In this document: positions 1 through 46,159 of the stretch, one piece after another
How the letters are laid out: every line of letters begins with the position of its first letter
How positions within the stretch are numbered: the stretch's first letter is position 1
DNA from: a virus
DNA: 46,159 bases
Reading direction: 5' to 3' (one strand)
IMG/VR virus record: IMGVR_UViG_3300025101_000042
Location: 1-46,159 of that record
The notes under the pieces: generated by a model
Told to the model about the DNA's origin: nothing
What the model saw: the letters and a program-made list of their open reading frames with translations, nothing else
Databases searched by the model: none
Translations under genes and position numbers: made by a program

Positions 1-1
1 T

Positions 2-1699
2 GACACAGGAGCAACTGCTGGTACAGAAAGAGCATTTATTGATTTAGTAAGTAATAAAGCAAGGATTGGACATTTTAGAGGAACAACAAGTGCTGGTTCA
101 GGTGGATTGCAATTATATACAGATAGTGTTGAAAGAGCAAGGATTAATGCTTCTGGCTTATTAAATCTCGGTAACTCTCCATCTGTATCAAAAAATAGTC
201 ATGTAGGTAGTACAGCTAATGGAATAACAATATCTGGATCAGTTGCACCTACTTTGAGTTTATGGGATAGTGATGATGCTAATAATGCTGGTCACTTTTT
301 TCAAATAGGAACAAAAACAAGTTTATGGAGTTATAACGGAGATTTAGAATTTTTAACAGGCACATCTGCAACAGTTAGAATGAAACTTGATGCCAACTCC
401 AGAATCTCACTTTCTAATAATGATAGTGGTACATCGAATACAGTCTTTGGATACCAAGCTGGTAATCAAATTGACTCTGGGGATAATTTTAATGTTTTTA
501 TAGGTCATCAAGTTGCAGATGCAGATATGACGAATGCAACTCAAAATGTAGGAATAGGATACCAAGCTCTTAGTTCATTGACGACAGGAGACTCAAATAC
601 AGCAGTAGGTTCTGGTTCTCTACATAGTTTAAACACAGGAAATTTTAATGTTGCTATAGGACATCTCGCAGGAGATGCTATAAATTCAGCACAATATAAT
701 ACTGCTGTAGGTTATCAATCTTTAAGTGCAAATTGTGGTGACTCTAATACTTGCATAGGATATAATTCTGGTGTTGTATTAACAGGTTCGGCAAATGTTT
801 CAATAGGTACAGATGCTGGGAATGGTATTACCTCTGGTACAAATAATGTAGTAATTGGTAAAGGTGCGGATACATCTGCTGTTGATTCAACAAATCAAAT
901 AGCAATAGGTCAAGGTGCAACAGGAGTAGCAGACAATTCAGTAGTTCTTGGTAATAGTTCTGTATCTAATTTTTATTTAGCACCGGGAAATACATCTGGT
1001 CAAACCATAAATTTTAATGATGCTGGTACTGGTGGATTTATACAGTATGACCATGGCGATGACCAAATGAAACTTGCTTCTAATAATACTATTGCTATGC
1101 GGATATTTGATTCAGTTATTTTAATTGGAAGGTCATCTGCTGGTTCAACAGGTAATGGTCATAGTATAAGAACCGCAGATTCAGCAATTTTTAGCAGAGA
1201 CTCTGCTGGTGAAACAATGCAAATATGTAGAAATGCAAGTGATGGACAATTTATTCAGTTTAGATCAGATGGTACTATTGTAGGAGATATTAAAAATACT
1301 GGTGGAACTGTGAGCCTTACTGGTTTCTCAGGTTGCCATGAAAGTAGCAGTTCTGATACTTTAGAGGTAGGAACAGTGGTAAGCACAATAGACGAAGAGC
1401 ATAGCGAAAATCACGCAAAAGTAAAAATTTCTAATTCAGTTGGAGATAAAAGAGTTTATGGAGTTGTATCTGATTTAAAAGGTTTAAACGGAAACAATGT
1501 TACAATTGCATCAGTTGGAATATCATCAATTAAAGTTACTGGCTCTTGCGAAGGTGGAGATTTATTAGAAAGCAATGGAGATGGAACTGCTAAAGTGCAA
1601 AGTGATGACATCATAAGAAGTAAAACAATCGGGAAAGTAACAATGAGCAACTCAACTGAAGAGGTAAAGTTAGTCAGTTGTGTTTTGTATTGTGGATAA
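2..1699 (+). CDS. tail fibre protein 1, 5' end cut by window
   Basis: The reading frame is open from base 2, so this is the C-terminal 565 residues of a longer protein. A fibre stem region leads into about ten repeats of the G-x-N-x-A-x-G-x-x-A-G type (about residues 135-320), like the beta-roll repeats of YadA/Hep_Hag trimeric adhesins. The last ~120 residues (from about 445, with VGTVVSTID and VYGVVSD) resemble the C-terminal processing/chaperone region of some phage fibres, possibly Peptidase_G2-like; that match is from memory. It presumably binds the host surface. It is homologous in its repeat region to the second fibre at 42431. It is followed after 24 bases, with a GGAG ribosome site, by a small gene. 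Very few CTAG sites, unlike the early arm. Confidence 0.85.
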   Translation, partial: DTGATAGTERAFIDLVSNKARIGHFRGTTSAGSGGLQLYTDSVERARINASGLLNLGNSPSVSKNSHVGSTANGITISGSVAPTLSLWDSDDANNAGHFFQIGTKTSLWSYNGDLEFLTGTSATVRMKLDANSRISLSNNDSGTSNTVFGYQAGNQIDSGDNFNVFIGHQVADADMTNATQNVGIGYQALSSLTTGDSNTAVGSGSLHSLNTGNFNVAIGHLAGDAINSAQYNTAVGYQSLSANCGDSNTCIGYNSGVVLTGSANVSIGTDAGNGITSGTNNVVIGKGADTSAVDSTNQIAIGQGATGVADNSVVLGNSSVSNFYLAPGNTSGQTINFNDAGTGGFIQYDHGDDQMKLASNNTIAMRIFDSVILIGRSSAGSTGNGHSIRTADSAIFSRDSAGETMQICRNASDGQFIQFRSDGTIVGDIKNTGGTVSLTGFSGCHESSSSDTLEVGTVVSTIDEEHSENHAKVKISNSVGDKRVYGVVSDLKGLNGNNVTIASVGISSIKVTGSCEGGDLLESNGDGTAKVQSDDIIRSKTIGKVTMSNSTEEVKLVSCVLYCG

Positions 1700-1723
1700 T
1701 AATTAACAAACAAGGAGTCTCAA

Positions 1724-2050
1724 ATGAATTGGGCAAAATACGCTGATAAAAAAGGTAAAACAGCCGATTTTAAAAGCAAAGAAAGAGTAGTGCAAGAAGC
1801 CATTAGCGAAGTAAAAGATGATGAAGGCAAAGTTGTACGTCAAGCAGTAGAGGAAAAAAAAGAATCATACATTGTTTTAGTGCAAAAGAGATGGGATGCT
1901 GAAAGTGGTGAAGCATTACCAGATCAAGAAAGGCAGTATTCTTTATCAGAATTAGAATCTGAAAAAGCAAGATATGATGCTGAAATGGCAAGAGCAAAAG
2001 AGCAATCTGATGGACTAGCCTCTGCAATCGCTGATTTCAAAAAACTTTAA
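1724..2050 (+). CDS. small acidic/charged protein after fibre 1
   Basis: 108 residues, Glu/Lys rich and probably largely helical, with no recognised domain. The start is an ATG 8 bases after a GGAG. It sits between the fibre and a small coiled-coil-like protein, the same relative position as the 80-aa gene after fibre 2, although I see no convincing sequence similarity between the two. A fibre assembly or lysis-module role is possible but unproven. Confidence 0.7.
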   Translation: MNWAKYADKKGKTADFKSKERVVQEAISEVKDDEGKVVRQAVEEKKESYIVLVQKRWDAESGEALPDQERQYSLSELESEKARYDAEMARAKEQSDGLASAIADFKKL

Positions 2051-2073
2051 TTAATAACAAGTAGGAGTTACAC

Positions 2074-2319
2074 GTGGCAAAAAAAGAAAAAGAAATGCCT
2101 AAAGAAAACGTAATCACTCTTTTTGACAAAGAGTATAAAGAATCAGAGCTATCTGATGAGCAGAAAGTAATGATTAATCACGTAGCTGATTTAGAAAGAA
2201 AGATTCAATCTTCTGAATTTAATCTTCAGCAGTTACGATTTGGTAAACAGGCTTTTGTAGATGCTTTACAAGCTAGTGTAGATAAGGAAGATGAACAAGA
2301 CGATAAGAAAGAAGAGTAA
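2074..2319 (+). CDS. small charged protein, paralogue of 45133 gene
   Basis: 81 residues from a GTG start behind TAGGAG. The pattern MAKK...ITLFDKEY...LSDEQK...I...FNLQQL...F.DAL is shared with the 76-aa product at 45133 (MAKKD...LTLNDKEY...LNDEQK...NNNFVQQQL...F.RMM). Both have an acidic C-terminal tail. The duplication shows that the two window ends carry related modules. Function unknown; a soluble helical protein next to lysis-like genes. Confidence 0.75.
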   Translation: MAKKEKEMPKENVITLFDKEYKESELSDEQKVMINHVADLERKIQSSEFNLQQLRFGKQAFVDALQASVDKEDEQDDKKEE

Positions 2320-2321
2320 CG

Positions 2322-2585
2322 GTGATTTCGTGGTTGAATATAAACAAGAAGATAGCGTTAGCACATCTTACGATATTCCTGTTCGGTATATCTATGTTGA
2401 CTAATTGTTCAACAGGTTGGTCTGTGGGGGGATATGAGTTATCCCCTCAAGACACTACTAATCTGACTATATTTACTGAGATAGTAGATCAAGATTCTAC
2501 TATTCATTGGTATCATGGGAGCATTAGAAGCGAATCAAACTGGTGTTATCGTCATGAAGAGTGGGAAGATATAAGGATTAAATGA
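2322..2585 (+). CDS. small lipoprotein-like exported protein, copy 1
   Basis: 87 residues from a GTG start. It has a basic N-terminus, a hydrophobic stretch at about residues 11-26 and then LTNC at a lipobox-like place; Asn before the Cys is poor for signal peptidase II, so lipidation is uncertain. The following CSTGW.VGGYELSP and TIFTEIV.QDSTIHWY are shared with the truncated protein at 45971, which has a better lipobox (LPGC). Followed by TM/coiled-coil proteins, so an outer-membrane spanin-like lysis role is a reasonable guess, not shown. The stop overlaps the next ATG (ATGA). Confidence 0.7.
   Translation: MISWLNINKKIALAHLTIFLFGISMLTNCSTGWSVGGYELSPQDTTNLTIFTEIVDQDSTIHWYHGSIRSESNWCYRHEEWEDIRIK
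2428..2446. repeat. GGGGATA/TATCCCC hairpin inside lipoprotein gene
   Basis: A perfect 7-bp inverted repeat with a 5-base loop lies within the coding sequence of the lipoprotein-like gene. No T-run follows, so it is not a standard terminator. Confidence 0.4.
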
Positions 2586-2905
2586 GTGAAAAGCCAGATA
2601 CCGCTAGAAGTTATAGGACTGCTATTCTTGATGATAATGCCATTGTCAGTATTAATCTTAAATGGTTGGGTCAGATTGCAGTCCTTATCGGTATGTTGGT
2701 ATATGGTTATTGGCAAATTGAAACTAGGATTGCAAAGCTTGAAGATAATGTCCTTGTTGCAAATGAACAGATTGGGGATTTACTTAGTAAACATATCATG
2801 GAAGAAAGGGCTGAGCGAGAAGAGTTGGCAGAAAAAGTAGCCTTCTATGAAAAAGAATTTAACATCAACCCACTTAGTTGGGGTAAAAAGAAACGAGGTA
2901 AGTAG
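2582..2905 (+). CDS. single-TM coiled-coil protein (i-spanin- or holin-like)
   Basis: 107 residues. A hydrophobic segment at about residues 28-46 (LGQIAVLIGMLVYGYW) is followed by a charged heptad-rich stretch (TRIAKLEDNVLVANEQIGDLL) and a basic C-terminus. This layout fits an inner-membrane spanin or other lysis accessory protein. It overlaps the upstream lipoprotein gene by 4 bases, which suggests coupled translation. No family match is claimed. Confidence 0.7.
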   Translation: MSEKPDTARSYRTAILDDNAIVSINLKWLGQIAVLIGMLVYGYWQIETRIAKLEDNVLVANEQIGDLLSKHIMEERAEREELAEKVAFYEKEFNINPLSWGKKKRGK

Positions 2906-3222
2906 TGGATTTTATGGCGATATATGGCGAAGCTGGAATGATAGGGGTAGTTGGGGCAATGTTTGTTTACCTAGTTGTATCAATGTCTAACAAATCAGCA
3001 AAGCAACAAGAAACGCTAGAAAATTTAAAAGTAGAGAACAAAGGACAATCTGAAACATTAGAGAATATGGAAGGTATGATTATAAAACTTATTAATAGAT
3101 GGAATCAATCTGATGATAAATTAGATAGAAAGTTTGATGCTCTTACTAAAGAAGTAAATGATTTAGATAATCAAGTTTCAGAAATTAAAGGTTCTCTTAG
3201 TAGAATAAATGGAAAACATTAA
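2905..3222 (+). CDS. N-terminal TM plus coiled-coil protein, holin-like
   Basis: 105 residues from a GTG that shares a base with the previous stop (TAGTG). The N-terminal hydrophobic segment is at about residues 8-27 (GMIGVVGAMFVYLVVS), followed by a long coiled coil (QQETLENLKVENKG and LDRKFDALTKEV). This architecture resembles BhlA/UviB-type holin-like proteins, but sequence alone does not decide. Confidence 0.65.
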   Translation: MDFMAIYGEAGMIGVVGAMFVYLVVSMSNKSAKQQETLENLKVENKGQSETLENMEGMIIKLINRWNQSDDKLDRKFDALTKEVNDLDNQVSEIKGSLSRINGKH

Positions 3223-3365
3223 TGGATAGTTTAAAAGTTTCAGCTTTATCGTTTGCTAACTATGGCATTCATCTAGCTAATATTAATTTAATACTGCAAT
3301 TAGTTGTAGGTATTATGACTATTATATATTTAGGATATAAAATAAAAAACATAAGGAGTAAATAG
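3222..3365 (+). CDS. 47-aa small membrane protein, candidate holin
   Basis: A short ORF starting at ATG overlapping the previous stop (TAATG), 47 residues. One strong hydrophobic helix (NLILQLVVGIMTIIYLGY, about 22-39) ends in a basic tail (KIKNIRSK). Size, position in the lysis-like row and the basic tail fit a holin or pinholin. An AAGGAG just before its stop serves the next gene. Confidence 0.6.
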   Translation: MDSLKVSALSFANYGIHLANINLILQLVVGIMTIIYLGYKIKNIRSK

Positions 3366-3367
3366 TT

Positions 3368-3544
3368 ATGTTAATGAAAATGATTGCAGATGAATTGCTA
3401 TCTGATAATACAAAAGATGAAATTATTGATGAGCTTAATAAGTCTATTGATATTCCAATAATTAGTGAAAAAACAGAGAAGGCTATCCTTGAGGCCCTAT
3501 GGAAGATTATCAAGGGTATCTTAATGAAGAAATTAGGCGTATAG
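3368..3544 (+). CDS. 58-aa acidic helical protein
   Basis: 58 residues from ATG behind AAGGAG, highly helical and acidic in the middle (DNTKDEIIDELNKS), with a hydrophobic/basic end (WKIIKGILMKKLGV) that could associate with membrane. No family recognised. Its TAG overlaps the GTG of the next gene. Confidence 0.55.
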   Translation: MLMKMIADELLSDNTKDEIIDELNKSIDIPIISEKTEKAILEALWKIIKGILMKKLGV

Positions 3545-3870
3545 TGCCAAGAGCAAAAAGAAAACCTAAGTCTCCAGCTTGGACAAGAAAAGCAGGAAAG
3601 AATCCTAAGGGTGGATTGAATGCTAAGGGTAGGGCTAGTTACAAAGGTGGAACCTTGAAAGCTCCTGTGAAGTCTGGAGATAATCCTAGAAGAGCTAGTT
3701 TTCTTGCTAGGATGGGTGGTATGCCCGGCCCTGAAAGAAAGAATGGTAAGCCCACAAGGTTACTACTTTCCTTAAGAGCATGGGGTGCTAGTTCAAAAGC
3801 AGATGCTAAAAGAAAAGCTAAAGCTATTAGTGCAAGAAACAAAGCTAAGAAAAAAAGAAAAAGGAGTTAG
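3544..3870 (+). CDS. DUF6321-like basic protein
   Basis: 108 residues from GTG at 3544, chosen because it couples to the upstream stop (TAGTG); an in-frame ATG at 3499 would overlap the 58-aa gene. The conserved core SPAWTRKAGKNPKGGLN..GR.SYK and SGDNPRRASFLARM...PGPE matches the DUF6321 family I recall from marine phages. It ends in a run of Lys/Arg. Function unknown; DNA binding or packaging in the head is plausible from charge. Confidence 0.75.
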   Translation: MPRAKRKPKSPAWTRKAGKNPKGGLNAKGRASYKGGTLKAPVKSGDNPRRASFLARMGGMPGPERKNGKPTRLLLSLRAWGASSKADAKRKAKAISARNKAKKKRKRS

Positions 3871-3871
3871 T

Positions 3872-4126
3872 ATGCCAATGGGTAAAGGAACCTACGGTTC
3901 TAAAAGAGGAAGGCCAAAAACAAAAGCTAAGTCAAAGTCAATGAAAGCACCAAAGAGCGTAAAGGGTGTTTCTATGACTGGGCTTACTACGAGACAAGCA
4001 AATGCTATGAAAAAACATTCAGTTCATCATACCGCAAAACATTTAAGAATGATGGCTACAGCAATGAAAAAAGGAAAAAGTTTTGGAGCTTCTCATAAAA
4101 TGGCTCAGAAAAAAGTTGGAAAGTAA
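3872..4126 (+). CDS. basic 84-aa protein
   Basis: 84 residues from the ATG 7 bases after AAGGAG (MPMGKGTYGSKRGRPK); upstream in-frame codons overlap the previous gene. The N-terminal half is Lys/Ser/Pro rich like an AT-hook or histone tail (GSKRGRPKTKAKSKS). The C-terminal half has a His-rich, Met-rich helix (KKHSVHHTAKHLRMMATAMKKG). Likely a nucleic-acid-associated virion or accessory protein. Confidence 0.65.
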   Translation: MPMGKGTYGSKRGRPKTKAKSKSMKAPKSVKGVSMTGLTTRQANAMKKHSVHHTAKHLRMMATAMKKGKSFGASHKMAQKKVGK

Positions 4127-4248
4127 TGGCTAGGCGTGTTAGTTGGAAATGGGGTGGAAAAACTTATTCTGGAACATTAATAAGAGAAACTAAAACTCAT
4201 AAATTTGCTAGAACTAAAAATGGAAAAGTTAAAAAGATTAAGAAATAA
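4126..4248 (+). CDS. 40-aa basic protein
   Basis: A short ORF chained by TAATG to the genes on both sides. The product (MARRVSWKWGGKTYSGTLI...) is basic, with 15 or so Lys/Arg residues and a possible small beta-sheet N-terminus. No family recognised. The tight stop-start coupling on both sides supports it as real. Confidence 0.6.
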   Translation: MARRVSWKWGGKTYSGTLIRETKTHKFARTKNGKVKKIKK

Positions 4249-4478
4249 TGGCTAGAAAATTTAAGAAAGTTCCTAAAACAAAAAGAGGTGTTCCTAAAAA
4301 ATATGTTAAAGGTTCTAAAAACAAAAAGAAATCAGAGTCTGAGATACTTAGAACTAGAAAGCTCTATAAATCTGGTAGGTTGACACCTGCTATGATGGAT
4401 AAAATATCAAAGCAAAGGAGTAAAAGTGGCAAGAAAACCAGCAAAAAGAAAAGCAAAGCCAAAAAGCGGAGGAAGTAA
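4248..4478 (+). CDS. 76-aa Lys-rich protein
   Basis: 76 residues, more than a third Lys/Arg, starting MARKFKKVPKTKRGVPKKYV. A central helix (ESEILRTRKLYKSGRLTPAMMDKI) is flanked by highly basic tails. The 3' 53 bases overlap the next gene in another frame. Probably binds DNA or acts as a small core-type protein. Confidence 0.65.
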   Translation: MARKFKKVPKTKRGVPKKYVKGSKNKKKSESEILRTRKLYKSGRLTPAMMDKISKQRSKSGKKTSKKKSKAKKRRK

Positions 4479-4734
4479 AGCTTCCGTTGTAAGTAAGTAT
4501 TCTAAAAGTTCAGGTATATCAAAGTCCACATTAAACAAAGTTTACTCTAGAGGACTTGGTGCTTTTTATTCTAGTGGTTCTAGACCCGGAGTTAGTGCTC
4601 ATCAATGGGCGGCAGGCAGGGTTAGAAGCTTTGCTACAGGTAAGGGTGGAGCTAGAAAAGCAGACTCAGATTTAATACGTGGTGGTAAGAAAAAAGTTAC
4701 CAAAAGAAAAGCTACTAGAAGAAAAAAGAAGTAG
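4426..4734 (+). CDS. DUF5824-like basic protein
   Basis: 102 residues from GTG behind AAAGGAG. The core LNKVYSRGLGAFYSSGSRPG...QWA.GRV.SF.TGKGGARKAD.DL matches what I recall as DUF5824, common in marine phages and algal viruses and of unknown function. Basic N- and C-tails (RKATRRKKK). Last of five consecutive small basic proteins. Confidence 0.7.
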   Translation: MARKPAKRKAKPKSGGSKASVVSKYSKSSGISKSTLNKVYSRGLGAFYSSGSRPGVSAHQWAAGRVRSFATGKGGARKADSDLIRGGKKKVTKRKATRRKKK

Positions 4735-4741
4735 GTATCTT

Positions 4742-5122
4742 ATGTATAAGTTTGGAAGAAAAAGTAAGAAAAGATTGAAAGGTGTAGACCATAGGCTTAT
4801 CAAAGTATTAGATGAGTTAATCAAAGTAATGGATGTTACTATCATAGAAGGTTTGCGAAGTGAAGAAAGACAAAAAGAGTTATTGGAAAAGGGAGCCACG
4901 AAAGTAAAGTATTCAAGGCACATGGAGGGTAAGGCGGTAGATTTAGCTCCCTATCCAATAGACTGGGAAAACAGAGACGGATTTCATTACATGGGTGGAA
5001 TGATAAGAGGTATAGCTCATCAGCTAGGTTTAAAAATTCGTTGGGGCGGCGACTGGAATAGTGATGGGGATGTAAAAGATAATGGCTTTGACGACTTAGT
5101 TCACATAGAAATAAGAGACTAA
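4742..5122 (+). CDS. M15-type peptidase endolysin (L-Ala-D-Glu or D-Ala-D-Ala family)
   Basis: 126 residues from ATG at 4742 after TAGGT; an in-frame GTG at 4679 would overlap the previous gene. The motif SRHMEGKAVDLAP supplies zinc ligands His60 and Asp67, and DLVHIEI supplies His121, with WGGDW at 101-105, as in VanY/M15 phage endolysins. It should cut the peptide part of peptidoglycan. No signal peptide, so release would depend on a holin. The stop overlaps the downstream start region by one base. Confidence 0.85.
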   Translation: MYKFGRKSKKRLKGVDHRLIKVLDELIKVMDVTIIEGLRSEERQKELLEKGATKVKYSRHMEGKAVDLAPYPIDWENRDGFHYMGGMIRGIAHQLGLKIRWGGDWNSDGDVKDNGFDDLVHIEIRD

Positions 5123-8035
5123 ATGGCAAAAAAATTCTTTACATTAAATAGCTTTGGAAGGGGTATTAACAACGTAAAAAACCCTAGAGACTTAGCTGTT
5201 GGTGAGTCTGCAGAGTGTATAAACTGGAATGTTTCTAAAAATGGAGAGTTAATACCACGCTCAGAATGGCACACAGCAACTGATGGTTCAGCATTGACAC
5301 TAAGTCAGAATACAGTTCCTGTACATACGGCATCTTTAAATCCCGGATATGGATTACATTACTTTGAAGCAGATGACCCTGTTGGTGTTAGGGGTGCTAC
5401 TGTACGTTCTCTTGGAAGTTCTGGTGGAAATGTAGATGGAACAGACCCTACTGGTAATAAATATGCCTTAGCTTTCCACAGTAGTAATAAGATATTTATA
5501 AATGATATTGATTTTTGGGTTACAAACAATGTAGTTCCAAGTTCTACTGGATTACCTATTAAAATAGTAATTAGTGGTGCAAGCAACTCTGCAAACAACG
5601 GAACTTTTACTGTTCAGTCTTTACTGAGTCTGACTAACGGTGCTAGTTTTGATGTTGATTTTTTTACTCATACCTGCAACGTAACTAATGGAGATGCCAC
5701 AGTTACTCATAGTGGGGGAACAAATGCTACAAATAATTTAGCAGTTGGAAAACGGATTACAGGTGTAGGAGTTCCTTCAGGGGCAACGATTGCAAGTATT
5801 ACAGATGCTACAACATTTGAAATGAGTACTAATGCTACTGCAACATCGACAGGAAAGCAACTTACTTTTAGCCATATATTCACAACTACTGCAGGTTTAT
5901 CCGGAGTAGTTCTTGACCTAAAAGAAACTTCACTTGTAGACGAATCTGTTGCTGATAATACAGATATAATATTTAAAAGAACAGGGTTTGTTGGAGATTT
6001 CTTTTTAGCTTTGGGAAATACTGATGATGGAAAGGTAGATATTTATGTTGACAGTAACGATGATTTTACTACAGATGCTGTAACACTTTTAAATGAGGCT
6101 GATGGTAATGAAAAACCAGAGTTTGTTTACTATTATGCAAACAACTCATTAAGGGTAGCTGATGGAAACCATAGAAACGAATCGACTCCTAAATGGTATG
6201 GTCACATAGAAAGAGACCAATTTTTATTAACAAGTGGAGTTATTGGAACAGTAGTAGAGTCTAACACATACGAAGAATTAAATACATTGGCAAGGCCTAC
6301 TGCATGCAAAAGAACTGGTAGTGCATCCTTAAATGGAACTACTGAGTATAATGTAGCTGGAGGAGCAGGTTGGGGTTTGTGCGTAGAAAAAAGCACAGAA
6401 GATGGAGAATGGGAAGGTAAAGATTATGAGTTTGGTGGTACTTTTATATATGACGGCAATCAAGAATCTTTAATCCAAGAGTTTTCAGGTGGCTCATTTA
6501 CGCACGACGATGGAAAGAAGTTTAATATAAATGTTTACGCAAATACAATAGGAACAAGCTCAAGTAGTGATTACTCAAAAAGATTAAGTGGTGGTAGAAT
6601 ATACATAAGAGAGGCAGGTAGTAATGATGAATGGATTTTATTTGTTGATATAAGTGTTAAAGATGGAGCTAGAGTTCATTTAGGAGATGAATATTATCCT
6701 TGGAAAGCGGATGGAGATGGAGAATTTAGAATATCTAATACCGTAACTCATGGAGATTTTGATTTAAAATCTTCTAGGCCTAACATAGAAGACTATGTTT
6801 TATTAAATGGTTTTTCTCCGTCAACTAAGCAGATAGCCTTTGGTCAAACAGGGTCTGGTTATAAAACAGCAGTAGTTGCTGGCTCAAGAGCTTTTGTTGC
6901 AAATGTAAAGTATGATGAGGGAGGCGTTGGTTCTACTTCAGAAAGCACATCATTTGAGCATTTTGGAGACCGTATAATGTTTAGTGAGATAGACAAATAT
7001 GATACGTTTCCAGCTCATAACAAATTAGATGTTACTAAGGGAGATGGGGAAGACTATAGTTGCTTGGCTTTTTACGCAGATAGATTGCTCGCTTTTAAAC
7101 AAAGAACTCTTCAGATATTAAACATAGCTTCAGTATCACCTGCTGGTTGGTTTCTGGAACAAACGGTTCCGTATGCAGGTGTACAGTTTCCTTACTCTGT
7201 TTGCAACACAGAATACGGAATACTGTGGGCAAATAATAATGGTGCATATTTATTTGATGGCTCTTCTGTTGCTAACCTAACTGAAGGAAAGATAGCAGAC
7301 ACAGGTCAAACACTTATATCTGGAGTAGGATGGTCAAATTTTTCTAACGCTGTTGTAGGGTATATACCAGAAACAAAACAAGCTATATTTATAGACAAAG
7401 CTTTAGATGCTGAAGATGCTTTTTATTACGACTTTAGATATAAGAGCTGGTACTTTGGTAAAGATGCGGCTCCAAATACAAATAATGCTAGTTTTACTTT
7501 AGGTAATACTTACGATGCACATATATCTAACATGGTAAATGACAGTCAGGGACAGCTTATAGTTGCTTATGACACAGATGATGTAAATTTAAATGGAGTT
7601 GGAACAGGTAAAGTAATATTAACTCATCATCAAACTGCTGAGCAACCACATACTTACTATAGGTTGCAAACTCCAGATTTAGATTTTGGAGAACCGGGTT
7701 TAAGTAAGAAAGTTTACAATATGTATATAAATTATAGGCATAGCGGTAGCACAGCTATCAACGATTCTGAGATTGAGTATATGGTTAACAACAACGGAAC
7801 TTGGGTCGTTCTAAATGCAACAGGTTCTACTATACCTCAAACACATGCGTCTCAAACATATTACAATACTATTAAGATACCTGTTGTAGGTCAGGGAGGT
7901 GGTGCTGACAATCCAATTAATCCATTTCAAAGCATAGCATTTAGATTTAATTTTGATAGCTTAGCTGAAGATTCTAAGTTTGCTTTAAATGATATAGTAA
8001 TAGAATATAGAACTCTTAGAAAGAGGGCGGCATAG
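5123..8035 (+). CDS. large tail stabilisation/nozzle-like protein (P22 gp10-like)
   Basis: 970 residues. The N-terminus (FGRGINNVKNPRDLAVGES.ECINWN...GELIPR) has the pattern of the podovirus stabilisation-type tail protein. The C-terminal half holds beta-propeller-like segments (GDRIMFSEIDKYDTF, LAFYADRLLAFKQRTLQIL, YGILWANNNGAYLFDGSSV). Residues ~150-265 look like an inserted, Thr/Ser/Gly-rich beta domain. It would form part of the tail hub/nozzle. The next gene begins with a GTG that shares the last base of its TAG. Confidence 0.7.
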   Translation: MAKKFFTLNSFGRGINNVKNPRDLAVGESAECINWNVSKNGELIPRSEWHTATDGSALTLSQNTVPVHTASLNPGYGLHYFEADDPVGVRGATVRSLGSSGGNVDGTDPTGNKYALAFHSSNKIFINDIDFWVTNNVVPSSTGLPIKIVISGASNSANNGTFTVQSLLSLTNGASFDVDFFTHTCNVTNGDATVTHSGGTNATNNLAVGKRITGVGVPSGATIASITDATTFEMSTNATATSTGKQLTFSHIFTTTAGLSGVVLDLKETSLVDESVADNTDIIFKRTGFVGDFFLALGNTDDGKVDIYVDSNDDFTTDAVTLLNEADGNEKPEFVYYYANNSLRVADGNHRNESTPKWYGHIERDQFLLTSGVIGTVVESNTYEELNTLARPTACKRTGSASLNGTTEYNVAGGAGWGLCVEKSTEDGEWEGKDYEFGGTFIYDGNQESLIQEFSGGSFTHDDGKKFNINVYANTIGTSSSSDYSKRLSGGRIYIREAGSNDEWILFVDISVKDGARVHLGDEYYPWKADGDGEFRISNTVTHGDFDLKSSRPNIEDYVLLNGFSPSTKQIAFGQTGSGYKTAVVAGSRAFVANVKYDEGGVGSTSESTSFEHFGDRIMFSEIDKYDTFPAHNKLDVTKGDGEDYSCLAFYADRLLAFKQRTLQILNIASVSPAGWFLEQTVPYAGVQFPYSVCNTEYGILWANNNGAYLFDGSSVANLTEGKIADTGQTLISGVGWSNFSNAVVGYIPETKQAIFIDKALDAEDAFYYDFRYKSWYFGKDAAPNTNNASFTLGNTYDAHISNMVNDSQGQLIVAYDTDDVNLNGVGTGKVILTHHQTAEQPHTYYRLQTPDLDFGEPGLSKKVYNMYINYRHSGSTAINDSEIEYMVNNNGTWVVLNATGSTIPQTHASQTYYNTIKIPVVGQGGGADNPINPFQSIAFRFNFDSLAEDSKFALNDIVIEYRTLRKRAA

Positions 8036-8706
8036 TGCAGAGAGATATAAGAAGATTAACAAATTCAAAAGGTGGTTCTTTAGATACATCTGCACCTGTA
8101 ACTAGAGGCACACCAGAAGGTACAACTACCTTTACATTAAGTCCTAATAGACAGTTGGCAATGGTGAGAAAACAGAGAGGCAAGCTTTATAAAACATTTT
8201 TATCTGACAATGGAGACCAGTTTGTAGAGAGAACTTTAACTACTAGAAGATTAAAATATACCCAGTCTTTTATTGACTATAGAACTTTCATACATAACTT
8301 TAACAAAGATTTAGATACAGATGAAACTAATTTACCTTGGGTTGACGACACAGATTTAACAGTAGTAAGAAATCAAGTTGGGTTTTTAAGTCCATTTAAG
8401 ATGATATGTCATAAGATACTATTTAAAGTGCCAATAGTACAAGACAATGCTGACAATATACTTTTTAAAATTAAAAAAATACCTAATGGTTCTGAGTCAC
8501 CAAGTGAGGTGTGTCAATTTTCATATGATACAACTACAGTTGACAGTACCGTTATAACAATTAATCAAACTGACTGGAACAATTCACCAGTCATAAATCC
8601 AAATGAAGTGGCAATAATATCAATAACTGCATCTGATACAGGAATAACTACTACTGCAGTAGAGTTTTTTGTTACATCAGTTTGGAAAACAGAAGTTACA
8701 ATTTAA
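8035..8706 (+). CDS. tail-associated protein, unknown
   Basis: 223 residues from GTG overlapping the previous stop. Predominantly beta, Thr rich, no signal peptide and no recognised catalytic motif. Its lock-step coupling with the 970-aa tail protein suggests a small tail or receptor-binding component. Confidence 0.55.
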   Translation: MQRDIRRLTNSKGGSLDTSAPVTRGTPEGTTTFTLSPNRQLAMVRKQRGKLYKTFLSDNGDQFVERTLTTRRLKYTQSFIDYRTFIHNFNKDLDTDETNLPWVDDTDLTVVRNQVGFLSPFKMICHKILFKVPIVQDNADNILFKIKKIPNGSESPSEVCQFSYDTTTVDSTVITINQTDWNNSPVINPNEVAIISITASDTGITTTAVEFFVTSVWKTEVTI

Positions 8707-8715
8707 GGGAATATT

Positions 8716-9831
8716 ATGAAATACAATACACTTAGAGATTATATGGGAGGCGGTCGTAATATGCCCATGTCCTACCAAAGAGGAGGTAGGGGAGCCAGAG
8801 CTATAATAGGTGGTGCTGGTCTCAGCAGAGGCTATAGAGACTTGCAAGATAAGCTTGCAGATATGCAAACAAAAGCAACTAGTGCAAGAGATAGAATTTT
8901 AGGTTTTGGCAAGGCAGGAGCAGGTTTATTAAGTTTAGCGGCTCCGTATATATTAAATGCTGTTTTGCCTCCCGGAGTAGGTTTAATTGGAACTTCTTTA
9001 GCAAAAGGAGCTTTAGCTGGAATTGGTAAATTTGCAGGAGAAAAACTAGGAGATGCCACAGCAGAAGATGTAGAAGCTGGAGAAAGCACAGGTTTTGGAA
9101 CTAAGGCAAAACAAGATATAGAAGACTATAGAGAAAGCTTAGGGGAAGGGTCTGCTGGTAGAGCCTTAGGAACTTTTGCTAGTACAGCTTTGATGGCTGG
9201 CTTAGGGGAGTACGGTAAAAGAGCCTTGTCTGGAAAAGCCGCAACTGGGTCACTAGGTCTTACAGATGCTCCTAGCTTAGATACTGGGGCAATACCAAGT
9301 GAAGCACCTAAGTTATTTGGTGGAGAAGGGTTAATGGGTGGTGTAAATTTAGAAGCACCATCAATAGATACCTCTGGCTTTATGCCATCTAATATAGAAA
9401 CTAGGTTTGCAATAGACCAACTAGACCCAAATGAAATATTAGGAAATTTAGGTTACTCAACAAACACTCCAGATTCTGCAAGACAATATTTTATGGAGGA
9501 CATGCTAGGCTATGGAATGCCTAATCAAAGTATGGACTTAGCTGGTTTAATGGCAGGAGGTATGATGCCTAAGTATGCTAAAGGCGGTCAGTTAAAACAA
9601 GTACCTGAAGGTAATAGAGGTTTGGCAAAGTTACCTGAGGCAGTTAGAAATAAAATGGGATACATGATGCAAGGTGGTATGATGGATGACTATATGGGTG
9701 GAGGAATGATGGATATGTATATGTATGGTGGCATGGCTAAGAAGAAAAAGAAGTCTGGATATATGGGTGGTGGAATGACTATGGGAAGAGGATTGATAGA
9801 CATGATGCCTTTTAAAAGGAGAATAGTATAA
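8716..9831 (+). CDS. internal virion protein with Gly/Met-rich C-terminus
   Basis: 371 residues. The first part has small-residue-rich hydrophobic helices (AGLLSLAAPYILNAVLPPGVGLIGTSLAKGALAGIGKFAGE) that could enter a membrane during DNA ejection. The last ~90 residues are extremely Gly/Met rich (GYMMQGGMMDDYMGGGMM) with a KKKKK patch. The stop overlaps the next ATG (TAATG). The next product starts with a motif that in many phages follows this kind of Gly-rich tail in one chain. Confidence 0.65.
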   Translation: MKYNTLRDYMGGGRNMPMSYQRGGRGARAIIGGAGLSRGYRDLQDKLADMQTKATSARDRILGFGKAGAGLLSLAAPYILNAVLPPGVGLIGTSLAKGALAGIGKFAGEKLGDATAEDVEAGESTGFGTKAKQDIEDYRESLGEGSAGRALGTFASTALMAGLGEYGKRALSGKAATGSLGLTDAPSLDTGAIPSEAPKLFGGEGLMGGVNLEAPSIDTSGFMPSNIETRFAIDQLDPNEILGNLGYSTNTPDSARQYFMEDMLGYGMPNQSMDLAGLMAGGMMPKYAKGGQLKQVPEGNRGLAKLPEAVRNKMGYMMQGGMMDDYMGGGMMDMYMYGGMAKKKKKSGYMGGGMTMGRGLIDMMPFKRRIV

Positions 9832-10910
9832 TGGCACAATCAGATAATATAGGCCCAGTTATGCTTAAAAGCGGAGAGTATGTTGTTCGTAAAGAAGCTG
9901 TAGATAAACTAGGAAAGAATACAATGGACATGATAAACAACGCAGATAGATTAGGATATGTGGGAGGTGGTTTAGTACCACAAGGTCAACATGGTCACTC
10001 TGCAATAGATGAACTATTAGCACTTAATACTTTAAATGTGCAAAGAAATACTGATATGACTAGGCAATCTGCTATGATGAACAAAGGTGGAATTAAACCT
10101 ATCATGAGTAAAGACGATAGTAACTACAGCATAGGAGTTGTAGATGAGCTAGCAAAAGCTTTATCTGGTTTTGAAGACATGGCTCCACTAATGCAGATTA
10201 GAAATGCAGGGAATAGAAAGCAAGCTTTATCTGATGCACAAGAAGCTGGGATGATAATGAGCAATGAAGATGCTTTAAATGCTTTAATGCAAGTAGCAAA
10301 TAGTTATTATCGAGACAGAGCAGATTCTAGCAATATGAAAGGAGTGCAAGGGTTTTCAAACGGTGGATATGGTAGCCAGAGTACCGAAGACTATCAACAG
10401 CAATATGGTAAATTTATAGAAGACGATGTAGAAAGAAGAAAATTTGAAGACCTGTATGGAGCTCCAGATGTAAGTGAGTTTTTAGAAGATAGAGATAGAT
10501 TCGGAGCTGATGCTAGAAATCAATTAATGAAGCTACAGCAACAGACTGCTGGTTCCTTATTTAAAGGAGATAGCTTAGCTAGTAGGGGAATAGTAAGAGA
10601 TTATGAAAGTAGAACTGAGAAATCTTTAGCAGATACACTAAGAACAAATCAAGAAGATGCTTTAAGGTACTTAGCAGATGCTGAAAGAAATCAAATGGAT
10701 TTTACACAAGATAATCCTTATGGAACGAATGAACAATACGGCCCTCCGGGTTCCCCTAACACAATGGGTACAACAATGGGTCAAACAATGAAAGGCTCAG
10801 ATGGTTTAAACTATAGTTGGAATGGTAATATATGGGAGCTAGTACCGGGTCAACCAGACCCAAATGATGTATACGGAGACCAAAGCGACTCTGATGTAGG
10901 AGGCCCTTGA
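9831..10910 (+). CDS. virion protein with GEYVVRK tape-measure-like motif
   Basis: 359 residues. The N-terminus (VMLKSGEYVVRKEAVDKLG...M.N) is the motif usually found near the C-terminus of phage tape-measure or internal proteins (AMLtpGEfV..k.Av...G). The middle is helical and acidic; the C-terminus is Pro/Gly/Asn rich (GPPGSPNTMG, ELVPGQPDPND). Probably an internal virion component acting with its neighbours during DNA delivery. Confidence 0.6.
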   Translation: MAQSDNIGPVMLKSGEYVVRKEAVDKLGKNTMDMINNADRLGYVGGGLVPQGQHGHSAIDELLALNTLNVQRNTDMTRQSAMMNKGGIKPIMSKDDSNYSIGVVDELAKALSGFEDMAPLMQIRNAGNRKQALSDAQEAGMIMSNEDALNALMQVANSYYRDRADSSNMKGVQGFSNGGYGSQSTEDYQQQYGKFIEDDVERRKFEDLYGAPDVSEFLEDRDRFGADARNQLMKLQQQTAGSLFKGDSLASRGIVRDYESRTEKSLADTLRTNQEDALRYLADAERNQMDFTQDNPYGTNEQYGPPGSPNTMGTTMGQTMKGSDGLNYSWNGNIWELVPGQPDPNDVYGDQSDSDVGGP

Positions 10911-10951
10911 TTGTATAGAGTTGTTAAAAAATTAAACACAAGGATTAAATA

Positions 10952-12457
10952 ATGGCAAGAGTAGTATTACAACAAGCACCTACAGGTTTAGATACCTTCT
11001 TAGAAGAAATATCAAAGTACGCTAGTCCTGAATATCAGCTAAGAAAAAAAGAATCAGAAAGAGCAGATGCTAGACTAGAGCTATCTAGAAGGCAACAGCA
11101 ACAAGTTGAAGAAAGATATGAAGACTCACTTAGACAGCAAAAGTTTAGCAATGACCTAGCATCAAAGCAAGAAGATAGACTTCAAAAAGCCGCAACTATA
11201 AACGAAGAAAACAACTTAAGAAATAGGGCTGATAAAACTTTTACAAACGCAACATCTGGTTTTGGAGTACAAGAACTTATTGATACTCCAACTGAGGCTT
11301 TTCTTGCGGATATAACAGACCCAAAAGAAAGAATGCTGGTTGAAAGAAGAGTTAATTCTTTAAAGACCAAAGCAGGTGCTCAGCGTACTAGCATAATGAA
11401 GTTTAAAGATGACTACAATAAAAGAAATCCTGACAATGAAATATCAGATAATACAGCTATGGTATTGTTTGGCAACCCTGAAGAACATGCTAGGCACTTA
11501 AGTAGAGTATACCTTGATAGAGATGCTGGAAAAATGAATGATATTCAAAAAGATCAAGTAGATTTTTTTACAAAAGAAATTGGAAGAATGTCAAAGGCTC
11601 TAACAGACTTAGAGACTAAAGAAGCTTCTCTTCCCGGAGTTGATTACAGTACTCAGAAAGAAGAGTTACAACTTGGTTTAGATAATGCATATTCAAAAAT
11701 AGAAAAAATTCTTAACATAAGTAGTCAAGGAGATAGTAGTGTAGATGCTTATGGTGGCAATTCTGTAAATCCTTATTCTAGAGTAGATGCTAAGATAGAA
11801 GAATTTAAGCAAAACCCAGCAGAAGTTTTAGCAAGAACTTTTAACACTCAAAATGTCAATGAAGATGACTATGACATTTTATTTGCAGATGACAATGAGA
11901 TAGGAGAAAATGTCCTAGCTCAAATTCAGGCAAATCAAAACGCAACAGATGATAGCGAAGTTGCTATTGATGGTGATTTTCCAGATGACTCTTCTGCTTA
12001 TAGTCCAGCTATAGTTCCAGAAAATTTATCACAAGAAGATAGAGAAGAACTTGATGTTCCTGCTTTTCTTTCTGGTTTAGGAATGGCTCAAGCTAAAACA
12101 CCTTCTAGAAGTAGAAAATCAAAAGACTTTGATGTTCCAAGAAACCTTAGAGATGCCAGAGCTGGTTCAGAGTTTTTAAAAGATAAAATAAAGAAACTTA
12201 GAAAGGACATAAAAACTTCAGAAACAGCACCAAATCCTCAGACAAGAAAGAATTTTAAAGAAGGATTGCCTAAAAAAATAGAAGAATTAAAAAAATTGTT
12301 TAGCTCTATTTACGACGAATCTACAGACACATTTTATGATGATAATAGTGAAGACATAAGAAGAAAAAGAGAAAGGTTTCCTGTATTAAAAGACAAGCCT
12401 TTGTCTTACAGAGAGCTTTTAGGAGATGACTTAATTAAATTTATCAGCTCTTTATAA
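10952..12457 (+). CDS. internal virion protein, coiled-coil rich
   Basis: 501 residues starting after AAGGATTAAATA. Long charged helices dominate (about residues 20-85 and 200-250), with an acidic Ser/Asp-rich linker around 325-360. No enzymatic motif seen. Position between the motif protein and the 1244-aa protein is that of podoviral ejection proteins. It overlaps the next start (TAATG). Confidence 0.6.
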   Translation: MARVVLQQAPTGLDTFLEEISKYASPEYQLRKKESERADARLELSRRQQQQVEERYEDSLRQQKFSNDLASKQEDRLQKAATINEENNLRNRADKTFTNATSGFGVQELIDTPTEAFLADITDPKERMLVERRVNSLKTKAGAQRTSIMKFKDDYNKRNPDNEISDNTAMVLFGNPEEHARHLSRVYLDRDAGKMNDIQKDQVDFFTKEIGRMSKALTDLETKEASLPGVDYSTQKEELQLGLDNAYSKIEKILNISSQGDSSVDAYGGNSVNPYSRVDAKIEEFKQNPAEVLARTFNTQNVNEDDYDILFADDNEIGENVLAQIQANQNATDDSEVAIDGDFPDDSSAYSPAIVPENLSQEDREELDVPAFLSGLGMAQAKTPSRSRKSKDFDVPRNLRDARAGSEFLKDKIKKLRKDIKTSETAPNPQTRKNFKEGLPKKIEELKKLFSSIYDESTDTFYDDNSEDIRRKRERFPVLKDKPLSYRELLGDDLIKFISSL

Positions 12458-15400
12458 TGGCACAATTCGACCCAAACATGAGCAAAGAACAGCTTGTTAA
12501 TGACTTTAGAGCTGTTGATTCAAAGTATAATTCTATGAGTGATGACTTAGCCTATAAGGTTATTACTAGAAAATTTCCTCAATATAAACTAAGCTCAGAA
12601 ATGCCTGCTTACAACCCTAAGGATGAAAGCGGTATCATAGACACATTAGGAAATATATGGAAAGATGGGTACAATAAGTCCTTGCAGGGAATGGTGTATG
12701 AGATAACTCAAGGTAAGGAGAAGTATGACTTAGGTAACTATCATCCGGGTCTTGTGTCTGACATAGCCGCAGGTGTAGCCTCGTTCTTCCAGCCTCTTGA
12801 TTTTGCTACTACAGTTTTTGGAGGAGGTCTTGGAGGTGCGGCCGCTAAAGTTACGGCTACTAAGTACGTAACTAAAAAATTAATACAGAATGGAGTTAAG
12901 CCTCAAGTTGCTAGTAGAGCGGCTAGAATGGCTGTTAAATCAAATGCTCTAGCAAAAACAGCTACCTCTTCTGCAGGTGGAGCAGGGGCATTAGGCTTGT
13001 ACTCTGGAGCTGGAGAAGCACTAAATGAATATATATCAGATGGCACAGTAACACCCGGCAAGGTAGTAAAAGCTGGAGCTAAAGGTGCAGTTCTAGGTGG
13101 TATGACAGGAGCTACAAATGCTTTTTTAACTCAAAAAGGAGTAGGTGTACTTGGTAGAACATTAGCAGAAACTGGTGAGTTTGCAGTAGTAGCACCTGCA
13201 TTAGAAGGAAGAACTCCTACTACAGAAGATTGGATTCATGCAGGAGGTATGATACTAGGTATTAAGGGTGTAAACAAAGTAGCTACTACAGGTTTTAAAA
13301 AACTTAATGAGTTTAGAAAAGATGCAACAAAGCAAGAGATAACATACGAAACAGCACCTAAAGAATTAAACTTAGATGTAGAAGCAGGAAATGTTGCTAG
13401 GGATAGTTATGCTAGAGAATTATATAACAATATATACACAGATAGAAAAGGCAAAAGAGAAGTAAAGATACAAAGCTTTAATAGAGACAAGGGAGAGTAT
13501 CAATTAAAATTTTTAGATACAAATGAAATATCATTAGTAGATAGAGATGTTTTTTCAACATATTACAGAAGAAAAGAAAATGTTAACATATCTCCAAAAG
13601 AACTAAAAGATAAAAGAAAATCTGAAATAAGAAGTTTAGAAAACGAACTCAACCATTCGACTGAGCAAAAAGAACTTAATAGAGGATTAAATAGAGCATC
13701 TAAAGGAGAGCAGTCAATACCTAAAAGACTTGATGAAAATACTAATTCAGAGATTGTAAACTTAAGAGATAAATTAATAGTTGAAAAATACACTAAGAAA
13801 GCATTAGATGACATGGAAAAGAAAGGTGTGCCTATGCAGAAAGCTAGGTATAGTATATTCCTAGATCAAATGCTACCAGCACCAGCAAATAAATTATTAG
13901 ACATACTTAGACCTGCAAGAAATCAAGGTACTGTAAGTCCTGTTAGGAGGATGTATGTTGCTAAGGTAGATCAGTTTGTAGTAGATCAAAGACGAACTTT
14001 ATCAGAAACCTATGACCTAATGAGCAATTTTGGTTTTAATTCTACAAAGCCAACAAGAGAACAAGCTCAAAGACTTTCTCAAGCTATGGGTGTATCAGAA
14101 GCCAATGCTAAAAGTAAATACTGGGAACTACTATCAGATGCTGTAGAACAAGGAGTAGACATACAAGAAACAAGGTCTTATAGACAAATGTCAGACTTCC
14201 TATTTAATAGAGCCAGAGAATCTGGTGTAGATGTAGGCTATCTTCAAAACTATATACCTAGGATATTAAAGCAAGGTGTTGCTGAAAAAATATTTGCAGA
14301 CATATACAAAATATCTGAATTTGTTTCTAGAGAAACTGCTAGAAGTGGAGAGGATATGTTGGTAAAGAATTTAAAAGACGATTATATAGACTTAATTATA
14401 CAGGCTATGAACAACCCAGAAAGTTTTGCTAAGAATAGAAAGGGTGAGGCTAATTTTTTAAACAGGGTTATTAGAAATGCAGTACCATCTTTATCTAAAG
14501 AAACTAGAGAAGCTTATGATTCTATAATAGAAGGGGTAAAGAGTAGAGACAAGCTTGAAGAGCTTAGTCCATTTAAAGCTATGGCTCTCATGGGTAGGTT
14601 AACATATGGTGAAGTCTTTAAACTAGATGGGAACTTAGAAAAAGCTAGAACATACGAATTGCCTAAAAGTTTTTATGAAAGAGATATTAGAAAGCTTCTT
14701 GGTATATATTCTTCTAATGTAGCTAGGCGTTCAGCAGAAAGAAAAAATTTTGGAAGAGAGGGTAATATATACGAAAATCTTCTTAATAATGCTAGTGCAG
14801 ATGATGTTCCTATTATGAGAGAGCTACATAATCATGTTATGGGTACTATAGGATATAATAGAAGATACAACTTAAACCCGGGTATTAAAGACTTTATGCA
14901 AAAGGTTATGGAGTGGGAAACTTCTACTAAGATTGCATTAGGTACAGCAACAGCTATGAACCTATCTCAGTTTGCAATATCTTCTGCTCTATCTGCAGGG
15001 TATTGGAGGTTTACAAAAGGTACTTATAAGTACATGACGGATAAAAAATTTAGACAACAGGTAGATGCTTCTGGTGGTAACTTATACAAATATATAAATG
15101 AGATGATGGGCATATCCCAGCAAAGTGATATATCTAAAAAAGTAGTAGGTAGATTAACTGATATATCTCAGTTTAATAGAATAAACTCTATTAATAATAT
15201 ATTAGCGGCCGCATCTGCAAGAGTATTAATAGATGACTTAGTAGCTATAACATCTGGAAAAAGAGGCATAGGCCTAGGAAGGATGGGTTCTAAAAAATGG
15301 GCTAAGTCTACTTTAAATAAAATGGGGATAGACCATAACCAAATAAAGAAAGGCAAACTACCAAACTCTACAGTAATAAATGCTATGGGTAGATTTGCTG

Positions 15401-16191
15401 TTAAGACTCAGTTGCAGAAAGATATACTTGCTGACCCTCTTGTTTTAAATAGACCTATACTAAAACCTTTTCTACAGTTTAAATCATTTGGTCTTAGGCA
15501 GTATAACTTCATATCAGATACATTAAAATTTGACTTAGCACATGGGAACTTTATGCCACTACTTAGATTAGCGGCAGGTGGTATGGCTACAGGAGCAGTT
15601 GCTATAAAGGCAAAAGAGTTAATGAAACAACTAGCATCTGGAGAAAAAGCATATGACCCTGCTAGTTTCTTTGAAACAGATGGTCGTGAGATAGTAGAAA
15701 ACGTAGCGGCTATAGGAGCATTTGGTTTCTTAGGAGACTTTCTTATGGCAGGACTAGAAGAAGGTAGAACAGTATCAAATGCATTATTCTTTTTTGCATC
15801 TCCACCTTTTATGTCTGATATAGAAGAACTTGGTAAGTTTATATCTGCACTAGAAAGAGACTATAAAAACTATCAAGGAGACTTTATAAAAAGAGTTCCA
15901 TCTAGAGCTTTAAGAATGACAGGTAGTCCTTTACTTAAGGATGTTGCTAAACAAATAGAAACAAGAGGTATGAAACTAGATAGAATAGAATTTCTAAGAG
16001 GCAGAAGAAAGACTGCTATAATAGATTCTATTATAAATGCAGGTACTCAAGAGGCATACCAAAAAGCCTTAGAAGATATAAAGAATTGGAATAGTTCATA
16101 CCCTATGTTTCCCATCTTGGTAACAGATATAGATTACAAAGCTATAGTAAAAAGAAAGATGCAGAAAGCAAAGAAAAGAAAACAAGTTTAA
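12457..16191 (+). CDS. giant internal virion/ejection protein
   Basis: 1244 residues, the largest product in the window. An N-terminal region with small hydrophobic helices (residues ~105-270, including GGGLGGAAAKVTATK and AGGAGALGLYSGAGEALNEY) is followed by a long helical body. A C-terminal part has further hydrophobic patches (AAIGAFGFLGDFLMAGLEEG, NALFFFASPPFM). No lysozyme or transglycosylase motif seen. The size and place at the end of the structural operon match gp16-like DNA ejection proteins. It converges with the helicase gene, the two stop codons overlapping by 4 bases. Confidence 0.7.
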   Translation: MAQFDPNMSKEQLVNDFRAVDSKYNSMSDDLAYKVITRKFPQYKLSSEMPAYNPKDESGIIDTLGNIWKDGYNKSLQGMVYEITQGKEKYDLGNYHPGLVSDIAAGVASFFQPLDFATTVFGGGLGGAAAKVTATKYVTKKLIQNGVKPQVASRAARMAVKSNALAKTATSSAGGAGALGLYSGAGEALNEYISDGTVTPGKVVKAGAKGAVLGGMTGATNAFLTQKGVGVLGRTLAETGEFAVVAPALEGRTPTTEDWIHAGGMILGIKGVNKVATTGFKKLNEFRKDATKQEITYETAPKELNLDVEAGNVARDSYARELYNNIYTDRKGKREVKIQSFNRDKGEYQLKFLDTNEISLVDRDVFSTYYRRKENVNISPKELKDKRKSEIRSLENELNHSTEQKELNRGLNRASKGEQSIPKRLDENTNSEIVNLRDKLIVEKYTKKALDDMEKKGVPMQKARYSIFLDQMLPAPANKLLDILRPARNQGTVSPVRRMYVAKVDQFVVDQRRTLSETYDLMSNFGFNSTKPTREQAQRLSQAMGVSEANAKSKYWELLSDAVEQGVDIQETRSYRQMSDFLFNRARESGVDVGYLQNYIPRILKQGVAEKIFADIYKISEFVSRETARSGEDMLVKNLKDDYIDLIIQAMNNPESFAKNRKGEANFLNRVIRNAVPSLSKETREAYDSIIEGVKSRDKLEELSPFKAMALMGRLTYGEVFKLDGNLEKARTYELPKSFYERDIRKLLGIYSSNVARRSAERKNFGREGNIYENLLNNASADDVPIMRELHNHVMGTIGYNRRYNLNPGIKDFMQKVMEWETSTKIALGTATAMNLSQFAISSALSAGYWRFTKGTYKYMTDKKFRQQVDASGGNLYKYINEMMGISQQSDISKKVVGRLTDISQFNRINSINNILAAASARVLIDDLVAITSGKRGIGLGRMGSKKWAKSTLNKMGIDHNQIKKGKLPNSTVINAMGRFAVKTQLQKDILADPLVLNRPILKPFLQFKSFGLRQYNFISDTLKFDLAHGNFMPLLRLAAGGMATGAVAIKAKELMKQLASGEKAYDPASFFETDGREIVENVAAIGAFGFLGDFLMAGLEEGRTVSNALFFFASPPFMSDIEELGKFISALERDYKNYQGDFIKRVPSRALRMTGSPLLKDVAKQIETRGMKLDRIEFLRGRRKTAIIDSIINAGTQEAYQKALEDIKNWNSSYPMFPILVTDIDYKAIVKRKMQKAKKRKQV

Positions 16192-17519
16192 AAAGGCTTA
16201 GGTGTACCGTTTACATCATCTCCTCTTTCTCTTGCTAATGATACTGCCTCAGCTTCTGAATTAGTAACCAAGCAACTATTACCATGATACCCAACCTCGC
16301 AAGAGTTGGTGCTACCATATCTATTTTTAGCCACTATAAGCTCCAAGAAACAATCACTATTACCATCATCACCATATCTAGATACCCAAGGATAATGAGA
16401 GAATACAACTATCTCTGCATCTTGCTCTAAGTTACCAGACTCAGCTAGGTCAGATAGTCTAGGTATCCTATCAGTTCTATGCTCCATATTCCTATTCATC
16501 TGAGACACTAGTATCACAGACATATCCTGTGCCTTAGCTAACCACTTATAACTACGGCTAACATCTCCTATCTTTAATCGTAAATCTCTTCTGTCATTTG
16601 CAGGGTGCTCTATCAAACCTATATGGTCATCTATAACTACGTCTGGACTGATAGCTTTTATCTCACGAAATGTGTTCTCTATATCTCTTACATCATCAAA
16701 CATAAATAACTTATCACTATAAACATCTGATATTACATTAGACACTTCAGATAACTCATCTCTATCTATATCTATATTGTTACGCAAGTTTCTGTATTGT
16801 AATGACTTAGACTCCATGGCTATAAACTTCTTCATCATCTCTGTATTAGGCATCTCTCTATTAAACATAGCAACCTTAAGTCCTTGGTGTACTAAGTTCC
16901 TAGCTATGTTAGCTGATACTGTAGTCTTTGCATTACCGGGTCTACCTGCTATAATAGTTATCTCACCTCTAGTCATACCTGTTATTACTCTATCTAATGT
17001 ACCTATACCTGTTTGTATCTGAGTAGTAGAGTTATATATAGAATCTTTTGTATCTTCTAGTAAAGAATGTATATCAAAAGTCTTGCTAGGCTGTAGCTTT
17101 ATTATATTACCTATAGTAGTATGTGCCTCTTCTAATAAGTTAGAGGTTTCAAGAGATGCATCACCTAAACCCTTTGATATATCTGTCATCTGATTGTACA
17201 GAACTCTTCTTAAATAATAAGAGTGTAGTCTCTTTGCATATTCTACACAGCTAGATGCAGACACAACCTTATCTAAAAACCCTGCTATCTCGTAGCTAGA
17301 ACTATAACCATCAACCTTACCACCTACCTCTTCACATATGGTTATCATATCTATCTCTTTGTTCTTAGAGTATAACCTGTCTATAGCAGTCCATACTTTC
17401 TGATTAAAACTAGAGTAGAAGAACTCTTTATCTGTTATATACTGCTTGACAGAATCTATATAAGAACTATCAGTTATGATGCATCCTAAAAATGCTTGTT
17501 CTAATTCAACACTTTTCAT
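16188..17519 (-). CDS. dnaB: DnaB-type replicative helicase
   Basis: 443 residues. The N-terminal domain (EQAFLGCIITDSSYID, residues 6-100) is DnaB_N-like. The ATPase core has a P-loop AGRPGNAKTT at 191-200, in which the usual Gly before Lys is Ala, a Walker B-like VVIDDHIGLI near 296 and VILVSQMNR near 335. It should unwind the fork as a hexamer and is the only fork enzyme in the window; primase and polymerase are not seen. It is the last gene of the leftward arm. Confidence 0.92.
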   Translation of the reverse strand: MKSVELEQAFLGCIITDSSYIDSVKQYITDKEFFYSSFNQKVWTAIDRLYSKNKEIDMITICEEVGGKVDGYSSSYEIAGFLDKVVSASSCVEYAKRLHSYYLRRVLYNQMTDISKGLGDASLETSNLLEEAHTTIGNIIKLQPSKTFDIHSLLEDTKDSIYNSTTQIQTGIGTLDRVITGMTRGEITIIAGRPGNAKTTVSANIARNLVHQGLKVAMFNREMPNTEMMKKFIAMESKSLQYRNLRNNIDIDRDELSEVSNVISDVYSDKLFMFDDVRDIENTFREIKAISPDVVIDDHIGLIEHPANDRRDLRLKIGDVSRSYKWLAKAQDMSVILVSQMNRNMEHRTDRIPRLSDLAESGNLEQDAEIVVFSHYPWVSRYGDDGNSDCFLELIVAKNRYGSTNSCEVGYHGNSCLVTNSEAEAVSLARERGDDVNGTPKPF

Positions 17520-17704
17520 CTTTTATTTCTCTCCTGTACTGTTAAGACTCTTATCATCTCATCCCACTTACTATCTCTTTCATCTCTTTTTCTTTGTATC
17601 TCAGGCCCCCAATTAGACATAAACTTTTCTATTGTTTTTTCTAATTTATCTAGCCTCTTTGAAAGTTCATCTATCTCGTAATAAGTTCCCTTTCTTTGTT
17701 TCAC
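17516..17704 (-). CDS. 62-aa coiled-coil protein
   Basis: 62 residues from GTG overlapping the upstream gene's stop (GTGA). A coiled coil (ELSKRLDKLEKTIEKFM) is followed by a charged segment. It sits directly before the helicase gene, overlapping it by 4 bases, so a helicase cofactor is possible. Not recognised. Confidence 0.55.
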   Translation of the reverse strand: MKQRKGTYYEIDELSKRLDKLEKTIEKFMSNWGPEIQRKRDERDSKWDEMIRVLTVQERNKR

Positions 17705-18072
17705 TTTACATCCTTTAATTTTGGAGGTAGCCTATCTAAGTTCTTTCTCTCGTACTCTTCTCTAATAGCTATTCTCTTGCTCTCGTTCTTTATCATACCT
17801 GCTAAGTACTTAAGACCGTAACCTTTTTGTAAGCTACCTCTGCTATCGAATCTTTTGATTGATTCTATTATTACATCGTTGTTAACGCCATCTATGTCTG
17901 CTAAGAAGCTAGCCTCAAGCACCTCATCTATCTTCCAATACCTAGACATCTTCTTTATCTGGTCATCTATTAGATTTAAAACCTTGCTAGGCCTAGATAA
18001 TCTAAGAGACTTTAACCTAATACCAGCTTTCTTAGCTGTTATATTACTATCACATAGAGGGCACTTAGGCAT
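17701..18072 (-). CDS. zinc-ribbon protein, possible helicase-loading factor
   Basis: 123 residues from ATG at 18072, preferred because GGAAG lies 8 bases upstream; a longer form to 18114 would overlap the neighbour more. The N-terminus has a CPLC pair as a half zinc knuckle, then a helical domain (YWKIDEVLEASFLADIDGVNNDVIIESIKRF, GYGLKYLAGMIKNES) reminiscent of primosomal/helicase-loader helical domains. Next to dnaB, so a replication accessory is likely; family not identified. Confidence 0.55.
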   Translation of the reverse strand: MPKCPLCDSNITAKKAGIRLKSLRLSRPSKVLNLIDDQIKKMSRYWKIDEVLEASFLADIDGVNNDVIIESIKRFDSRGSLQKGYGLKYLAGMIKNESKRIAIREEYERKNLDRLPPKLKDVK

Positions 18073-18487
18073 TACAATCTTCCAAGCCACACTCTCCTCT
18101 ATACAAAGGCACATTATTAAATAGGCTATGGTTTATAATAGTATTACCTATAGATTTATCAGCAAGTCCTAGTGTTTTAGTTTGATAAATCCTATCACAC
18201 TCAGAGCACTTTAGTATTGTACTATTTACACTAGACTTTCCCCCTGACTTGCTTTTATCTGTAATCTCTATCTTTGTGCAGTCCCAATCTACCCAATCAG
18301 TACCTAAGTAATATTCTAGTGACTGTATCTTTGCTATTGTTTTTGCTCTATACGCTGACGTAGTGTCTTGACTTCTGATACTAGTTCCATCATTCTTGTC
18401 ATTGATACTATAGCGTATATTTGTCCTCTTGATTCCTTTACTAATTGAAGGTGTAAATCCCCCATTTCCTCCGAAGGTTTCAGCCAT
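18065..18487 (-). CDS. zinc-knuckle protein overlapping the nuclease gene
   Basis: 140 residues from ATG at 18487 with AAAGGATA upstream. The N-terminal 50 residues are encoded in another frame over the 3' end of the nuclease gene (154-bp overlap). The C-terminal half has cysteines (LKCSECD and RGECGLEDC) that could bind one zinc. No family recognised. A later start would remove most of the overlap but has no equally good ribosome site that I can see. Confidence 0.5.
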   Translation of the reverse strand: MAETFGGNGGFTPSISKGIKRTNIRYSINDKNDGTSIRSQDTTSAYRAKTIAKIQSLEYYLGTDWVDWDCTKIEITDKSKSGGKSSVNSTILKCSECDRIYQTKTLGLADKSIGNTIINHSLFNNVPLYRGECGLEDCNA

Positions 18488-18675
18488 GTTGCTATCCTTT
18501 TTCTTACTTTACATTGAACGGTATATTCTTCTATTGTCATATCTACTTCGGGGTCTAGTCCTAATGACCTACCATCAGACCCCCAAGCTCTTTTAGATTC
18601 TAGTCCGTATTCCTTAGCTATTTTTACGCACTCTCTTTCGAACCTGTTTCCCTTTGCTTTGCTTTTTGACGGCAT
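18334..18675 (-). CDS. Hjc-like PD-(D/E)XK nuclease (Holliday junction resolvase family)
   Basis: 113 residues with GGAG upstream. Motifs match the small resolvase/VRR-like fold: GNRFERE (Glu13/Glu15), a Gly-rich loop WGSDGRSLGLDPEVDM with Asp45, and VQCKVRK (Gln54, Lys56). It probably cuts branched DNA before packaging, in line with the recombination genes upstream in the same operon. The C-terminal helix overlaps the next gene. Confidence 0.75.
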   Translation of the reverse strand: MPSKSKAKGNRFERECVKIAKEYGLESKRAWGSDGRSLGLDPEVDMTIEEYTVQCKVRKRIATWLKPSEEMGDLHLQLVKESRGQIYAIVSMTRMMELVSEVKTLRQRIEQKQ

Positions 18676-18680
18676 TGTTT

Positions 18681-18929
18681 CTACTCCTCTTCTTCTTGAA
18701 GGGACTCTCCAGAAACTTCTCCATCCCCTTGACTACTTTGTTTAAGAAGTCCATCTATTTTGTCCTCCATAAATTTAGTATACTTGTCTGTATCTCCTTT
18801 CATATCTAAGTAATTATAGAGAAACTCTCCAAGCATATCTATTGTTTTCTTGTTTGCTAAAGACATAGTGGTTGCTTGACGTATCATATCTATCATGTCT
18901 TTCTTTGTTATGTTCTTTTTTCTTTTCAT
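18681..18929 (-). CDS. 82-aa helical protein with acidic tail
   Basis: 82 residues. A basic N-terminus (MKRKKNITKKDMIDMI), helices, then a very acidic end (LQEEEE). No good ribosome site precedes the ATG; instead an extended -10 box ends 4 bases upstream, so a leaderless transcript or an internal start is possible. Function unknown. Confidence 0.55.
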   Translation of the reverse strand: MKRKKNITKKDMIDMIRQATTMSLANKKTIDMLGEFLYNYLDMKGDTDKYTKFMEDKIDGLLKQSSQGDGEVSGESLQEEEE

Positions 18930-18933
18930 ATCT

Positions 18934-18961
18934 ATTATAGCAAAAGGGAGAACGGGGCCAA
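18934..18961 (-). promoter_or_regulatory. candidate extended -10 promoter (TGCTATAAT)
   Basis: On the minus strand TTGGCC, 16 bases, then TATAAT with a TG one base before the hexamer. The -10 box ends 4 bases before the ATG at 18929, which would make a leaderless message. It may be a second promoter for the replication genes. Confidence 0.4.
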
Positions 18962-19032
18962 CCTATTACAATATACATTGTCATTCAATAACTACCAATT
19001 ATTGTTTATGTATTATGCATTCTCCCTTTGCT
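18939..19032. repeat. long-range inverted repeat around intergenic region
   Basis: AGCAAAAGGGAGAA (18939-18952) and TTCTCCCTTTGCT (19020-19032) are inverted copies differing by one A and separated by 67 AT-rich bases. The intergenic space 18930-19043 holds no ORF. Possible operator pair or RNA stem. Confidence 0.45.
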
Positions 19033-19043
19033 AATCCTTATGT

Positions 19044-19214
19044 TTAGTCTTCGACTAGTTCTTCAACTATATGGTCAACTAGATCGTCTAGCTTCCTCTC
19101 TATTCTATTGATTCTCCATAGAACACTAAGAACCAATACTAGCATCATCAACATAGAAAACTCCCAATAGGGAAAGTATTCTACGCTAAAGAGTGCTTCC
19201 CAATAGTATCTCAT
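19044..19214 (-). CDS. 56-aa single-TM protein
   Basis: A short ORF coupled by ATGA to the upstream gene. The product is MRYYWEALFSVEYFPYW..., with a hydrophobic helix at about residues 19-34 (FSMLMMLVLVLSVLW) and a charged acidic C-terminus (IERKLDDLVDHIVEELVED). An early small membrane protein; these often alter host physiology or exclude superinfecting phage, but nothing specific is shown. Confidence 0.6.
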   Translation of the reverse strand: MRYYWEALFSVEYFPYWEFSMLMMLVLVLSVLWRINRIERKLDDLVDHIVEELVED

Positions 19215-19423
19215 CTCTTACTCCTTTTTGTTTTGTTTGTATAGTCAAAAGATAGTTCATGTATTTTATCTATCTTCATTATCTCTTCTTCACTTAGAAG
19301 ATTAACATACTTAGTATCGTACAAAGCATCATCTGATGGTGTCTTTCTATTGCAATCATCACAGATTCCACTTTTATTCATTGTTGGTTTATCACAACCA
19401 TGACACATAAATGGTGTTGGCAT
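19211..19423 (-). CDS. 70-aa zinc-ribbon protein
   Basis: 70 residues with four cysteines (CHGC at 7-10, CDDC at 21-24) forming one zinc ribbon, then a charged helical part. AAGGA lies upstream of the ATG. The leader carries a large imperfect hairpin (19433-19493). Confidence 0.6.
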   Translation of the reverse strand: MPTPFMCHGCDKPTMNKSGICDDCNRKTPSDDALYDTKYVNLLSEEEIMKIDKIHELSFDYTNKTKRSKR

Positions 19424-19432
19424 ATCTAATCC

Positions 19433-19493
19433 TTAGGTGTTTTAGAAGATACCAAAGGAGAATATAAATAAGTATTCTTCAAGGTACACCTAA
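19433..19493 (-). promoter_or_regulatory. nested inverted repeat in leader of zinc-ribbon gene
   Basis: TTAGGTGT (19433-19440) pairs with ACACCTAA (19486-19493), and inside it AGAATA (19459-19464) pairs with TATTCT (19473-19478), with TACC/GGTA between. The fold would enclose the region just before the ribosome site. No known riboswitch recognised. Confidence 0.4.
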
Positions 19494-19507
19494 ACCTTCG
19501 ACCGTTA

Positions 19508-19540
19508 ATAAAAATCTTTGGGGTGTTTAAGGTACACCCC
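19508..19540 (-). terminator. rho-independent terminator after HTH gene
   Basis: On the minus strand GGGGTGT, a 7-base loop and ACACCCC form a perfect stem (19520-19540), followed after five bases by TTTTTATT. It lies 16 bases beyond the stop of the HTH gene. Confidence 0.6.
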
Positions 19541-19555
19541 TGACCTGTTGTATTG

Positions 19556-19759
19556 TTACTTAGTAGAAACAAAGTAAGTAGCATAACCCTTAGTGTTATC
19601 CGTAACTATGTTCATACCAAACGCAGTCCTTAACCGATGTATAATAGACGCTAATCTATATACACCAAACCTAGTGATTGCTGTTCTACTAGTAAGTTTC
19701 TTTCCTGTTGTTAGGAAATCTCTTACTTTCGCTACTTGTGTTTTTCGTTTTCTTGCCAT
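19556..19759 (-). CDS. small HTH protein (HTH_39-like)
   Basis: 67 residues behind a strong AAGGAGGT. The pattern TQVAKVRDFLTTGKKLTSRTAITRFGVYRLASIIHRLR...NIVTDNTKGYATY is that of the short phage helix-turn-helix family I know as HTH_39, a winged HTH fold. Likely a DNA-binding regulator. Near-palindromic AGGTACACCT-type sites lie on both sides of the gene, and a terminator follows it. Confidence 0.7.
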   Translation of the reverse strand: MARKRKTQVAKVRDFLTTGKKLTSRTAITRFGVYRLASIIHRLRTAFGMNIVTDNTKGYATYFVSTK

Positions 19760-19947
19760 GATACCTCCTTATCGTATTTGGCTCTGAGTTTCTTTACTAA
19801 TAGATAGTCTTCTCTTTCGCTAAGTTCGTATACGCTTCTAGTTTTGTATACTTCTCTGCCCACATCTGTAAGGTGTCGTATACCATCATACCATCCAAAC
19901 TTAGTAGTGAAAGCATGTTCTATCTCATTCCACTTTTTGATTGTCAT
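19732..19947 (-). CDS. 71-aa small protein
   Basis: 71 residues from ATG at 19947, preferred over an in-frame start at 20001 because GGAGG lies just upstream. Charged and helical (REVYKTRSVYELSEREDYLLVKKL). It overlaps the HTH gene by 28 bases at its 3' end. No family recognised. Confidence 0.5.
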   Translation of the reverse strand: MTIKKWNEIEHAFTTKFGWYDGIRHLTDVGREVYKTRSVYELSEREDYLLVKKLRAKYDKEVSWQENEKHK

Positions 19948-20152
19948 TAGGTGTACCTCCGTACTCTGTATGTAGTCTACTAGGGTACAGTTCCTCCTCA
20001 TCTGCTGTCATACCTTCTGCCATATTCTTATCTGCTAATCTATCATATTCTTTTACTAGCTTAGTCTTCAAAGTATCTGCTTCTTGTGCATAGTCAGAGT
20101 AACAATCTAGTGCCCTAATGATTGTATCGTATTCGCTGTTAGTTATTTTCAT
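19925..20152 (-). CDS. 75-aa helical protein
   Basis: 75 residues, helical, starting MKITNSEYDTIIRALDCYSDY, immediately after the SSB-like gene. No motif recognised. The 3' 23 bases overlap the next gene. Confidence 0.5.
   Translation of the reverse strand: MKITNSEYDTIIRALDCYSDYAQEADTLKTKLVKEYDRLADKNMAEGMTADEEELYPSRLHTEYGGTPNDNQKVE
19949..19958. promoter_or_regulatory. AGGTGTACCT site, candidate operator
   Basis: One of three related near-palindromes around the HTH gene; the others are AGGTACACCT at 19482-19491 and AGGTACACCC at 19530-19539. This one overlaps the ribosome site of the 71-aa gene, so part of it may be an SD sequence by chance. Confidence 0.3.
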
Positions 20153-20725
20153 TTAGAACGGTAAGTCAGATAGGTCTTGCTTACCATTGCTCCAAGAAAA
20201 TACACCTACAGCCTTTGGTGATGTAACCTCTTCTCCGTCTCTGTTAGTCCAGTTCTCATGCTTTATCTTTATAATAGCTGGCATTCCTTCACAGTTAGAT
20301 GGAGTAAGTACAGGCAATGCATATAGAGTCTTGCCATCTACTTCCTTCTCTTCTGGTTTGATACCTAAAGATTCACACAACTCTTTGAACTCTCTATTAC
20401 CACCAGAGTTAGGTTGCAGTTTATTATCAGATGGACTCTTGAACCTAAAGAAACCTTTAGACCTTATAGTCTTACCTACAAATACACTACCACTATGTTC
20501 ACCAAAGTCTTTATCAGAGTTCTCTTCTGCTAACTTGAACGTTAAGTTGTATATATCTGCAAGGTGCTTACCTCTAATAACAACATCTTCTTTTACTGTA
20601 TAGTCCTTTACGTGAGCATAGAAGTCTCCCTCAGGTACTATTACATTTGGTTTATCTTCAGATGGGTCATAGAAGGACTCTCCTCCCATGACATCACCTA
20701 ATACAGAATCTACAGAATTACTCAT
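20153..20725 (-). CDS. SSB-like ssDNA-binding protein
   Basis: 190 residues. The middle is beta rich (GDFYAHVKDYTVKEDVVIRGKHLADIYNLTFKL) and the chain ends in LSDLPF, the acidic/aromatic tip by which SSB proteins recruit partners. Next to a Rad52/ERF-like annealing gene, which overlaps it by 8 bases, this points to coating of ssDNA in replication and recombination. The exact family (DUF669-like?) is uncertain. Confidence 0.65.
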   Translation of the reverse strand: MSNSVDSVLGDVMGGESFYDPSEDKPNVIVPEGDFYAHVKDYTVKEDVVIRGKHLADIYNLTFKLAEENSDKDFGEHSGSVFVGKTIRSKGFFRFKSPSDNKLQPNSGGNREFKELCESLGIKPEEKEVDGKTLYALPVLTPSNCEGMPAIIKIKHENWTNRDGEEVTSPKAVGVFSWSNGKQDLSDLPF

Positions 20726-21359
20726 TATCTTTTCCTTTTGTTTCCTTTTTTATTAGTTCTATCTTAGCAACTACTTTATCTATATCACCCTTCTCGATGT
20801 TACCATCCTCTATTGAAAGGGATATTTTCTCTTTCCATTCTTCATTAAGTCCTTCCATCTGCTTATATAGAAAGTCTATCTCTTCTTGACTTAGTGAAGT
20901 ATCTTCTACACGATTTCGATATACGTCATCAGCTATGTTTAGATACATATTAAATGCCTTCTTAATACAATCTGTATTAGCTGACTTGATGTCGTTACCT
21001 ACGTCTACAAACTCATCACTGCCTCTCTTCTTCATTATTCTATGAGCCGCTGTCATATCTCCTTCTCTCCATATACCACCTTCAAACCACTTCAATCTAC
21101 CATGTACCATAAAGGCTTCACTACCTAGTGTCTCTGTTCTAACAATAGTCCAAGACCAACCCGGATAGTGCTTGTCTGCCATCTTCTTCATGTACCCTAC
21201 TTCTACGTAATCAACTCCCATCTTGCTCTTTATAAAAGAACGTGGAGTGTCTTCCATAGAAACTTTGTCATGTAGGTTTCTTATTATATCGAAAGCATCA
21301 CTAGTTACAATCTCTCCGTTACTAGGAGTATCATCTACTAATAATATTTCATTACTCAT
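20718..21359 (-). CDS. Rad52/ERF-like single-strand annealing protein
   Basis: 213 residues. The segment VGYMKKMADKHYPGWSWTIV...VHGRLKWFEGGIWREGDMTAAHRI and the later VGNDIKSANTDCIKKAFNMYLNIADDVYR follow the plan of phage Rad52-superfamily annealing proteins (beta core, then a conserved helix). The C-terminus is acidic and coiled. Partner of the SSB-like protein and of the Cas4-like exonuclease at 22299, as in Red/ERF-type recombination. Confidence 0.65.
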   Translation of the reverse strand: MSNEILLVDDTPSNGEIVTSDAFDIIRNLHDKVSMEDTPRSFIKSKMGVDYVEVGYMKKMADKHYPGWSWTIVRTETLGSEAFMVHGRLKWFEGGIWREGDMTAAHRIMKKRGSDEFVDVGNDIKSANTDCIKKAFNMYLNIADDVYRNRVEDTSLSQEEIDFLYKQMEGLNEEWKEKISLSIEDGNIEKGDIDKVVAKIELIKKETKGKDNE

Positions 21360-21681
21360 TTACACCTCTCTTTTTGTATTTATGTAGCATAGCTACCATT
21401 AATAACAGATAGTTAATCATGTCTTGTATCCTTCCTTCTATAGGTTCTGAATATTCCTTGCCGTCTTTAAAGTAATTGTTTATACTAGAGTTATGCTTCT
21501 GATAGTAAACAGATAGAACCTGTAATGGTTCTAGATTTAAACTATTAGCAATATTCTCAAAGTTCCACAATACATTATCATTATGATTACCTTCTGTGTA
21601 CTCTACTCTCTTACTATCTGATAGCTTGAAAGTATCTGCTATGAACTTATCTCTTAGCTTCTTGTATTCCTTAGCCTTCAT
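21352..21681 (-). CDS. 109-aa hypothetical protein
   Basis: 109 residues with GGAGG upstream. Helical, with a hydrophobic C-terminal helix (DMINYLLLMVAMLHKYKK) that could be a weak membrane or packing helix. It overlaps the annealing gene by 8 bases. Confidence 0.55.
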   Translation of the reverse strand: MKAKEYKKLRDKFIADTFKLSDSKRVEYTEGNHNDNVLWNFENIANSLNLEPLQVLSVYYQKHNSSINNYFKDGKEYSEPIEGRIQDMINYLLLMVAMLHKYKKRGVNE

Positions 21682-21865
21682 CCCATTCCTCCTTCAGTCT
21701 AATACCTACACCTTCGCACCAAGTATCTATTATTCTCTCTACCAGCTCCTTAGGGTATCCACCTTCTTCTTTTATTTCCTTTGCTATTTCTAAAAGTATA
21801 GTATCTAGCTTGTCGCATTCGTCTTCAAATACATTGTCAAATATTATGTCATTTGTATTTATCAA
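21671..21865 (-). CDS. 64-aa acidic protein
   Basis: 64 residues from a TTG start that overlaps the previous stop (TTGA), with AAGGAG upstream. Acidic N-half (DNVFEDECDKLDTILLEIAKEIKEEGG). Unknown function. Confidence 0.5.
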   Translation of the reverse strand: MINTNDIIFDNVFEDECDKLDTILLEIAKEIKEEGGYPKELVERIIDTWCEGVGIRLKEEWDEG

Positions 21866-22068
21866 GCGTCTGCTCCTTTCTCATTAACTACTAAGCTAAG
21901 TAAGTCTCTGTCTTTCTTAGACATAGACTCAGCTCTCTTCAAGCTCTCCTTAAACTTAGGTAGTTCTTCTGTTTGATTAGCTACGACAAACATTAAGTTC
22001 ATTAAAGCAAATTCTAAATGCTCTAGTCTAAACTCAATCTTATCTAGCTTTGTCAGTATCTCTTTCAT
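21862..22068 (-). CDS. 68-aa coiled-coil protein
   Basis: 68 residues with GGAGGAG before ATG. Leucine-heptad N-terminus (LTKLDKIEFRLEHLEFALMNLMFVV), likely an oligomer. Unknown function. Confidence 0.5.
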   Translation of the reverse strand: MKEILTKLDKIEFRLEHLEFALMNLMFVVANQTEELPKFKESLKRAESMSKKDRDLLSLVVNEKGADA

Positions 22069-22075
22069 GCTCCTC

Positions 22076-22297
22076 CTAGTAAGGTTTAATAAATACAGAG
22101 TCTACATTTACAACCTCTGTCTTTTTATTTAGTCTTCTATTTAGATTAGATGAGTACACATCTGCTTCTTCTTTAGACTCGAAGAATCTATGTGGATACT
22201 TCTCAGTAATAGAATTGGTAAATGCACCACCTCTAATAATCCACCATGTAATACCATCAATCTCTTCTTTGATAGTCCACTTCTTAGGTAACTTCAC
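22076..22297 (-). CDS. 73-aa hypothetical protein
   Basis: 73 residues from GTG with GGAG upstream, adjacent to the exonuclease gene. Mixed alpha/beta, Trp rich at the N-terminus (KEEIDGITWWIIRGG). Not recognised. Confidence 0.5.
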   Translation of the reverse strand: MKLPKKWTIKEEIDGITWWIIRGGAFTNSITEKYPHRFFESKEEADVYSSNLNRRLNKKTEVVNVDSVFIKPY

Positions 22298-22298
22298 T

Positions 22299-23180
22299 CT
22301 ACTCTCCTTTTGTTTGGTTATATGTACATACTTCTCTTACAGGACAATACGATTCACACTTCATACCACCCCATGTTTCTTCATCTGTACACTTCTCTGG
22401 TAACTCTTTCTTTTCTAATGCAGATAGAAGAGCCTCCCTTTTCATAACATATCTTTCTATTAGATGTTCATTGTCTATGTATGGAACTTCTATCATGTAT
22501 ATCTTACCTGTAATCCCACGCTCTCTAGCTATCTGTAATCCAGCATCTCTAACTGTTGCTTGTATAAACATCTGATCTACTTCGTACCCATTTGTTTCTA
22601 GCAAGTATCTATAGAAATTTAACTGCCATCCCCAATCTTCTAAGTCTGCCTTACTCTCATCTCTGTAGAACTCTTTAACTCTCTTTGGTGTACCTGCCTT
22701 ACCCCATCTACCACTTCTCTTATACACCTCTGTAGGGTGCTTAGTGTAGTAATGTGCTATCCCTAAACACTTTGCTATTTTATACGAACCAGAAAACTTG
22801 TAGTCTACAAGCGTCTTTGTCTCTGAATCATATAAGTCTACTGTACCTGTTATACCATGTGCTTCTAGTGTTATCTCTGACTTCAGTCTATCTAGTAGAC
22901 CTGCTGACTCTTCTAACTTTAGATGATGTAGAGTACCTGCTAGTGCAAATGCATTATCTTCAGGTCGTATACAATACTCAGCAGTTCTTTCTAGATACGA
23001 TTGACAAGTACCATTTAATAACTCAGTAGTAGATGGCTTTCTATCAGAAGGTCTCTGCTGTGACATATGTAGAAGTGTTGGAAGAGATACTCCCAATCTA
23101 GATATATCTGCATGACCTTTCTTGATTTCTGTTATAGGAATGATAGCACCGCTACTATCTACAAACCCTCTCAACGGCAT
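22299..23180 (-). CDS. Cas4/RecB-type PD-(D/E)XK exonuclease with Fe-S cysteines
   Basis: 293 residues from ATG at 23180 (GGGAG upstream); an in-frame ATG at 23228 lies inside the previous gene. Nuclease residues: HH at 85-86, GTVDLYD with Asp115, LVDYKFSG with Asp126 and Lys128, and QLNFYRYL at 186-193. Cys59 plus C275-x3-C279-x5-C285 fit an iron-sulphur cluster as in Cas4/AddB. It should resect DNA ends for the annealing protein. Confidence 0.82.
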   Translation of the reverse strand: MPLRGFVDSSGAIIPITEIKKGHADISRLGVSLPTLLHMSQQRPSDRKPSTTELLNGTCQSYLERTAEYCIRPEDNAFALAGTLHHLKLEESAGLLDRLKSEITLEAHGITGTVDLYDSETKTLVDYKFSGSYKIAKCLGIAHYYTKHPTEVYKRSGRWGKAGTPKRVKEFYRDESKADLEDWGWQLNFYRYLLETNGYEVDQMFIQATVRDAGLQIARERGITGKIYMIEVPYIDNEHLIERYVMKREALLSALEKKELPEKCTDEETWGGMKCESYCPVREVCTYNQTKGE

Positions 23181-23425
23181 GATTTTTCTCCCTTTTCGTG
23201 GCTCGAATTTAGACTTGTATCGTTGCATGATTCAAGAGTTTTATTGCTATCATCATAAATAATTCTTTCCAAGTATATCCCTGTTTCATTTTCAACTGCA
23301 CTCAGTTCTTTTTCTACAATCCCTTCAGCGTTTAAGCCTTTGTGATAGTAGTTATCTTCGTCTACATAGACTGCTAGTTCTACTATTACTGTTTTGTAGT
23401 TGTCGTTATGATTTGTACTACTCAT
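23171..23425 (-). CDS. 84-aa hypothetical protein
   Basis: 84 residues with GGGAGG upstream, acidic, starting MSSTNHNDNYKTVIVELAVYVDEDNYY. It lies between amidoligase A and the exonuclease, overlapping both by 8-10 bases. Not recognised. Confidence 0.5.
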   Translation of the reverse strand: MSSTNHNDNYKTVIVELAVYVDEDNYYHKGLNAEGIVEKELSAVENETGIYLERIIYDDSNKTLESCNDTSLNSSHEKGEKSCR

Positions 23426-24584
23426 TTACTCTTCCTCCCTTGAACTTACTAGTTCTCTTGTTAATATAATCACATAGCTCTACTCCAAAAGTACTCACCA
23501 TGTGAGTAATAGGTGGTTTCTTAATCCACTTATCGTACTCATCTCCTGTGTATCTTTCTAGGTCTATAGCCATATCTATTATGCGATTTAGTATCTGTAT
23601 CCAATTAAGTATCTTGGTTTTGTTTATAGTTCCAGAGTGTAGACGGAACTCTAGAGAGCCATGATAGTATCTAGAATGTATATTAAGACCACAGTATCTA
23701 GCGTCGTTATACTTATCTGTACTAGGGTGAGAATCCATGTAATCATAATACATTTCTATTAACTCGCTCTCCTCTGTAATATTCCTAAGCTGTTTCTTAG
23801 GAATAGGAAAGTCTTTACACCAATTAGAACTCTGTCTAGAGTTAGGCATCATACCTTTTAGTATCTCTTCAAAGTACCTGTATACTATTCCTACATGAGC
23901 TACTTGTCTAGCAGTTAGGTCTAATGAGTTGAAGTGTACATGTAGTCCACAACTTCTATTAACTATTGCACCTATATTATTAGACCATGACATTAGATTA
24001 TCTATACTTCCTAATAGCAGGTCTCCACTAGCAGGGTAGCTTACCATCTCTACAGCTTCATATCCTTCTTCGCTGTTAATAGAACCATCACTTGTACTAG
24101 TCCAAAAGTTAGGTGTATCTAAAGCATCGTTATATGGGAATAGACATTCTACTTCTACCCCTACAAGTCTACGAACAGGAAACTCAAAGGACTCTGCTTT
24201 TCTAGAACAAGCAGGTGGTTCTCTGTCATCTAAATTGTATAACATATCATCTATATCGTTAGGTACACAACTAGAACAGTAGGGATTGTCATTTCTCCAA
24301 TACACCTCATCTCTATCTACAGGCTCTTCACAATCATAACAGTTCTCAAAAGATTCCCAATAGCAATGCTCACAGTAGGGGTCTTGATATGCAAAGTAAA
24401 CCATATCAGTAGGCACACTTTCACTACAACTGTGACATGAGTAGAAGTTGTCATCATGACATGGTTGACAGTATCTGCTCCCATGACTTACTATAATATC
24501 TGCTCTATCTACAGAAATACCACACTCACCACACTCTGTTTGTTCAGGTGTCTCTACCACTTTTTCTCTCTCTTCAACTGGCAT
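23418..24584 (-). CDS. amidoligase A (Amidoligase_2-type, GS fold) with zinc-knuckle array
   Basis: 388 residues. Residues 18-106 hold six CxxC pairs (C18/21, 39/42, 50/53, 71/74, 82/85, 103/106) in LIM/treble-clef style. The catalytic part starts at 140: LVGVEVE (metal/ATP-binding acidic strand), SDGSI at 165-169, CGLHVHFN at 212-219, and RYCGLNIHSRYYHGSLEFRL up to 315, which are hallmark motifs of the COOH-NH2 ligase family related to glutamine synthetase. It should join a carboxyl group to an amine using ATP. Substrate unknown. The domain is paralogous to the one at 25915; they share KYNDARY.G.NIH.R.Y.G..EFR and WIQ.LNRI. Confidence 0.85.
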   Translation of the reverse strand: MPVEEREKVVETPEQTECGECGISVDRADIIVSHGSRYCQPCHDDNFYSCHSCSESVPTDMVYFAYQDPYCEHCYWESFENCYDCEEPVDRDEVYWRNDNPYCSSCVPNDIDDMLYNLDDREPPACSRKAESFEFPVRRLVGVEVECLFPYNDALDTPNFWTSTSDGSINSEEGYEAVEMVSYPASGDLLLGSIDNLMSWSNNIGAIVNRSCGLHVHFNSLDLTARQVAHVGIVYRYFEEILKGMMPNSRQSSNWCKDFPIPKKQLRNITEESELIEMYYDYMDSHPSTDKYNDARYCGLNIHSRYYHGSLEFRLHSGTINKTKILNWIQILNRIIDMAIDLERYTGDEYDKWIKKPPITHMVSTFGVELCDYINKRTSKFKGGRVNE

Positions 24585-24585
24585 A

Positions 24586-24912
24586 CTAGACTCCTATGTT
24601 AGTAGCTTCTATAATACCAACTACAAAAGCGTTTATAACCTTCAACCAATTCATCTTCTTAAGAGTATCGTATATATCTTCTTCTAATGTATCAGAGTCT
24701 CTATCTATCTTTGCATCAATAGAACCCATTACATCTATCTGCTTGAGTAGAAAGTCTAGGTACTCCTCATAAGAGGAACCTACTAGAAAAGGATTCTTCT
24801 TAGCTCTATTATACAAAGTCTCTATCACAAACTTCTTAGACTTTAACTTGATAGGGTTAGGAAATCCTACTAGTATAACCTTCTTCTTAGAATGAGAACC
24901 ACGATCTATCAT
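24586..24912 (-). CDS. 108-aa protein within amidoligase cassette
   Basis: 108 residues with GGGAGG upstream. Lys-rich N-terminal half (KKKVILVGFPNPIKLKSKKFV), an acidic central helix (DRDSDTLEEDIYDTLKKM) and a hydrophobic C-terminal end (VINAFVVGIIEATNIGV). It lies between amidoligase A and the glutamine amidotransferase, overlapping the latter by 26 bases. Not recognised; partner or substrate are both possible. Confidence 0.6.
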   Translation of the reverse strand: MIDRGSHSKKKVILVGFPNPIKLKSKKFVIETLYNRAKKNPFLVGSSYEEYLDFLLKQIDVMGSIDAKIDRDSDTLEEDIYDTLKKMNWLKVINAFVVGIIEATNIGV

Positions 24913-25897
24913 CTTTCACCTCCCTTTTATCTTCATTGCTATAAGAGTCTTTATCTACAAAGTACTCACAGTCAAAGCACACTCTCTTGTTATCTGCATC
25001 TGTCCATAACTCCTCTTGGTCTATCCACTCATAACAATACTCACACATATCCTTTCTACTGTCGCAGGTAGCAGGTAGAGCCATAGTAGCAGGACTTGAA
25101 CCTCTAGTATACTCATCTCTCCAAGACCAACCTCCGTACATAGAAGTCTTGTAGTTGTATTGAGACAAGGTCTCAAACTGCACTTGCTCTCTGTTGGGCT
25201 TACTATTGAAGCTATCTACATCATAGGTATAGATATAGTCCTCTGCTACATTCTTGATTGGTAGAACTAGACCAGCTCTAAGCATAGACTCTCTCATAAT
25301 CTCTTTAGTAGAAGCCCAAAACAATACTCTAGCCTTCTTCCAATAAGCTACTACCATAGGTCTACCAGACTCTCTAGCTAGGTGTACCTTTCTATTACTA
25401 TCCTTTACCCATGTTAGAGCAAAGTCACCTTCTATATTCTCGAAGGCTTCATGCATCTTGTTTCTATTAAGAGACTGAAACAATACCTGCGAGTCTACCT
25501 CGGGTACACCTTTACCCATAGACTTAGCTACTTCATTGTAGTTGTAGATGACACCATTGTGTACACCTACTACATCTCCTACTGTAAACGGATGTGCATT
25601 AGTTACCTTTACCTTACCATGTGTAGCTAGTCTAACGTGACCCATTACAATGGTAGTTTCTCTTGTTATTCGTGATAGAATATTAGCATCAAAGTCATGC
25701 ATATCTACCAAGCTAGATGAATCTACAAGCGTCTTGTAGGTATGTCTACTATCTGAATCAATAATAGAAAAACCTGTACTATCCGTACCACGGATAGAAG
25801 ACTCATCTGTTAGCTCGGTGAACACATCTCTAAGAATCCTCATCTGATTGTTAGATTGTCTACCACTAGTCTTAGCGAATCCAAAGATTCCACACAT
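24887..25897 (-). CDS. class II glutamine amidotransferase with C-terminal zinc ribbon
   Basis: 336 residues. All Ntn-type class II signatures are present: Cys2 nucleophile (MCGIFGF), RGTDSTG at 36-42, GHVRLATHG at 86-94, NAHPF at 100-104, HNGVIYN at 113-119, VDSQVLF and EGDFAL near 134-161. It should hydrolyse glutamine to glutamate and ammonia, or transfer a glutamyl group. There is no fused sugar isomerase or synthetase domain; instead CEYC (285-288) and CFDC (307-310) make a zinc ribbon, as in the two adjacent ligases. It presumably works with them. Confidence 0.88.
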   Translation of the reverse strand: MCGIFGFAKTSGRQSNNQMRILRDVFTELTDESSIRGTDSTGFSIIDSDSRHTYKTLVDSSSLVDMHDFDANILSRITRETTIVMGHVRLATHGKVKVTNAHPFTVGDVVGVHNGVIYNYNEVAKSMGKGVPEVDSQVLFQSLNRNKMHEAFENIEGDFALTWVKDSNRKVHLARESGRPMVVAYWKKARVLFWASTKEIMRESMLRAGLVLPIKNVAEDYIYTYDVDSFNSKPNREQVQFETLSQYNYKTSMYGGWSWRDEYTRGSSPATMALPATCDSRKDMCEYCYEWIDQEELWTDADNKRVCFDCEYFVDKDSYSNEDKREVKDDRSWFSF

Positions 25898-25914
25898 ACT
25901 ATTTTCTCCTTTTG

Positions 25915-27735
25915 TTAGTTGTTATCTATTCTCCTGTCTATATACTCAGCACCGAATACACCTGTTATATCTTTAAGTATATCCATAGTTGGTATTTTGT
26001 CAGAAATAATTCTGCTACAAAGCACAGGGTCTCTTTGTAATTTTGTAGCCGTTGTCATAATTCTATTGAGAAATTGTATCCACTCTTGAATAGGTCTAGA
26101 GTATATACTACCCTCATGGTATCTAAATTCTATTGTGCCTAAGTAGAACCTAGCGTGTATATTAGTACCAAAGTACCTAGCATCATTGTACTTATTATCA
26201 GTAAGGTTAGTATTAGCACCTTTGTAGTATTCGTTTACTAGATGACTTAGGCTTCTCATTCTAGATATTTTTCTAGGACTCATAGGTATTTCTTTACAAT
26301 ATGTATTATCTGTTCTATTACTAGGTAACCCTCTATAGATATAACCTTGCAACCTAGACATAATCATTAGTAAAGATTGTATCTCTGTAAAGTTAAAGTC
26401 TAGTGCGTTCATATGTATATGTATACCACAGCTCTCATCTGTATAGTTATCATCTTCTCTATGTGTCTGCTCTAGACTATCTAGTGCTTCTACTACTGTA
26501 TCACCTATAATAGGCTTATGAGTTACAAACTCTACACCTCCAGAACTTAGAGAGCCATCTTCTATTACCTCAAAGTAGTCAGGCTCACCTACTGCACTTA
26601 CATAGTCCTCAGAGTCATCGTAGCAAGTTATAACCTCACTTTCTATACCTATGTATCTATTGTACTCACTCTTAGTTGCTAGTTTCATAGGTAGCCTTCT
26701 GTATCTAAAAGGACTAGCTAGATAAGACTGCAACTTTAGATCGGCACAAGAGGTGCAATATCTACGACCTAAAACATTATGATAACCTTCATGATTTCTA
26801 GCAAAGTCCATTAATAGCATTCTTCTATCAGCAGAACTTTCTGCATGTCTAAGCTTGTCAAAGTCTATTACATCAGAACATCTACAATGTTCACAAGATA
26901 TAATTAGGCTCTCCCAACAAGGCTTACAACACCTAGTAATATCTAAGTCTAGGTATGTACTTTTAGTGTTTTTATCTTGTACGCTAAGTATACCTACTAA
27001 GTCAGTTAACTTGTAATCCGTATGACAAGCATCACATTTTTCTACTGTAGTATTGTAACAAGTGTTGCAGTACTTATCTTCATTGTGTACATATGTATCA
27101 GTTACTATGTCGCTACACTTAGTACAAGCATGGTAGAGTCTGTTGCTTCTAGTATTCTTTCTAATAGCTACAGCTAATATTTGTTGCCATTCACCTTGTA
27201 GATAGAATCTATTAACAGTAGGTTCACTTACATAAGTATTATCTACAAATGTCAAATCTTGTATCTTTTTATGTAAAGGTCTAACCTCACTAGTAATTCT
27301 ATATTCAGCAGTAGACAAAAGATATTCCATCATGTCTAGACTATCTTCATATCTACTATGTAGTATATTGCTATAATAGACTGACTTATAGTTTATTTCA
27401 TCTTCTACGTTATACTCAAATGTTAGATTGTACAATCGCCTATCTGAATATAATAGATCGGTAGCTCTACATAATATTCTATTACTACCTTTTTTAGTTT
27501 CTATTAGAACACCTAGTACATACTTAGAGTTAGGATTGTCCCAATCTTCTATCTTAGCTACGTCTAGTATCTTAGCTACTCTAGATGCTATAGTCTTAAA
27601 ATGGTAAGACTGTAGAGTTCTGTCATTAGCATAGACATCGTAGTCGTAGAGAACATCTATCTCTTTGAAACTACTAGCACTAGTATACCTAGCATTAGTT
27701 GTATCTAGTAGATAGACGTCATTTGAATATAACAT
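25915..27735 (-). CDS. amidoligase B (Amidoligase_2-type) with long N-terminus and zinc knuckles
   Basis: 606 residues with AAGGAGG upstream. The first ~200 residues are a separate beta-rich domain not present in ligase A. Then CxxC pairs (C204/207, 223/226, 234/237, 270/273, 281/284, 327/330) form zinc knuckles. The ligase core has YIGIESE at 361-367, IEDGSL at 391-396, GGVEFVT at 399-405, CGIHIHMN at 436-443 and FGTNIHARFYLGTIEFRYH at 522-540. Same predicted ATP-dependent carboxyl-amine ligation as A but a distinct paralogue, so the two may act at successive steps or on different acceptors. Confidence 0.85.
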   Translation of the reverse strand: MLYSNDVYLLDTTNARYTSASSFKEIDVLYDYDVYANDRTLQSYHFKTIASRVAKILDVAKIEDWDNPNSKYVLGVLIETKKGSNRILCRATDLLYSDRRLYNLTFEYNVEDEINYKSVYYSNILHSRYEDSLDMMEYLLSTAEYRITSEVRPLHKKIQDLTFVDNTYVSEPTVNRFYLQGEWQQILAVAIRKNTRSNRLYHACTKCSDIVTDTYVHNEDKYCNTCYNTTVEKCDACHTDYKLTDLVGILSVQDKNTKSTYLDLDITRCCKPCWESLIISCEHCRCSDVIDFDKLRHAESSADRRMLLMDFARNHEGYHNVLGRRYCTSCADLKLQSYLASPFRYRRLPMKLATKSEYNRYIGIESEVITCYDDSEDYVSAVGEPDYFEVIEDGSLSSGGVEFVTHKPIIGDTVVEALDSLEQTHREDDNYTDESCGIHIHMNALDFNFTEIQSLLMIMSRLQGYIYRGLPSNRTDNTYCKEIPMSPRKISRMRSLSHLVNEYYKGANTNLTDNKYNDARYFGTNIHARFYLGTIEFRYHEGSIYSRPIQEWIQFLNRIMTTATKLQRDPVLCSRIISDKIPTMDILKDITGVFGAEYIDRRIDNN

Positions 27736-27865
27736 CTCTTACCTCCTTGAGTATTGCTACTATATAATCTCTGTACATAATAACAACACCACTAGAAAGA
27801 ATAGTCAGTAGACTGACATGACTCTCTCCACAGGAACCAAGTAGATGGTGTAGTATCTCTCTCAT
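27719..27865 (-). CDS. 48-aa small hydrophobic protein
   Basis: A short ORF with AAGGAG 5 bases upstream, overlapping the start of amidoligase B by 17 bases. The product has one hydrophobic stretch (HVSLLTILSSGVVIMYRDYIVAIL, given here in part) and may be a membrane peptide. A second ATG two bases upstream in another frame gives only 25 codons. Confidence 0.45.
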   Translation of the reverse strand: MREILHHLLGSCGESHVSLLTILSSGVVIMYRDYIVAILKEVRDVIFK

Positions 27866-27884
27866 ACATTCTCCTTGTTAGTTA

Positions 27885-28307
27885 TTAGATAGGCCAATAA
27901 TACTCCATGTCTATTGGCTCTTCCCATTTGTACCTAGAGTAGTAATACTCTAAGTCTTTACGTAGTAGATTGCTTCTATGAGAAGCGTGTACTCTATCAT
28001 CGCCCAACCAAGTGGGCATCTCTATAGAATTTGGTAGACCTACAAGTTCCATCGTATTGTTGTAACCTCTAAGTATCCACTCTTCTATCATCTTGTTCTT
28101 GTAGAGTAGCAACGCTTCTACATAACCATCCCACATTAGAACGGCAGGATGTCTTCTCCAACCCTTGTACTTCTTACCTTGTAGAGTTGGATTATCTACT
28201 AATACATTGTATATTTGCAATGCTTCTACTCTCTGCTTACCTAGTCTACGATAATCTAGCATACTAGCAGAGATAGAGAAATCTTCGTGTGGTAGAAATG
28301 TTTGCAT
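27885..28307 (-). CDS. DNA-glycosylase-like protein (pyrimidine-dimer glycosylase/MSMEG_6728-type)
   Basis: 140 residues. MQTFLPHEDF....MLDYRRLGKQRVEALQI and the following GWRRHPAVLMWDGYVEALLLY are the signature of a family annotated as T4 endonuclease V-related pyrimidine-dimer glycosylase-like. It could repair or process modified bases in phage DNA. Just upstream in the operon from the amidoligase cassette. Family assignment is from memory of the N-terminal motif; catalytic activity is untested. Confidence 0.7.
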   Translation of the reverse strand: MQTFLPHEDFSISASMLDYRRLGKQRVEALQIYNVLVDNPTLQGKKYKGWRRHPAVLMWDGYVEALLLYKNKMIEEWILRGYNNTMELVGLPNSIEMPTWLGDDRVHASHRSNLLRKDLEYYYSRYKWEEPIDMEYYWPI

Positions 28308-28430
28308 CTACAACCATATCCTTAGTAGTTGTAACAATATGTAGATAGGTGCTAATATAGCTAGAACCTCTCCTACATCTTCTATTCTTTCTACTATCTC
28401 TTCCATTATCTTGTCGAATCTATCTACCAT
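28308..28430 (-). CDS. 40-aa amphipathic/TM protein
   Basis: A short ORF exactly abutting the glycosylase-like gene, with AGGAG 6 bases upstream. The product has an acidic helical N-half (DKIMEEIVERIEDVGEV) and a hydrophobic end (LAILAPIYILLQLLRIWL). The 5' end overlaps the upstream gene by 7 bases. Confidence 0.55.
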   Translation of the reverse strand: MVDRFDKIMEEIVERIEDVGEVLAILAPIYILLQLLRIWL

Positions 28431-28882
28431 GTCTTCTCCTCTCTTAGTATTGGTCTAACAATTCTAGGGTCTAGAAGTCTACCTTTTCTCTTATGGTAGG
28501 TATTGTCTACTACCATTCTTCTACGAGTACTAGCCATTCTCTTAGCTTGGCGTTCTAGTGCCTCTGCTACTTCTTTTCTCTTGAGTGTAGTAGCTAGGGT
28601 AATTCTCTTGTAACTAGTTCTAGCATACTCATCATGTACATTGACTACCTTGTTCTCTTGAAACGCTTTCTGTCTGAACATTTCTATAAGCTCCCAAGTC
28701 TGTAACATAGACTTAGACATATTAGTTAGTACAATGGGATTATCTAGTGATGAGTCATCTATATGAAGAGAATATCTACTACTGTTTTTAGAGATACGAA
28801 TATCTACTGTGCCACTACTACTATATCTATATAGATCGAGTGGAGTAGGTGATTCCATATCTACTATTATATCATCTATCAT
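28424..28882 (-). CDS. 152-aa hypothetical early protein
   Basis: 152 residues. The first half is beta-like (GTVDIRISKNSSRYSLHIDD). The second half is strongly basic and helical (KRKEVAEALERQAKRMASTRRRM), suggesting nucleic-acid binding. Preceded by a 134-bp intergenic region with three CGTTCTA repeats. Confidence 0.55.
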   Translation of the reverse strand: MIDDIIVDMESPTPLDLYRYSSSGTVDIRISKNSSRYSLHIDDSSLDNPIVLTNMSKSMLQTWELIEMFRQKAFQENKVVNVHDEYARTSYKRITLATTLKRKEVAEALERQAKRMASTRRRMVVDNTYHKRKGRLLDPRIVRPILREEKTW

Positions 28883-28982
28883 AATTGCCTCTACGACTTT
28901 TGTTATCTATAAAATTCGCATCTACTATTTTTGCTTCTACTAGATACGAAGTCTAGAGATAAGTTTAAGCAGAAGGGCCTAG

Positions 28983-29019
28983 CGTTCTACTAAGCCCGTT
29001 CTACTATTTAGCCGTTCTA
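28983..29019. repeat. three CGTTCTA direct repeats
   Basis: CGTTCTA occurs at 28983, 28997 and 29013 (starts 14 and 16 bases apart), in the 28883-29016 intergenic space and just entering the 3' end of the 90-aa gene. The rest of this space contains no ORF; it also has a partial inverted repeat centred on CTAG near 28940. Confidence 0.45.
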
Positions 29020-29289
29020 TTTAGAGCAATTAAGAGAGACTTTAGTTATCTCTTGTCCTGTTGGTAGGTTACTGTTCCATTCTACAAGGTTCCTATCTAT
29101 TACTTCCTGCCCTTGCTCCCACCAGTCCTTAACCTCTTGGGGTGCATGGTCTAGTTTGCCGATTCTACTAGAAGCTGAAACAATGCCATTTGCAATGGCT
29201 GTATTAGTCATCTTATCTACTGTCTCTTTATCTAGTCCAGATGCTTCTAGACCTTTCCTAAAAGCTATGTTGTTTATTTTCTTACTCAT
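29017..29289 (-). CDS. 90-aa early protein
   Basis: 90 residues, MSKKINNIAFRKGLEASGLDKETVDKMTN..., helical, one of the promoter-proximal genes of the leftward arm. The ribosome site is weak (AAGGAT about 13 bases upstream). Downstream of a candidate promoter at 29319-29348. No family recognised. Confidence 0.55.
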   Translation of the reverse strand: MSKKINNIAFRKGLEASGLDKETVDKMTNTAIANGIVSASSRIGKLDHAPQEVKDWWEQGQEVIDRNLVEWNSNLPTGQEITKVSLNCSK

Positions 29290-29318
29290 TGTTATCTATT
29301 ATCCTTTTATCTACTAAA

Positions 29319-29348
29319 AATATAGTAGATTTGTTTGTTTGATTTAAA
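29319..29348 (-). promoter_or_regulatory. sigma70-like leftward promoter
   Basis: On the minus strand TTTAAA, 18 bases, TATATT, upstream of the 90-aa gene. The same -10 box and spacer length occur in three other candidate promoters here. Confidence 0.5.
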
Positions 29349-29390
29349 ACGTATTTTCATGGCCTTAATGTACAGCAGTCAGCCAAAAAA

Positions 29391-29407
29391 ACAAATATTG
29401 TATTTGT
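29391..29407. promoter_or_regulatory. 17-bp palindrome ACAAATA-TTG-TATTTGT
   Basis: Perfect 7-bp inverted repeat with a 3-base centre, 43 bases upstream of the leftward promoter's -35 box; operator-like. Confidence 0.45.
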
Positions 29408-29484
29408 AGTTTATTATTCGTAACTTCAGGACTTTTTGCCTATTAGATAAGAATGAGACTCAATCTCAATAAGAATAAGTGGTG

Positions 29485-29616
29485 ACGTATAGGTAAGGTA
29501 GCTGACGTAAACGTAAGGTAAGTAACGTAATAGTAAGTTGTATTACCTTAACGTAAAGAATCTAACTAAAAAGTCAGTTTTCTAACGTAAACGGAATTTT
29601 ACTTTCGCTAACGTAA
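29485..29616. repeat. ACGTAA repeat cluster
   Basis: Exact ACGTAA at 29505, 29511, 29525, 29551, 29585 and 29611, with ACGTAT at 29485 and ACGGAA at 29591. Several are extended to TAACGTAA. All face the same way on the plus strand. Iteron-like. Confidence 0.65.
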
Positions 29617-29658
29617 GGGGGGGCTATGCCGCAAATAAGAGGCACACACAAATTGGTG

Positions 29659-29675
29659 CTATTTTTTAAAAATAG
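29659..29675. repeat. AT-rich palindrome after 77-aa gene
   Basis: CTATTTTT/AAAAATAG with a single central base, just 10 bases beyond the stop of the leftward 77-aa gene. It could be a weak terminator. Confidence 0.35.
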
Positions 29676-29685
29676 GTAGTTTAAG

Positions 29686-29919
29686 TTAGCTACAAGGGTA
29701 TAGATTTCCTGTATATTCCGGTGTATCTAGTATTTCTAACTCATCTGCGTTTTGTAGTCTGCTTACTATTTCTGCTAAATCATAGCGTACTTTGCTAGAT
29801 GCATCTATAGTGTCTGTAATACTGAGGTTCTTTGCTAGTTTGATAGCTTCGTTAATATTCTTGAAGCTTGATTCTTCTCGCCAATGGTTATCCATGGCCT
29901 TTTCCATTGTAGTTTTCAT
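29686..29919 (-). CDS. 77-aa early protein
   Basis: 77 residues, helical and acidic (SSFKNINEAIKLAKNLSITDTIDASSKVRYDLAEIVSRL). Flanked by noncoding DNA on both sides. The upstream 169 bases (29920-30088) hold no ORF. Not recognised. Confidence 0.5.
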   Translation of the reverse strand: MKTTMEKAMDNHWREESSFKNINEAIKLAKNLSITDTIDASSKVRYDLAEIVSRLQNADELEILDTPEYTGNLYPCS

Positions 29920-30088
29920 TTTCTCAACCCTTTTGTTACCTAAATTTACTTATGAAAAGTTGCCTAATGCAAGAGTTTTCAAAATATATTGTAAAAATTC
30001 TGTAGAGGTAAGGAGTTAAAGTAGTGTTATTTAGCGATATTTTGCCTATATACGGCATTTTCTTGCAAAACTGGTATATATACTAGGC

Positions 30089-30325
30089 TTAGTCCATTTT
30101 GATAGATTTTTCCCCTGTTTTCGTATCCACTAAATAGTACAAATAATCTAATATCTCGTCTTTTGCTTCACTTCCCCTGACTCCAGCTACTTTTGTTACT
30201 TTTTCTACCTCATATCCTTTATCTAGGACATCTGCTATCTCTTCCCACTTAGCTTCTTTAAATAACTTATCTAGGTCTAAGTCATCTTGTGGTAGTAATA
30301 GTAGTGATGTTAGTAATATTCCCAC
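30089..30325 (-). CDS. 78-aa first early leftward protein
   Basis: 78 residues from a GTG start, acidic (PQDDLDLDKLFKEAKWEEIADVLDKGYEVEK) after a short hydrophobic N-terminus (MGILLTSLLLLP). First gene after the leftward promoter, the position of host-takeover genes in many phages. Not recognised. Confidence 0.5.
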   Translation of the reverse strand: MGILLTSLLLLPQDDLDLDKLFKEAKWEEIADVLDKGYEVEKVTKVAGVRGSEAKDEILDYLYYLVDTKTGEKSIKMD

Positions 30326-30338
30326 TTTCTTTCTTTTA

Positions 30339-30356
30339 ATATTACGTTAGTAATAT
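30339..30356. promoter_or_regulatory. ATATTAC-GTTA-GTAATAT inverted repeat
   Basis: Perfect 7-bp arms and a 4-base centre in the leader between the leftward promoter and the 78-aa gene. On the minus strand it contains TAACGTAA, the extended form of the repeat at 29485-29616. Confidence 0.5.
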
Positions 30357-30409
30357 ATTTTCTTTCTTTACTAAGTAAACTAAGTAACTCCCGGGCTTAA
30401 GTCCCTAAT

Positions 30410-30439
30410 AATATACTAATCAAAGTACACAAAAAGCAA
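30410..30439 (-). promoter_or_regulatory. sigma70-like leftward early promoter
   Basis: On the minus strand TTGCTT, 18 bases, TATATT; drives the 78-aa gene and probably the leftward arm. Divergent from the promoter at 30466. Confidence 0.6.
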
Positions 30440-30465
30440 GAACTATTTTAAAATAAATTAATTTC

Positions 30466-30495
30466 TTGACATATTTATACTTATGTTTATATATT
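30466..30495 (+). promoter_or_regulatory. sigma70-like rightward promoter
   Basis: TTGACA (30466-30471), 18 bases, TATATT (30490-30495). The expected transcription start is only about 5-7 bases before the ATG at 30508, so the leader would be very short. Confidence 0.7.
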
Positions 30496-30507
30496 CAGGC
30501 ACGGTAT

Positions 30508-30735
30508 ATGAATAAATTACTTAACATAGCAAGAACACATTGTGCAAACTGGGATGCAGGCAAATGCGTCGGTTGTGTCTTTACTAGGACAGAGAAAGGT
30601 TTATCATTTAGGTTATCTGAAAGGTTAAGTGGTCAGAAGTGTTCAGTTGAAAAAGGATGTGAATACTTTGAAAATATTGTTATACCGGGAATGCAAGACA
30701 AAATAACAATAACTAAACTATTGGAGAGCAAATGA
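30508..30735 (+). CDS. 75-aa cysteine-rich protein
   Basis: 75 residues from ATG at 30508, chosen because earlier in-frame codons lie in the promoter. Six cysteines (C12, C20, C23, C45, C51 and neighbours) suggest a zinc- or metal-binding fold. First gene of the rightward arm. Not recognised. Confidence 0.55.
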   Translation: MNKLLNIARTHCANWDAGKCVGCVFTRTEKGLSFRLSERLSGQKCSVEKGCEYFENIVIPGMQDKITITKLLESK

Positions 30736-31016
30736 TAATCGGTGGACACCATTACAAAGTAAAACTTGTTGATGAGATGAAAGTAGAGGGAGGTATTGTA
30801 CTAGGTATGCACAATACGAAAGAATGCGTAATTAACATTGACAAAGAGCAAACACTTTCAAGAAAGAAAGAAACATTGATACATGAAACAATACATGCTA
30901 TACTTACCAATGCTGGCTTTGCAGAGCAAGATGAGCATTATATTGACACATTGGCTAACGGACTATTTCAATTAGGTGTAGGAGACTTATTGTGGAAGAA
31001 AAGAGAGGATAAGTAA
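30732..31016 (+). CDS. HEXXH metalloprotease-like protein
   Basis: 94 residues. ETLIHETIHAIL has zinc ligands His51 and His55 and Glu52 in an ImmA/IrrE- or SprT-like minimal metalloprotease fold. It may cleave a repressor-type or host protein. Coupled to its neighbours by 4-bp and 1-bp overlaps. Confidence 0.65.
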   Translation: MIIGGHHYKVKLVDEMKVEGGIVLGMHNTKECVINIDKEQTLSRKKETLIHETIHAILTNAGFAEQDEHYIDTLANGLFQLGVGDLLWKKREDK

Positions 31017-31126
31017 TGAAGGTAGCATTAGTAACATTAGCAATGATTTCTGGAAAGCTATGGTTTTTCTTAGAAGGATTATTTATCATATGCCTAGTAA
31101 AGGTGCTTAAGGGAGTAATGAAGTGA
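31016..31126 (+). CDS. 36-aa membrane peptide
   Basis: A short ORF starting on the last base of the previous stop (TAATG) and ending in an overlap with the next GTG. The product (MKVALVTLAMISGKLWFFLE...) is almost entirely hydrophobic, with a basic end (VKVLKGVMK). One membrane helix. Confidence 0.55.
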   Translation: MKVALVTLAMISGKLWFFLEGLFIICLVKVLKGVMK

Positions 31127-31881
31127 AAAGAGCTATAGTTACTCCCGACAAGCACTTTCCATTTGAAGACAAGAAAGCAATCAAAGTATTGTGTAAGGCT
31201 ATTGAGCTTGTTAAGCCAGAGATATATATTGATTTAGGGGACACGGGTGAATGGGAGTCTGTGTCCCATTGGCAATGGAAGAAAAAGAAAAGACCTCCAT
31301 TAGAATACCAGCTACCTTTTGTTTATAAAGAAATAGAAGAAGTAAATAAAGGAATGGATATTATAGATGCTTCTTTAGATAAGGCTGGAACTAAACAACG
31401 TCACTTTATTGAGGGGAACCATGATGATTGGCTTAATAGATTTGTTGAGGAAAATCCATACTTGGCTGATGATATGCTTGTTAAGAATGCACTTAAACTT
31501 GCTGAGCGTGGATACAAGTACCACAAGATTGGCAAGATGCTTAAGATTGGTAAAATCAATTTCTATCACGGACATCATTTCGCTGGGGTTAATCATACTC
31601 GTAACCACTTGCTTCGCCTTGGTGGTAATGTTATGTATGGACATCATCATGATATACAACAATCATCCATTACTCATATTGACGGGGTTAAATCAGCATG
31701 GTCAATAGGATGCTTAAAAGACATGAGTGCTGAAGCTAATGAGTGGTTAGGTAACAGACAGCATAATTGGCAACATGCATTTGCTATTGTAGACTTTCAT
31801 AAGAACAGAAACTTCAATGTAACTGTTCATCAGATAGTAAATGGGGTAAGTACAGTTGATGGTAAAGTTATCAAGGCTTAG
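31123..31881 (+). CDS. calcineurin-like metallophosphoesterase
   Basis: 252 residues from GTG. Dinuclear metal motifs in order: TPDKHFP (Asp9, His11), YIDLGDTGEW, FIEGNHDDW near 97, FYHGHHF near 148 and YGHHHD near 171. It would hydrolyse phosphomonoesters or phosphodiesters, possibly nucleic-acid ends. It precedes TerS in the operon. The specific substrate cannot be read from the sequence. Confidence 0.85.
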   Translation: MKRAIVTPDKHFPFEDKKAIKVLCKAIELVKPEIYIDLGDTGEWESVSHWQWKKKKRPPLEYQLPFVYKEIEEVNKGMDIIDASLDKAGTKQRHFIEGNHDDWLNRFVEENPYLADDMLVKNALKLAERGYKYHKIGKMLKIGKINFYHGHHFAGVNHTRNHLLRLGGNVMYGHHHDIQQSSITHIDGVKSAWSIGCLKDMSAEANEWLGNRQHNWQHAFAIVDFHKNRNFNVTVHQIVNGVSTVDGKVIKA

Positions 31882-32636
31882 TGAAAATAAGAAAGATAAA
31901 GAGCAAAGACTATTATCTATTTGATAATGAGACTGAGTTTCAAGAATGGTATCCAAAACAAGTATTGCATCATGACTGGAGAACTGCAAAGTCAGAAGAA
32001 TGGGTGCTATGTGATGATGGCCAAGTATGTCAGGTTTTAAAAAGAGGTGCTTTGAAAAGAGGCAATGTGTATGTTGACTACATTAGAACTGTTATAGGTT
32101 CCTTTGTTTGCAACAAATCAACAAAGATGAAAGGAGCAATGAGAAAGAACATGTATTCTTTCGGTGCTCAAGACAAAACAGCTTATGAGGTAGTAAAGGA
32201 AAGGAAGTCGCCTACAAGAAAAGAGTTTTTATTTGCTAAGTATGTAGCAAAGGGTGAAGATACGGTAGATGCATTTATGAAAGCATTTCCTGCTAAAAGC
32301 AGAAAACATGCTAAGAAGAATGCAGGCTTACTTATGAGTACAAAAAGGATAAAAGGTTTGATACGAGAAGAAATAGAAAAGGTAATGAATGAGGCTGAGA
32401 TAACGCCTCTTTATATACTTGAGAAGATGAAAGACATTATTGAGTCAGAAGCATCTAGGGATAGTGATAAAGTATCTTTGTTAAAAGAACTTGTTGCTAT
32501 AGCTGGTATGAGGGATACAGAAAAGAAATCTGAATCTGTTACTTTGTTTCAAGGTTTTTCAAGTGAACAGCTTGATGCAATAAGTGGCAATAACACACAA
32601 AAGCTTGCAGAAGCTAAAAAGGAAATAGAAAGTTGA
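31881..32636 (+). CDS. terS: small terminase subunit-like protein
   Basis: 251 residues from GTG. The C-terminal half (SPTRKEFLFAKYVAKGEDTVDAFMKAF...HAKKNAGLLMST.RIKGLI..EIEKVMNEAEITPLYILEKM) follows the Terminase_2/TerS plan: HTH DNA-binding then helical oligomerisation. The N-terminal ~110 residues are an extra domain (WYPKQVLHHDWRTAKSEEW). Positioned two genes before TerL. Confidence 0.7.
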   Translation: MKIRKIKSKDYYLFDNETEFQEWYPKQVLHHDWRTAKSEEWVLCDDGQVCQVLKRGALKRGNVYVDYIRTVIGSFVCNKSTKMKGAMRKNMYSFGAQDKTAYEVVKERKSPTRKEFLFAKYVAKGEDTVDAFMKAFPAKSRKHAKKNAGLLMSTKRIKGLIREEIEKVMNEAEITPLYILEKMKDIIESEASRDSDKVSLLKELVAIAGMRDTEKKSESVTLFQGFSSEQLDAISGNNTQKLAEAKKEIES

Positions 32637-32824
32637 ATCTATACGAGATATGCATTCAAGTCTTAGAGCATGCCAACAATTCTAATAGGAATTTGGATAA
32701 CGACATGGATGTTCAATTAATAGCAACTGAAATATATGAGTTGTTTTATGAACACCAAATGTATCCAATTGATGATTTACAAGAATATTGGAACTTTAAA
32801 GAAGACTTAGATGAAGACGAATAA
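32633..32824 (+). CDS. 63-aa acidic protein
   Basis: 63 residues from TTG overlapping the TerS stop. Acidic (IDDLQEYWNFKEDLDEDE). Its end overlaps the next gene by 14 bases. Not recognised. Confidence 0.5.
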   Translation: MNLYEICIQVLEHANNSNRNLDNDMDVQLIATEIYELFYEHQMYPIDDLQEYWNFKEDLDEDE

Positions 32825-33182
32825 GTTAGCAGTATACGGAACACTAAGAAATGGAAAACGAGACACATATAGTGTTAATGGATTTTCTTTAGTTTTCCCG
32901 GGGCATAGGCATTTTCCTGCCGCTTTGCATGATAGGAATGCAAAAGGTATGGTTGTTGAGGTTATGGATGTAGACAAAGCAGACATAGCAGGATATGATA
33001 TATATGAAAGCATAGACACAGGTCTTTACGAAAGAAGAATTGTTAAGGTTCATAAGAAAGATGATGTGATAGACGCTTGGATGTATACTATTGGCCCTGC
33101 TCTTATGCAAGGGACAGGTGTGTTTGAAAGAGTTCCTAAACAAGATTGGTTATCAGAAGAGTGCCTAAACCTAAGAAAGTAA
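32811..33182 (+). CDS. gamma-glutamylcyclotransferase (AIG2/GGCT family)
   Basis: 123 residues. LAVYGTLRNG (YGTLR at 9-13) is the family's substrate-binding loop, and DIYESIDTGLYERRIVKV carries the expected catalytic Glu66 followed by the Y.R..V.V strand. Members release 5-oxoproline from gamma-glutamyl amines or amino acids; some open gamma-Glu-epsilon-Lys isopeptides. Located between the terminase subunits and overlapping TerL by 22 bases. It is the natural chemical counterpart of the amidoligase/amidotransferase cassette of the opposite arm. Confidence 0.82.
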   Translation: MKTNKLAVYGTLRNGKRDTYSVNGFSLVFPGHRHFPAALHDRNAKGMVVEVMDVDKADIAGYDIYESIDTGLYERRIVKVHKKDDVIDAWMYTIGPALMQGTGVFERVPKQDWLSEECLNLRK

Positions 33183-34744
33183 ACATAAACAAAAACAATG
33201 TGTCTGACAAAGAGAGAGTTCTTGAGTTAGCAAGAAAAGATATTATATCCTTTGGTCAGTTGTTCTTACCAGATGACTTTATGAAGTCAACTCCTGCCGC
33301 ATATCACTATGAATTAAATAACTTACTATTAGATGAGACTAAGAAAAGAAACTGCATCATACTTCCTAGAGGGCATAGTAAGTCTACATTGGCTAAGACA
33401 GCATTACTGTACCATCTTTACTTTAATCCAGAGGGAAAGAAAGAATTTATTGCTTGGGTTGCTGAGGAACAGTCTCAGGCTATTGACCATATCAAATACT
33501 TACAAAACCACATAGAAACAAATCCTGCACTTAACTATTACTTTGGTAGTATACAGGGGAGTAAGTGGACTGAGAAAGAGTTTACAACTAGCAAAGGTGA
33601 TAGAATTATAGCCAAGGGTACATCACAAAGACTTCGTGGTCGTTCTCAGCTAGGGTTAAGATATACAAAGATTATACTTGATGACTTTGAATCAGAGTTA
33701 AATACAAAAACACCAGACAGAAGAAGAGAGATTAAAGAGTGGGTTATGTCAACAGTCGAACCTGCACTTGAAAACTCAAAAGGCAATGAAGGTTCAATCT
33801 GGTTGATTGGTACAATAGTGCACTATGATTCATTCTTGCAAAGTATATATGATGGATATGTAGAAGCAGAAAGAGATAAGAGAAGTTATGCATGGGATGT
33901 TATGTATCACAAGGCCATAGATACAGATGGTACAGTTCTTTGGCCTAGCTACTTTTCAAAAGAAAAGCTTTTAGATATAAGAAGAAGGTTTGAAGATGTC
34001 GGCTTAGCACATAAGTTTGCACAAGAGTATCTAAATGAAGCTAGGGACTTAGAGAATGCAAAGTTTAAAACAGATAGGCTTGAATACTATGACCATGAGT
34101 TTGAAAGCAGAGATGGATATGCATACCTTGTAAACACAAAAGATGCTATACCTGTAAATATTTACATGGGTGTTGACTTAGCTTATGAAGCTACAGAATC
34201 TAGTGACTATCAGATTATTATGGTAATAGGTATAGATAGTGATAGAAACATATATGTCATTGATTACATGAGAGAACATATACCTTTGTATGATATGCCA
34301 GAACAAATACTAGAATACGCTAGAGAGTTTTCTCCTGTAAAAAGAGTTAACGTTGAGCATGTTGGTGCTCAGGGTATAATTAAGGACGCTGTCAATAGCT
34401 TATCTGGTAAAGAAAGAAAGGTTGCTCCGGGCATAGCATTAGGTGTTAGACCTCCTAGTGGTATAAAAAAAGAAGATAGGTTAGAGTCATTGCTAGCACC
34501 AATAGTAAACAGAAGAAAGATGTTTATAAAAAGAAGTCACAATAGCTTAGTTGATGAAATGTTTCAGTTTCCAAAAGGAAAGAACGATGACATACTTGAT
34601 GGCTTGTGGTATGCTATAAATAAAGCTAGGCCTCCTGTTAGTAAGAAGTTTGATGCATTGGATTTTTTAGAAAACAAAACAGTTAAAACTGTGTCAAAAA
34701 CAACCAAAAGAGTTATCTCTTGGGTAACTGGACAAAAAATATAA
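33161..34744 (+). CDS. terL: large terminase subunit
   Basis: 527 residues from GTG at 33161 (AGAAGA upstream); a TTG at 33146 is in frame but deeper in the previous gene. The N-terminal ATPase has ILPRGHSKST (Walker A, near 67-76) and KIILDDFE (Walker B, near 170-176). The C-terminal RNase H-like nuclease has GVDLAYEATESSD near 345, HVGAQG and DDILDGLWYA. It packages DNA through the portal. The nearby promoter at 34753 begins the head operon. Confidence 0.93.
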   Translation: MPKPKKVNINKNNVSDKERVLELARKDIISFGQLFLPDDFMKSTPAAYHYELNNLLLDETKKRNCIILPRGHSKSTLAKTALLYHLYFNPEGKKEFIAWVAEEQSQAIDHIKYLQNHIETNPALNYYFGSIQGSKWTEKEFTTSKGDRIIAKGTSQRLRGRSQLGLRYTKIILDDFESELNTKTPDRRREIKEWVMSTVEPALENSKGNEGSIWLIGTIVHYDSFLQSIYDGYVEAERDKRSYAWDVMYHKAIDTDGTVLWPSYFSKEKLLDIRRRFEDVGLAHKFAQEYLNEARDLENAKFKTDRLEYYDHEFESRDGYAYLVNTKDAIPVNIYMGVDLAYEATESSDYQIIMVIGIDSDRNIYVIDYMREHIPLYDMPEQILEYAREFSPVKRVNVEHVGAQGIIKDAVNSLSGKERKVAPGIALGVRPPSGIKKEDRLESLLAPIVNRRKMFIKRSHNSLVDEMFQFPKGKNDDILDGLWYAINKARPPVSKKFDALDFLENKTVKTVSKTTKRVISWVTGQKI

Positions 34745-34752
34745 AAAAGTTC

Positions 34753-34782
34753 TTGCATTGTATATATTTATCTTTGTATATT
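34753..34782 (+). promoter_or_regulatory. sigma70-like promoter for portal/head genes
   Basis: TTGCAT (34753-34758), 18 bases, TATATT (34777-34782), similar to the promoter at 30466 and followed by a leader with AAGGTAGG. Confidence 0.55.
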
Positions 34783-34807
34783 CAACACCAAAAAGGTAGG
34801 TGTATCT

Positions 34808-36775
34808 ATTTCTAGTATACGAGAGTTAGAAAAGAACGAAGTACAGAAGTCGGAAGTAAACAGACAGCTATGGAGAATGTGGAGAGATGCTAGGTCTGAA
34901 TGGGATGTAGAAGCTAGAGACTCTGTAGACTTTTTTCTAGGTAATCATTATTCACAAGAAGAATCAGACGCTTTAAGAGCAGTTGGTCAAGGTGATTTTG
35001 TTATTGACCGTGTATATGCGGCAATAGAAAAACTAAAATCATTGTTGACTTCTAGGTCTCCTAAGTATAGTGCGGTAGGTAGAGAAGACTCAGACAGTAG
35101 AATATCTAATGTTTGGAGAACTATACTTGAGTATATATGGGATATATCAGATGGAGATACTCAATTCAAGCAAGCTGTTCATGATTATGCTACTGCAGGT
35201 ATGGGTTACTTGTATGCATATATTGACCCTGAAGCTGATTACGGAAGAGGTGAAGTTAAGTATACTTATGTAGACCCATTTAGAGTTTATGTAGACCCTG
35301 CCTCAAGACATCGTTACGCAGACGATGCATCTGGTATTATATTATCTACCATCCTAACTGAAGACCAACTTGTAAACATGTATCCACAAGTTGAACCTTT
35401 TTTACAAGACCTAGAAACATATTACGATGAAGAAGATTATCCTGAGTCAGGAAGAAAGAACTCTTCTCAATCTTTTACTCCAGATGTTACATATGAATCA
35501 GAATACAACAGGGTTAATAAGTATAGAATACTAGAAAGATTCATGAAAGTAAAAGTGCCTTTTTATAGGGTATTTAACAAACAAGATGGTTCAGAAGTTA
35601 TACTAGATGTTGATAAGTATAATCAGTTTATTGAATCAGAGAATGCTCAGTTGTTAATACAAGCTGAGATGATAGAGATAGTGGAGGTAACTCAAACAAG
35701 AATTAAAGTTTGTGCAACTGCAGGTAATATTCTTTTGTACGAACAGATATTGAATACAGACATATATCCGATTATACCTGTTCCTAATATTTGGACAGGT
35801 ACACCTTATCCAAAGTCAGATATATCAAAAGTAAAAGATTCACAAAGACTTTTAAATAAGCTTTTCTCTCTCACTCTCTCACACGCTCAAGCCTCTGCTG
35901 GACTAAAGCTTATGGTTCCAGAGGGGAGCGTAGATGATTTGGGGCAGTTGGAGCAGGATTGGGCTAGGCCTAATGCTGTCATACCTTATAACCCTGAGTT
36001 CGGTGCACCTCATTTCCCTGCCCCACAATCATTGTCAGGAGAGTTTTATAATTTAATGAGTAGAATAGAGCACTATATAGATTTAAGTTTTGGTATCCCA
36101 GAGTTGATGCAGGGTTTTAGAGAATCAGCTCCAGAAACAGTTCGTGGTACTGCAATGCTTGCTGAAATGGGCGAGACTCGTGGCAAGTCTAAGTTAAGGG
36201 ATATTGAAGGAAGTTTGACAAGGTTAGGTAAAAGTTTATACAACCTAGCCAAGGGTCATTACACTTACTCCAAGACGTTTAGAATCGTACAGCCAAACAA
36301 TGATATTACTCAGTTTACGGTAAATATGTACGATGACAAAAGTCAGGAAATTAATGCCATCACAAATAACATCACGGTGGGGCATTATGATGTGAGAATC
36401 ATATCCGGTTCAACTCTACCCTCAAATAGAATGGCTGAGTATCAGCTTTACCTTGAGGCGTTTAGAATGAATCTGGTAGATGATGTCGAGGTTTTAAAGA
36501 AAACTGAAATCTTTGACAAAGAAGGTGTCTTACAGCGAAAGGGCCAAATGGCTCAGATGCAATCTTATATCAAACAACTCGAAGGCCAAGTTAAGAAACT
36601 TAGTGGAGACCTCCAGACTGCAGAGCGTGAAACGCTTAATTCAAGAAAGAGAGCTGAAACTGAGAAGTTCAAGAGCAGGCTTAATGAAATCAAGAATGAT
36701 ACCAAGTTTAAAACTAAGGTTCAAGTTGACAATCTAAAAAGAATTGTTGATTCAGAAACACAGGCTGTAAGCTAA
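34808..36775 (+). CDS. portal protein
   Basis: 632 residues from ATG at 34877, or 655 from a possible ATT start at 34808 that sits 7 bases after AAGGTAGG. The 23 extra codons (ISSIRELEKNEVQKSEVN...) look coding, and no ATG, GTG or TTG exists in frame between. The body matches podoviral/P22-like portals: EARDSVDFFLGNHYSQEE, VDPASRH, RLLNKLFSLTLSHAQA, SFGIPELMQGF and ETVRGTAMLAEMGETRGKS. The C-terminal ~80 residues are a coiled coil. Forms the dodecameric head channel. Confidence 0.85.
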   Translation: MSSIRELEKNEVQKSEVNRQLWRMWRDARSEWDVEARDSVDFFLGNHYSQEESDALRAVGQGDFVIDRVYAAIEKLKSLLTSRSPKYSAVGREDSDSRISNVWRTILEYIWDISDGDTQFKQAVHDYATAGMGYLYAYIDPEADYGRGEVKYTYVDPFRVYVDPASRHRYADDASGIILSTILTEDQLVNMYPQVEPFLQDLETYYDEEDYPESGRKNSSQSFTPDVTYESEYNRVNKYRILERFMKVKVPFYRVFNKQDGSEVILDVDKYNQFIESENAQLLIQAEMIEIVEVTQTRIKVCATAGNILLYEQILNTDIYPIIPVPNIWTGTPYPKSDISKVKDSQRLLNKLFSLTLSHAQASAGLKLMVPEGSVDDLGQLEQDWARPNAVIPYNPEFGAPHFPAPQSLSGEFYNLMSRIEHYIDLSFGIPELMQGFRESAPETVRGTAMLAEMGETRGKSKLRDIEGSLTRLGKSLYNLAKGHYTYSKTFRIVQPNNDITQFTVNMYDDKSQEINAITNNITVGHYDVRIISGSTLPSNRMAEYQLYLEAFRMNLVDDVEVLKKTEIFDKEGVLQRKGQMAQMQSYIKQLEGQVKKLSGDLQTAERETLNSRKRAETEKFKSRLNEIKNDTKFKTKVQVDNLKRIVDSETQAVS

Positions 36776-36866
36776 TGAAAACAGAAGTAGTGGGAACAAT
36801 TCCCGGTTCTGCTTTTACAGACATCTTTAATTAGGTGATGCTAACTAAAAGAAATCGAGGAATATA

Positions 36867-37622
36867 ATGGATAACACTATGCACGAAAATACCACAATAG
36901 AAGGCGTGGAAGGCGAAGTTTTAGAACAAGTTGTTGAGCCAGAACAGGTAGGAGGAGAAGCTCCAGCACCTGCAGGAGAAGAAGTTGTAGATGAAGCTAA
37001 GAAGTTTCAATCAATGTATGACAAGAAATCTGCTGATTATGATAAGCTTAATAATGAAATCGAGGAGCTTCGTAAGTATCAACAGTTGGGAAAAGTTTTA
37101 CAAGACAGACCCGATGTTGTTGAGGCTATGAGAAACACACTTAGTGGTAATACGGCTAGTAAGCAAGAAGAACCAAAGGTTACAGAAGATTCTTTTGACC
37201 CTTGGGAGGCTTATTACAAGCCGGGTTCTCCCTCTTATGAGATGAGGGTGAAACAAGAAAAGGCTGTTGCTCAGCAAGCTGTTCAAGAACAGATGGCAGG
37301 GTTTCAGCAACAAATGGCAATTAACAACCTTAAGCAAGACCTAGCTACTAAGCATGGCATTACAGACCCGAATATGGCTGATGACTTTATACAGTTTGCT
37401 ACTACTCCTAGGGAAGAACTTCCTTTGGATATGTTAGTAGATGTATACAGAAGACATAAAGGTGGAGAAGAAAAAGTTTCGCCAAACTTAGAAGCTGTTC
37501 AAAAGACTAAGACTATTCCAACTACGGCTGGTGTAGTTCAAGGTTCTGCTCCTGAACAACCTAATGAATTAGAAGATGTTTGGAAGGGCGTTATGAACAT
37601 TTCAAATAGAAAACAAATATAA
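36867..37622 (+). CDS. scaffolding protein
   Basis: 251 residues, acidic and helical, between portal and capsid genes. Pro/Glu-rich N-terminus (VEPEQVGGEAPAPAGEE), a heptad region (KKSADYDKLNNEIEELRKY), Gln-rich centre (AQQAVQEQMAGFQQQM) and a basic C-terminal end. This layout is typical of phage scaffolds that guide capsid assembly. The ATG follows GAGGAATATA. Confidence 0.75.
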   Translation: MDNTMHENTTIEGVEGEVLEQVVEPEQVGGEAPAPAGEEVVDEAKKFQSMYDKKSADYDKLNNEIEELRKYQQLGKVLQDRPDVVEAMRNTLSGNTASKQEEPKVTEDSFDPWEAYYKPGSPSYEMRVKQEKAVAQQAVQEQMAGFQQQMAINNLKQDLATKHGITDPNMADDFIQFATTPREELPLDMLVDVYRRHKGGEEKVSPNLEAVQKTKTIPTTAGVVQGSAPEQPNELEDVWKGVMNISNRKQI

Positions 37623-37635
37623 CAAGGAGTCCTAA

Positions 37636-38934
37636 ATGGCAACTTACAAACAAGGAATTGTGAATGTTGGCGACCCGGGTACAGCCGCTTCAGGCTTTCA
37701 CACTCGGAGACTGTTCAATTTCTCAGACCGTGTAGCGGAGTTGGCTCCAGATGAATCACCTTTTTTCGTGTATCTCTCTAAGGTAGCTAAAGTTCCTACG
37801 GATGACCCTCAATTCCGATTTTTAGAAGACAGAACTAAAATTCAAATGACCGATCGTTCTTTCTTAATTAACGGGGATGTTACTATCCCAGCGGCAGGAT
37901 TATCAGCTGTCTATAATATAGACGGAGCAACAGTTGATTGGTTGCTTAAAGGTATGGTGGTTGCAGTTGGTCAAGAAACAGCGGCTAACGCACCTAATAC
38001 TGTAATACTTAGAGTTGAGTCTAAGCCTGAAAGCGGTCAGTTAACAATGAAAACAATAGCTGGCTCAGATGGAGGAGTAAACATTAATGATGCTAAATGT
38101 ACTGTTATTGGTACATCCTTTACTGAAGGTTCTGGAGGGCCAGATGTTTTTTCTCAAGAGCTTGATAATGACTTTGGGTTTACTCAAATCTTTAAAACAG
38201 CTTGTGAAATGTCTAATACAGCAAGAGCAACTCGCTATCGTGGATACGCAGATGATTTCCAAAGAATTTGGAATCTTAAACTTCGTGAGCACAAAGTAGA
38301 TATTGAGCGTGCTATGTTATTTGGACAACGTGCAAGCGTTGGAGGTGCTCAGTATACTGAGGGTATAGCAGGTCACATTATTGCTAATGGAACACCTAGC
38401 ACAGAAAATCTTGATTTGACATACTCAGAAGGAGCACCTTATTTTAGGTCTGCTACAACATCTGAACTAACATACGACAGAATACTATCTGATTTTGAAG
38501 TAGTATATGACCCTGCTCGTGGTGGTTCTGATTCAAAATTAGCTCTTGCTAGTTTACCTGTAATTACATATTTTAACAAAATGGATTCTTCTTTTATAGA
38601 CCAATCCGTTACAGGTCAGTTAAGATATAATATGGAAAAAGCAACTGGTTCTTTTGGTCATACTGTATTGCAAGTTGAGACTATTCACGGTACAATGAAT
38701 CTAGTTAAGGAGCCTCTGTTTAGGGGGTTTGCTTCTGGTTTCTTATGTATGGTTGATATGGATAACGTAGCTTATAGACCATTAGTAGGTAACGGAGTTA
38801 ATCGTGACACTCAAATCATGACTAATGTTCAGTCTGCTGATGAAGACCTTCGTAAAGATATGATTCTAACAGAGGCTGGATTGGAAGTTTCTCTTCCTGA
38901 AAGTCACTACTTAATCAACTTAGAAGGAGTTTAA
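37636..38934 (+). CDS. major capsid protein (SU10/DUF5309-like)
   Basis: 432 residues behind AAGGAG, after the scaffold. HK97-fold features are expected. The stretch KLREHKVDIERAMLFGQRASV...TEGIAGHI and VETIHGTMNLVKEPLFRG recall the DUF5309 family containing the phiSU10 capsid. Family call is from memory; identity as capsid is well supported by position and length. Confidence 0.82.
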   Translation: MATYKQGIVNVGDPGTAASGFHTRRLFNFSDRVAELAPDESPFFVYLSKVAKVPTDDPQFRFLEDRTKIQMTDRSFLINGDVTIPAAGLSAVYNIDGATVDWLLKGMVVAVGQETAANAPNTVILRVESKPESGQLTMKTIAGSDGGVNINDAKCTVIGTSFTEGSGGPDVFSQELDNDFGFTQIFKTACEMSNTARATRYRGYADDFQRIWNLKLREHKVDIERAMLFGQRASVGGAQYTEGIAGHIIANGTPSTENLDLTYSEGAPYFRSATTSELTYDRILSDFEVVYDPARGGSDSKLALASLPVITYFNKMDSSFIDQSVTGQLRYNMEKATGSFGHTVLQVETIHGTMNLVKEPLFRGFASGFLCMVDMDNVAYRPLVGNGVNRDTQIMTNVQSADEDLRKDMILTEAGLEVSLPESHYLINLEGV

Positions 38935-38936
38935 TA

Positions 38937-39392
38937 ATGGCTAGAGCAAGTTACTTAGAACAAAACAGCGAAGCTACTTTTGGTCACAAAAAGAAAGTGG
39001 TTAAGCTTGGAGCCACATACCAGCTTTTAGAAAAAGATAGTGGTAAGATATTTATGCTTAATTCAGCTACTGAATTTGTTACTACATTACCTGCTATTAA
39101 AGATGCTGGTGCTGGTTGGTACTGCAAAATAGTTGTTGATGCCGCACCTGCTTCTGCTTCTTATACAGTTGTAGAAAAAGCGGCTGATGACACCGATGTA
39201 ATTATTGTAAATGGTATTAATGAGCTAGAAGTTGACACAAGCGACGATGGCCCATATAGTGCTGGTTGCACAACTATAACCTTTGCAGATGGCGTAGCTG
39301 TCCAAGGAGACTTTATAGATATTTGGTGCGATGGTGAAAACTATTATGTTTCAGGTCAAACCAAAGCAGACGGTGGAATAAGCGTAGCATAA
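38937..39392 (+). CDS. head decoration-like protein
   Basis: 151 residues, beta rich, immediately after the capsid gene (ATG 3 bases from the stop). Ala/Gly/Thr rich, with no catalytic motif. The position suits a decoration or head-stabilising protein. Confidence 0.6.
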   Translation: MARASYLEQNSEATFGHKKKVVKLGATYQLLEKDSGKIFMLNSATEFVTTLPAIKDAGAGWYCKIVVDAAPASASYTVVEKAADDTDVIIVNGINELEVDTSDDGPYSAGCTTITFADGVAVQGDFIDIWCDGENYYVSGQTKADGGISVA

Positions 39393-39428
39393 ACTGAATA
39401 AATAAAGTTAAGCAGTAATTAGAACTGT

Positions 39429-39456
39429 GGGGGTTATCGTATAAAGGATAGCCCCC
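39429..39456 (+). terminator. GGGGGTTATC/GATAGCCCCC hairpin
   Basis: Ten-base arms with one G-U pair and an 8-base loop, followed by CGAATCTAAAAAGG and no T-run. It may dampen readthrough or stabilise the capsid mRNA. Confidence 0.45.
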
Positions 39457-39475
39457 GAATCTAAAAAGGAATAAT

Positions 39476-39721
39476 ATGAATTGTGTACATTGTAAAAACC
39501 CAAATCCTGAAAGATGGTTCTACTGCAGAGCTTGTGGTAAGAAAGCATCTGAAGCTATATTTACAACTAACTTATATATGATGAGTGAAGCTGGGAAGAG
39601 AAGTGACATAGAATTTTCTGAAGTTAGTATGGATAGTCATATAGACCAGATGAAGAAAGAAAAAACAAAGAAGTTAAACAACGTGTGGAAAGAAAGAGTA
39701 AGACAGGCAGGTGTTAATTAA
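39476..39721 (+). CDS. 81-aa zinc-ribbon virion-operon protein
   Basis: 81 residues. CVHC (3-6) and CRAC (18-21) form a zinc ribbon at the N-terminus; the rest is helical and basic. It precedes the 437-aa structural protein with a TAATG coupling. Function unknown. Confidence 0.65.
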   Translation: MNCVHCKNPNPERWFYCRACGKKASEAIFTTNLYMMSEAGKRSDIEFSEVSMDSHIDQMKKEKTKKLNNVWKERVRQAGVN

Positions 39722-41034
39722 TGGCAACGTTTGAAGCACAAGTAGAAGGATTAACAAGTTTATCAATAGATGGCAGTAGTGCCCCTACTCAAGCTGAGTT
39801 AACTCAGTTTTTAACTGATGGTGCGGCTGAGGTTATCAATGCGATGCCAAGGTCTTTGAAGTTTCTTTGTGCAACTGAGGATACATTTACAAGTACAGCA
39901 GTTGGTAGTGAAGCAGAAACCTTAGAGTCTAGTTCTGTTATATCAGTTACTAGAAACGATGGTACTATAGACCAGCCATGCAGAGAGATTCCTGCATTGC
40001 TTAGAGGTAGGGCATCAGATAGTGACGATATGATAGCGGCTACAGCTACAGACCCTGTGTACTATGTTTATAATGGTAAGCTAAATGCTTTGCCTGCTTC
40101 AGGTAGCTGTAAATATTTAGAGGTTAATAACCCAGCAGTAGCTTTTGGAGATTCTTCTATAAGTAATTTTCCAGATGAATATGAATATTTAGTCCCATTG
40201 TATGCTTCTGTAAAAGCATTAAGTAATAAGTTAAATACATTAATTAAATCAGATTTAAGTATATCTGCATCAGCACCAAGTGCACCTAGTTTAGCTACTG
40301 TTTCATATTCAGATGCTACAAATGCAGATGCAAGTGCTGTTGCAGTTGGCTCGGTTACCGTATCTTCTGTAACAAAAGCTGATATGGGTGGAAATGTACC
40401 TTCTTATACTGCACCTGTTGTAGGTGGAGCAACTGAAGAGATTACGGCTACTATTACTGCAGGTACTTCTGGAACAGATGCTGACCAAATAGATGTTACT
40501 GATTGGTGGGAAGTTTTAGGTGATATGATTGAAACAGATGAAGATACAGAGCTTGCTCAGTTGCAGTTAGGAAAACTTAATTCTTACGTAGATGCTTATA
40601 GGTCTGCTTTGCAAAACCAATTAAATATATTTAACAAAGATAATGCTAGGTATCAAGCAAATGTTCAAGCTGAATTAGCAAAAAAACAAGCTGATTTACA
40701 GGTAGCCTTAAGACAGGCTCAGATAGATGCGGCTGATGCACAGCAAGAATCTGCTCAGTCTACAGATGTGGCTAAGTTTAATAAAGCTCAAGACCAAGCA
40801 TTAGCATTGCAAAACAAAGCTAATGGATTGCAAGCGACTATCCAAAATAACGATGATTTAGTACAAAAATTTTTAGCTGAATTAAATAAGTATAGTGCTC
40901 AAGTAAACTCAGAAGTGCAAGCTTATGGACAAAATTTAGCAAACAATGCCCAATCTTATCAAAATTATCTTCAGCAACAAGCTAAGTTGCAAGCTGATTA
41001 CGATAAAGGCATACAACTTATGAGAGGTGGGTAA
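39721..41034 (+). CDS. structural protein with adaptor-like N-terminus and coiled-coil C-terminus
   Basis: 437 residues. The N-terminal ~180 residues (TQAELTQFLTDGAAEVINAMP, YLVPLYASVKALSNKL) resemble head-tail adaptor/gp-type helices found in marine phages. A Ser/Ala/Thr linker and a WW-containing turn (DVTDWWEVLG) follow, then ~150 residues of Gln/Ala-rich coiled coil. Likely a connector or tail-attached structural protein. Confidence 0.6.
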   Translation: MATFEAQVEGLTSLSIDGSSAPTQAELTQFLTDGAAEVINAMPRSLKFLCATEDTFTSTAVGSEAETLESSSVISVTRNDGTIDQPCREIPALLRGRASDSDDMIAATATDPVYYVYNGKLNALPASGSCKYLEVNNPAVAFGDSSISNFPDEYEYLVPLYASVKALSNKLNTLIKSDLSISASAPSAPSLATVSYSDATNADASAVAVGSVTVSSVTKADMGGNVPSYTAPVVGGATEEITATITAGTSGTDADQIDVTDWWEVLGDMIETDEDTELAQLQLGKLNSYVDAYRSALQNQLNIFNKDNARYQANVQAELAKKQADLQVALRQAQIDAADAQQESAQSTDVAKFNKAQDQALALQNKANGLQATIQNNDDLVQKFLAELNKYSAQVNSEVQAYGQNLANNAQSYQNYLQQQAKLQADYDKGIQLMRGG

Positions 41035-41219
41035 TGTCTAAGACAGTAGTATCATTAAACTCTTCTCCTTCTTTTACTGCGGTGTCGTTAAATACTTCAC
41101 CATCTTTAACATTAGTTACTTTACCAACTTCTATTACTTGGCTTAGGTCTGGTTTTTGGGAAAGTTTTAATATACATAACTGGGAAGATACTATTGCAGT
41201 ATGGAATGAGGCTGAGTAA
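41034..41219 (+). CDS. 61-aa small structural-operon protein
   Basis: 61 residues chained by TAATG to both neighbours. Ser/Thr-rich repeats (SLNSSPSFTAVSLNTSPSLTLV: a short tandem) then a Trp-rich end. Not recognised. Confidence 0.5.
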   Translation: MSKTVVSLNSSPSFTAVSLNTSPSLTLVTLPTSITWLRSGFWESFNIHNWEDTIAVWNEAE

Positions 41220-41527
41220 TGGCAGTAAACAGGCTAAATGTAAAAAAGATTATTAGTAGGGTAAGGCAGGTTTTTCCTGACGCACCTGAAACTTATATTA
41301 TAAATTTAATTAACGAATGTTTAGTAGACCTTGGAAAGTATTCAACTAAGGTTGAGTATGCAAAGACAACTACGGTAGCAGACCAGCAATGGTATACATT
41401 AAGCGATGCTAACTCTGGTATTGATGTCAACAAAGTATTTAGAGTTGATTTTATGGATTCTAGTGGAGAGTATGTCAAGATACCAAGGTTATTAGATGGT
41501 GAAATATTAACGATGGACATAGACTGA
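41219..41527 (+). CDS. head-tail adaptor-like protein
   Basis: 102 residues. VKKIISRVRQVFPDAPETYIINLINECLVDLGK is a helical connector-like opening; the second half is beta-like. The stop overlaps the next start (TGATGG). Probably part of the neck between portal and tail. Confidence 0.55.
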   Translation: MAVNRLNVKKIISRVRQVFPDAPETYIINLINECLVDLGKYSTKVEYAKTTTVADQQWYTLSDANSGIDVNKVFRVDFMDSSGEYVKIPRLLDGEILTMDID

Positions 41528-41958
41528 TGGCAAGTACTTATACTCATCCAGAACATAAGATTGCATATTTTGTAAAAGGCAATCATTTAGCTATAGTAAC
41601 AACAAGAGGAGAAACATCTGGAACAACTCATTCTCTTGAAGGTCAGTACAAACCAATAGATGAAGCAGTAACAAATGGAGTTCTTATACATTACTATGCT
41701 GAGCCAGATTCTGTATCAGCTATTACAGATATTCCAGATGTAGACAACGTGTTTCATCCTGCTATCATAGACTTTGTAAAAGCAAAGCTATATGAAGATA
41801 AAGCAGGAAAGTCAAATGACCCAAACATATCTTCAGTAAGTATGAATTTAGCTAGTGTTCATCAAAGAAATTTTTTGGAATCCGTTAAGAAAAACGGTGC
41901 TAGGAAAAGAGAAAAGGTAGGTGGCACTAGGATGATATTACCACCAGACCTAACTTAA
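41527..41958 (+). CDS. neck/connector protein
   Basis: 143 residues. VDNVFHPAIIDFVKAKLYEDKAG...SMNLASVHQRNFLESVKKNG resembles phage connector helices (a short helical bundle binding the portal). With the 102-aa gene it looks like a pair that other phages have as one protein. Confidence 0.55.
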   Translation: MASTYTHPEHKIAYFVKGNHLAIVTTRGETSGTTHSLEGQYKPIDEAVTNGVLIHYYAEPDSVSAITDIPDVDNVFHPAIIDFVKAKLYEDKAGKSNDPNISSVSMNLASVHQRNFLESVKKNGARKREKVGGTRMILPPDLT

Positions 41959-42014
41959 ATCAACATGCCCATGAGAAAAGTCAAGCTCGGTAAGGCATAA
42001 GAAGGAGAAACAAG

Positions 42015-42296
42015 ATGGCTAGTTCTATTAATAAATATTCAGTAGTAGAATCTCTCAATCAGATGATTTACGAGAGTGCAACTGCGGTAACTGCTGTTCA
42101 TGCAGGTTCAGATCAAACTTTATCAGGCTCTCATACAGCTTTATATGTAGGTGTTGGTGGTGATGTAGTTCTTACTTTACAATCTGGTAGCGATGCAACT
42201 TTTACAAATTTAGCAAGTGGTCAAATACTACCTGTTAAGTTTACTGCAATCAAAGCAACAAATACGACAGCAACTAATATGCTGGCATTGAAATAA
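42015..42296 (+). CDS. 93-aa structural-operon protein
   Basis: 93 residues behind AAGGAG, beta rich (SGSHTALYVGVGGDVVLTLQSGSDATFTNL), maybe a small fibre- or head-attached protein. Not recognised. Confidence 0.5.
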   Translation: MASSINKYSVVESLNQMIYESATAVTAVHAGSDQTLSGSHTALYVGVGGDVVLTLQSGSDATFTNLASGQILPVKFTAIKATNTTATNMLALK

Positions 42297-42427
42297 TGTT
42301 AGGCGGTATTAGGACTACTATAGTTAACTTTGCTCAGATGATAGCCGATATAGGCTGGGCTGGAGCAGAGGCTATACAGTTAAAATGGCAAGATGCAACA
42401 ACTAATTGGGAAGATTACACAGGATAA
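42296..42427 (+). CDS. 43-aa protein before fibre 2
   Basis: A short ORF coupled by TAATG. The product (MLGGIRTTIVNFAQMIADIG...) ends in KWQDATTNWEDYTG. Not recognised; tight placement between the 93-aa gene and the fibre supports it. Confidence 0.5.
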   Translation: MLGGIRTTIVNFAQMIADIGWAGAEAIQLKWQDATTNWEDYTG

Positions 42428-42430
42428 ATT

Positions 42431-44842
42431 ATGGCAACTTTAGCAGGCAATAGTATAGCGAGTAGTTACACCTCGCTTTTAAAATTAGATGGTAACACAG
42501 ATTCAACTGCGGCTGGTAACGGTAGCAATGCAATACAGGTAAAAACTGGAGATAACGATGCAACTCCATTATTTTTAAATACAGATAGATTAGGAATAGG
42601 CGGTCAGCCTTCAGAGGTTTTAGATGTAACAGGAAACATAAGAACATCTACCCAATTAAAACTTGATCCAACGATAGGAAGTGGCTCTGTAACAACACTT
42701 GCTTTTATGAGAAGTGGTGCAGATAAATGGAGATTTATACAACCACATGATGATAGTTATTTAAAGTTATTTAATGATGGTGCAAGTGCTACTCAGATGT
42801 ATTTTGCATCAAATAATAATGTTGGTATAGGTGGAACGCCCTCAAATCAATTAACAATAGTTGGTGATAATGCAGTAAAAAATATACACATTTATACTAA
42901 TTCAGATTCGGCTGTTACTTCTGATACAGGAGCAAGGATATTTACTACAGGCGATGGCGGAAGTGGTATTTATGGAGAGAATGGTCATTTAGTTATACAA
43001 GGTAGACCAGCAGGAAGAGATATAATATTTCTTACAAATTCTGATGCGAGTGAAAAAATGAGATTGACATCTGGAGGCAATGTTGGTATTGGTCACGATT
43101 TATCATCTCATGCTCAAAGATTAGTTGTTAAGAAAAATGCTTCAGCTACAACATTAACTGCTGGTGCAATGCTTAACTTAGTAAATGAACAAGGTGCTGG
43201 GAATACAGCATCTATAAGATTTAGTGGTTCACAGCAAAATGCTTTTTTAGGATTTTTTGATGGTAGCTCGACTGCTACTCAAAGAATTGCTATTGGAGTT
43301 GGTGCTGGAGGCACAGGAGATGGTCATTTTAATGTTACTGGCGATGGAAATGTAGGTATTGGATTAGCCTCTCCAACAGAGTTTGTTGACATTGAAAAAA
43401 GCGACAATACTCATCGAACATTGCAATTTACAAATACACATAATGGAACAGGAGCATCTGGAGGTTTTAAAGCTACTTCTAATGCTGGAACTTTATTTAT
43501 GAGAGCTATTAGTTCAGGTTTTACAACATCTGGTCGCAACGTAGCTGGTACTAATCAAATATTAAGTACAGCAACCAATGGTCTCGTTGTTGCATCTACT
43601 TCTGATATTCAATTATGGACAAGTACCACTAAAAGAATGGTAATTGATGACAACTCCAGAATCTCACTAAGTAATAATGATGGTGGTGCAGACAATACTG
43701 TCTTTGGAAAGTTAGCTGGTAATGCACTTACCACAAATGGCGATGAAAATGTTTTAATTGGACATGAAGCTGGTAATGATATGACTACAGGAGAAAGAAA
43801 TGTAGTTATTGGTTATCAAGCTGGAGATGCAATGACAATAGCCACTAGAAGTGTAGCTATTGGATATGGAGCATTGGGAACTGAAGATGTTGGAGATAGG
43901 TCAATAGCTATAGGTTTTAATGCTTTACATTCTCAAAATTCTGATTCTAACAATGAAACAACAGGAAATGTAGGAATTGGCGTAGAAACTGGATTTTATA
44001 ACCAAACAGGACAATTCAACACTCTTATTGGAACTGGTGCTGGTTTAGGTGCAAGTTCACAAAGTAATTCACAGAATACAGCAGTTGGGTATGCTTCTTT
44101 AAATGTTGTTACTACAGGAGGTAGTAATGTAGCAATAGGAATGAATGCAGGAAAAGATGTCACTTCAGGGCAAAACAATGTTTTCGTTGGTACTAACTCT
44201 GGAAACTCTGGTAGTGGAGATGTTACAGATGGACAAGCTAATACAATTATAGGAAGTGGAGCCTCTGCTAATGGTTCAGGTGCAATTAATAGAACAGCTA
44301 TAGGAAGACTTGCAACAGCAGTAGCAGATAATTCAGTAACTCTTGGTAATATAAATGTAACTGATGTTTATATGGCACAAGATAGTGGTGCTACAGTTCA
44401 TTGTGCTGGAGTAGCTGTATCAGAAGGAATAAACTTTCCAGATGATGCGGCCACAGGACATAGTTCAGATGTAAACACTTTAGATAACTACGAAGAAGGT
44501 ACATGGACTGCTACAGATGGAAGTGGTGCTAGTCTTTCTCTTACACTTGAAGAAAATACATATGTTAAAATAGGAAGATTAGTAACTGCCCATATGATTG
44601 TTACTTTTCCAACTACATCAGATTCAAGCCTTGCAACATTAACACTTCCATTTACTGCTGAATCTATAAGTTCATCTGCTGGAGGTGTTGTTTTAGAGCA
44701 AAATATAACTTCAGCACACACTTTTACAGCTTGTGTTAATGGTTCAAATGCTTTGATCTTTAGATTAGCTGGAGTTACTGGACAAACAAATGTAAATCTG
44801 TCAGGTAAAAAATTAAGATTTGCAATTACATATATGAGTTAA
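42431..44842 (+). CDS. tail fibre protein 2
   Basis: 803 residues. N-terminal segment (SSYTSLLKLDGNTDS), a beta stem with motifs such as NVGIGGTPSNQLTIVGD and EKMRLTSGGNVGIGHD, then a block of G-x-N-x-x-I-G-x-x-A-G repeats (about 410-660) as in trimeric adhesin heads. A C-terminal domain begins VNTLDNYEEGTWTATDGSG, typical of marine phage fibres. It shares the repeat block and an exact 17-base stretch with fibre 1. Different C-termini imply different receptors. Confidence 0.85.
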   Translation: MATLAGNSIASSYTSLLKLDGNTDSTAAGNGSNAIQVKTGDNDATPLFLNTDRLGIGGQPSEVLDVTGNIRTSTQLKLDPTIGSGSVTTLAFMRSGADKWRFIQPHDDSYLKLFNDGASATQMYFASNNNVGIGGTPSNQLTIVGDNAVKNIHIYTNSDSAVTSDTGARIFTTGDGGSGIYGENGHLVIQGRPAGRDIIFLTNSDASEKMRLTSGGNVGIGHDLSSHAQRLVVKKNASATTLTAGAMLNLVNEQGAGNTASIRFSGSQQNAFLGFFDGSSTATQRIAIGVGAGGTGDGHFNVTGDGNVGIGLASPTEFVDIEKSDNTHRTLQFTNTHNGTGASGGFKATSNAGTLFMRAISSGFTTSGRNVAGTNQILSTATNGLVVASTSDIQLWTSTTKRMVIDDNSRISLSNNDGGADNTVFGKLAGNALTTNGDENVLIGHEAGNDMTTGERNVVIGYQAGDAMTIATRSVAIGYGALGTEDVGDRSIAIGFNALHSQNSDSNNETTGNVGIGVETGFYNQTGQFNTLIGTGAGLGASSQSNSQNTAVGYASLNVVTTGGSNVAIGMNAGKDVTSGQNNVFVGTNSGNSGSGDVTDGQANTIIGSGASANGSGAINRTAIGRLATAVADNSVTLGNINVTDVYMAQDSGATVHCAGVAVSEGINFPDDAATGHSSDVNTLDNYEEGTWTATDGSGASLSLTLEENTYVKIGRLVTAHMIVTFPTTSDSSLATLTLPFTAESISSSAGGVVLEQNITSAHTFTACVNGSNALIFRLAGVTGQTNVNLSGKKLRFAITYMS

Positions 44843-44868
44843 TTGGATAATTAAAAAGGAAAAATAAT

Positions 44869-45111
44869 ATGGCGATTAGTAAAGTTTTAAAAGATGATTA
44901 TGAAGTAAGAGGCGAACACAAACATATTAGTGTTCGTACTAAAACATCAATCATAGAAGATGGTGTAGAAATATCATATAAATATCATAGAAGAGTTTTA
45001 TCACCAGATATGGATGTATCTGGAGAATCAGCAGAAATACAGGCTTTAGCTAATGCTTTGTGGACAGATGAAGTAAAAAAAGCTTACGAAGATAGTAAGA
45101 AAGAAGATTAA
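44869..45111 (+). CDS. 80-aa protein after fibre 2
   Basis: 80 residues (MAISKVLKDDYEVRGEHKHI...), charged, probably alpha/beta, with an acidic/basic mixed end. Counterpart by position of the 108-aa gene after fibre 1, without clear similarity. Not recognised. Confidence 0.6.
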   Translation: MAISKVLKDDYEVRGEHKHISVRTKTSIIEDGVEISYKYHRRVLSPDMDVSGESAEIQALANALWTDEVKKAYEDSKKED

Positions 45112-45132
45112 TTAACAAACAAGGAGTCAATA

Positions 45133-45363
45133 ATGGCCAAAAAAGATAAACAAAATGGACCGATCTTGACATTGAACGATAAAGAGTACGATGTGAACAG
45201 AGATCTAAACGATGAACAAAAGCAAATCTATATGCATTTAAAAAATATAGATGACAAAATAAATAACAATAATTTTGTTCAACAGCAACTCTTAGTATCA
45301 AAAGACGGTTTTGTTCGCATGATGGAAGAGAGTCTTGCAAAAGAAGAGGCTGAAGCAGAATAA
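45133..45363 (+). CDS. small charged protein, paralogue of 2074 gene
   Basis: 76 residues behind AAGGAG. Shares MAKK, LTLNDKEY, DEQKQI and a FVQQQL core with the 81-aa product at 2074, ending in an acidic tail. It marks the second copy of the fibre-downstream module. Confidence 0.7.
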   Translation: MAKKDKQNGPILTLNDKEYDVNRDLNDEQKQIYMHLKNIDDKINNNNFVQQQLLVSKDGFVRMMEESLAKEEAEAE

Positions 45364-45656
45364 TGCTAGTACGTCGATGCTCTCAAGGCAATGATATTGC
45401 GCTTTATAAAAACACTAAGCCGGGTATGTTGAAAACCGTACAGCTGAAAAATAAAGATACAATTCAATTTACATATCCCAGTGCCGCAAAAGATTATTTT
45501 GTGTTGGTAGATGGTGAGATAGTAAAGCGCAGCGACAGTTTTAAAGTTTGTGAAGAATATTACGTAGATCATTGTGAAAAAAATTGCGGTCAGAGTCATG
45601 GGCGCATCGACATTGTAAAACATAAACTAGTTTATAATCAAGTAACGCTACGATGA
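45363..45656 (+). CDS. 97-aa protein, unknown
   Basis: 97 residues overlapping the previous stop (TAATG). Beta-rich first half (KTVQLKNKDTIQFTYPS), later cysteines (CEEYYVDHCEKNCGQSH) that may bind metal or form disulphides if exported. No counterpart in module 1. Not recognised. Confidence 0.5.
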   Translation: MLVRRCSQGNDIALYKNTKPGMLKTVQLKNKDTIQFTYPSAAKDYFVLVDGEIVKRSDSFKVCEEYYVDHCEKNCGQSHGRIDIVKHKLVYNQVTLR

Positions 45657-45946
45657 AAAATCCACTTGCAACATTAGTGTCATGGCAAACCAGAACAAGC
45701 CAGTTAGATGGTTGGACGGCATATCACTTAGCAGCTGGTGCTTTTTTAGCAAAAATATTTATGTGGCTAAACTGGTCAGATTTTTGGGTAGTGATGGCTG
45801 TGTTTCTTATTGGCGTAGCCTGGGAAATCTTTGAGTGGTTTATAGAAGGTGACGCAGAAACATATGGCACAAAAAAAGCGTGGGCATATAATACTGCATC
45901 GGATTTAATCGTTGAAACTGCGATTGCGTGGTGGATGGTACTGTGA
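45653..45946 (+). CDS. multi-TM protein, VanZ/DUF2238-like or holin
   Basis: 97 residues with three hydrophobic segments (AYHLAAGAFLAKIFMWL, FWVVMAVFLIGVAWEIFEWF and SDLIVETAIAWWMVL). H-x-x-A-G, WEIFEW and NTASDLIVE recall the VanZ/DUF2238 pattern. In this lysis-like module a holin or membrane-modifying role is plausible. Confidence 0.55.
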   Translation: MKNPLATLVSWQTRTSQLDGWTAYHLAAGAFLAKIFMWLNWSDFWVVMAVFLIGVAWEIFEWFIEGDAETYGTKKAWAYNTASDLIVETAIAWWMVL

Positions 45947-45970
45947 CATGGAAAGTAAAGAAGCTAGATA

Positions 45971-46159
45971 ATGGGGATTTTAAAATTATTTATGCCACTA
46001 TTGGTTTTAAACATGATGCTACCGGGTTGCAGCAACGGCTGGATCGTAGGAAATATTCAACTTACTCCAGCGGATTCAGTTATAAATACGGTTTTTATAG
46101 AAATTGTAGCGCATGATTCTACAGTGCATTGGTATAGCAACAATGTACATCATGGAGAT
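45971..46159 (+). CDS. small lipoprotein, copy 2, 3' end cut by window
   Basis: Sixty-three codons run to the window end without a stop. MGILKLFMPLLVLNMMLPGC gives a basic start, hydrophobic stretch and a good lipobox (LPGC). The mature part (SNGWIVGNIQLTPADS, FIEIVAHDSTVHWY) is homologous to the 87-aa protein at 2322. Probably an outer-membrane lipoprotein of the lysis module. Confidence 0.65.
   Translation, partial: MGILKLFMPLLVLNMMLPGCSNGWIVGNIQLTPADSVINTVFIEIVAHDSTVHWYSNNVHHGD

What the first reader, a model, noticed from the sequence alone, without database searches (positions are those of the whole stretch)
23418..27735. Phage cassette of two zinc-knuckle amidoligases flanking a class II glutamine amidotransferase
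Seen: two paralogous ligases with GVEVE/GIESE, CGxHxHxN and GxxEFRxHxGxI motifs, on either side of a complete Ntn glutamine amidotransferase, all in one early operon. Known: PF12224-type amidoligases form amide bonds with ATP, and class II amidotransferases supply ammonia or glutamyl groups. Inference: the phage makes an amide-linked adduct on a protein, nucleotide/DNA or cell-wall molecule, with two ligases for two steps or two acceptors. The amidotransferase has no acceptor domain of its own, so the ligases are the likely partners.
Basis: partly seen in the sequence, partly recalled or inferred. Interest (0 to 1): 0.88.

Follow-up and report, generated by a model that had tools for sequence, protein, structure and literature searches.

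The report
Zinc-armed viral amide-bond ligase cassette
An uncultured phage lineage carries a tight set of genes (a glutamine-splitting enzyme, one or two amide-bond-forming enzymes bearing zinc-finger-like modules, and usually a small unknown protein) that looks like a new version of a known but unexplained phage tool for adding amide groups to something in its host.

Summary
Two PF12224 amidoligases with conserved catalytic residues (AL2 25915-27735, AL1 23418-24584) flank a class II glutamine amidotransferase (GAT, 24887-25897) on the minus strand. AL1 models as a glutamine-synthetase/YbdK-type fold behind three LIM-like Cys4 units. Of 71 dereplicated GAT loci, 54 have x: 38 AL-GAT-x-AL, 15 GAT-x-AL, 1 cut by a contig end. 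One further lineage member, L160, has GAT and a zinc-type ligase but no x. Dereplicated x genes directly follow a GAT in 48 of 48 cases and precede an AL in 44 of 44 with room. x was not found in phage records or, by pattern scan, GTDB genomes. The cassette is inherited with the replication genes, so loci are not independent. Phage amidoligase/GAT cassettes are already known; the ligase zinc arrays, x and twin ligases make this a new variant. Most likely a glutamine-dependent amidation or ligation complex; acceptor unknown.

The parts
25915..27735 (-). AL2, long amidoligase, 606 aa: N-terminal part without a family match (aa 1-200), six CxxC pairs (aa 204-330), PF12224 domain (about aa 358-570)
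26746..27126 (-). CxxC region of AL2 (aa 204-330), spacing less regular than in AL1
   Evidence: seven Cys of this region invariant in the 32 aligned sequences
24887..25897 (-). Class II (Ntn) glutamine amidotransferase, 336 aa; glutaminase domain about aa 1-225, no synthetase domain
24968..25045 (-). Single Cys4 unit at the C terminus of the GAT (C285, C288, C307, C310)
   Evidence: The four Cys are invariant in the 30 aligned sequences; units of this kind resemble the AL1 units weakly but beyond their Cys
24586..24912 (-). x, 108-aa orphan protein; its start overlaps the GAT end by 26 bases, its stop lies one base before the AL1 start codon; conserved C-terminal tail at 24589-24621
23418..24584 (-). 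AL1, short amidoligase, 388 aa: three Cys4 LIM-like units then a GS-fold PF12224 domain
24267..24533 (-). LIM-like Cys4 array of AL1 (aa 18-106), three CxxC-x17-CxxC units
   Evidence: Pfam LIM 29.8 bits, cut-off 22.9; LIM chains top the PDB profile search

Best explanation
The genes make one glutamine-dependent amide-forming complex. Shown: a GAT with the conserved class II glutaminase residues, two PF12224 ligases with conserved catalytic residues (AL1 with a modelled GS fold), CxxC/Cys4 modules on all three enzymes, and x as a near-constant neighbour. Inferred: the GAT splits glutamine and hands ammonia to a ligase; the ligase activates a carboxylate with ATP and makes the amide; the Cys4 modules and x hold the enzymes together or hold the acceptor. 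GAT with AL1 is the core, x is its usual partner, and AL2 is a second ligase that part of the lineage has, to widen the acceptor range or add a step. The acceptor is most likely a host molecule. My first guess is a cytoplasmic cell-wall precursor (analogy with MurT/GatD and with the superinfection idea in print for phiEco32); second guess a protein.
For: AL1 residues D166, S168, E179, H215, H217, R250, N301, E312, R314 are kept in 53 of 53 AL1-type and 38 or 39 of 39 AL2-type domains and in 11 or 12 of 12 reference domains (L056 and L163 left out of the groups; 2 of 14 reference domains were too short to enter). GS/YbdK fold of AL1. GAT Cys2 and the RxAT and HNG motifs invariant, no synthetase domain. 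x behind a GAT 48 of 48, before an AL 44 of 44 with room. Overlapping or touching frames, with a Shine-Dalgarno-like GGAG for AL1 inside the last x codons. GAT Cys4 units resemble AL1 units beyond the Cys: 42% of 85 units at p<0.05 against shuffles, 5% expected, median z 1.4; the units are related sequences and absolute scores are low. Precedent for a separate GAT with a zinc-ribbon ligase: MurT/GatD (PMC6113224, passages).
Against: No biochemistry, no known acceptor, complex not modelled. Constant order is inherited in one virus lineage, so loci are not independent. L160 belongs to the lineage (it shares DnaB, the nuclease and other genes) yet has no x and no CxxC in its GAT, so neither is indispensable. 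Cellular relatives of the ligase rarely have a GAT nearby (1 of 69), and 3 of 14 reference-phage loci have a ligase but no GAT in the stretch fetched. 6 of 39 AL2-type proteins show no regular Cys4 unit (some are cut by contig ends). 5 of 11 reference GATs also carry two or more CxxC, so a Cys-rich GAT tail is not special to this lineage. The sequence profile of AL1 matched only zinc-module chains in the PDB, no GS-fold chain, up to E 1; the fold rests on the model.
Confidence: 0.58

Rival explanations
1. The ligases join an amino acid or other amine rather than ammonia, and the GAT is a separate glutaminase that frees glutamate or ammonia for host metabolism (auxiliary metabolic genes, as proposed for phage ZRK32).
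For: YbdK and glutamate-cysteine ligase, among the nearest folds, use amino-acid amines (enzymology recalled). ZRK32 authors propose nitrogen and amino-acid metabolism (PMC10945688, passages). PF12224 ligases of cells and of 3 of 14 reference loci stand without a nearby GAT.
Against: GAT, x and ligase are adjacent in all x-bearing cassettes with room, and their Cys4 units are alike.
Confidence: 0.2
2. The cassette makes a modified nucleotide or DNA base; the zinc modules bind nucleic acid.
For: It sits in the same run as replication genes; several reference cassettes also lie before primase or helicase genes.
Against: Pfam on 30 window proteins listed no thymidylate synthase or hydroxymethylase family, base-modifying kinase or glycosyltransferase. 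Not all window ORFs were scanned: at least six small ORFs of that gene run and many late genes were left out.
Confidence: 0.08
3. x is itself the acceptor or carrier: a small phage protein whose C-terminal carboxylate or conserved lysine is joined or amidated by the ligases.
For: The x tail (aa 98-108) is predicted disordered (pLDDT below 50) yet conserved (mean entropy 1.44 bits against 2.86 for aa 1-9 and 1.21 for aa 10-45); 49 of 54 end in N/H/Q, at most one residue, G/A, I/V, at most one residue. No D or E column is universal (best 49 of 54), so the C terminus is the only universal carboxylate; K26 (51 of 54) and K85 (53 of 54) are near-invariant.
Against: L160, in the same lineage, keeps GAT and a ligase without x. 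In the window's clade the last codons also carry the AL1 ribosome site, which explains part of the tail conservation, though not in clades whose site lies after the stop. A scaffold role fits equally well. The last residue varies (V, A, S, T, G).
Confidence: 0.12

Closest known systems
Phage amidoligase/GAT cassettes, e.g. LUZ24, Suseptimavirus EK010, Alcaligenes phage QDWS535, Zobellviridae, Arthrobacter phages (family analysis: Iyer et al. 2009, recalled; not held)
   Same: PF12224 ligase next to or near a class II GAT, in several cases close to replication genes
   Different: None of 14 reference ligases has two or more CxxC, and x was not found there (best weak score E 0.027 in the 8 loci). 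Many references add an annotated COOH-NH2 ligase and an ATP-grasp protein; these were not detected here. Their absence is not unique: the Arthrobacter stretches have ligase plus GAT without an annotated ATP-grasp protein.
YbdK / GCS2 carboxylate-amine ligases and glutamine synthetase
   Same: Fold of the AL1 catalytic domain (Z 10-12)
   Different: About 10% identity; Cys4 array, GAT and x partners
MurT/GatD peptidoglycan amidation pair
   Same: Separate glutaminase plus ATP ligase with a zinc ribbon, whose role is unclear (PMC6113224 passages)
   Different: GatD is a class I GAT (recalled) and MurT a Mur ligase; different folds
GlmS, AsnB and PurF glutaminase domains
   Same: Class II glutaminase domain
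   Different: No synthase domain; curated cut-offs not met

Membership tests
PF12224 Amidoligase_2 | Passes the curated score | tested here: met
   84.3 and 89.2 bits, cut-off 22
PF12224 Amidoligase_2 | GS-like fold | tested here: met
   AL1 only: Z 12.2 to YbdK and homologue, rmsd 4.0-4.3 over 222-225 residues. AL2 was not modelled.
PF12224 Amidoligase_2 | Conserved catalytic residues | tested here: met
   that these are catalytic is inferred from conservation and from GS enzymology as recalled
PF12224 Amidoligase_2 | ATP-dependent amide formation | not testable with these tools
   Needs biochemistry
Class II glutamine amidotransferase | N-terminal nucleophile Cys after Met and conserved RxAT, HNG motifs | tested here: met
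   Invariant in 30 aligned sequences; GATase_6 68.7 bits, cut-off 27
GlmS / AsnB / PurF | Curated full-length model score | tested here: not met
   Best 69.3 bits against 381
Known phage amidoligase/GAT cassette | PF12224 ligase beside a class II GAT | tested here: met
Known phage amidoligase/GAT cassette, LUZ24 layout | COOH-NH2 (PF14395) ligase and ATP-grasp partners | tested here: not met
   Not detected among 30 window proteins scanned with Pfam or the further proteins scanned with PHROGs. The record may be incomplete.
Known phage amidoligase/GAT cassette, LUZ24 layout | GGCT partner | tested here: inconclusive
   Not detected, but several ORFs of that size or smaller were not scanned
LIM domain | Passes Pfam LIM score | tested here: met
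   AL1 only, 29.8 bits, cut-off 22.9; AL2 and GAT show no LIM match
Anti-phage defence system | PADLOC model match | tested here: not met
   No match at E 0.1 for the four proteins

The most novel reading that the evidence does not exclude
x is a phage-coded substrate or carrier protein: the GAT/ligase set amidates its C terminus or conjugates it, through its tail or a conserved lysine, to a host target, in the manner (not the ancestry) of Pup and its GS-fold ligase (recalled), with the zinc arrays recruiting enzyme and target. That would be a viral protein-conjugation or peptide-amidation system.
Probability: 0.1. Interest if true: 0.85.

Novelty: new variant of a known kind. Interest (0 to 1): 0.52.

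Why it matters
Phage amidoligase/GAT genes have been annotated since at least 2012 (PMC3517423, passage), and none of the papers whose passages I saw names a demonstrated acceptor. This lineage offers a compact form, with GAT, x and one ligase constant in 53 of the 54 x-bearing loci (the 54th is cut by a contig end), and without detected ATP-grasp or COOH-NH2 ligase partners. That makes reconstitution and acceptor hunting practical, and x gives the acceptor question a concrete candidate.

Tried and rejected
x against Pfam, PHROGs, NCBIfam and PADLOC: nothing for the window copy. 6 of 24 relatives touch DUF5312 (best E 9.7e-5); not pursued. x fold against PDB: 0 matches at E 0.001. Against BFVD: two unnamed small proteins, probability 1.00, TM 0.55-0.58, E 0.04-0.09, left as leads. 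x profile against PDB sequences: nothing better than E 0.19.

Search for x fused to the ligase in L160 or L163: none. Cassette moving as a unit: not supported; distances of GAT, AL2 and AL1 correlate with DnaB (0.89-0.91) as strongly as with each other (0.84-0.87), those of x somewhat less with everything (0.74-0.80). Defence system: no PADLOC match. Tail conservation of x as purely a ribosome-site effect: only part of the story.

Iyer 2009 and the Marvin paper are not held. For 'not in print': the searches listed no paper that by its title or abstract start describes zinc-armed phage amidoligases; x has no name to search by. The library is partial. Two papers gave only a reference-list hit (PMC7824862; PMC6256558), one a figure legend (PMC6209634), one an unrelated table (PMC5705681).

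Full report
What is there. On the minus strand the window codes, in order, AL2 (606 aa), GAT (336 aa), x (108 aa) and AL1 (388 aa). x starts 26 bases inside the end of GAT, and AL1 starts one base after the x stop codon, with GGAG inside the last x codons. The window is one IMG/VR virus record of 46,159 bases. Terminase large subunit, portal, major head protein and DnaB helicase match PHROGs. No exact direct terminal repeat of 15-200 bases was found, and no DNA polymerase was recognised among the proteins scanned.

The enzymes. Both ligases score about four times the PF12224 cut-off in bits, and the GAT passes GATase_6. AL1 modelled from 32 aligned sequences has mean pLDDT 90 and pTM 0.73. VIA-align gives Z 12.2 to YbdK and its Salmonella homologue, 11.6 to plant glutamate-cysteine ligase, and 10.1-11.3 to the glutamine synthetases listed, within model residues 107-388. 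Foldseek gives 9 matches at E 1.7e-4 to 8e-4, all of this superfamily, with low global TM scores. By sequence alone the AL1 profile finds only zinc-module chains in the PDB. AL2 was not modelled; its fold is inferred from the family. Catalytic residues are kept in both ligase types and in the reference phages (for E144 and E146, 7 of 12 reference domains have gaps there, as their matched domains are cut short). The GAT profile finds GlmS, PurF and AsnB chains, but the protein has no synthetase domain.

The zinc modules. AL1 has three CxxC-x17-CxxC units and AL2 six CxxC pairs with less regular spacing. Among the 54 x-bearing cassettes every GAT has at least one unit (24 have one, 5 two, 18 three, 7 four); of 39 AL2-type proteins 6 show no regular unit. 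None of 14 reference-phage ligases has two or more CxxC, nor has any of 69 bacterial genome relatives. The 14 references were picked by me from the hit lists, not drawn at random, and the 69 came from two short peptide patterns. 5 of 11 reference GATs do have two or more CxxC, so a Cys-rich GAT tail is wider than this lineage while the ligase arrays were seen only here and in L163, a viral locus on a different background. Zinc binding itself is inferred.

x. The window copy has no Pfam, PHROG, NCBIfam or PADLOC match, none in 50,697 phage records by tblastn at E 1, and no confirmed relative in GTDB genome contigs by the tool's pattern scan (386 pattern hits, none confirmed). In IMG/VR, 198 x ORFs dereplicate to 48; 48 of 48 follow a GAT, and 44 of the 44 with downstream room precede an AL. 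The model (pLDDT 74) is a small alpha/beta domain with a low-confidence tail. Invariant in the 54 aligned are G16, N40, P41, F42, L84 and W89; K26 and K85 are near-invariant; no D or E column is universal; the tail is conserved.

Distribution. 216 GAT ORFs in 225 loci dereplicate to 71: 38 AL-GAT-x-AL, 15 GAT-x-AL, 1 AL-GAT-x at a contig end, 4 AL-GAT, 1 GAT-AL (L160), 12 GAT alone. Of the 54 loci with at least 2.5 kb on both sides the counts are 31, 11, 0, 3, 1 and 8. One search shows that of the 17 loci without x only L160 shares the lineage's replication and packaging genes (DnaB, nuclease and others); L077 and L078 share only a Pyr_excise homologue. So x is present in 54 of 55 lineage loci. 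The 71 come from searches with this GAT, AL2, AL1 and x, of which the tool kept the best 80 candidates, so the fractions describe this neighbourhood and not all phages. In the 15 single-ligase loci no second PF12224 ORF appears upstream of the GAT, within 5.5 kb in 14 and 1.7 kb in one. Two of these loci, L072 and L075, lie on one 80-kb contig. In the ligase tree short and long copies form separate clusters (supports 0.91-0.93), and single ligases fall on the short side; some inner supports are low. Flanking genes such as the PD-(D/E)XK nuclease accompany most cassettes (35 of 38 and 12 of 15; lower bounds, since flanks differ in length), and pairwise distances of cassette genes follow DnaB. 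So the cassette is an inherited part of one uncultured lineage, kept while mean pairwise identity fell to 30% for AL2 and 41% for AL1. Cultured phages gave no megablast match to 20000-29500 and no nuclease match; the terminase matches 292 records, all below 60% identity, 25-29% in the rows shown.

What is known. Phage amidoligases with GATs are in print: UFV-P2 (PMC3890496, passages), tf (PMC3517423, passage), OM43 phages (PMC10580990, passages), ZRK32 (PMC10945688, passages). The OM43 paper says that cell-wall modification preventing superinfection was suggested for phiEco32 (citing Iyer 2009), and secondary metabolites for Marvin; I could read neither source. Four annotated references share GAT, COOH-NH2 ligase, a hypothetical protein of 189-208 aa, PF12224 ligase and an ATP-grasp-type protein, two of them with GGCT; phiM6 has GAT, ligase and ATP-grasp without an annotated COOH-NH2 ligase. 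Arthrobacter phages have ligase plus GAT without annotated ATP-grasp, and Porphyromonas, Bacillus and Geobacillus phages a ligase without GAT in the stretch fetched.

How it likely works. GAT frees ammonia from glutamine, a ligase activates a carboxylate with ATP and forms the amide, and the zinc modules and x keep the parties together. The first two steps follow from the families; coupling, complex and acceptor are inference. MurT/GatD shows that a glutaminase and a zinc-ribbon ligase can be one complex, although the paper calls the role of its zinc ribbon unclear (PMC6113224, passages).

Verdict. Real, well conserved, biochemically coherent, and a new variant of a known kind. The boldest reading, x as acceptor, is testable and not excluded, though L160 shows a relative that does without x.

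Noticed in passing
L013 and L029 (contig IMGVR_UViG_3300030101_002855); L072 and L075 (IMGVR_UViG_3300030708_000851): Two different cassettes lie on each of these contigs of 64 and 80 kb; either joined assemblies of two viruses or real double carriage.
   Followed up: no
27885-28307: Pyrimidine-dimer DNA glycosylase (PF03013, E 1.4e-22) directly upstream of the cassette; relatives in 17 of 38 and 11 of 15 cassette loci, and in L077 and L078 outside the lineage.
   Followed up: partly
107-1699 and 42431-44842: Two proteins near the two ends of the record match the same tail-spike/virion PHROGs (4636, 6002, 23837), so the record may carry two spike-like proteins.
   Followed up: no
5123-16191: Five large plus-strand proteins (970, 223, 371, 501, 1244 aa) had no PHROG match at E 0.001 and no Pfam match at E 0.01.
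   Followed up: partly
27136-27735: The first 200 aa of AL2 match no Pfam or PHROG family; shorter AL2-position relatives of 457-458 aa (L040-L042) exist.
   Followed up: no
L163:7986-10272: A ligase with nine CxxC directly before a GAT with two, placed apart from the lineage in the ligase tree, without x and without the lineage's other genes.
   Followed up: partly
L160:6974-9683: A lineage member with GAT lacking CxxC, no x, and a 574-aa ligase with six CxxC and a C-terminal extension; a natural variant for asking what x and the GAT zinc unit are for.
   Followed up: partly
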